NCBI GenBank assembly: GCA_024655865.1
Contig: JANLFM010000005.1
Span: 17,589 to 51,706 of the forward strand
Direction of reading: 5' to 3'
Length of the DNA: 34,118 nt
DNA from: Caldisericota bacterium
Lineage (GTDB): Bacteria; Caldisericota; JANLFM01
Of this stretch, positions 1-34,118 are shown one piece after another. The notes under the pieces are model-generated. The model had not been told where the DNA came from and did no database searches. It saw nothing but the letters and a program-made list of their open reading frames with translations. Every line of letters starts with the position of its first letter. Position 1 is the first letter of the stretch. Position numbers and translations under genes: made by a program.

Positions 1-43
1 TCAGGAATTTGTCAAAGCTCTTGAGAAGCTCTTGGATGCTCAC
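1..43 (-). CDS. 5' end of a probable DHH-family phosphoesterase (NrnA-like), cut by the window edge
   Basis: Only the first 14 codons are visible. They start with GTG (43..41), which overlaps the rbfA stop codon in a GTGA arrangement, and read VSIQELLKSFDKFL. The visible peptide is too short for domain assignment. The suggestion of a DHH/DHHA1 oligoribonuclease (NrnA) rests on context: this gene commonly follows rbfA in nusA-infB clusters, and the short helical N-terminus would fit. The overlap implies translational coupling to rbfA. The identity is inference from gene order. Confidence 0.45.
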   Translation of the reverse strand, partial: MSIQELLKSFDKFL

Positions 44-390
44 TCGGGCTTTTCCTCCAGGGACTTCAGGATTTCTTGAACCCGGGCTGATTTGGCCAAG
101 GAGGAATCGTATTCAAAGGCAATGGTTGGAACGTAGCGCAGCTCAAGCCTTTGGGCTATGCGAGAGCGGATAAAGCCCAGAGCATGATTTAAACCCTCCA
201 TCGTTTCCTTAATTTCCTCTTCTGAGCCCAGAACGGAGATGAAAACCTTGGCAAACCGGCAATCTTGCGAAACTTCCACACGCGTTATGGTTACGAAACC
301 CACGCGAGGATCTTTAAGCTCCTTTTCAAAAATGAGGCTGACCTCTTCTCGAATAAGTGTGCCTAATCTTTCCCTTCTTAAATTTCGCAT
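40..390 (-). CDS. rbfA: 30S ribosome-binding factor A
   Basis: A 116-residue RbfA, normal in length. RbfA is a small KH-fold protein that binds the 30S subunit near the 5' end of 16S rRNA and helps late small-subunit maturation. The N-terminus (RRERLGTLIREEVSLIF) and the following 'LKDPRVGFVTITRVEVSQD' stretch match the conserved beginning of the family. The late segment 'RSRIAQRLELRYVPTIAFEYD' matches its conserved C-terminal half. The ATG at 390 directly abuts the TGA of the upstream ylxP-type gene, so the two are probably coupled. It sits in the usual infB-ylxP-rbfA order. Confidence 0.95.
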   Translation of the reverse strand: MRNLRRERLGTLIREEVSLIFEKELKDPRVGFVTITRVEVSQDCRFAKVFISVLGSEEEIKETMEGLNHALGFIRSRIAQRLELRYVPTIAFEYDSSLAKSARVQEILKSLEEKPE

Positions 391-669
391 TCATATCACC
401 TGAAAATCTTGCCTGATCAGGGCAATTTCCGGATTTTCTTCCAGAGTTTTCAATATGGAATCAAAGGCTTGAAGGATGATGTCGGACGATGTACCAACAA
501 TTGCCAGCTGCAGAGTGGCTCTCTGCCATGTGTTCTGGCCTTCGACCTCGCAGACAGAGACATTATACGCCTGTTTGAGCTTGACCAGAATAGGAGCCAG
601 AACATGCCTCTTGCTCTTCAACGAGTTGCTCGCCGGTATCAATATCTCAATTTCCCCCCAGCCAACCAT
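391..669 (-). CDS. ylxP: DUF503 family protein (YlxP-like)
   Basis: A 92-residue DUF503 protein. The family has a ferredoxin-like alpha-beta fold and is found almost always between infB and rbfA, as here. Visible hallmarks are the 'SNSLKSKRHVLAPILVKLKQAYNVSVCEVE' region (positions 15-43), where LKSKR is the conserved family signature, and the 'WQRATLQLAIVG' strand. The molecular role is not established; context and some studies suggest ribosome assembly. ATG 669 lies one base past the infB stop, and the gene abuts rbfA, so it is an internal operon member. Confidence 0.88.
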   Translation of the reverse strand: MVGWGEIEILIPASNSLKSKRHVLAPILVKLKQAYNVSVCEVEGQNTWQRATLQLAIVGTSSDIILQAFDSILKTLEENPEIALIRQDFQVI

Positions 670-670
670 T

Positions 671-2581
671 TTACGATTGTTCCATCACCACGAACTCTAA
701 AAGGTCTCCCTCTTTTATGTCCCCTGCTCTTTCTAATCCTATTCCGCACTCAAAACCAGCGGCTACTTCCTTTACGTCCTCCTTAAATCGACGCAGAGAA
801 GCGATTTTAGTCTCCAGGATTACTAAATTATCTCGAATAATTCTCGCTTTAACGTTCCTCTCCGCCTTGCCCTCAAGAACGTAGGACCCAGCGACGACAC
901 CGACTTTGGGAATACGAAAGACCTTGCGTACAATGGCTTTACCCAGGATCTTCTCCTCCCATTTGGGTTTTAACTTACCCTTCACTATTTTTTCCAGATC
1001 GCTAATCAGCTCGTAGATTAAGTCGTAAGTATGGATGTCCACGTTTTCCATTTCGGCAGCCTTCTTGGCTATGGGATCTGGTCTCACATTAAAGCCAAAG
1101 ATGGTGGCTTTAGTTACTGAAGCCAGGAGCACGTCTGATTCGGTTATGGCACCTACTCCAGAGTGCAGAACCTCCAATTTGATATCTGGAAATTTAACCT
1201 TTTTGATTACCGAGTTAAGAGCATCCAGAGTCCCCTGGGAATCAGCCTTGATTATCAAGTGGAAAATGTCCTCGGTATCCTTCTCTTTAAAAAGCTGTTC
1301 CAAGGAAGCCCTTGCTGTTGGCTGTGCCAGAACCTTCTTTTCACCTGCAGGTTTGGGAACCTTTAATTCCTTAACAACTTGAAAGGTCTCGCCTGGCAGA
1401 GGCACATCCTCTAAACCTATGATCTCCACAGGAGTTGAAGGGCCGGCTTCTTTCAGCCGGGTACCACAATAATCGAGCATAGAGCGAACTTTACCCCATG
1501 TGCTTTTGAGGAGGACCTGATCGCCTAATTTAAGGGTTCCAGATTGCACGATAACATCAGCTACAGGGCCTAAGCCTTTATCTAAACGAGCCTCAATTAC
1601 CGTTCCGGAAGCAGGAAGGTCGGGATTGGCTTTGAGCTCAGAAATCTCCGCTAAAAGGAGGATCATCTCCAAAAGATGATCTATTCCCTCGCCAGTCTTA
1701 GCTGAGAGGGGAACGAAGACGGTATCCCCACCCCACTCTTCAGGAATCAAGCCTAAATCCGAAAGCTGTTGCTTAACCTTGTCAAGGTTGGCCCCTTCCT
1801 TGTCCATTTTGTTGACAGCAACAATGATGGGCACTTTAGCAGCTTTTGCGTGGTTCAGCGCTTCCACGGTTTGAGGCATTACGCCCTCGTCCGCTGCCAC
1901 GACGAGCACCGCGATGTCAGTGACTTTAGCTCCATGGGCCCTCATCGCAGTAAAGGCTTCGTGCCCAGGAGTATCAATAAAGATAATTTTCTTTCCATGA
2001 AAGTTAACTTCCGAGGCTCCGATCTTTTGGGTAATTCCGCCTTTTTCTTTTTCTGCGACAGACGTCTTTCTGATAGCATCAAGGAGGGTGGTTTTCCCAT
2101 GATCCACATGGCCGAGGACGGTCACCACTGGCGCTCTGGGAACCAACTTTTCTGTTCCGGCCAGTTCCCTATCTGCTTGTTCCTGTTGAGGAGACTTTCT
2201 TAATGTCTCTAGGGGTTGATCCGGGGAGGGCTTAATTTCTTCCAGAAGTTTAATCTGTTTCTCGTTTAAGGTTTGGTTAATGGTTACAAGCTCTCCCTTT
2301 TTAAAAAGAAACTCAATTGTTTTGGTGGGATCAATGCCGTATTTTTGGGCAAATTCCCTTACAGTAAGAGGTGTGACCGTTTCCTTAGCTGCCATTGCAC
2401 CCTTCGTGGCTTGCTTTTTCTCCTCCTCTTTAAGTAAATCCTCTACCAGGCGAGCTGTCTCCTCATCAATGGTGGAGCTATGACTTTTGAGATCAATGCC
2501 TAATTCCTTCAGGACCTCGAGAAGACGCGAACTGGATATATTAAGATTTCTGGCAAGCTCGTAAATTCTAATCTTCGCCAA
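671..2581 (-). CDS. infB: Translation initiation factor IF-2 (short form)
   Basis: A 636-residue IF-2, the GTPase that brings initiator fMet-tRNA to the 30S subunit and promotes subunit joining. Two IF2_N modules are visible (about 1-50 and 70-118), joined by a short charged linker, so the long N-terminal extension of E. coli IF-2 is missing. The GTPase motifs are intact: G1 GHVDHGKT (157-164), G3 DTPGH (203-207), G4 NKMD (257-260) and G5 SAK about 30 residues later. Domains II, III and the fMet-tRNA-binding C2 domain follow to the end. Its start overlaps the ylxR stop by 14 bases, indicating coupling. Confidence 0.98.
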
Positions 2582-2855
2582 CTTTTCCCTCCTCTTCGCC
2601 TATGGCCTCCTTAAGCGCGGATATTAAATCCTGACCAGGAACCAAGTTAAATTTTTTTGCCCAGTTTTTGTTTTTAATGGCCCTTTCCAGACAATCACTC
2701 TTAGGACAAATGTAAAAACCCCTACCCGGGAGCTTTCCCGCGGGATCAATCTTGAGCTCTTTTTCCGGGGTCAGTGCTATCCGCAGTAATTCCTTTTTGG
2801 GAAAGGCACTTCCGCAACCAACGCAAGTTCTCATAGGAATATGTTTACCCTTCAT
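2568..2855 (-). CDS. ylxR: YlxR/RnpM-type RNA-binding protein (DUF448)
   Basis: A 95-residue DUF448 protein. The signature 'MRTCVGCGSAFPKKELLRIA' near the N-terminus and 'LPGRGFYICPKSDCLERAIK' around 43-62 are typical of this nusA-infB cluster protein. In Bacillus subtilis the family member was shown to bind RNase P RNA and was renamed RnpM (established knowledge, not visible here). Two CxxC-like cysteine pairs are present (CVGC; CPKSDC). The gene overlaps nusA by 4 bases and infB by 14, so it is translated as part of the operon. Confidence 0.92.
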   Translation of the reverse strand: MKGKHIPMRTCVGCGSAFPKKELLRIALTPEKELKIDPAGKLPGRGFYICPKSDCLERAIKNKNWAKKFNLVPGQDLISALKEAIGEEEGKVGED

Positions 2856-3901
2856 TTTTCAGAACCTTCCCCCTCGGACTGAATGTCAATTTTCCAATTG
2901 GTTAGTTTGGCTGCCAAGCGGGCGTTTTGTCCTTCTTTGCCAATAGCCAGAGATAATTGGTCCGGTGCTACAAAAACCTTAGCCATCTTATTCTTCTCAT
3001 CTAATTCTACCCGGTTGATTTTAGCCGGGCTTAAGGCGTTGGCAATAAACTCCTTCATATCCTTGGAGTACCTGATGATATCAATTCGCTCCCCTCTGAG
3101 TTCGCGGACGATAGCCTGAATGCGCGATCCCTTGGGACCTACACACGCTCCTACAGGGTCAATCCGCTCCTCTCTCGAGGCTACTGCTACTTTGGTTCTC
3201 TGACCTGGTTCTCTGGCAATGCTCTTGATCTCTACCCTGCCCTCAAAAATTTCTGGAACCTCAAGCTCAAAAAGGCGCAAGACCAGAGTGGGATGAGCCC
3301 TGGAAACGATGAGTTCCGGTCCCCGGGGCGTCTTTTGCACTGTTACGAGGAGAACCTGGTAGCGTCCTCCAATTTCGTATCTTTCACCGGGTACCTGCTC
3401 CTTTGGTAAAAGCAATCCCTCAGCCTTTCCCAAATCGAGATAAACAGTTTGTCCCTCCCTGCGACGGACGACTCCCGTCAAGAGTTCTCCTTCTTTATCG
3501 GCATATTCCTGATAAGCTGCCTCTCTCTCTGCCTCCTTTATTTTCTGGAAAATAACTTGTTTTGCAGTTTGGGCAGCAATTCGCCCAAACTCCCTCGATG
3601 GAATTTCTACCTCAAGAACATCTCCCAACTTCGCCTTAGGGTTGATTTTTCTCGCCTCTTCCAAGGAAATCTGAGGAAGAGATTTATCCGGTTCAGCTAC
3701 AACCTCTTTCTGAGAAAAGACTCTGATATCTCCTGTTTTTTCGTTGATCTCTATTTTAATATCCTTCGCGATGCCGAAATTCTTCCTATAAGCAGTGAGC
3801 AAGGCTGCTTCCAGAAACTCCAGCAATTCCTGCTTGGGTATTCCCTTTTCTCTCTCAATTTGTTCCAAAGCAATTATCAAATCTTTAGTCAGAATCCTCA
3901 C
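2852..3901 (-). CDS. nusA: Transcription termination/antitermination factor NusA
   Basis: A 349-residue NusA. The order is an N-terminal RNA polymerase-binding domain (about 1-125), an S1 domain (about 135-200, starting 'GELLTGVVRRREGQTVYLDLGKAEGLLP' with substitutions) and two KH domains. The KH region includes 'RIDPVGACVGPKGSRIQAI' (about 245-263) and 'VAPDQLSLAIGKEGQNARLAAKLT' (about 310-333), both diagnostic. The C-terminal acidic repeats of proteobacterial NusA are absent, as in most non-proteobacterial homologues. NusA modulates pausing, termination and antitermination. The gene follows rimP by 4 bases and may be controlled from the leader upstream of rimP. Confidence 0.97.
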   Translation of the reverse strand: MRILTKDLIIALEQIEREKGIPKQELLEFLEAALLTAYRKNFGIAKDIKIEINEKTGDIRVFSQKEVVAEPDKSLPQISLEEARKINPKAKLGDVLEVEIPSREFGRIAAQTAKQVIFQKIKEAEREAAYQEYADKEGELLTGVVRRREGQTVYLDLGKAEGLLLPKEQVPGERYEIGGRYQVLLVTVQKTPRGPELIVSRAHPTLVLRLFELEVPEIFEGRVEIKSIAREPGQRTKVAVASREERIDPVGACVGPKGSRIQAIVRELRGERIDIIRYSKDMKEFIANALSPAKINRVELDEKNKMAKVFVAPDQLSLAIGKEGQNARLAAKLTNWKIDIQSEGEGSEK

Positions 3902-3905
3902 CCCC

Positions 3906-4352
3906 TTATTTAAAAATTAAACGTGCTTTCTGCACGACTTCTAAGGGGAAAGCAAAAGCCTTTGCCCCTGATCTCAACCTCACATTTTCTCCCTCCAGAC
4001 CCTCGAGAATCCCTTCTACGGTATCCTCTCCCTCAATGGGTCTTTTCAAAAGAATCCGGACTTCGCGTCCTTTAAAAAGATCAAACTCCTCTCGTCTTTT
4101 CAACTCCCGATCAAGGCCGGGGGAGGAAACTTCAAGGTGATATCTCCCTGCGAAAAACTGGTCAACGTGCTCGCTCAAGATTCCAGTTACTCTTTCGCAG
4201 TCCGCAATGGAGACACCCTCGGGCTTATATATAATAAAGATTACCCGGGGCTCTTTACCGGGATGCACTTCCACTTCCAGAAGCGCAAACCCGGCACGAG
4301 CCAGAATAGGCTTGCATAAATTTTCAATCTGGCTTAATAGACCTTCTTTCAT
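3906..4352 (-). CDS. rimP: Ribosome maturation factor RimP
   Basis: A 148-residue RimP, first gene of the nusA-infB operon. RimP assists 30S maturation. The N-terminal domain contains 'ARAGFALLEVEVHPGKEPRVIFIIYKPEGVSIADCERV', typical of the family, followed by 'YHLEVSSPGLDRELK' (about 71-85), the most conserved RimP motif. The C-terminal SH3-like domain follows (about 90-148). The ATG at 4352 has only a weak, very close AGG upstream. A 24-nt perfect palindrome lies 16 bases upstream of the start codon, so translation may be influenced by leader structure. Confidence 0.95.
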   Translation of the reverse strand: MKEGLLSQIENLCKPILARAGFALLEVEVHPGKEPRVIFIIYKPEGVSIADCERVTGILSEHVDQFFAGRYHLEVSSPGLDRELKRREEFDLFKGREVRILLKRPIEGEDTVEGILEGLEGENVRLRSGAKAFAFPLEVVQKARLIFK

Positions 4353-4367
4353 CCTGGTACCAATACA

Positions 4368-4391
4368 AAAGAGTGGGGTACCCCACTCTTT
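4368..4391. other. Perfect 24-nt palindrome (RNA hairpin) upstream of rimP
   Basis: The two 12-nt arms AAAGAGTGGGGT and ACCCCACTCTTT are exactly complementary with no unpaired centre, so RNA would form a stem of up to about 10 bp with a small loop. It lies between the end of the CofE-like gene and rimP. The T-tract on the minus-strand 3' side is short (CTCTTTTGT), so intrinsic termination would be modest. A predicted promoter just upstream would place this hairpin at the 5' end of the rimP-nusA-infB mRNA. Terminator, attenuator or 5' stability element are all possible. Confidence 0.7.
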
Positions 4392-4399
4392 CTTGAAAA

Positions 4400-4428
4400 A
4401 GTATAAACCAAATAAGTGGAATTTAAAA
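4400..4428 (-). promoter_or_regulatory. Candidate sigma-70-type promoter for rimP-nusA-infB
   Basis: On the minus strand a -10 like TATACT (4405..4400; 5 of 6 consensus) is preceded at 17 bp by a weak -35, TTTTAA (4428..4423). The expected start would fall just before the 24-nt palindrome. The assignment rests on sequence match and position between two transcription units; the -35 is poor. Confidence 0.45.
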
Positions 4429-4439
4429 GTTTTTGCTAA

Positions 4440-5123
4440 TTATTGTTTGGGCAATTTTCTTATTATACCAATAGGCGTGTATTCAACATCCTGACCGAGA
4501 GGATTATCTCGCATTAATGCCAGAAGTACTTCTTTACTGACCCCAGAGCTTGCCCCACAGATTTCGCATCCGCCGATATCGTTCACGTCCATGATAGCTA
4601 CAGGAACCCTTAAAAGCTCTGAGAGCTCTTCGCACGTTTTCACGGGAGCCTTAGGCCCAAGCACTACATAACCTCTAAGAACGCCATATGGCGCATCTCC
4701 ATCGATCCAGGCAGCCTGTCTGCCAGCGATCACATAGAAAAGCCCTTTGATCTTAAAAAGCTTCCCGATCAATCCGAAGAATGAAGCTAAAAGTATGCGC
4801 CAAAAACCGCATTCTCTGATTGCCATTTCCATTGTTTCCGGGCTCCCCAGGCCAATTCCGTAAGGTGTTTTAGTGACCTTGTTTGCCAGAAATCGAGCCA
4901 ATTTGCGAGGTTTTATCTCTTTAGAAGGTATGAGCCTTCCCTGAGCGGCTGCTACTGCTTTTGAAGACAGGACTAACAGATCTCCGGGTCTTACTAAACC
5001 GCTCACGTATCTCAAGAGGACGTCCTTCAAATCATCCGGGGGTTTTATCTCATGAGTGCGGATGGGAATGCGCAGGTAGCAATTTCCTTCGAATTGGACT
5101 ATTGCTGGCTTTATCTTTTGCAT
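4440..5123 (-). CDS. CofE-like gamma-glutamyl ligase family protein
   Basis: A 227-residue protein of the coenzyme F420-0:L-glutamate ligase (CofE/FbiB N-domain) family. CofE adds glutamates to F420-0 using GTP. Supporting features are the N-terminal 'VRPGDLLVLSSKAVAAAQGR' (about 44-63), the central 'DGDAPYGVLRGYVVLGPKAP' and the C-terminal 'DVNDIGGCEICGASSGVSKE', which follow the order of family blocks. It is slightly shorter than typical CofE (about 245-255). No other F420 biosynthesis gene is visible, so the substrate may be F420, a folate or something else. It overlaps the upstream phosphatidyltransferase gene by 13 bases and ends its transcription unit. Confidence 0.75.
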   Translation of the reverse strand: MQKIKPAIVQFEGNCYLRIPIRTHEIKPPDDLKDVLLRYVSGLVRPGDLLVLSSKAVAAAQGRLIPSKEIKPRKLARFLANKVTKTPYGIGLGSPETMEMAIRECGFWRILLASFFGLIGKLFKIKGLFYVIAGRQAAWIDGDAPYGVLRGYVVLGPKAPVKTCEELSELLRVPVAIMDVNDIGGCEICGASSGVSKEVLLALMRDNPLGQDVEYTPIGIIRKLPKQ

Positions 5124-5713
5124 TCCTTTTCCTCCGGATCACCAAGAGCGCCGGCTTTTTGCTTGAGCCCTTGGATTAGAACCGTTGCTTTCTTTTTAAC
5201 GGAGGAAGCCTCAGGGGATTGAAAAATACGTATGGAATAAAGGAGTCCCGAAAGGACGTAAAGTGCGAAACAGGCGTAGAAGAGGTACAGCCCGTTGGGA
5301 ATTCGCGTCACAATCAAAACTAAGCTGAAAATAAATATTCCCGTGGATACCTTGCCCACCTTGGTCTCAGCTACCAGATCCTTGTGCTGCCAGAGCAGAA
5401 TCAGACTCACGATTACCAGAAAGAGGTCCCTTGCCAGAAAAAGCCAGAAGATCATCCAGGGAGCGTATTCTGCCATAACCAGGGCAAGCAGGGAAAGTCC
5501 CCCGAAGAATTTATCAACAAAAGGATCGGAAATCCTGCCAATTTTGCTTTCCTGCTTGAGCTTGCGGGCCAGGTACCCGTCGAAGAAATCGCTAAGGCCT
5601 GCCAGGCAGATGAAAATAATGGAGACCAAAGGATGATCGGAAATTATCCCCCAGAACACCGGGAAGGCGAAAATCAAGCGCATGAAAGTCAAAATATTCG
5701 GTATCGTGATCAA
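5111..5713 (-). CDS. CDP-alcohol phosphatidyltransferase (PgsA-like)
   Basis: A 200-residue integral membrane enzyme with the complete CDP-alcohol phosphatidyltransferase signature: D42, D45-G46, A49-R50, G59, D63 and D67 in the spacing DxxDGxxAR-x8-GxxxDxxxD. The N-terminus 'ITIPNILTFMRLIFAFPVF' is typical of PgsA, which makes phosphatidylglycerol phosphate from CDP-diacylglycerol and glycerol-3-phosphate; family members using other alcohols cannot be excluded. Several hydrophobic segments are evident. Translation starts at TTG (5713), forming a TTGA overlap with the upstream acyltransferase stop. The C-terminus is charged and variable. Confidence 0.85.
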   Translation of the reverse strand: MITIPNILTFMRLIFAFPVFWGIISDHPLVSIIFICLAGLSDFFDGYLARKLKQESKIGRISDPFVDKFFGGLSLLALVMAEYAPWMIFWLFLARDLFLVIVSLILLWQHKDLVAETKVGKVSTGIFIFSLVLIVTRIPNGLYLFYACFALYVLSGLLYSIRIFQSPEASSVKKKATVLIQGLKQKAGALGDPEEKECKR

Positions 5714-6774
5714 ATGCGACCCGCCCTCTTTTTCACATAATGTGTTAAAGCGTGCTCCATGGTTCTCACATTAAAAGATATTTTACTCTTTAGGGTGCCT
5801 TTGTGAGCAAGAATTCTCACATTTTCATTAATTTCCGGCTTCCAATGGAGCTTATAAGATTCGAGTCCTCTCAAAAAATCGAAAAACTTGAGCCCCCTTT
5901 CTGTTGACTTTTTAATGGCATGGATCTGCAGGATATATCCCAGGCTGTACTCGTGAAACCGCTCGTCTTGTCCTGAAAGATAAAAGCAAAAGCGATCCTG
6001 GAACTCGAACCCATAAAGACTGGCTGAGGGTTTATCATTCAGATAAAGCAGGTAGAGCCTGACGATGCCTTTTCCCGCTAATTCCCTCGCTAAGTTCAGG
6101 TGAAAACTTCTGAAACTTGGCAACAACGCAGGTGTAGGCATGAGCTTTCTTTTGAACCGGGAAAGATGCAGACGGAAGAATTGCGCGAGCCCTTCCTGCA
6201 GTTGAGAATCTGGAACCTCCTCTATTCTCCAAGAGTAGCTTTTATCAAGGAGGCGAGGGTAGTAGCGGATTTTATCCCTTCTTTTTTTAGAAAATCTCTT
6301 CAGAAGTTCATCCCAGGTTGAAGGTAGAGTAAGATAAGGCAATTTGCTCTGAGGTAAAATTCGGAAATCTAAGGTGGAAAAATACCTTTCCCAAAAAAGA
6401 ACCGTGGGGCTTTTGGAATCCACTTCCTGAAGGTCCAAAACATCCCAGGAGTTGTCCTCCAAAAGCAAGTTGCGAAAATTCTCAAAAAAGCTTTCCTCTT
6501 GGCCTTTTTGGATAATAAAATCCAGTCTATCTGAAAAGCCAGTTCCGATGAAGCTCAGGGACCTCCCAGCAAGTCGCAGAGGAGCAATGCCAATAAGTCC
6601 TCCTGAGCGATAGAGCGCCCAGATCCGTTCATCCTTTCCATTTCCGAAAATGCTCCGCCATGCCCGAATCCACTCCCAGGTGGAGAAAAAGTTGGGAAAA
6701 GAGGAACGCAAGACAAGATAGTTCCACTCGCCCTTGAGCTCTTCAATGGAGCTTTGGCGCCAATTAAAACTCAC
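5710..6774 (-). CDS. GNAT-fold acyltransferase of the CelD/BcsL (FemAB-like) type
   Basis: A 354-residue protein resembling the GNAT_6 (CelD/BcsL) family. The early 'FFSTWEWIRAWRSIFG' block and the 'LYRSGGLIGIAPLRL' strand pair are characteristic. The second half 'VRLYLLYLNDKPSASLYGFEFQDRFCFYLSGQDERF' followed by 'SLGYILQIHAIKKSTERGLKFFDFLRGLESYKLHW' is the conserved C-terminal acyltransferase core. Such proteins often act in polysaccharide, envelope or lipid modification, but the substrate here is unknown. The start is GTG (6774), overlapping the upstream stop by one base (TAGTG). Being next to pgsA suggests, but does not show, a membrane or envelope role. Confidence 0.75.
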   Translation of the reverse strand: MSFNWRQSSIEELKGEWNYLVLRSSFPNFFSTWEWIRAWRSIFGNGKDERIWALYRSGGLIGIAPLRLAGRSLSFIGTGFSDRLDFIIQKGQEESFFENFRNLLLEDNSWDVLDLQEVDSKSPTVLFWERYFSTLDFRILPQSKLPYLTLPSTWDELLKRFSKKRRDKIRYYPRLLDKSYSWRIEEVPDSQLQEGLAQFFRLHLSRFKRKLMPTPALLPSFRSFHLNLARELAGKGIVRLYLLYLNDKPSASLYGFEFQDRFCFYLSGQDERFHEYSLGYILQIHAIKKSTERGLKFFDFLRGLESYKLHWKPEINENVRILAHKGTLKSKISFNVRTMEHALTHYVKKRAGRI

Positions 6775-7112
6775 TACTTATACTGGCTCTGTTTGATAGC
6801 CCGTTCGTCAAAACCGCAGAGACCTAAGAAATTCTCCAGAGCTTCAGTTTTTCCCTTCCGCTCGGGGGTCTCCTCGTGCGATTGAGCCAGGATCCGGTAA
6901 TCCGTTAAGGCCTGGGCGCAGGCGGCGTCAACTCCCTTCTCATCAATTAAGGAGATCAACGCCTTATACACTTGTCTGCGGGCCTCGGCATGCCTTTGCC
7001 AGTATTCAGGGTTATCAGTGGTGTTTGCGACTAAAAGATCTTGCTTAGCAATTGCTTTAAAAGCATTTAATCCTTTAAGGATGCTTTCTTTATCTATTGG
7101 TATTCTCATCAC
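6774..7112 (-). CDS. Small conserved-looking protein of unknown function
   Basis: A 112-residue soluble, mostly helical protein that I do not recognise. It begins MMRIPIDKESILKGLNAF and contains a DNPEYWQRHAEARRQVYKAL stretch and several alanine-rich helices. There is no signal peptide or membrane segment. Its first 23 bases overlap the end of the L-threonylcarbamoyladenylate synthase gene, and its stop overlaps the acyltransferase start, so it is a tightly packed operon member and probably real. The start could be GTG at 7112 or ATG at 7109; both sit behind an AAGGGAG ribosome binding site. Confidence 0.7.
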   Translation of the reverse strand: MMRIPIDKESILKGLNAFKAIAKQDLLVANTTDNPEYWQRHAEARRQVYKALISLIDEKGVDAACAQALTDYRILAQSHEETPERKGKTEALENFLGLCGFDERAIKQSQYK

Positions 7113-8031
7113 TCCATCTCCCTTCTTCCGTTTTAATTATTTTTTCGGCCCTTATTTTCAGGCGAAAGTAAATGCGACTCGTTTCAAGCCAGATGTTTCT
7201 TAGATAGATTCTGCTATAACCTTCTTTCTTTAAGGAGCTCAGCACTCTGAAAAGCTCATCCTCATCAACATCTTCCTTTAAATGTAAGTAAGGAACCCTC
7301 AGAGGGCAAGATGAGAGCGCAATTTCCCCTTTTCCCAACGAGAGCCCCTCCAGCGTGCTTTGGAAAAAATCCTCGCTTCCCTCTATCAAGATCAGAGATA
7401 GGCTTTTCGAACAAACTCCCGACAATTGAAAAGAAAAGCCTGTTCTTCCCTCAAGCTCTTCCTTGGAAATCACACCTTCGCGCAGGATAGAAAAAGGACG
7501 GGTGGTCAGATCCACGATAGTTGATTCTAACCTATATTTTGTGGTCCCTCCATCAATTAAAAAATCTAATTCCCCTCCAACTTCAGCCTCTACGTCCTGA
7601 GCACAAATGGGAGAAAGGGAACCACTTTTGTTGGCCGAGGTTCCAGCAAGTGGGGTGCCCACCAGGCGGGCAAATTCCAGGAAAAGGCCGCAATCTGGAT
7701 AACGGAAGGACACTGTTTGCTCTTGAGAGAGCGCCTGAGGAGGAACGAGCGAGGAAGCAGGTACAATAATCGCCAGCGGACCAGGCCAGAATTTCTGGAT
7801 AAGTTTGTTAGCCTCTTTTGGAATATCCTGTGCAAACTTGAAAAGGTCACCCAGAGAAGAAATATGAAGGGACAGAGGGGAGCCTTTCTCTCGACCTTTA
7901 ATCGCAAATATCCTCTCCAGGGAAGCCTCATGGAAGGGGTGAGCGCCAAGACCGTAAACTGTCTCAGTAGGAAACGCGCCTACGCCCCCATTTTTGACTA
8001 TTTCTGCAGCCTGCTCCAGATCAATCTCCAT
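7090..8031 (-). CDS. ywlC: L-threonylcarbamoyladenylate synthase (Sua5/YwlC type)
   Basis: A 313-residue protein when started at ATG 8031. It makes threonylcarbamoyl-AMP from threonine, bicarbonate and ATP for the t6A37 tRNA modification. Motifs are PTETVYGLG (21-29), KGREKGSPL (45-53), SANKSG (132-137) and 'RLESTIVDL' (168-176). A further C-terminal region (about 200-313) gives the longer Sua5-like architecture, although it looks divergent from the classical Sua5 domain. The ATG at 8094 would overlap plsY by 74 bases. ATG 8031 has a strong GGGGAGGG site 5 bases upstream and overlaps plsY by only 11, so I prefer it. Confidence 0.9.
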   Translation of the reverse strand: MEIDLEQAAEIVKNGGVGAFPTETVYGLGAHPFHEASLERIFAIKGREKGSPLSLHISSLGDLFKFAQDIPKEANKLIQKFWPGPLAIIVPASSLVPPQALSQEQTVSFRYPDCGLFLEFARLVGTPLAGTSANKSGSLSPICAQDVEAEVGGELDFLIDGGTTKYRLESTIVDLTTRPFSILREGVISKEELEGRTGFSFQLSGVCSKSLSLILIEGSEDFFQSTLEGLSLGKGEIALSSCPLRVPYLHLKEDVDEDELFRVLSSLKKEGYSRIYLRNIWLETSRIYFRLKIRAEKIIKTEEGRWSDENTNR

Positions 8032-8617
8032 TATTCCCTCCCCTGCCTTTGATGAGTTGAATTGGTTTTTCTTCACCGCTCTTGAGGCGTTCAATGTTGG
8101 TGCGGTGTCTCAAAAGCGCCAAGCCGAAGATGATCAAGAAGACAAGAAAATACTCACCTTGCCAGAGAAGTGAGAAAATTGGGGCCGTGGCTAAAGAAGC
8201 AAGGGATGAGACTGAGGCAATCTTAAACAGGATAAATACTACCAACCAAGTAATGAGCACTACCAGGCCAATTTTCCAGTTTATAGCGATAATGCCTCCT
8301 AAAGAGGTGGCTACTCCCTTTCCTCCTTTGAACCTTAAAAAGGGAGAGTAATCATGTCCCAGTACCCCAGCCAAGCAGACGACTGAGCGGATGTCAGCCG
8401 GGAATTGGGAAGCAAAGAACACTGGTAAAAAACCTTTAGCAAAATCAAGGATAAAAGTTAAGACGGCAGGAATTAGGCCTAAGGCCCGTAGGGTATTAGC
8501 AGCTCCAATATTGCCACTTCCAACTTTACGCAGATCCACTCCCATGATTTTCCCTATTAACCACCCGAAGGGAATGGAACCGGCTAAAAACGCTATCAAG
8601 ACTAAAACGGCAGCAAT
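8021..8617 (-). CDS. plsY: Glycerol-3-phosphate acyltransferase PlsY, probable ATT start
   Basis: PlsY, an integral membrane enzyme, transfers acyl groups from acyl-phosphate to glycerol-3-phosphate in phospholipid synthesis. Conserved blocks are '[11 protein letters not shown]', '[20 protein letters not shown]', '[21 protein letters not shown]' and '[15 protein letters not shown]'. About five hydrophobic segments are visible. The nearest standard start, TTG at 8599, lacks a ribosome binding site and truncates the first membrane segment. An in-frame ATT at 8617 lies 7 bases after GGAGG and gives the family-typical N-terminus (M)[17 protein letters not shown], 198 residues. I annotate the ATT start on that evidence; the gene identity itself is secure. 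Confidence 0.88.
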
Positions 8618-9678
8618 AGCCCTTCCTCCAATTTTTGCTTTATATAATTAGACTCTAAGGCGTCGAGTAATTCATCAAGGTCGCCATCGAGTATTGCCTG
8701 CAGATTGTAAAGATCCAGGTTTATCCGGTGATCCGTTACCCTGTTTTGGGGAAAATTGTATGTTCTAATCTTCTCCGCTCGTTCCCCAGTTTTAACCTGA
8801 ATCCTTCGTGATTCAGTAATTTTTTCCGCTTGTTCTTTTTGCGCGAGTTCTAAAATCCGGGAACGAAGTATTCTCATAGCTCTTTCCTTATTTTTTAGCT
8901 GGGAGCGTTCATCCTGGCAGCTGACCACGATGCCGGTAGGCAAATGAGTGATACGCACGGCGGAATCTGTCTTTTGCACACACTGACCACCGTGGCCGGA
9001 AGCGCGAAAGACGTCAATTCGGAGTTCCTCAGGATTAATATCCACGTCCACCTCTTCGGCTTCCGGAAGCACGGCCACGGTTACAGTAGAAGTGTGAATC
9101 CTGCCAGAGGCTTCTGTGACCGGGACCCTTTGCACCCTGTGGGCTCCCCCCTCAAATTTCAGCCTGGAGTAAACGTTCCTCCCTTTAACCTCAAAGATGA
9201 TTTCCTTGAAGCCCCCAAGGTCTGTGGGGTTTGAAGAAAGAATTTCCACCTGCCAGTTTTTCTTTTCAGCATAATTGGCGTACATGCGAAACAGATCGGC
9301 AGCAAAAAGTGCTGCCTCCTCACCACCAGCGGCAGCCCTTATTTCCACAATGACGTTTTTTTCATCAGCAGGGTCCTTCGGTAGAAGCAACATTTTGATT
9401 TCCCTTTCCAAGGCGTCCACCCGCTTCTGAAGCCTTTCTAATTCCTGCTCAGCGAGCTGGCTGAGCTCGGGATCCTTTTCGCTAACCAGAGGCCTTGTCT
9501 TCTCAATGGCCTCCAGTAGTTCTTCCAGCTGGGACATTTTCTCCAGCAAACTCGTGACCTGATGATAGGCAATGGAATACATCTGCAGTGCCTGGTTATC
9601 TTTCTGCACCGCAGGGTCCAGGAGCTTTTTTTCTAACTCCTCCTTTTTAGCTTGGAGCTTTTCCTTCCGTTCCAGCAT
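8602..9678 (-). CDS. prfA: Peptide chain release factor 1
   Basis: A 358-residue RF1, which releases the peptide at UAA and UAG codons. The stop-codon-recognition tripeptide PVT (186-188, in '[18 protein letters not shown]') marks it as RF1, not RF2, which has SPF. The peptidyl-hydrolysis motif GGQ is at 230-232 in '[22 protein letters not shown]'. The N-terminal helical domain (about 1-100) is complete. The start ATG 9678 has a GAGGG site and overlaps yqhQ by 32 bases. The expected partner prmC, which methylates the GGQ glutamine and often follows prfA, is not adjacent here. Confidence 0.97.
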
Positions 9679-10522
9679 TTTCCCTCATAAGAGACATTTT
9701 TAGAGCCACTATGGCAACTTCCACCTGCTCTTTTCCGGGTTCACAAGTGGTCAATTTCTGAGTTAATAGTCCAGGCCAAATGATAATTTTACTCAAAAAA
9801 TTATCAGGGTTTAAAGCGAAAAGCCTAATTAACTCGTAAGAAATCCCAGCTACAATGGGTAGCAGGAAAATCCGGGAAATAAGGCGAAGGAAATAGTTGT
9901 CGAAATCTAAAAAAATGAAGACTATAAAGCTCACAATCAAGACCACGAGAAGAAAGCTGGTACTGCAACGAGGGTGCAATCGGGAGTACTTTAGAGCAAT
10001 TTCTGGTTCCAATTTTTCCCCATTTTCATAGGCGTGAACTACTTTGTGCTCCGCTCCGTGGTAGCGAAAGAGCACATTTCTGACGTCAGGGATAAGAGAC
10101 ATCAAGGCGAGGTAGCCAAAAAATATCAGGAATCGCAACAAGCCTTCCACTACAAGCACCAAGCCTGGAGCAAGAATTGGGGTAAAAAGTCGAGAGAGGA
10201 AATACGGAAGGACGAAAAAGAGGAGAACCACGAGTCCCAGGGCCAAAACCAGTGAGATAATAATCCCTGATGGTGAAAGCTTTTCCTCTTCACTTGAGGA
10301 TAGGTTCATGGACATGTTTAAAGCCTTGATGCCAATCACCAGGGATTCCCACAAGGCACCTACCCCTCGCACAAAAGGAAGGCGAAAAATCCAGTAGCGC
10401 GAGGCCAAAGGGGAATAGGAAATCTTTTCTGTGAGGATTTCACCGGAATCATTTCGCACAGCGAGGGCTGTACCGGAGGGGCTGCGCATCATTACCCCCT
10501 GCCAGACTGCCTGGCCACCCAC
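9647..10522 (-). CDS. yqhQ: DUF1385 membrane protein (YqhQ-like)
   Basis: A DUF1385 protein of about 291 residues whose function is not established. The family signature '[14 protein letters not shown]' starts at residue 2. '[19 protein letters not shown]' and '[13 protein letters not shown]' are the conserved central histidine/cysteine-containing blocks. Several membrane segments are visible in the middle and C-terminal parts. A longer reading frame reaches ATG 10624 but overlaps tdk by 92 bases. GTG 10522 follows the tdk stop with AGAGG 5 bases upstream and is preferred, though it leaves almost no residues before GGQAV. Homologues are commonly found next to prfA. Confidence 0.85.
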
Positions 10523-10532
10523 GAGAACCTCT

Positions 10533-11138
10533 TTATTGCTTTTTATTTTTGTGCCTGCGCTCTGGTTTATTGGGCACCTCATGACAATTCCGGCAACGAG
10601 CCTCGTATTTTTCTGATGCGCCAAGAAGGACTACAGGATCGAAGTACGATGCTGGCTTCCCCTCGATTACTCTCTGAGTTCGAGAGGCCGGCTCACCGCA
10701 AACCATACAAATAGCTTGGAGTTTGTCCACCTTTTCGGCTATAGCCAGAAGCTCTGGCATACATCCGAAGGGTTCCCCGCGGAAGTCCATGTCCAGACCT
10801 GCAACAATAACCCTAACTCCCTGGTCAGCAAGCTCTTGGCAAACCTCGACAAGTTCCGGGGAAAAGAACTGAGCTTCATCTATGGCCACTACCTGAGTAT
10901 CGGGGTCCACAAAACGGAAGATATCCTCAGGATGCTCTAAATTTATAGCCTGAGTGGAGCCACCATCATGAGAGACGACATGGGATTCCGAAAAACGGTT
11001 ATCAAGAGCAGGTTTGAATACCTGAACCTTCTGTTTAGCAATGCGGGCTCTTTTCACCCTCCGAATGAGCTCCTCGCTTTTTCCGGAGAACATGCAGCCA
11101 GCAATCACCTCGATCCATCCCTGTTTCCTTTCGCTCAT
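10533..11138 (-). CDS. tdk: Thymidine kinase
   Basis: A 201-residue type II thymidine kinase, which phosphorylates thymidine to dTMP in salvage. Numbering from ATG 11138: P-loop GCMFSGKS (14-21), Walker B/catalytic [10 protein letters not shown] with E88, the lasso region with zinc cysteines C144 and C147 (CMVC) and C182 and C185 (CRNC). The ATG overlaps the thyX stop (ATGA) and has GAGGG 4 bases upstream. The upstream in-frame start at 11210 would add 24 residues not typical of the family and overlap thyX further. ThyX and Tdk adjacent place de novo and salvage dTMP supply together. Confidence 0.95.
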
Positions 11139-12259
11139 AAGACCCTCACTTCCATAGCAAACTCCTTTAACTTTTTTAACGAAGCCCCGGGTATTTTCCC
11201 GTAATACCATGGGGAGGCCAGGTTAGCAAAGAGGAACTCCTGTTCCAAAATCTCCCCTTTTACAAAATAGCCAACCTTATTCTTAAAGGGCAAAATGGGA
11301 ACTGCAAGGGCTGAAAACCCAGTCTTCTTGAGCAACTTCTCCTCATCCCAGAGAGTGATGGTTTGTCCAGCGCTGGCTCGAATCTCCTCAATCAACTTTA
11401 GGGGGTCCGGCGAAAGGAAGACACAGGGTTCCCCGGAAATCTCCCCTACTTTTACCTGCAATAACTGCGCAGGCAGACACCCGAGTGCTTTGCTGATTTT
11501 TGCGGGATCGATAGTAAACCCGGGTATTTTTACCTCTTCATAATCGGGGACAATTTGAGCCAGGCGCTCTAGGAATTGATCTTTCTTTTTCCTGAAAAAG
11601 GCAGAGCCAGGACGCCAGCAGGGAAAATCAATTTCCCGACAGGAGTCGTGGAAACAGAGTGGTCCAGCATTCCGGAACAAATTTGGGGCAATCTCTTTTA
11701 CTCTTTTCAATGCCAGAAAAGCTAAGGCCCGGATTTCCCATTGTGCCTTTTCACAGCAGCGCAATTCGAAAAAGTGCCAGAGCTCTCTGGCATTCATGGT
11801 GAATACCAGCCGTGACTTACTGGCCTGGGGTAAAAGGTAGCGGGCGTCTTCAATAGGAATCCCGGAATCCACCAGCTTCTTATAAGCCTTAAAGGATGAA
11901 TTCAGACTTTCCTCAAAGACCTTCTTCAGCTCGGGGTCAGAGCGTATTTTGGGCGGAGTCACAAATTCCGTCTCCTCAACTTGCACGTGACGCTGACTCT
12001 GCTGTGAAAAGGAAGCTATCCTGTGCCTCACCAGTTGGTGAGTACAGGCACGAGAGAGACCTTCCACAGCAAAGGTAAAGGAAGCATGTTCCAATACAGA
12101 ATGATGTCCGCTGGAGATAACCTTGGAAAGCAAGGACTCTACTTTTTTCTCGGGGATTTGAGCGAGGTTATCAATACCTACGGATTGATAGCACAGGCGC
12201 GCCGCTGCGGCACAAATTTCTTCCGCCTGCGGGGTCCAGGCTATCAGTTCCAGACGCAT
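11135..12259 (-). CDS. thyX: Flavin-dependent thymidylate synthase with a long C-terminal extension
   Basis: A 374-residue protein. The first ~212 residues are ThyX, which makes dTMP from dUMP using FAD, NADPH and methylene-tetrahydrofolate. The diagnostic RHRxxSxxxxSxR motif is at 78-90 ([13 protein letters not shown]), and '[20 protein letters not shown]' (149-168) is the second conserved block. ThyX proteins are usually about 210-260 residues. Here residues from about 213 to 374 form an extra soluble region ('[15 protein letters not shown]', '[16 protein letters not shown]') that I cannot assign. ATG 12259 directly abuts the rho stop. There is no sign of frameshift, so the extension looks genuine. 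Confidence 0.93.
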
Positions 12260-13609
12260 TTATAGCTCTTCACTCCCAATATATCGCAGGAACTCAGCAT
12301 TGGAGCGGGTTTTGGTGAGTAAGTCGATGAGCTTCTCCAGTGCTTCGCCGGATTCCAGATTGCTTAAAGCCCGACGGATATTCCAGATCTTGCGCATCTC
12401 CTCTTCGGAGTAAAGGAGTTCCTCTCTCCTGGTACCGGATTTCTTTATATCTATGGCTGGGAACACCCTGCGCTCGAAAATCTTCCTATCGAGGACTAAT
12501 TCAAAGTTACCCGTGCCCTTAAACTCCTCGAAAATTACCTCGTCCATTTTAGAACCAGTCTCAATTAACGCGGTTGCGAGAATGGTGAGGCTTCCTCCCT
12601 CCTCAATATTCCTTGCTGCTCCGAAAAAGCTTTTGGGCCCGTGAATGGCAACCGGATCAAGGCCGCCGGAGAGGGTTCTTCCAGAAGGAGGCATTACAAG
12701 GTTATAAGCCCGGGTAAGTCTGGTGATGCCATCAAGAAGGATAACCACATCCTTGCGCTGCTCGACAAGCCTTTTGGCCCTTTCCAGCACAAGCCTGGCT
12801 ACCCGAATGTGGTTCTCAGGGAGTTGATCGAAAGTGGAGGAGATCACTTCGGCAGTGGTGGAGCGCTTGAAATCAGTCACTTCCTCAGGTCGCTCATCCA
12901 CAAGCAGAACCATAACCAAGATCTCAGGGTAATTCTTAGTAATGGCCTGGGCAATTTTCTTGAGGATGGTGGTTTTTCCAGCCTTTGGCGGGGAAACTAT
13001 CATTCCCCTCTGACCCCTTCCCAGGGGAGCCACAAGGTCAATCAGCCTGGTGGAAAATTCGTTGGGGAATGTTTCCAGTTTCAAACGCTTATTTGGGAAA
13101 ATAGGCGTCAGACTCTCGAAATATGGTCTAATCCTGGCTAATTCCGGATCACCGCCGTTTACCTCCTTAACGCGCAGTAGGGCCAGGTACTTTTCTTTCT
13201 CCTGGGGTTGGCGAACCCATCCTTTGACTACGTCTCCGTCACGGAGACCAAAACGCTTGATCTGGGAAGGGGAAACGTAGATATCCGAGGAGGATGGAGC
13301 GTAATTGGCACGCAAAAAACCATATCCTTCCTCGTGAATTTCCAAAATTCCCTCTACCAGATCCCCTTTAGGCAATTCCTCCAGGGGTTTTTTAATTTCC
13401 TTTACTTCGGTTACGGTCAGGGATTCTGCTTTCTCTTCTATCTGGGGCTTGGGCAGTTCGGCAATTTTAGGCGCCAGCCTTTCCCAGATTTTGGCTATCA
13501 GCTCATCCCGATGTAGCCTTCCATAGTAGGGGACCTTCAGTTCTCTCGCAATCTTTTGCAGTTCGCGAACTTTTTTCTGTTGTAATTCTCCTAAAGTCAA
13601 CTGTTCCAT
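12260..13609 (-). CDS. rho: Transcription termination factor Rho
   Basis: A 449-residue Rho, a hexameric RNA-dependent ATPase that terminates transcription. Rho_N helices are at about 1-45 and the cold-shock-like primary RNA-binding domain follows ('[14 protein letters not shown]', 87-100). The P-loop SPPKAGKTT is at 206-214, then '[14 protein letters not shown]' (Walker B region), '[16 protein letters not shown]' and '[15 protein letters not shown]' near the end. A charged insert of about 30 residues (50-80) separates Rho_N from the RNA-binding domain. One base separates it from the transaldolase gene. The usual neighbour rpmE is absent; thyX occupies that place. Confidence 0.98.
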
Positions 13610-13610
13610 T

Positions 13611-14273
13611 TTATTTCTTCTCCAATAACTCCTTTACTTTTTGCCAATCATCTAAAAATCTCTTCACTCCTATGTCAGTCAGAGGATGCTTGAGCATGCC
13701 CTCAAGAACCGAAAAGGGAATTGTAGCAATGTGCGCTCCTACTGAAGCAGCTTGGACTACATGTAGAGGGTGCCTGATAGAGGCAGCGATCACTTTGGTG
13801 GGGAAATCATGCAGCCCATAAACTGCAACAATTTGCGAAATCAACTCCATCCCGTCGTGACCAACATCATCCAGACGGCCGACAAAGGGGCTAGCGTAAG
13901 TAGCACCACTGATCGCTGCAAGAAGCGCCTGATTTAAGGAAAAAACCAGGGTTACATTGGTTTTTATTTTAGCGGCATGCATCAGTTTCAGAGCTTTTAA
14001 TCCCTCTTTAACGACAGGAACTTTTATCACCACATTTGGCGCCCAGGAGGCGTATTCCATGGCCTCCTTGTACATACCCTCTGCATCCTGGCTCAGCACC
14101 TCTACCGAGACGGGCCCGGGAGACACGAGCTCGCAAATCTTCAAGATTCTCTCCTTATAGTCCACCCTTTCCTTGGCAATTAAAGTGGGGTTTGTGGTAA
14201 CACCGCTGATTACTCCAAGGCTTAAGGCTTCACGGATCTCATCTAAATTCGCTGTATCAAGGAATAGTTCCAT
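13611..14273 (-). CDS. Transaldolase / fructose-6-phosphate aldolase family protein
   Basis: A 220-residue protein of the short transaldolase (TalC/Fsa) subfamily, a class I aldolase of the non-oxidative pentose phosphate pathway or a fructose-6-phosphate aldolase. Visible are '[13 protein letters not shown]', '[12 protein letters not shown]' (24-35), the Schiff-base lysine K84 in NVVIKVPV, '[17 protein letters not shown]' and 'SPFVGRLDD'. ATG 14273 is preferred over an upstream start because it has a perfect GGAGG 7 bases upstream and gives the family-typical N-terminus. It appears to be the first gene of the rho-thyX-tdk-prfA transcription unit. Sequence reading alone cannot separate transaldolase from Fsa activity. 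Confidence 0.92.
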
Positions 14274-14338
14274 GAATTTACCTCCAGAGATACAAAAGCA
14301 CGCTTTCGATTCAAAATTCAAAGGCTTAATATGTTTAG

Positions 14339-14367
14339 ACTTTACTGTAATTTGTGAAATAAAGCAA
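14339..14367 (-). promoter_or_regulatory. Weak candidate promoter upstream of the transaldolase-rho unit
   Basis: In the 94-base gap between the thiolase stop and the transaldolase start, TTGCTT (14367..14362) and TAAAGT (14344..14339) are spaced by 17 bp on the minus strand. They match the sigma-70 consensus at 3 and 4 of 6 positions. The gap is the longest in this stretch and a unit boundary is expected, but the motif match is weak. No convincing intrinsic terminator is seen here for the preceding operon. Confidence 0.25.
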
Positions 14368-15549
14368 CTAAACCCTTTCCACTACCATGGCAATCCCCTG
14401 TCCACCGCCTATACAGAGAGAAACCAGACCCAGGTTCTTGTTAGCCCTTTCTAACTCATGAATCAACGTCACAAGTAATCTGGCACCCGATGCTCCTATG
14501 GGGTGACCCAAGGCAATCGCTCCACCATTGGGGTTGACTTTGGCGGGGTCAATTTCAATATTCCTCAAAACGGCTAAGGACTGGGCAGCAAAGGCCTCAT
14601 TCAACTCCACAACGTGAAAATCATTCAGTTTTAAACCGGTTTTTTTCAGCACTTTTTTGATAGCCTCAACCGGACCTAACCCCATCTCCATAGGATCAAC
14701 CCCGCCGACGGCATATCCCAGAACACGAGCTCGAGGCCTGAGACCGAGACTTTTGGCTTTCTCCTGGGAGGCAAGGAGAACCAGGGCGGCCCCATCGTTT
14801 ATTCCAGAGGCGTTACCGGCTGTAATGGTACCATCCTTCTTAAATGCTGGTTTCAATTTTGCCAGTTTTTCCAGAGTAGTATCGGGCCGAGGGTGTTCAT
14901 CTGTTCGGAACAAGAATGGCTCACTCTTGGGCTGCGCGATCTCTACAGGAACAATTTCCCTTTGAAAGCGGCCTTCAGAAATGGCACGGGCGGCTTTCAT
15001 CTGGCTTTCATATGCGAACTGATCCTGCTCCTCACGGGCAATATGGAATTTTTCTGCAAGGTTTTCCGCAGTGATTGCCATGTGAACATCGTTGAACACG
15101 TCCCAGAGACCGTCGTTCACCATGGAATCAACTATGAGATCATTGCCCAATCGGTAGCCAACCCTTGCTTTCAAGAGCAAAAAGGGAGCCCGGGACATAT
15201 TTTCAATTCCCCCTGCGACGACAAGACTGGCGTCTCCAGTTTTAATTTCCTGGCTCCCAGAGATCACCGCCTGGAGACCAGACCCGCAGACTCTGTTTAT
15301 GGTCATGGCGGTTGAGGAAACGGGGAGTCCCGCTTTCAGAGATACCTGTCTCGCGGGGTTCATCCCCTGGCCTGCCTGAAGAACGTTTCCCACTATCACC
15401 TCTTCGATTTCCTTCGGATCTAATCCATTGCTTTTTATGATTTCCTTTAGAACAATGGCCCCTAAGTCAGAGGCGGGAATGTCCTTTAGAGCCCCCATAA
15501 AGGTTCCCACCGCAGTCCGCCGCGCGTCACATATCAAAACCTCTTGCAT
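14368..15549 (-). CDS. Acetyl-CoA acetyltransferase (thiolase)
   Basis: A 393-residue type II thiolase. It interconverts acetoacetyl-CoA plus CoA with two acetyl-CoA. The nucleophile C88 lies in '[11 protein letters not shown]', the catalytic H349 in '[10 protein letters not shown]', and the acid/base C379 in 'CIGGGQG'; the length equals the classical PhaA/AtoB size. It is the last gene of the lysine fermentation operon, one base overlapping the cyclodeaminase-family gene. In the lysine pathway Kce produces acetoacetate, which after activation to acetoacetyl-CoA would be cleaved by this enzyme, so its placement fits. The CoA-transferase needed for activation is not in the window. Confidence 0.94.
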
Positions 15550-16178
15550 TACTGCCCTCCTTCTAATGAATTTCTTACTACTTGAGCCAGTGCCTGAAAA
15601 TCAAGAGCGCATTGAGACGCTTTCTCCACTTTGGATAAGGTTTCCCTACAAAATTCTTTATCTGTCACCCAGGTAAGGTTTATCAACGCGTTGAGCACAG
15701 AAGCCTGGATGGCTGATGCAGCAAAAAGACAAGCGATGCCAGTGTCTGAAAGTAAGTTCCGATTACCCTTTTCAAGAAGAAATTTGAAAACCGGGTAAAA
15801 GGAGGAGAGATTGTTAACCAATTCCAGGGGAACATTCACTGCTTTCTTTGCCGCAGCGAGGAGGCGATCGCTTCGGAGTGTCTCTCCCCTGGGAAGCCTT
15901 AAGGTTTCCCTAAGCTCCTGGAAGGCAAGCTCGTCCTCCTGAGCAAGGCGAAGAAAACTATACATTTTTGCTTTAAGGTCTTCCTCAATCCCCTTCATCT
16001 TCTCTTTAACTTCTTGAAACCTTTCACCCTGGGATAATGAAGCAACCATTGCCCCCAGGGCAAAGGTGAACGAAGAAACAATGGCGACAGCAGCTCCTCC
16101 TCCAGGGATGGGCTCTCGAGAGGAGAGTCTCTCTAAGAATTCGATCAATTTTTGCTCTTCGTAGGTCGAATCAGGCAT
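15549..16178 (-). CDS. FTCD_C / cyclodeaminase-cyclohydrolase family protein in the lysine operon
   Basis: A 209-residue protein of the formiminotransferase-cyclodeaminase C-terminal (FTCD_C, FchA-like) family. The N-terminal 'LSSREPIPGGGAAVAIVSSF' (about 18-37) is the family's conserved folate-site loop. The all-helical pattern, 'KKAVNVPLELV' and 'GNRNLLSDTGIACLFAASAIQASVLNALIN' match the later conserved helices. Family members release ammonia from 5-formimino-tetrahydrofolate or hydrolyse methenyl-tetrahydrofolate. Here it overlaps kce by 8 bases and thiolase by 1, the position where 3-aminobutyryl-CoA ammonia-lyase would be expected. A role in that deamination is a hypothesis only; ordinary folate one-carbon metabolism is the default. 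Confidence 0.85.
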   Translation of the reverse strand: MPDSTYEEQKLIEFLERLSSREPIPGGGAAVAIVSSFTFALGAMVASLSQGERFQEVKEKMKGIEEDLKAKMYSFLRLAQEDELAFQELRETLRLPRGETLRSDRLLAAAKKAVNVPLELVNNLSSFYPVFKFLLEKGNRNLLSDTGIACLFAASAIQASVLNALINLTWVTDKEFCRETLSKVEKASQCALDFQALAQVVRNSLEGGQ

Positions 16179-16986
16179 GCAGGTTCAAAATTTTTCTTGC
16201 TTCATCTGGCGTAGCTACTTCCCTTCCTAACTCCCGGGCAATCCTGACTACCCTCTCCACGAGCTGGGCATTGCTCTGAGCGAGCACTCCTCTGGAGTAA
16301 AAAATATTGTCCTCAAACCCCACGCGCACGTGGCCTCCCATGATAAGCGCCGCCACAGCCAAGGGTAACTCGAAACGTCCGATGCCGGCAACACTCCAGG
16401 TGGAGCCGGGAGGAATGCTCTCTACAAGATAGACCAAATCCCGAATATTTCCTGTGATCCCCCCGGGCACGCCCATAACAAAATCAAAATGCAAAGGTGG
16501 TTGCACAAGGCCTTTCTTTACCAATTGCAAGGCGTTATTGATCATTCCGGCTTCAAAAACCTCAATTTCTGGCTTAATCCCCATTTCCTTCATTCTCAAA
16601 GCAAAGTTTTCTATTAAATCCGGAGGGTTCCAAAAAACACCGGTACCAAAGTTCACGGTTCCACATGTCAAGGAGGCCATCTCTGGACGGAGCACGAGGG
16701 GGGCAGCTCTTTCTTCAGGAGTCATTCCTACTGCCCCACCAGTGGAAATTTGGATAATGATGTTACATCGGGATTTGATCAGTTCAATTGTCCTGCGAAA
16801 AATCTCCACGTTTTGAGTAGGGTTACCGTCCTGATCCCTGACGTGCAAATGAACCATGGATGCTCCCTGGAGGTAGCAATTATAGACGTCCTGGGTGATT
16901 TCCTCAGGAGTTATGGGCAGATTAGGGTTATCCTTTTTGGTTACTTCGGCTCCGCAGACAGCTACTGTGATTATCAGTTTTTCCAA
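16171..16986 (-). CDS. kce: 3-keto-5-aminohexanoate cleavage enzyme (BKACE family)
   Basis: A 271-residue BKACE-family protein. Kce condenses 3-keto-5-aminohexanoate with acetyl-CoA and splits it into acetoacetate and 3-aminobutyryl-CoA, using a divalent metal. The metal-binding 'MVHLHVRD' places histidines at 46 and 48, and E225 in 'RVGFEDNIFYSRG' is the matching acidic ligand; 'QISTGG' and 'SLTCGTVNFG' are further conserved blocks. BKACE members act on many beta-keto acids, but the operon with kamA, kamDE and kdd makes the lysine intermediate the likely substrate. It overlaps pyrG by 13 bases. Confidence 0.93.
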   Translation of the reverse strand: MEKLIITVAVCGAEVTKKDNPNLPITPEEITQDVYNCYLQGASMVHLHVRDQDGNPTQNVEIFRRTIELIKSRCNIIIQISTGGAVGMTPEERAAPLVLRPEMASLTCGTVNFGTGVFWNPPDLIENFALRMKEMGIKPEIEVFEAGMINNALQLVKKGLVQPPLHFDFVMGVPGGITGNIRDLVYLVESIPPGSTWSVAGIGRFELPLAVAALIMGGHVRVGFEDNIFYSRGVLAQSNAQLVERVVRIARELGREVATPDEARKILNLHA

Positions 16987-18587
16987 TTCTCGTTTGCCCT
17001 CCTTTTACAGGCTTTAACGAAGAAGTTAAAGAGTGGATTAGGCTTGCCTGGACGTGAAGTGAATTCTGGGTGGAACTGGCTACCCACGAACCAGGGATGG
17101 TCAGGGAGCTCAATTATCTCTGCCAGACCTTGCTTGGCATAAGTCCCTGAAACGATGAGACCGTTTTTTCCAAGGAGATCAAGGTAGTCGTTATTTACCT
17201 CATAACGATGTCGATGGCGTTCCCAGACAAGATCCAATCCGTAGGCTTCCCTGGCTTTTGAACCAGGGGTGACTCGACAGGGATAAGCTCCTAATCTCAT
17301 GGTGCCACCCTTTTTCCTGATTTCCCTTTGCCCTTTCATTAAATCGATTACCGGGTAAGGGGTATCCGGGTCAAATTCCGTGCTATTAGCTCCCTTTAGG
17401 CCGCAGACGTTTCGAGCGAACTCAATCACTGCGCACTGCATTCCTAAGCAGAGTCCCAGGAAAGGAATATTATTTTCCCGTACTATTTTAATAGCGCTGA
17501 TTTTCCCCTCCACCCCGCGTCGGTCAAAACCTCCTGGAACAATTACCCCATCCAGTTCCAGTAGAGAACGGAAGTTCTCCTCTTCATCAAGCTTATCCGC
17601 TGCAATCCACTGGATTTTTAAATCCGCCCGATTCTCGAGGGCAGCATGTTTCAGCGCCTCAATCACAGAGATATAGGTATCCTTCATCCCCACATATTTC
17701 CCTACAATGCCAATTTTTAAGACAGGTTTCTGTTCGCTCAGGATCAGGGATAACTCCTCCCATTTTCGAAGGTCTGGTTCCCCTTTGTAACCCAGGAATT
17801 CGGATAAAATATGCCCGAACCCAGCTTCTTCCAGAAACAGGGGAACCCTGTAAATGGAATCCAGGTCCGGAAGGGAAATCACCCCCTCGATTCCCACATC
17901 GCAGAAAAGCGCAACCTTGTCCCTCATAGCATGCGTCATAGGGGTTTTGGAACGGCATACTATCACGTCTGGTTGAATCCCAATACTTCGGAGCTCGCGC
18001 ACACTGTGCTGTGTAGGTTTTGTTTTTTGTTCTCCGGAAGTCTCCAGGAAAGGGACAAGGGTAGTGTGGATGTAAAAGGCGCCCTTGCCCTTGAGGTCGA
18101 GGCGAACCTGCCTAATAGCCTCGAGAAAAGGGAGCCCCTCAATATCGCCCACGGTGCCACCAATTTCCACAACCAGAACATCTGCTTTGGATTGTTCGGC
18201 TAATCGGTAGATGGCGTTTTTGATCTCGTTGGTGACGTGAGGGATCATTTGAACGGTTGCTCCCAGATACTCCCCCTTTCTTTCCTTAGAAATCACTGAG
18301 GAGTATATCTGCCCGGAGGTAACATTGGAAAGACCGGTAAGATCCTGGTCAAGGAATCTCTCATAGTGGCCCAAGTCCAGGTCTGTCTCTGTACCATCCT
18401 TCAGCACAAACACCTCTCCGTGCTGGTATGGGCTCATAGTCCCAGCATCAATGTTGAAATAAGGGTCAAACTTCAGCATGCTCACCCTTTTGCCACGTGC
18501 TTTGACCAAAGCACCGGTAGAGGCAGCCAATATGCCTTTACCTAATCCCGATACGACACCACCTGTGATAAAGATAAATTTAGTCAT
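16974..18587 (-). CDS. pyrG: CTP synthase
   Basis: A 537-residue CTP synthase, which aminates UTP using glutamine and ATP. The N-terminal synthase domain begins '[20 protein letters not shown]' and contains '[22 protein letters not shown]', both diagnostic. The C-terminal class I glutamine amidotransferase has the nucleophile in '[12 protein letters not shown]' and the His-Glu pair in '[12 protein letters not shown]'. The length is normal. It is unusually located inside the lysine fermentation operon, overlapping kamE by 4 bases (ATGA) and kce by 13, so it is likely co-transcribed with catabolic genes. Confidence 0.98.
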
Positions 18588-19330
18588 TTTTTCCTCATTT
18601 TGCGTTTCATTAGCTCATGAACAATAAAACTCGCCACCTGAAGGGGGGTTGTCCCTGGGCCAAATCCAGCATCAAAACCAGTTTCCAATGCTACTTGAGC
18701 GTTGATATAAGGTCCACCGCATATCAATATCAATTTATCCCTTAGCTTTTCAGCTTCTAAGAGCTCGGCAAGTAAGGAGAGATTGAAGAGATGGACATTC
18801 CTTTGAGTAACCACCTGGGACACCAAAACTACATCCGCATGAATCTTTTTAGAGTACTCTACCACTAACTCTGGCGGGACCTGGGCTCCGAGGTTAAAGA
18901 CTTCAAACTGAGGATAACGTTCCAAACCAGATTCTCCTCCGAAACCTTTGGCACTGATAATAGCATCGAGGCCCACGGTATGCGCATCAACTCCTATAGT
19001 AGCTCCGATCACAACGACTTTCCTTTCAAACTCCCTGCGGATTAGATCGTTTATTTCCCAGAAATCAAAAAGTTGGAGCTCTACCTCAGGGACATGAATG
19101 GCTTGGAGATCTACGGAGATATTAATCGCCCCGTAGAGGATATAAAAGGAAAAATTATTCCCCATATCCTGAGCATGAACCAATCGGATATTGTTCATCC
19201 CCATTCTGGCAGCAATTAACTTAACGGCCTCTATAGAGCGAGCGGAGACCGGAACTGGAAGGGAGAAGGAAATTTGAATAGCCCCATCGTTCATGCGGTC
19301 GCCATAGGGACGAACCTCGCCAATATTCAT
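18584..19330 (-). CDS. kamE: Lysine 5,6-aminomutase beta subunit
   Basis: The 248-residue adenosylcobalamin-binding subunit of lysine 5,6-aminomutase, which moves the 6-amino group of beta-lysine to carbon 5 to give 3,5-diaminohexanoate. The base-off B12 motif DxHxxG is at 115-120 (DAHTVG, H117). K128 in 'ISAKGFGGESGLERYP' lies 11 residues further, the same spacing as the known PLP Schiff-base lysine and cobalt-binding histidine of the Clostridium enzyme. The GG near 'LILICGGPYIN' is the second part of the B12 fold. It overlaps kamD by 4 bases (ATGA), consistent with stoichiometric subunit synthesis. Confidence 0.96.
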   Translation of the reverse strand: MNIGEVRPYGDRMNDGAIQISFSLPVPVSARSIEAVKLIAARMGMNNIRLVHAQDMGNNFSFYILYGAINISVDLQAIHVPEVELQLFDFWEINDLIRREFERKVVVIGATIGVDAHTVGLDAIISAKGFGGESGLERYPQFEVFNLGAQVPPELVVEYSKKIHADVVLVSQVVTQRNVHLFNLSLLAELLEAEKLRDKLILICGGPYINAQVALETGFDAGFGPGTTPLQVASFIVHELMKRKMRKK

Positions 19331-20889
19331 ACCGCCCTCCTTCTGGCTTGCATCACAATTTTTTTGTCCAGGAATGGGTTCAGGTAAAACTTTCCCTTTT
19401 TGAACACTCCCTCATACCCCCTACCTCCCCTTTTCTCTCTCTTGATTTGAGAAAAGACGCCTCTGGAAAGCGCATTCCAAATCCCAGCTTCTCTAATTTT
19501 TATTAAGGTCTCCATAGCCTGAGTAAGGAGCTCGCAGGCTCTCTTGTCCGCTTGACCGTTCCTGATAAATTGAAGCTCGCGAGAAAAGGATCGAGAAGCA
19601 TTGCGAATATGCAGGGCACTTTCCAGACTAAGGAATCTATCCTGGACATAAGGAGTATGAAGCGCCTCGGTTGGCATTCCCAGAAGCACTATTCTCTGAT
19701 CAGTCCAGACAGCCACGAGGTTAAAAATGGTATCCAGAGCGTGGGCGAAGAAAATATTGCCGGTTTTATACCTCGTAGGGGGCATAAATTTGACCGGGGA
19801 ACGAGGGAAAAGCTGGCGCACAAGCTGAGCCTGAGTTAACTCCCACAATAAGCTATCAGGGATTTTGGGGTCGAGTTCCGCTGCGTGCCCCAACCCGATT
19901 AGTTCTTTCTTCATCCCAGCCTGCTGAGCTAATTGCTCGTTAATAAACTGTGAGACCAGAACAATGCTATATTCCTTGAAGGCGTCCACTGTTTTGATCA
20001 GGTTATCCTCTCCTGTGGTGATGATGATGTCAAAGAGCCCCAGTAGGTACCGGGAGAAATGCTGATCAACCATGGTCCGGTACATATTGAGGTCCCGGAA
20101 GAGGATACCGTAGAAAGCGTCATTTACCATTATGTCCAGGCCCTCCAGGATTGCCAGGACTGCAATCTCAGCCATACACAATCCGGAGCAATAGTTTACC
20201 TGATAAATATAACGAGAAACCTTTTGAGCAACTTCATCCAAGGCTTGCCTCATAAGCCTGTAATTCGCTTGCGTAGCGAATGTGCCCCCAAACCCCTCAG
20301 TGGTAATGCCCTCAGGAATGTAATCCAGCAAGCTTTGAGCTGTAGAGCGAATTACAGCTACGCAGTCGGCGCCCTGTTCCGCAGCTGTTTTAGCTTGTGC
20401 TATGTCATCGTAGATGTTTCCCGTAGCAACAATCACGTAAAGCAGGGGGGGTAAAGATGGAGGAAAAGACTGCTTAAGGGCCTCCCTGGCTTTTTTCTTT
20501 TTATATAACCGGCTTAAGCTTTCAGTAGCTAATTCCTCAGCTTTATTCTTAACTTCTTGAAAGCTTTTTCTCGATAGGTGAACTGGATTAAAGGAGCCAG
20601 ACACTACCTTTAAGGCTACATCTTGGGGACTGAGCCCGGTATTTAAACAAGCATTAGCAATCCAGTAGAGCACCCCTTCTTCCAGGGCTTTTTGCTCTTT
20701 AAGATTATCCACCAGGATATTTACATAAGGAATTTTTTCCTTTTCCCCTTCGATCCCCAAAAGGCGCAAAATGGCTCGTTCTACGGAAACGGTGCTTAAT
20801 GGAGCAATATCTCTTTGGATTTCCAAGGCAACTTCCTTCGCAATCTGACGGCAAGCGTTTGCTTGCTCCTGAGATATGTTAAGCTTCAT
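19327..20889 (-). CDS. kamD: Lysine 5,6-aminomutase alpha subunit
   Basis: A 520-residue KamD, the TIM-barrel subunit that binds PLP phosphate and substrate in lysine 5,6-aminomutase. Family blocks include 'LLYVIVATGNIYDDIAQAKTAAEQGADCVAVIRSTAQSLLDY' (around 148-190), 'TTEGFGGTFATQANYRLMR' and 'QVNYCSGLCMAEIAVLA'. 'NDAFYGILFRDLNMYRTMVDQ' and 'KFMPPTRYKTGNIF' follow. The length matches the Clostridium protein. Its start is one base past the kamC stop, and its end overlaps kamE. Substrate specificity for lysine rather than ornithine is supported by the separate large alpha and small beta subunits and by the adjacent kamA and kdd. Confidence 0.96.
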   Translation of the reverse strand: MKLNISQEQANACRQIAKEVALEIQRDIAPLSTVSVERAILRLLGIEGEKEKIPYVNILVDNLKEQKALEEGVLYWIANACLNTGLSPQDVALKVVSGSFNPVHLSRKSFQEVKNKAEELATESLSRLYKKKKAREALKQSFPPSLPPLLYVIVATGNIYDDIAQAKTAAEQGADCVAVIRSTAQSLLDYIPEGITTEGFGGTFATQANYRLMRQALDEVAQKVSRYIYQVNYCSGLCMAEIAVLAILEGLDIMVNDAFYGILFRDLNMYRTMVDQHFSRYLLGLFDIIITTGEDNLIKTVDAFKEYSIVLVSQFINEQLAQQAGMKKELIGLGHAAELDPKIPDSLLWELTQAQLVRQLFPRSPVKFMPPTRYKTGNIFFAHALDTIFNLVAVWTDQRIVLLGMPTEALHTPYVQDRFLSLESALHIRNASRSFSRELQFIRNGQADKRACELLTQAMETLIKIREAGIWNALSRGVFSQIKREKRGGRGYEGVFKKGKFYLNPFLDKKIVMQARRRAV

Positions 20890-20890
20890 C

Positions 20891-22519
20891 TTACACCTTC
20901 TTTAAAAAAGTCTCGGCTAATTCTATCACAACCTCGTCTAAACCTAAAAGCAAAGCGATTTTTAGGGCATCATGGGGAACGGCTTGCTCTTTCTTTACCT
21001 TCTCCAGCCGATATTCCATCAGCGTTAAAATCAAGTCCTCACTTGCCCCCTTCACCAGAAGCTTTACCTGGTCCAGGCTGATGTTCCCCAGACCAGCCAT
21101 CTGCCAGTGCTCTACTCGGCAAACCCTAGCAAGTCCATCGAAATGGGAAGTAAAAAGGGAAGTGGATTTAGTATCACTCAAAAATTTTAGGATTGCAGCG
21201 TTGATGGCAAATCCTTCTTTAGGGTTCGTGCCCCGAGCGAGTTCGTCAACCAGGAAAAGGCCCCTCTTTTTGCTCAAGGACAGTGCCCTTTTTAATCCAG
21301 AAATCTCCGCACCGAAAGCGCTCAGTCCATCTTGCTCTTTCCCACGGGTTGAGAAAAAAACAAAATCAAAGGGGCGCAATTTGAAGGACTTTGCCGGGAC
21401 TAGCATTCCGTGTTGGGCAAGGCACACATTCAAACCCACTGTTTTGAGTAGAACTGTTTTGCCGCTCATATTAGCGCCTGTGAGCAAAGCAGCTCCTTCC
21501 TTGAGGTGAATGGAGAGTGGATGAAATCTGTAACCCTTTTCCTTGAGCCTTAAAGCGAGAGGCAAGTGCACTCCATTACTCATCGAGACTGAAGTTTTAC
21601 CCTCGCCTTTTAAGATTTGGGGCATGATACCCCCGTAATTTAAAGCGGCCTCAGATTTTGCAAGCAGGAAATCCAGGTAAGCTACCCTTTCTGTATCTTG
21701 CTCCAGGCTTTCGGCGAAATTGGCTACCTTTCGGGAAAGCACCTGGCAAACCTCCTTTTCCCTCTTTGCCTCTTCGACTTCTATTTCCTTGATCCTGCCG
21801 CTCCATTTTAGGGCTTCGGAGGAAAGGCGTGGGGCAAAGACCAGGGAATGCAGATTCTCGGATTTCAAGTAAATAAGGGGGTGAGACAAAATCTTTGAAG
21901 CCTCTGGGGTTTCTTTTTGCAGGGTAATTTCACCCTGGTGGAAATGTTCCAGACCCATTTTTCTGAGCTCTTCAACTATCCTGCTTTTTTCCTGCTCCAA
22001 CTTAGAGCGCAGCTCTAGCTTCTCACGCCTTAATTTTTTTAGCTGTGGAGAGTACTCGTCCACGAGGTAAAAGCTTTGGGGGCTTTGGTTACCTTTATTT
22101 AAGATACGAAAAAGGGCAGGCGCCCCTTTTGGCCTGAAGCGCGCAAGCCAGGAAAGTTCGCGGTTTCTCATCAATCCCTTTAGGTTCTCAAGGATAAACA
22201 AAAAACGCTTTATTTCGAAAAGTTCGGTCACGGAGAGCCTGCCGCCCTCCTTGGCCTTTTTCAAACTGTTTCTCAGGTCTTTAAGCTCCTGGAGGTTAGA
22301 GGAAAGCTGGTGTAGCCAATCTCGATTTTGGGAAATGAACTGGGAAAACTTTTGGCTTCTCCGTAATTCCTCTTTCAGTTCCTTTTCTTCCCCAGGTAAA
22401 TAGGGCTTAAGACGGTTTTTATATTGAAGCCCCAGGGGAGAGCGCACCTCTAACAAGGACAAAAGGTAGTCCCATTCTACTCTCTCCCGGGTGTCCCTAT
22501 CCAGAAAGAGATCACTCAT
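20891..22519 (-). CDS. kamC: MutS-like ATPase, presumed lysine 5,6-aminomutase reactivase KamC
   Basis: A 542-residue protein with a MutS-type ATPase at its C-terminus but no mismatch-recognition domain. Walker A 'GANMSGKT' is at 348-355, Walker B with 'FLVDELARGTNPKEG' at 422-436, and the switch histidine at 459 in 'FTSHFDG'. The first half is a charged helical and coiled-coil lever/clamp region (about 50-290). MutS-like proteins of this kind occur in lysine 5,6-aminomutase operons and are annotated as the reactivase ATPase KamC that exchanges damaged cobalamin. Its position between kamB and kamD fits. DNA repair would be the alternative, but the operon argues against it. Confidence 0.85.
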   Translation of the reverse strand: MSDLFLDRDTRERVEWDYLLSLLEVRSPLGLQYKNRLKPYLPGEEKELKEELRRSQKFSQFISQNRDWLHQLSSNLQELKDLRNSLKKAKEGGRLSVTELFEIKRFLFILENLKGLMRNRELSWLARFRPKGAPALFRILNKGNQSPQSFYLVDEYSPQLKKLRREKLELRSKLEQEKSRIVEELRKMGLEHFHQGEITLQKETPEASKILSHPLIYLKSENLHSLVFAPRLSSEALKWSGRIKEIEVEEAKREKEVCQVLSRKVANFAESLEQDTERVAYLDFLLAKSEAALNYGGIMPQILKGEGKTSVSMSNGVHLPLALRLKEKGYRFHPLSIHLKEGAALLTGANMSGKTVLLKTVGLNVCLAQHGMLVPAKSFKLRPFDFVFFSTRGKEQDGLSAFGAEISGLKRALSLSKKRGLFLVDELARGTNPKEGFAINAAILKFLSDTKSTSLFTSHFDGLARVCRVEHWQMAGLGNISLDQVKLLVKGASEDLILTLMEYRLEKVKKEQAVPHDALKIALLLGLDEVVIELAETFLKKV

Positions 22520-23444
22520 TTAATTTTAAATTGATGACTTTTAAGGGTCCAAGCATTTCGCTAGTCCTGATGAGGAATTCTCTGGGATTTATGGAAAACC
22601 CGGAGCTGGAACAGGGGTTCAGGGTTACCAAAGCTATTGGTGAATGAAAACAGGACTTAAAAATCCATCCATCCCTTTTGAGGTTGCGCCAGGCTGAACT
22701 GGAGAGGAAAAGTTGCCAAGGTTCCTCAACGATTACGGGTAAACTGGTTTTCCAGCCAGCGATCAGGTTTACAGATCCCCCAACAAAGGCGCCAGGCCAG
22801 AATATCTCCTCTGCCTCTAGAAGCAAATTAGCAGGTATATCCTTGATGTCAAAAGGAATCCATTTTTCCTGCACCTTAGCATAGTGCTTATCAAAAGAGG
22901 GTGGTAGCGAAGTAGCAACAGGAATGCTGAGCACTTCAACCTGGCTTTGGATTTCCTCGTACATGGAGTCCCGATCAGAAAAATCAATTCCTGCTGAGAG
23001 AATAAAGCAATCGCAAACCCTTGAGGAGGAAGAGGATTTCTTGTCCAGAACGCTATCAATGACTACTAAGTCGCAGCCCAACGAGAGAAGCCTGTCTTTG
23101 ATTTTTTTAAGATCACTCAAGCATAATGGGCCAGCGATAATTGTTTGTATATCCTCTTTCGCCCTGCCAATCACCACGGGACCCCATGGGGTTTCGGCAT
23201 CGGTTTCGTCAAGAAGCTCCAGTTTTTTCGCGATTTCGCAGTTTTTGGCCAAAGCGATTAGTGAATTCTGGGGGATCTCAAGTAGTGTTTGGGTTCCACC
23301 AAGGCCAAAGGAGGTAATACCTAACCTCCGATCCTTTTGAGCCTCAGCCAGAATATAATTGCAGGTTGTAGTTTTTCCGCTCCCTTTGCCGGTGCCGACC
23401 ACGGAGACTGCTCGGCACCCCTTCAAAAGGGGGAGAATCCGCAT
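22512..23444 (-). CDS. kamB: Presumed lysine 5,6-aminomutase reactivase subunit KamB
   Basis: A 310-residue protein with an N-terminal P-loop GTGKGSGKT (17-25) and a 'DLVVIDSVLDKKSS' Walker B-like segment in its middle. It is the family always seen next to the MutS-like kamC in lysine aminomutase operons, hence the reactivase assignment (operon-based knowledge). ATG 23444 overlaps the kamA stop by one base (TGATG) with GGAGG 8 bases upstream. An upstream in-frame ATG at 23543 would overlap kamA by 100 bases and adds a sequence without family character. It overlaps kamC by 8 bases. The biochemical action is not visible from sequence. Confidence 0.82.
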   Translation of the reverse strand: MRILPLLKGCRAVSVVGTGKGSGKTTTCNYILAEAQKDRRLGITSFGLGGTQTLLEIPQNSLIALAKNCEIAKKLELLDETDAETPWGPVVIGRAKEDIQTIIAGPLCLSDLKKIKDRLLSLGCDLVVIDSVLDKKSSSSSRVCDCFILSAGIDFSDRDSMYEEIQSQVEVLSIPVATSLPPSFDKHYAKVQEKWIPFDIKDIPANLLLEAEEIFWPGAFVGGSVNLIAGWKTSLPVIVEEPWQLFLSSSAWRNLKRDGWIFKSCFHSPIALVTLNPCSSSGFSINPREFLIRTSEMLGPLKVINLKLNE

Positions 23445-24658
23445 CAAGAATTCCTCCTTCGACCAATGTTCCCCTCCAGGATACTGGGCGAGGGAACCCC
23501 TTCTCTCTGGCAATGAGGGCAAGTAGAGGGGTCGTGGGAACAATACTCTTCAGGCTGGGGGTAAGAATAAACCTCTCCCCTAAAGTTGCGCAACACAACC
23601 TTCTCTGGAGAAAGAGAGAGCAAGTAATTGGGGCAAAGGGGGATTTTGCCTCCCCCCTCAGGGGCATCGACCACAAAGGTGGGAACTGCCATTCCCGACG
23701 TGTGTCCCCTCAGGCTTTCGATAATTTCTATCCCTCTGAGAACCGAGGTCCGGAAATGCCCGATTCCCTCTGAGAGGTCACATTGGTATATGTAATAGGG
23801 CCGCACGCGGATTTTTAAGAGCTCATGCACCAGTTTTCTCATCACAGTAGGGCAATCGTTTATTCCTTTAAGCAGGACGCTCTGGTTCCCGAGGGGAATT
23901 CCTGCATCCGCCAGGCGGATGCAGGCTTCCGCTGATATGGGAGTTATTTCCTTCGGATGGTTGAATTGAAGGTTAACCCAAATTGGATGATACTGGCGCA
24001 ACATGTTCACAAGTTCCGGGGTGATTCTTTGGGGCATGGTCACCGGTGCCCTAGTACCAATGCGAATTATTTCTACATGTGGGATCTTGCGCAGTTCCCT
24101 AAGCAGGTATTCCAGAAGCTCATCGGAAATTAAAAGTGCGTCGCCCCCGGAAAGTAAAACGTCTCTGACTACTTTGGTTTCCCTGATGTAATTGAGACAT
24201 CGATCGAGCTCTTCCTTGGATCGGGAGCGGTCAAAGGTCCCAGCAAAGCGGCGTCGCGTGCAGTGGCGGCAGTACATAGCACATTGATCGGTGATTAAAA
24301 AAAGCACTCTATCGGGGTAGCGATGTGTAAGCCCGGGGACTGGTGAATCCCTCTCTTCTGCCAAAGGATCGTGAAGGTCAAACTTGCTTCTGTGTGTTTC
24401 CAGAACCGAAGGCACGGATTGAAGGCGAATCGGGCAATTCCGGTCAACCGGGTCCATCAATGTAGCAAAATAAGGCGTTATGGCCATACGAAAAACTTGA
24501 AGTGCTCTCCTTATGCCCTCTTCTTCCTCAGGATCGATATTTATTACTTGTTTTAATTCCTCAATATTGGTAATCCGATTTTTAACCTGCCAGCGCCAAT
24601 CGTTCCATTGGCTTTCTTGAATATCCTTCCAGAGCGGAATTTCTCTCCAGTCCCTCAT
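23444..24658 (-). CDS. kamA: L-lysine 2,3-aminomutase
   Basis: A 404-residue radical SAM/PLP enzyme converting L-lysine to L-beta-lysine. The cluster motif CxxxCxxC is at C126, C130 and C133 (CAMYCRHC). The PLP Schiff-base lysine is K338 in 'PEGGGKIP'. D294 (YQCDLSEG) and D331 (VVDAPEGG) correspond, with an offset of one, to Asp293 and Asp330 that bind the substrate side chain in the Clostridium enzyme, which favours lysine over glutamate as substrate. C269 and the C-terminal cysteines C373, C380 and C383 could provide the structural zinc site. The gene is 11 bases downstream of kdd. Confidence 0.96.
   Translation of the reverse strand: MRDWREIPLWKDIQESQWNDWRWQVKNRITNIEELKQVINIDPEEEEGIRRALQVFRMAITPYFATLMDPVDRNCPIRLQSVPSVLETHRSKFDLHDPLAEERDSPVPGLTHRYPDRVLFLITDQCAMYCRHCTRRRFAGTFDRSRSKEELDRCLNYIRETKVVRDVLLSGGDALLISDELLEYLLRELRKIPHVEIIRIGTRAPVTMPQRITPELVNMLRQYHPIWVNLQFNHPKEITPISAEACIRLADAGIPLGNQSVLLKGINDCPTVMRKLVHELLKIRVRPYYIYQCDLSEGIGHFRTSVLRGIEIIESLRGHTSGMAVPTFVVDAPEGGGKIPLCPNYLLSLSPEKVVLRNFRGEVYSYPQPEEYCSHDPSTCPHCQREGVPSPSILEGNIGRRRNS
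23901..23925. repeat. Perfect 12-bp inverted repeat inside kamA
   Basis: The arms CCTGCATCCGCC (23901-23912) and GGCGGATGCAGG (23914-23925) are exact reverse complements around a single A. They lie within the codons for ACIRLADAG of kamA, a conserved region. A 12-bp perfect pairing with a one-base centre is unlikely by chance in a window this size, but no function is evident. In RNA the tight centre would form a loop by opening a base pair on each side. Confidence 0.8.
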
Positions 24659-24669
24659 ATACTCCTCCC

Positions 24670-25710
24670 CTAAATGAACATTCTTTCAAACATTTCTCTC
24701 AACTTGGGGCTTTCCCTTAAAAGATGAAGGGAGATTTTATCGTGCCCCTGAGCATAACCATTTCCAATGATCATTGTCACATCCTTGCCAATTCCCTCTG
24801 CTCCTAGTGCTGCAGCAGTGAAACTGGTCGCCATGCTGAAAAAGTAAACAATTCCTCCGTCTCGAGTGCTCATAATGGAAGCCATTTCCGTTCCGGGGAT
24901 ATTTACACAATTGATAGTAACGTCGGCCAGCTTCCCCTGAGTAAGCTCCATCATTTTTTCGTAAACCTCCACGGGCTTAGTAGCGTCTCCCTGAAAAGCG
25001 ATGTCGGCAAAGCCGCTTTCCTCAATCCTTTTTGTACTCTCCTTGCTGTGACCTAAACCGATAACTTTTCCTGTTACCCCTGCCCTTTTTCGAGCCTCAT
25101 AGAGGCAAAGCAGGCCGGATTTACCCCCGGCTCCAATAATGAGCACCGTATCTCCCGGTTTGACCAGCCTGGCCGTTTGAGCTGGAGCACCTGCTACATC
25201 TAAAACAGCCAGGCACAGCTTATCAGGAAGATCGGATGGTAATTTAGCATAGACCCCGGATTCAAAAAGAATGGCCAAACCATCCACTTCCACCTGGTCT
25301 TTGTCCATGTCGATTTTCTTTATGCGCTTAAGAAGGAGGGGTGTAAGGCTCAGGGAAACCAGGGAAGCAATGCGATCTCCCTCTTTCAGGTCAATTTTCG
25401 CTTTTAGCGCCGGACCTATAGTCTTCACGGTTCCAATAAACATGCCTCCGGAACCGGTAACCGGGTTATGCATTTTCCCCCTTTCTTTTATTATCCTCTT
25501 GATCTGACCAGCGATTTTTTGAGGGTCTCCCCCCGCTTCTTCCTCTAACTGGGTGAAGCTCGCAGCATCTATATTTAATCGCTCAACTTTAACCAGGATC
25601 TCGTTGTCGTAAATGTGATCCATGTTATTGTTTAGTTTCCACGCTGCCTGGGGCATAACCCCAATTGGCTCTATAACCCGATGAGTTCCGAAAGGTGATC
25701 CTATTCCCAT
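24670..25710 (-). CDS. kdd: L-erythro-3,5-diaminohexanoate dehydrogenase
   Basis: A 346-residue Kdd, which oxidatively deaminates 3,5-diaminohexanoate to 3-keto-5-aminohexanoate with NAD+. The N-terminus 'GSPFGTHRVIEPIGVMPQAAWKLNN' is highly characteristic of the family. The Rossmann nucleotide-binding loop is 'VLIIGAGGKSGLLCLYEARKRAG' with substitution-free GxGGxSG. 'VNIPGTEMASIMSTRDGGIVYFFSMATSFTAAALGAEG' is a late conserved block. The length matches known Kdd. It lies 17 bases downstream of argS and 11 upstream of kamA, so it opens the lysine-specific part of the operon. Confidence 0.96.
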   Translation of the reverse strand: MGIGSPFGTHRVIEPIGVMPQAAWKLNNNMDHIYDNEILVKVERLNIDAASFTQLEEEAGGDPQKIAGQIKRIIKERGKMHNPVTGSGGMFIGTVKTIGPALKAKIDLKEGDRIASLVSLSLTPLLLKRIKKIDMDKDQVEVDGLAILFESGVYAKLPSDLPDKLCLAVLDVAGAPAQTARLVKPGDTVLIIGAGGKSGLLCLYEARKRAGVTGKVIGLGHSKESTKRIEESGFADIAFQGDATKPVEVYEKMMELTQGKLADVTINCVNIPGTEMASIMSTRDGGIVYFFSMATSFTAAALGAEGIGKDVTMIIGNGYAQGHDKISLHLLRESPKLREMFERMFI

Positions 25711-25727
25711 TTTGGTTCTCCTTTCCT

Positions 25728-27362
25728 TTACATTTTCTCAGGGGCAGAGAGCCCCAGTATTTTTAGAATATTTGATAGAACCACCCTAATTGCTTTGACG
25801 AGGGCGAGCCTGGAAATTTCTACCTTTTCCTCTGCACCCAGAACTCGGTGATCGTGATAAAAAGCATGGAACTCACCGGCTAGGTCTTTAGCAAAATTTG
25901 CAAGCCTCAGGGGCGTCATGGTAACTGCCGCTTTCAAGATTTCCTGCGGCATCAGCGCCAGGAGGGCTATTAGTTTCCTCTCCGGCTCTCCAAAAGTAGG
26001 AGAAATATTTTCAATCTCTGGCAGCTTCTTCCCCCTGGCTTGAGCCTCTCTCTCGATAGAAAGAGCCCTCGTGTAAGCATACTGGAGATAGTAAACCGGG
26101 TTATCCATTGTGCGCTCCCTGGCTAAGTCCAGGTTAAAATCGAGATTGGAATCTATTCCTGTGTTGAGAAGGAAAAAGATAGTGGCATCTTTTCCCACCG
26201 TTTCCACGAGCTCATCCAAGGTTAAAAACTCTCCGGTCCTTTTGGACATGGAGACTTCCTCCCCGCCCTCGAACAGTTTCACTATCTGGTAAATGATTAA
26301 GATCAAGTTCTTAGAATCATATCCTAAAGCCTCGAATGCTGCCTTGTTCCTGGGCACATATCCATGATGGTCCGGACCCCAGATGTCAATGATTATCTGA
26401 AAACCCCGGGAAACTTTGTTCAGGTTGTAGGCAATGTCCCAGGCAAAATAAGTGGGCTCCCCGTTGGAACGTATCACTACCCTATCCTTGTCATCTCCGA
26501 ACCTGGAGGACGCAAACCAGATTGCGCCGTCCTTCTCGTAGAGGTATCCTCTTTCCTTGAGGACGGAAAGAGCCCGGTCCAACCACCCTTCTTTAAGGGA
26601 ACTCTGAGGGAACCAGACGTCAAACTCGATTCCTAAATTGGAAAGGGTTCTCTGATGTTGGGCCCGCATAATTGTCAGACCTTCTTCGCGGAAAACCTTC
26701 AGCCTTTCTTGTTCCTTGAGTTCCAGGAGTTGAGATCCGTATTTAGAAGCGATCTCCTCAGCAATTTTTCTTACATATTCCCCGTAATAACCGTTCTCCG
26801 GGAACTGGAAAGGCTGACCCAAATGCTCACGATAGCGGGCCTCGATAGAAAGAACGAAAGCATCCACCTGGGTTCCTACATCGTCGAAGTAGTACTCCCT
26901 GGTAACATCGTAACCCACCGCATCCCACAAATTGGAAAGGACGTGTCCCAGGCAAGCGCCGCGAGCATTACCCAAATGAATCGGCCCTGTGGGGTTGGCA
27001 CTGCAGAATTCGATGTTCGTCCTGATTCCTTTACCGTAGTCCCAATAGCCGTATTTCTCTTCTTTCTGGAAGACCTCCCTCAGTATTTGAAGCATACCCT
27101 CATCCTGGAGAATAAAGTTCAAAAACCCTGGTGGGGCTACCTCCACTGTTATCTTTTGAGAAAGGCGATCTAAAAGGCGCTCACGCAAAAAACTGGCGAT
27201 CTCCATCGGGTTTTTCTTCAACTGCCGTGCTGCCTGGAAAGCAAAGTTAGTGGAAAAATCACCAAATTTCCCGCCCTGTTCCCATAAGGGCTCCAGTTCT
27301 AACGTTGAATATTGAGATAGAGCAGAGCGAAGCTCTGCGCCCAGGTTTTCCAGAAAATACAT
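25728..27362 (-). CDS. argS: Arginyl-tRNA synthetase
   Basis: A 544-residue class I arginyl-tRNA synthetase. The N-terminal additional domain (about 1-110) includes 'FGDFSTNFAFQAARQLKKNP'. The HIGH-type motif is 'SANPTGPIHLGNARG' (HLGN at 129-132), and the KMSKS-type motif is 'SMSKRTGEFLTLDELV'. The C-terminal DALR anticodon-binding domain contains 'NPVYYLQYAYTRALSI' at its start. The second histidine of HIGH is Asn, a variation known in other ArgS proteins. ATG 27362 is 3 bases after purB. It is probably co-transcribed with purB and the lysine genes. Confidence 0.97.
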   Translation of the reverse strand: MYFLENLGAELRSALSQYSTLELEPLWEQGGKFGDFSTNFAFQAARQLKKNPMEIASFLRERLLDRLSQKITVEVAPPGFLNFILQDEGMLQILREVFQKEEKYGYWDYGKGIRTNIEFCSANPTGPIHLGNARGACLGHVLSNLWDAVGYDVTREYYFDDVGTQVDAFVLSIEARYREHLGQPFQFPENGYYGEYVRKIAEEIASKYGSQLLELKEQERLKVFREEGLTIMRAQHQRTLSNLGIEFDVWFPQSSLKEGWLDRALSVLKERGYLYEKDGAIWFASSRFGDDKDRVVIRSNGEPTYFAWDIAYNLNKVSRGFQIIIDIWGPDHHGYVPRNKAAFEALGYDSKNLILIIYQIVKLFEGGEEVSMSKRTGEFLTLDELVETVGKDATIFFLLNTGIDSNLDFNLDLARERTMDNPVYYLQYAYTRALSIEREAQARGKKLPEIENISPTFGEPERKLIALLALMPQEILKAAVTMTPLRLANFAKDLAGEFHAFYHDHRVLGAEEKVEISRLALVKAIRVVLSNILKILGLSAPEKM

Positions 27363-27365
27363 CCC

Positions 27366-28673
27366 TTAATGTAGCTCCTCTTCTTCCAGTGTAAAAATAC
27401 GCTCAATGTTTTCGAAAAAGGCGTTCGGGTTAAAAGCCTGATTAAGCTCATCTTTGGTAAGAGTGGTTTTTACAAGTTCATCTTTTTCAGCCAGAGAGCG
27501 CAGGTTCTCCTGATTCCTTATGGCCTCAAAAGATAGCCTCTGGACCGTTTGGCTTGCTTTCTCTCGGGAAATCCCCTTGCGCACTAAAGCCAGGGTAAGG
27601 TTTTGGGAAAAAATTAAGCCACGAGTTAAATTAATATTTTCCACCATTCGGCCTTCATCCACATCAAGGGTTTCCAGAATGCTATGCAGAGTGCGTAGCA
27701 TATAAGCGGTAATGTTTGTGGTCAGGGGAGCTACAATTCGCTCTACGGAAGAATGGGAAATGTCACGTTCATGCCAGCTGGGTATGTTTTCCAGAACAGA
27801 AAAGGAGTTATGCCTAACAACTCTGCTCAGTCCGCAAAGTTGCTCTGAGAGCACGGGGTTTCTTTTATGAGGCATAGCTGAGGATCCCATTTGTCCTGAG
27901 AAGAAGGGCTCAGACACCTCCCCTATTTCAGACCGTTGAAGATTTCTGATCTCAGTAGCAACTTCTTCTACTACAGATGCAATCATGGCTAAAGCGAGAA
28001 AGAATTGGGCATAAATATCCCTGGGGATAATCTGAGAAGTAATAACCAGGAGGTTCAAACCCAAAATTTGACATGCCCGTCGCCCTATTTCTAAGGAAAG
28101 GCCGTGATAAGTCCCTACTGCGCCAGAAAATTTACCCACCGAAATCCTGGAAATAGCACTGTCGAGGTTTTCCGCCTGGCGCTCAAAAGCTTTCTTGTAC
28201 CGTAAAAGCTTTAAGCCAAAGGTAATAGGTTCGGCATGAATTCCGTGGGTCCTGCCAATCATGGGAAGGTCTCGATAACGCTTAGCTTGAGAATGTAAGA
28301 CTTCAATCAAGCGCTCCAACTCGGCGCTGATTATCCTCCCTGATTCCTTTAATATCAAGGAGAATGAGGTGTCCTTAATATCCTGCGAAGTGAGGCCTTC
28401 ATGGAAGTAGCGAAAATCTTCGCCCAGCCTTTTTTCCACTGCCCTCAAGAAGGCTACCAGGTCATGCCTGGTTTGAGCTTCTAATTCCTTGACTTCTTCT
28501 ACAGAACCAAAGGACGCCCTTTCTTTGATTCTCAACCAGGCTTCTTCCGGGATATCCCCCAGTTCCGACCTCGCCTGCAAGTAAGCAAGCTCTACCTTCA
28601 ACCAAGTCGAAAGCAGGTTTTGTTCTTCCCAGAGAGCTTCGATCTCAGGACAAAAGTAGCGGGTAAAGCTCAT
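27366..28673 (-). CDS. purB: Adenylosuccinate lyase
   Basis: A 435-residue member of the fumarase/aspartase superfamily that releases fumarate from adenylosuccinate and SAICAR in purine synthesis. The superfamily signature 'GSSAMPHKRNPV' (about 262-273) is intact, and 'GRTHGIHAEPITFG' and 'EGLTSQDIKDTSFSL' are PurB-specific conserved blocks. ATG 28673 is preceded by an extended -10 promoter only 7 bases away, and there is no ribosome binding site, so translation may be leaderless. It is the first gene of the long operon that includes argS, pyrG and the lysine fermentation genes. Confidence 0.97.
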   Translation of the reverse strand: MSFTRYFCPEIEALWEEQNLLSTWLKVELAYLQARSELGDIPEEAWLRIKERASFGSVEEVKELEAQTRHDLVAFLRAVEKRLGEDFRYFHEGLTSQDIKDTSFSLILKESGRIISAELERLIEVLHSQAKRYRDLPMIGRTHGIHAEPITFGLKLLRYKKAFERQAENLDSAISRISVGKFSGAVGTYHGLSLEIGRRACQILGLNLLVITSQIIPRDIYAQFFLALAMIASVVEEVATEIRNLQRSEIGEVSEPFFSGQMGSSAMPHKRNPVLSEQLCGLSRVVRHNSFSVLENIPSWHERDISHSSVERIVAPLTTNITAYMLRTLHSILETLDVDEGRMVENINLTRGLIFSQNLTLALVRKGISREKASQTVQRLSFEAIRNQENLRSLAEKDELVKTTLTKDELNQAFNPNAFFENIERIFTLEEEELH

Positions 28674-28680
28674 ATAATAA

Positions 28681-28689
28681 ATAATATCA
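28681..28689 (-). promoter_or_regulatory. Extended -10 promoter for purB, predicted leaderless transcript
   Basis: On the minus strand TGATATTAT combines the extended TGn element with TATTAT (5 of 6 of the -10 consensus). Exactly seven bases separate it from the purB ATG, the usual distance from -10 to the start of transcription. A -35 like TTTACC is present at a short 15-bp spacing. The match of the extended -10, the unit boundary and the lack of a Shine-Dalgarno sequence agree with each other. Confidence 0.6.
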
Positions 28690-28739
28690 TTTTTTCGCTG
28701 CGGTAAAAAGGATGAAATGTTAAGCAGAGAATCGAGAGG

Positions 28740-29579
28740 TTACCTTTCTACCTCTTCTACTTCTTTATACCAGGGAATGGAAGTACCCTTTCTGGACCTT
28801 TTGACCCATTGCGGAGTTTTAGGTTCCTCCTCAATGCGCTTCAGCAAAAATTCTGTCTGCTTATTAACCATGTCGTAGAGCGCATTCTCGATACTGCCCG
28901 ATTCTTTAGCCTCTGTGGCGAAGCTTAAAAGTTTATTCAAATTCATACAGGCGTCGTACCAGAAGCCCCAGGAACCAGCAAGAGTTCTGGAGATATGGGC
29001 AACGTTGATGCTCTCCTTCTCCTCGGACTCCGAGAATGGGTGGGAGGCGAAAAGGACTAAGAGGTCAATCAGGTCTTTCCTGTTAATCTCATGAATTTGA
29101 AGTTTTTCCAAGACCACGTCCGCAAGGCTGATTGTGGGAAAATCCACCTCTAACCTCCCCTTTCCAGGTACCCTGCCAAACTCTACAGGGTGGGAGAAGT
29201 CAAGAAGATCGTAAAAGATATCCACATCAAACAGGCCTTGCGGATGTTGAAAGATGTTCCTCCTGAAAGCGAAGATGGAATTGACATAGACATTGGGCTT
29301 GTAGCCCATTTCCTTTTCCAAAAATTTTCGCACTTCTACTGCTTGCCTGGAGTAGGCCATAAGATCGAGATCCGTGAAAATAGGCTGTCCTTCTCCCAGG
29401 CGGCCGAGCGAGAAAAATAACTTCCTTTGCTCAGGAGCATGCTCTGTGTGCAGATATACTGCAAGGGCGCCGAGAATCCTCAAGTAAATTCCCTTTTCCT
29501 GGGCTTTTTGAACTAAATTAAGGGCCTCCTTCAGGAAAAGCTCTGGCTCCAGATGGACAAACTTCTTTTCCACTTTCAC
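28740..29579 (-). CDS. Nucleotidyltransferase-fold protein of unknown role
   Basis: A 279-residue protein with features of the DNA polymerase beta-like nucleotidyltransferase fold. 'LRILGALAVYLH' (33-44) occupies the hG[GS] loop position, the DxD pair 'TDLDLMAY' gives D70 and D72, and 'FDVDIFYD' (117-124) supplies a third acidic strand. 'ISLADVVLEKLQIHEINRKDLIDLLVLF' is a helix pair like that of AbiEii-type and related domains. The glycine loop is GA rather than GG or GS, so activity is uncertain. It begins with GTG just after the metallophosphoesterase stop and is probably co-transcribed. The function is not known to me. Confidence 0.65.
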   Translation of the reverse strand: MKVEKKFVHLEPELFLKEALNLVQKAQEKGIYLRILGALAVYLHTEHAPEQRKLFFSLGRLGEGQPIFTDLDLMAYSRQAVEVRKFLEKEMGYKPNVYVNSIFAFRRNIFQHPQGLFDVDIFYDLLDFSHPVEFGRVPGKGRLEVDFPTISLADVVLEKLQIHEINRKDLIDLLVLFASHPFSESEEKESINVAHISRTLAGSWGFWYDACMNLNKLLSFATEAKESGSIENALYDMVNKQTEFLLKRIEEEPKTPQWVKRSRKGTSIPWYKEVEEVER

Positions 29580-29581
29580 CC

Positions 29582-30529
29582 CTATCCCTGGATTTTCCAG
29601 TAATTTTCCACGCCAGCGGGCGTGATATTAATAATGAAGCCCCTGAGCAGACCCTCGCCGTATTCTGAGCCAGGGTTGAGACAAAGGGTCTTTCCTATCA
29701 TGTCAAAACCACTGGACTCATGGATATGCCCGTGAAGACAGAGCAATGGTTGGTATCTCTCAATGGCCTGGCGCACCGAGGTGGAACCCACATGCACAAA
29801 TTTCACGCCATCCAGGCCTGCGACCAGTTTGAGCGATTTATCAAGTTTGGGCGCCAGATCGAGATTGGTATTAGAAGGAGGGCAATGGACATTCCAGATC
29901 GAGTTTTTCACGTTTTTGAGCTGAGAGATTTTTTCCTCCAGCCGTCGCCTGATACCCCTCTCATCGTCCTCCCGGGGAGTATTCCACGGAGTTGGGTTAA
30001 CGTATTCAAAGCTGAGAACCTCGTGTCCTTCCAGTTCAAAAATTCTATCTAAAGGGTAAATAATACCCGCGCCTTCAAATTCCTTAATTACGCCATCTAT
30101 CACCAGTTCGTCATCATTTCCAGGCATCACCACTGTGATAATTTTCCGGGTATCGATTTTCTCCACTAAGAGTTTAAGCCACTCCCTCATTCTTTCTACC
30201 ATTTTTTGCTTCATCAGCTCTTCCACTTTAGAAGAATCCTTCTTCAACTCCTCCACGAAATCAGGATCGCAGCGCACGGAATAAACTCCCCCGTTAGCCA
30301 GTTTCCTTTCAATGTCCTGAATTTCCTCTTCGCTTTTCAAGAGCCATGTTTGACCAAAGTAAGCCGTTTTGTAGGTTCCATCCTTTTGTCGAATTATAGG
30401 GACCAAAGCCTTTCCCGTAAGGTCTCCGGCCAGGATCAGGGCTTGAGCCTCATACATGCTCACAGCAGTAATCCATTTGCGCCAGACGGTAGTGGCACCA
30501 TGTACATCCACTGCGAAAAATATCCTCAT
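29582..30529 (-). CDS. Calcineurin-like metallophosphoesterase
   Basis: A 315-residue protein with the full metallophosphoesterase motif series: D8 and H10 (DVHG), D36 (AGDLTG), N138-D139 in MPGNDD, H215 in 'NVHCPP', and H268/H270 in 'LHGHIHESSG'. The last part 'CLNPGSEYGEG' is the usual final strand. There is no signal peptide, so it is cytoplasmic. An insertion of about 70 residues (roughly 48-120) between the second and third motifs, lysine/glutamate-rich, is atypical. The ATG has an AGGAGGAAGC site, just after the GAAA-loop hairpin. The substrate cannot be told from sequence. Confidence 0.85.
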   Translation of the reverse strand: MRIFFAVDVHGATTVWRKWITAVSMYEAQALILAGDLTGKALVPIIRQKDGTYKTAYFGQTWLLKSEEEIQDIERKLANGGVYSVRCDPDFVEELKKDSSKVEELMKQKMVERMREWLKLLVEKIDTRKIITVVMPGNDDELVIDGVIKEFEGAGIIYPLDRIFELEGHEVLSFEYVNPTPWNTPREDDERGIRRRLEEKISQLKNVKNSIWNVHCPPSNTNLDLAPKLDKSLKLVAGLDGVKFVHVGSTSVRQAIERYQPLLCLHGHIHESSGFDMIGKTLCLNPGSEYGEGLLRGFIINITPAGVENYWKIQG

Positions 30530-30542
30530 GCTTCCTCCTTTT

Positions 30543-30570
30543 TTCAGGGCCCCCTTTCGGGGGCCCTGAA
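30543..30570 (-). other. Very stable GAAA-loop hairpin between permease and phosphoesterase genes
   Basis: Reading the minus strand, 12-nt arms TTCAGGGCCCCC and GGGGGCCCTGAA pair perfectly around the tetraloop GAAA, a GNRA-class loop. It lies 15 bases after the permease stop and 13 bases before the phosphoesterase start. No T-tract follows (the next bases are A and the ribosome binding site), so it is not a classic intrinsic terminator. It may protect the 3' end of the permease mRNA or reduce read-through and downstream expression. Confidence 0.8.
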
Positions 30571-30585
30571 TCTCAAAAGCTTTGC

Positions 30586-32184
30586 TTAAGCGGGTGGGAT
30601 CTCCGTAAAAATCTTGGTGGGGTCGATTCCCTCTTTCCTGTTTCTCCTGTACATGTAGGCCACAAAAATCAGCCCTACAAGGATAAACAGGGCAACCCCA
30701 ATCTGAGACCAGATATTAGTTAGTTCCAGACCTACGGTAAGCATGATCCAGAATCCCACTCCAAACGTAATTGCACCCAGAACAGATACCCAGGGAAATC
30801 CAAAAATTTTGTACTGGAAAGTGGACTTCTCAAAAAGGTCCGGACGGGTAAAGGGCAGGAACATGGCTGCAAGACCTAAGGGCCAGATGAAGAACATGCA
30901 GGTGAAGTCCTCAATTGCCAGCATGACTGAGGAAAGTGCAGCTCCTAAAGAATCTCCCAGCCCGATAAATACTCCCAATAATGCAAAAATACCAATCAGA
31001 TGATTTGCCCATGTCGGGGCTCCCTTGCGGTTGACTTCAGTTAGTTTGGTAGGGAGCAAGCGATCAAAAGCCATAGCAAAAATCCCGCGCACTCCCGCCA
31101 TCCAGATGATCATGGAGGTGTTCAGGTACCAGAGGAAATACCCGATACCGAATATGATGGCAAAGGTTGAGGACCCCATGATCAACGAGGCGTAGAAGGG
31201 AATAGAGGGTGCCGCGGGTGTCACTCCCAGCAAGCTCTGAAGTTGATCAGTCTGGTTGTAGTAAAGCCAGCTGTAGTTCCTGATGAAATCACCACTAAAG
31301 GCTACCTGGACAGCCCAGGCATTGAGGATGTAGAGCAGACCTACTGCTACAATACCGATGAGCATACCTCGCAGGAAGCTCTTGCGCGGCGTTTTTACCT
31401 CGCTCCCCACGAAGGAAACAGCTTCTGCCGCAGTATAAGCCCAGAGCACGGAGAGTAACATACCCTGGAGGGCCTCCCCCGGGGACATCATGGATCCAGC
31501 AATATCCAGATCATTAGCCAGGCTGTTCACTTTATCATACATTCCTGCGCCATAAACAGAGTCAAATGCTTGCGTTCCGGATCCTACAAAAAAAGCTATT
31601 ATGGCGATCGCGGTGACGATTAGGGGAAGATATATCAGCACGCGCAGAACCCATTTTAGCCTGCTTAAACCCAACAATTCCAGGAACCAGATGATCACCG
31701 TAAGACCCAGTGCAATCCAGAGCCTGATCCAGGGATCGGCGAGTGATTCACCGATCGCAACCAGGGAAGCATGTTTAGTGATCTGCCCCGCAACCTGCAA
31801 GCTACTGGCAATCGGAATCAATCCCAGATAATTTAAGAAGCCAACCGCCAGCGCTGCACCACCACCAAGTACATAGGTCCAGTTAGGAATGAAGCCAAAA
31901 AGTGGATGGAGAACCCGAGAAATCACCACGTAGAGAGAGCCGCTTCTGGGAAAGGAGGAAGCAAAGATTGCCAGGACGATGACCGGAAAGATCCAGATAA
32001 TGAGGCCAACCAGAAATGCAAGCACGATGTTACCGCCGGGATAGAGGCCAGGCACTTTAACAGTGTAGTAGGTCATACCTGAGGCTGCTGGGCCAGCAAG
32101 CGTGAAGAGAAGAACGTCCCACCAGCTAAGCTCCCTTACCAGACCTGAAGCTCTTCTTGCGAAGACAACTGTTTCTTCGCCCAT
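30586..32184 (-). CDS. APC-family amino-acid permease
   Basis: A 532-residue membrane protein of the amino acid-polyamine-organocation superfamily. About 12-14 hydrophobic segments are visible. 'SWWDVLLFTLAGPAASGMTYY' (about 19-39) corresponds to the substrate-binding first helix, and 'YTAAEAVSFVGSEVKTPRKSFLRGM' (about 250-275) is the conserved helix 6-7 segment with the family's 'EVKxPRK' motif. The substrate is not readable from sequence. Given the lysine operon just downstream, lysine or another amino acid import is plausible but unproven. Its ATG has a G-rich site (AAGGGGGG) 11 bases upstream, and a stable hairpin follows the stop codon. Confidence 0.88.
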   Translation of the reverse strand: MGEETVVFARRASGLVRELSWWDVLLFTLAGPAASGMTYYTVKVPGLYPGGNIVLAFLVGLIIWIFPVIVLAIFASSFPRSGSLYVVISRVLHPLFGFIPNWTYVLGGGAALAVGFLNYLGLIPIASSLQVAGQITKHASLVAIGESLADPWIRLWIALGLTVIIWFLELLGLSRLKWVLRVLIYLPLIVTAIAIIAFFVGSGTQAFDSVYGAGMYDKVNSLANDLDIAGSMMSPGEALQGMLLSVLWAYTAAEAVSFVGSEVKTPRKSFLRGMLIGIVAVGLLYILNAWAVQVAFSGDFIRNYSWLYYNQTDQLQSLLGVTPAAPSIPFYASLIMGSSTFAIIFGIGYFLWYLNTSMIIWMAGVRGIFAMAFDRLLPTKLTEVNRKGAPTWANHLIGIFALLGVFIGLGDSLGAALSSVMLAIEDFTCMFFIWPLGLAAMFLPFTRPDLFEKSTFQYKIFGFPWVSVLGAITFGVGFWIMLTVGLELTNIWSQIGVALFILVGLIFVAYMYRRNRKEGIDPTKIFTEIPPA

Positions 32185-32301
32185 TCAGTTTTATACCCCC
32201 CTTCAGGTAATTTTAGTAAAAAAAGCAAAAAACAGTTTAATAGTCAATAGAAATAAGGTTATTTCAGGGGCAAAAGAAAAATAATTTTTCTTTACTTCTA
32301 A
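32185..32301 (-). promoter_or_regulatory. Intergenic region carrying the permease leader
   Basis: This 117-base gap holds a TTGACT element (32247..32242) on the minus strand, a good -35, but no well-spaced -10; the AT-rich TTTACTAAAAT lies 21 or more bases downstream. Directly after the upstream BON gene an A/T inverted repeat (arms AAAGAAAAA and TTTTTCTTT, 32273-32293) is too GC-poor for a convincing terminator. A permease promoter probably lies here, but I cannot place it firmly. Confidence 0.3.
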
Positions 32302-33273
32302 TTAAGGAACCAGCAAAAGCTCATTAACTACTCTTTTTATTTCGGAGAAGTTGCTCAGGATTTCCTCGATGATATAAAGCTGCACATGCGAGCGAATCTC
32401 ACCCTGGAGAAAAATGGTTCCGCCAGAGATCTCAAAGTTAATTCTGCAATTACTCAAGCGGGAATCCTTAGTGAGTAAGGATTCAATTTTCCGGCGTAGC
32501 TGGCCAGCAGAACTTTCTACTGCCTCATGCACGATTTCGTCAACTATTTCCTTAACCCCTGTCACAGAAGCAATTTTTTCGATAAGAGGCAATTTGTCCT
32601 GTAAAACATTTACTTCTCCTTTTAAATGCACGGTACCCCGTGATACCCGAACTTTTAAATCTCTGACCTTCATGGAGCTCATTTCGGAAATGGCCAGCAT
32701 TACCTTATTCCTGATAGTCACATCGTCCGGTATCTCTTCGAAACCTACAGTAATATGATCCGAAATATCCTTGATCCCGGGAATTGCGCTGAGAATTTTC
32801 ATTATCTCCAATTTGTCTTTGAGCGTTGACACCCTCCCAGAGACCGAGAGGATCCCTCCTTTCAGGGTTAAACCGAGGCCCTTCACAGGAATGCGAAAGT
32901 CCTCAATAGCTTTTGATATAAGATCAAGAACAGCCTTTTCCGATATTGTCCTAACCTCTCCCACGGTCAGGTCAATTCTCAGGTCCTTGATGCCCGGAAA
33001 TCCTGAGAGCAGGGATTCTACCCGTTCCTTTTGCGCCGGAGAGTCAATCACTCCGGATATTTCAACCTTTCCCTTTTTCACGCGCATAGAGATGTCCTCC
33101 ACGTATACGAAAGGGTCCTGAGCTAATAACTTTTTAATTTCGGCTTCCAAAATCTGATCCTCATCCCCGATACGCGCTATAGTCTGCCGTTGAAGGGCCT
33201 GTTTTCGCTCTCGATCCGAAGGGGGCATGAACCGGTCGAATGACTTACCGCTCTTTTTAGAAATTCGAGCCAT
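32302..33273 (-). CDS. Protein with four tandem BON domains and no signal peptide
   Basis: A 323-residue protein made of four BON-like repeats (about 40-104, 113-176, 187-250 and 257-322), each with the pattern helix, 'V...G.V.L.G.V', helix, 'GV..V...I.V'. Examples are 'VKKGKVEISGVIDSPAQKER' and 'VSRGTVHLKGEVNVLQDKL'. BON domains usually bind membranes or lipids and are periplasmic, as in OsmY. Here the N-terminus (MARISKKSGKSFDRF) is basic and lacks a signal sequence, suggesting a cytoplasmic location or membrane-surface binding. It starts 9 bases after the lipoprotein gene with a GGAGG site, so the two are co-expressed. The function is unknown. Confidence 0.78.
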   Translation of the reverse strand: MARISKKSGKSFDRFMPPSDRERKQALQRQTIARIGDEDQILEAEIKKLLAQDPFVYVEDISMRVKKGKVEISGVIDSPAQKERVESLLSGFPGIKDLRIDLTVGEVRTISEKAVLDLISKAIEDFRIPVKGLGLTLKGGILSVSGRVSTLKDKLEIMKILSAIPGIKDISDHITVGFEEIPDDVTIRNKVMLAISEMSSMKVRDLKVRVSRGTVHLKGEVNVLQDKLPLIEKIASVTGVKEIVDEIVHEAVESSAGQLRRKIESLLTKDSRLSNCRINFEISGGTIFLQGEIRSHVQLYIIEEILSNFSEIKRVVNELLLVP

Positions 33274-33282
33274 CAGCGCCTC

Positions 33283-33984
33283 CTAAGGGGAAAGAACGCT
33301 CAGGGGTATCCATCCCTCAGCCCCACTGGGGAGAAGCACCTTCACCCACTCCCCTTTGTTTTCAGAGACAATGACCTGGTAACCCTCATAAACTTCCTGG
33401 ATTTCCTGGGCTCCTTCTTCAGGCGAGCTTAACAACAGGGAGTCTTTTCTTACCTCCATTCTGGGGATGGTAACGCTCTCAGACTTCAAATAACCGCCCC
33501 AGATCCACCCTGTCTTATCGTTTACCTTCACCTTATACCATCCCTTATCCTGGCTTCCCTCCAAAGCCACTTTGGTGTTGGTGGCTAAGGCGTCAAGGAT
33601 CTCCCCCTCAACCGAGGGCTGTGATCTGAGCTTCACTTGATCCGCAATGGTATAGGCAACTGTCTCTTGCCTCTCCATGAGCACCTCGAGAAACTCCTTA
33701 CCCTCCTTCAGTTCAAACTCTCTAACGGCAGGACGGTAACCCTCCTTTTCAAAAGAGAGTTGAATTTTTCCAGGAGGGATATTGTTAAGCTCAAAAACTC
33801 CACGGGGGGAGGTGGTGGTAAAAATGTCCGGATCAAATCTGACAGTGACGTTCTCTAAAACCTCATTCGTCTGAGAATCGTAAACCACACCAACTATGCT
33901 GACAAAAGTTTCAGCTTTTCCGCAGGAACTTAAGAGAAAAACCAATACCACAAGGCCGATAATGATTGCCCGGAAGTTTTTCAT
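33283..33984 (-). CDS. Lipoprotein with a regulatory-like beta domain and two SH3-like domains
   Basis: A 233-residue predicted lipoprotein when started at ATG 33984. The signal peptide 'MKNFRAIIIGLVVLVFLLSS' ends in a lipobox with C21. A carboxypeptidase regulatory-like/PEGA-type beta domain follows ('GVVYDSQTNEVLENVTVRF', 'SPRGVFELNNIPPGKIQLSF'). Then come two bacterial SH3-like domains: 'VKLRSQPSVEGEIL...GWYKVKV...GWIWGGYL' and 'SLLLSSPEEG...GEWVKVLLPSGAEGWIPLSVL'. Such SH3 domains often bind cell-wall components. Starts at 34035 (ATG right behind AGAAGGAG) or 34062 are possible and would give a longer n-region. It is the first gene of its unit. Confidence 0.82.
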   Translation of the reverse strand: MKNFRAIIIGLVVLVFLLSSCGKAETFVSIVGVVYDSQTNEVLENVTVRFDPDIFTTTSPRGVFELNNIPPGKIQLSFEKEGYRPAVREFELKEGKEFLEVLMERQETVAYTIADQVKLRSQPSVEGEILDALATNTKVALEGSQDKGWYKVKVNDKTGWIWGGYLKSESVTIPRMEVRKDSLLLSSPEEGAQEIQEVYEGYQVIVSENKGEWVKVLLPSGAEGWIPLSVLSP

Positions 33985-34052
33985 TCTAACTTTTAAGCCC
34001 TCAATAATAGACCCCACCATTGCTGCTATCGACATACTCCTTCTTTTTTTGT

Positions 34053-34061
34053 ATTGTAGCA
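34053..34061 (-). promoter_or_regulatory. Extended -10 promoter candidate for the lipoprotein-BON unit
   Basis: On the minus strand TGCTACAAT combines a TGn extension with TACAAT (5 of 6 of the -10 consensus). A TTTACA element lies upstream but only 14 bp away, shorter than usual. Transcription would start near 34046, shortly before AAGAAGGAG and the first in-frame ATG codons. No gene is visible between here and the window end at 34118. Confidence 0.5.
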
Positions 34062-34118
34062 TAGCTGAAGTTTGTAAAGGGTAAACCGAAGAATTTAATG
34101 TTAAAATACAGATACTCA

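Follow-up and report, generated by a model that had tools for sequence, protein, structure and literature searches.

Leaderless genes are found in 207 of the 953 bacterial genomes covered by the survey of Zheng et al. (2011; PMC3160421), whose section 7 does not name the Coprothermobacterota. A TANNNT motif is present ∼6–7 bp upstream of open reading frames in Deinococcus-Thermus, and experiments in Deinococcus show that it is the promoter -10 element of leaderless genes (PMC12340547). The Coprothermobacteria have been placed in a group with the anti-Shine-Dalgarno sequence UCACCUCCUU (PMC10783764).

The locus described here is located in a stretch of DNA of 34,118 nt from a Caldisericota bacterium, termed the window. 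The window genome (G000) has one congener in its family (G001), and three family members are labelled Coprothermobacterota in public records. At the time of the 2011 survey, Coprothermobacter was counted with the Firmicutes. Leaderless initiation itself is already known; for this lineage (Coprothermobacter, Caldisericum) no earlier report of leaderless genes was found in the open-access literature. On the sequence evidence, the mRNA of the window gene purB is probably leaderless and starts at the start codon. This reading is supported by a spacing between promoter and start codon that is conserved in five of five family genomes, by an enrichment of gene starts specific to that spacing, and by the pyrimidine found before the A of the start codon.

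The purB start site in the window

The purB gene, encoding adenylosuccinate lyase, spans 27366..28673 on the minus strand, and its product scores 452 bits against NCBIfam TIGR00928 (cut-off 326). The original prediction had placed an extended -10 sequence seven bases before the purB ATG, with no Shine-Dalgarno sequence in the space, unlike most genes of the window; both statements are borne out. The plus strand at 28671..28689 reads CATATAATAAATAATATCA, with TGATATTATTTATTATATG as its reverse complement, and the minus strand at 28689..28671 is thus TGATATTAT-TTATTAT-ATG. The extended -10 element TGATATTAT (28681..28689, minus strand) was read directly, is also found by a genome-wide pattern and was compared with relatives. 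It is followed by the 7-nt spacer (28674..28680) and the ATG (28671..28673), whose A at 28673 is the predicted transcription start, based on the PurB N-terminal alignment and a class-wide pyrimidine before the A. The site lacks a good -35 and is not among the matches of a sigma-70 scan. A weak and doubtful -35-like hexamer, TTTACC, was noted by eye at 28702..28707 of the minus strand (4/6 positions, spacer 15 nt), and it too is absent from the scan list.

The 22 nt before the purB ATG contain no Shine-Dalgarno consensus match with GG; the longest stretch in agreement is TGAT, at a distance of 12 nt. Among 30 other window starts, at least 19 have a match of at least 4 nt containing GG, a lower bound in that one longest match was scored per gene; several of the starts are uncertain, and one further start was left out. 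A 16S rRNA was sought in order to read the anti-Shine-Dalgarno, and none was found in the G000 bin.

An open reading frame of 435 codons begins with the ATG at 28673, which is the only plausible start. Translation from an internal start, named at the outset as an outcome that would refute the prediction, is implausible because PurB relatives align from the N-terminus and have in common an RY..PEI motif from residue 5; in G001, moreover, an in-frame stop lies 5 codons upstream of the purB ATG with no other start in between. The window PurB is 55–56% identical to that of three MAGs labelled Coprothermobacterota bacterium, Lac Pavin. A second purB (L053) is present in the G000 bin at G000:C24:344-1594. 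It is 44% identical, has an ordinary AGGAGG before its start, and represents either a paralog or a contaminating contig.

The likely reading is that 28681..28689 holds an extended -10 promoter of housekeeping sigma type, from which RNA polymerase would initiate at the A of the start codon or at the base preceding it. The purB mRNA would then lack a leader, and the 5′-terminal AUG would be recognised directly by ribosomes, as in other bacterial leaderless mRNAs.

The region upstream also bears on a different origin of the message. The gap between purB and the upstream gene is 66 nt, the genes called from 28740 to 34062 are all on the same strand, and a terminator scan found no terminator between purB and the upstream gene; longer transcripts that extend beyond the purB promoter may therefore also exist. 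This arrangement would suit translation of purB chiefly from leadered mRNA, formed by read-through out of the permease-phosphoesterase genes or from an upstream promoter, with the -10-like sequence being incidental and the AT-rich, Shine-Dalgarno-free region serving initiation, as an AT-rich unstructured leader can do. However, the layout is kept in G003, which has a different nearest upstream homolog and no AT-richness in the spacer or its flanks, and the gene-start enrichment described below is specific to 6–7 nt among three spacings tested. Translation of purB mainly from a leadered transcript is accordingly rated unlikely.

Conservation of the purB promoter among relatives

The distance from the -10 to the ATG in related genomes had been proposed as a check on a leaderless purB. 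It is kept at 6–7 nt in all five family genomes searched, each of which displays the layout TGNTANNAT, 6–7 nt, ATG at purB. The sequences are TGATATCAT-TTATTT-ATG in G001, TGGTAGAAT-CACACT-ATG in G003 and TGTTACCAT-CAATGG-ATG in both G002 and G004. Between G000 and G001 the purB intergenic DNA has diverged, with a 12-base alignment gap, and the -10-to-ATG stretch TGATATYATTTATT is kept. G002 and G004 are identical over 38 nt before the ATG and unlike further upstream. By eye, no Shine-Dalgarno sequence is present before purB in G001 and G003. For G002 and G004 there is less to support a leaderless message: the hexamer is only TACCAT, a G precedes the ATG and GGGGGAG is found 15 nt upstream.

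The promoter layout is constant among family genomes in which the upstream homolog changes. Among homologs of window genes, the one closest upstream of purB is the BON-domain gene in G002, G003 and G004, and in G000 and G001 it is the 28740-29579 gene. The 28740-29579 gene encodes a 279-amino-acid protein with no Pfam match, and its G001 relative is 73% identical.

Outside the family, the layout was not seen at purB in the rows readable on the right strand (these exclude L028-L030 and five of L001, L006, L008, L010, L014 and L025, the sixth being the window, which was re-read), and purB is mostly found close behind another open reading frame. At several loci of the phylum outside the family (L009, L011-L013, L015, L021, L023 and L024) an open reading frame ending in GPD.K.TI-like residues was recognised by eye directly before purB; we take it to be probably purA. 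Given these loci, a purB promoter standing on its own may be a feature of the family of G000 to G004 only.

Spacing and preceding base at gene starts

A strict pattern, TGNTANNAT-N6/7-ATG, was written after inspection of the upstream regions of the five purB genes. That it recovers purB in G001, G003 and G002 is therefore no independent evidence, unlike the enrichment at gene starts and the ortholog pairs other than purB. G000 and G001, scanned in full, contain 14 and 15 matches, and the reversed pattern occurs 3 times in each. A gene start was defined as an open reading frame of at least 90 amino acids opened by the match and preceded by no more than 60 open codons. By this definition, 19 of the 29 matches at gaps of 6–7 nt are gene starts, two of the 19 being purB, versus 3/20 at control gaps of 11–12 and 0/16 at gaps of 2–3 (Fisher, 1.3e-6). 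Two open reading frames of the 19 look non-coding (L061, L076), and L079/L080 are near-identical copies; without the two doubtful cases and one near-duplicate the proportion is 16/26 (p 1.1e-5). Gene starts at gaps 6–7 number 10/19 in G003 and 11/23 in G002, the control gaps having been read singly in G000 and G001.

Raw counts taken over the family display only moderate enrichment, with 86 matches at gaps 6–7 versus 40 and 63 at the control gaps, and in G002 taken by itself gaps 11–12 give 25 matches and gaps 6–7 give 23. Sums over the phylum cover families f4 and f5, with f2, f3, f6 and f7 left out. In f4 (15 genomes) there are 225 matches versus 119 and 150 at control gaps, and in f5 (5 genomes) 290 versus 325 and 287; from these raw counts, not read gene by gene, a leaderless-type class may be present in f4 and none is visible in f5. 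The whole genome of the distant G057 has 24 matches at gaps 6–7, with the control gaps giving 2 and 6; this pattern would represent a leaderless-like signature in another lineage.

Five G000/G001 ortholog pairs have the layout in common, with identities of 72% (purB), 81%, 71%, 82% and 93%. The four pairs other than purB would correspond, in that order, to HypF, a HAD hydrolase, a type IV pilin and an AMMECR1-family protein, which are presumptive assignments. The purB gene is the sole strict-motif case in all of G000, G001, G002 and G003, which comprise three genera and in which matches were read singly; one weak further pair, L069/L138, joins G000 and G003 at 34% identity.

Sigma-70-like matches in 27000-30600 number 3 versus a shuffle mean of 3.9, and this want of excess is what would be expected if the purB -10 were a chance promoter likeness of AT-rich intergenic DNA. 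Conservation of the layout in the five family genomes searched, together with the genome-wide spacing test, speaks against chance, and its probability is next to negligible.

The base before the ATG provides a separate indication. In four genomes a pyrimidine is found there in 21/24 gene starts with a gap of 6 (p = 3e-7) and in 10/16 with a gap of 7, four of these 40 gene starts being purB; the background is 72/215 ATG genes of a G000 sample. With doubtful cases dropped, gap 7 alone gives 8/14, which is not significant (p = 0.086), and the window purB site has a gap of 7, with T before the A. Matches at control gaps are without pyrimidine bias (6/19 at gaps 11–12 and 6/14 at gaps 2–3, where 3 of 36 matches were left out for short loci). 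Since bacterial polymerases favour a pyrimidine at -1 followed by a purine at +1, the pyrimidine-A bias fits a transcription start at the A. The start could also be placed a few bases upstream of the ATG or inside the open reading frame, with a real promoter producing a near-leaderless purB mRNA (2–8 nt leader) or an internal start. Spacers of 6 nt and of 7 nt both occur, in keeping with such a shift, and the choice of transcription start site varies by a few bases. The pyrimidine-A step nonetheless favours a start at the ATG, and an internal start would lose the N-terminal motif common to PurB relatives. We consider a displaced start very unlikely.

The start at the ATG would make purB one of a small number of genes that are probably leaderless. 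In G000, 8 of the 14 strict matches are gene starts, one of them doubtful (L061), which is about 0.5% of the gene total, put at 1,594. A plain hexamer agreeing at 5/6 or more positions gives 13 hits at gaps 6–7 in the 182 head genes sampled from G000 and G001, versus about 3.4 expected from other gaps, and none in 187 inside genes of the same samples. The strict-motif and plain-hexamer counts indicate that leaderless genes are a minority here. A looser group of hexamers near 29–36 nt would be ordinary leadered promoters. A profile of the extended motif over gene calls of a genome sample was noisy, with only 3 cases at gaps 5–9, and was set aside; the first gene caller used on the sample gave 196 genes, which was too few, and was replaced by one that gave 330.

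Short open reading frames are found at a few of the matches. L064 and L081 (G000:C21 and G001:C22, around position 1501) have matching promoters, TGGTAATAT-7 nt-ATG, and the ATG opens an 8-codon open reading frame (MTGRQFLK and MKKRRLEG) that ends 2–3 nt before the ATG of seemingly orthologous membrane-protein genes. Either these messages have a ∼29-nt leader that begins with ATG by coincidence, or a leaderless mini-ORF is conserved here. At L060 and L072 (G000:C3 and C61, around position 1501), an extended -10 is followed after 6–7 nt by an ATG that opens a 7-codon open reading frame, shortly ahead of a longer one.

The purB-argS-lysine gene cluster and known systems

On the minus strand, purB is followed after 3 nt by argS (arginine--tRNA ligase, 25728..27362, above the TIGR00456 cut-off) and then by genes of lysine fermentation, all on the same strand. 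These are kdd (3,5-diaminohexanoate dehydrogenase, 24670..25710, NF052381, with the Shine-Dalgarno sequence AAGGAG), kamA (lysine 2,3-aminomutase, 23444..24658, TIGR03820), a kamB-like gene of uncertain start (lysine 5,6-aminomutase reactivase subunit, 22512..23426), kamC (reactivase ATPase, 20891..22519, NF052383), kamD (lysine 5,6-aminomutase alpha, 19327..20889, NF052384), kamE (lysine 5,6-aminomutase beta, 18584..19330, NF052385) and kce (3-keto-5-aminohexanoate cleavage enzyme, 16171..16986, NF052387). All are above the cut-offs of the models named, except the kamB-like gene, which scores 152.5 bits against NF052386, below the cut-off of 210. A gene that we take to be pyrG lies between kamE and kce, and downstream of kce come a cyclodeaminase-like and a thiolase gene.

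The original prediction extended a leaderless mRNA from purB to the whole lysine operon. The purB part is supported by the conserved spacing, the enrichment and the pyrimidine; for the lysine genes, one transcript from purB onwards is plausible. In favour are the short gaps or overlaps from purB to the thiolase gene in the window and the order purB-argS-kdd-kamA-kamB, which is found in 5/5 genomes. Against this, the aligned parts in G002 are ∼120 nt apart between purB and argS and ∼115 nt apart between argS and kdd, distances that leave room for promoters. It is possible that internal promoters in the cluster, or read-through from upstream genes, take the place of one purB-led transcript; promoter-like and terminator-like matches exist in the cluster, not above shuffles. 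A transcript starting at purB would probably continue through argS into the lysine-fermentation genes. Ordinary Shine-Dalgarno matches are present at kdd, kamA, kamE, kamD, kce and the thiolase gene. Leaderlessness would thus concern the first gene, purB, only, the lysine genes being mostly of the ordinary Shine-Dalgarno type.

As a prediction with comparative support, leaderless initiation is extended here to an uncultured lineage, and a short list of candidate leaderless genes is supplied. For gene-start annotation, the -10 element marks the start codon. It can be proposed, as a tentative and rather doubtful suggestion, that a few leaderless genes on extended -10 promoters have been conserved as a set in the family, and that the leaderless head of purB could tie expression of the purB-argS-lysine fermentation operon to conditions favouring leaderless initiation. 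The connection to lysine fermentation is suggestive only, and nothing useful on lysine fermentation in this phylum was found among the literature matches listed.

With respect to known systems, the strict-motif share found here is far below the 20–40% given for Actinobacteria and Deinococcus-Thermus (PMC3160421). The purB site differs from the Deinococcus-Thermus motif (PMC12340547) in that the extended form TGNTANNAT was searched here, few genes carry it and it is known from sequence alone. It resembles the TA-led genes of the 2011 survey, in which a TA-like signal ∼10 bp before the start codon replaces the Shine-Dalgarno sequence, and also in the TG before the Pribnow box, which is there present in several low-GC genomes (PMC3160421). 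As in Deinococcus-Thermus, the -10 motif at purB is situated 6–7 nt before the open reading frame (PMC12340547).
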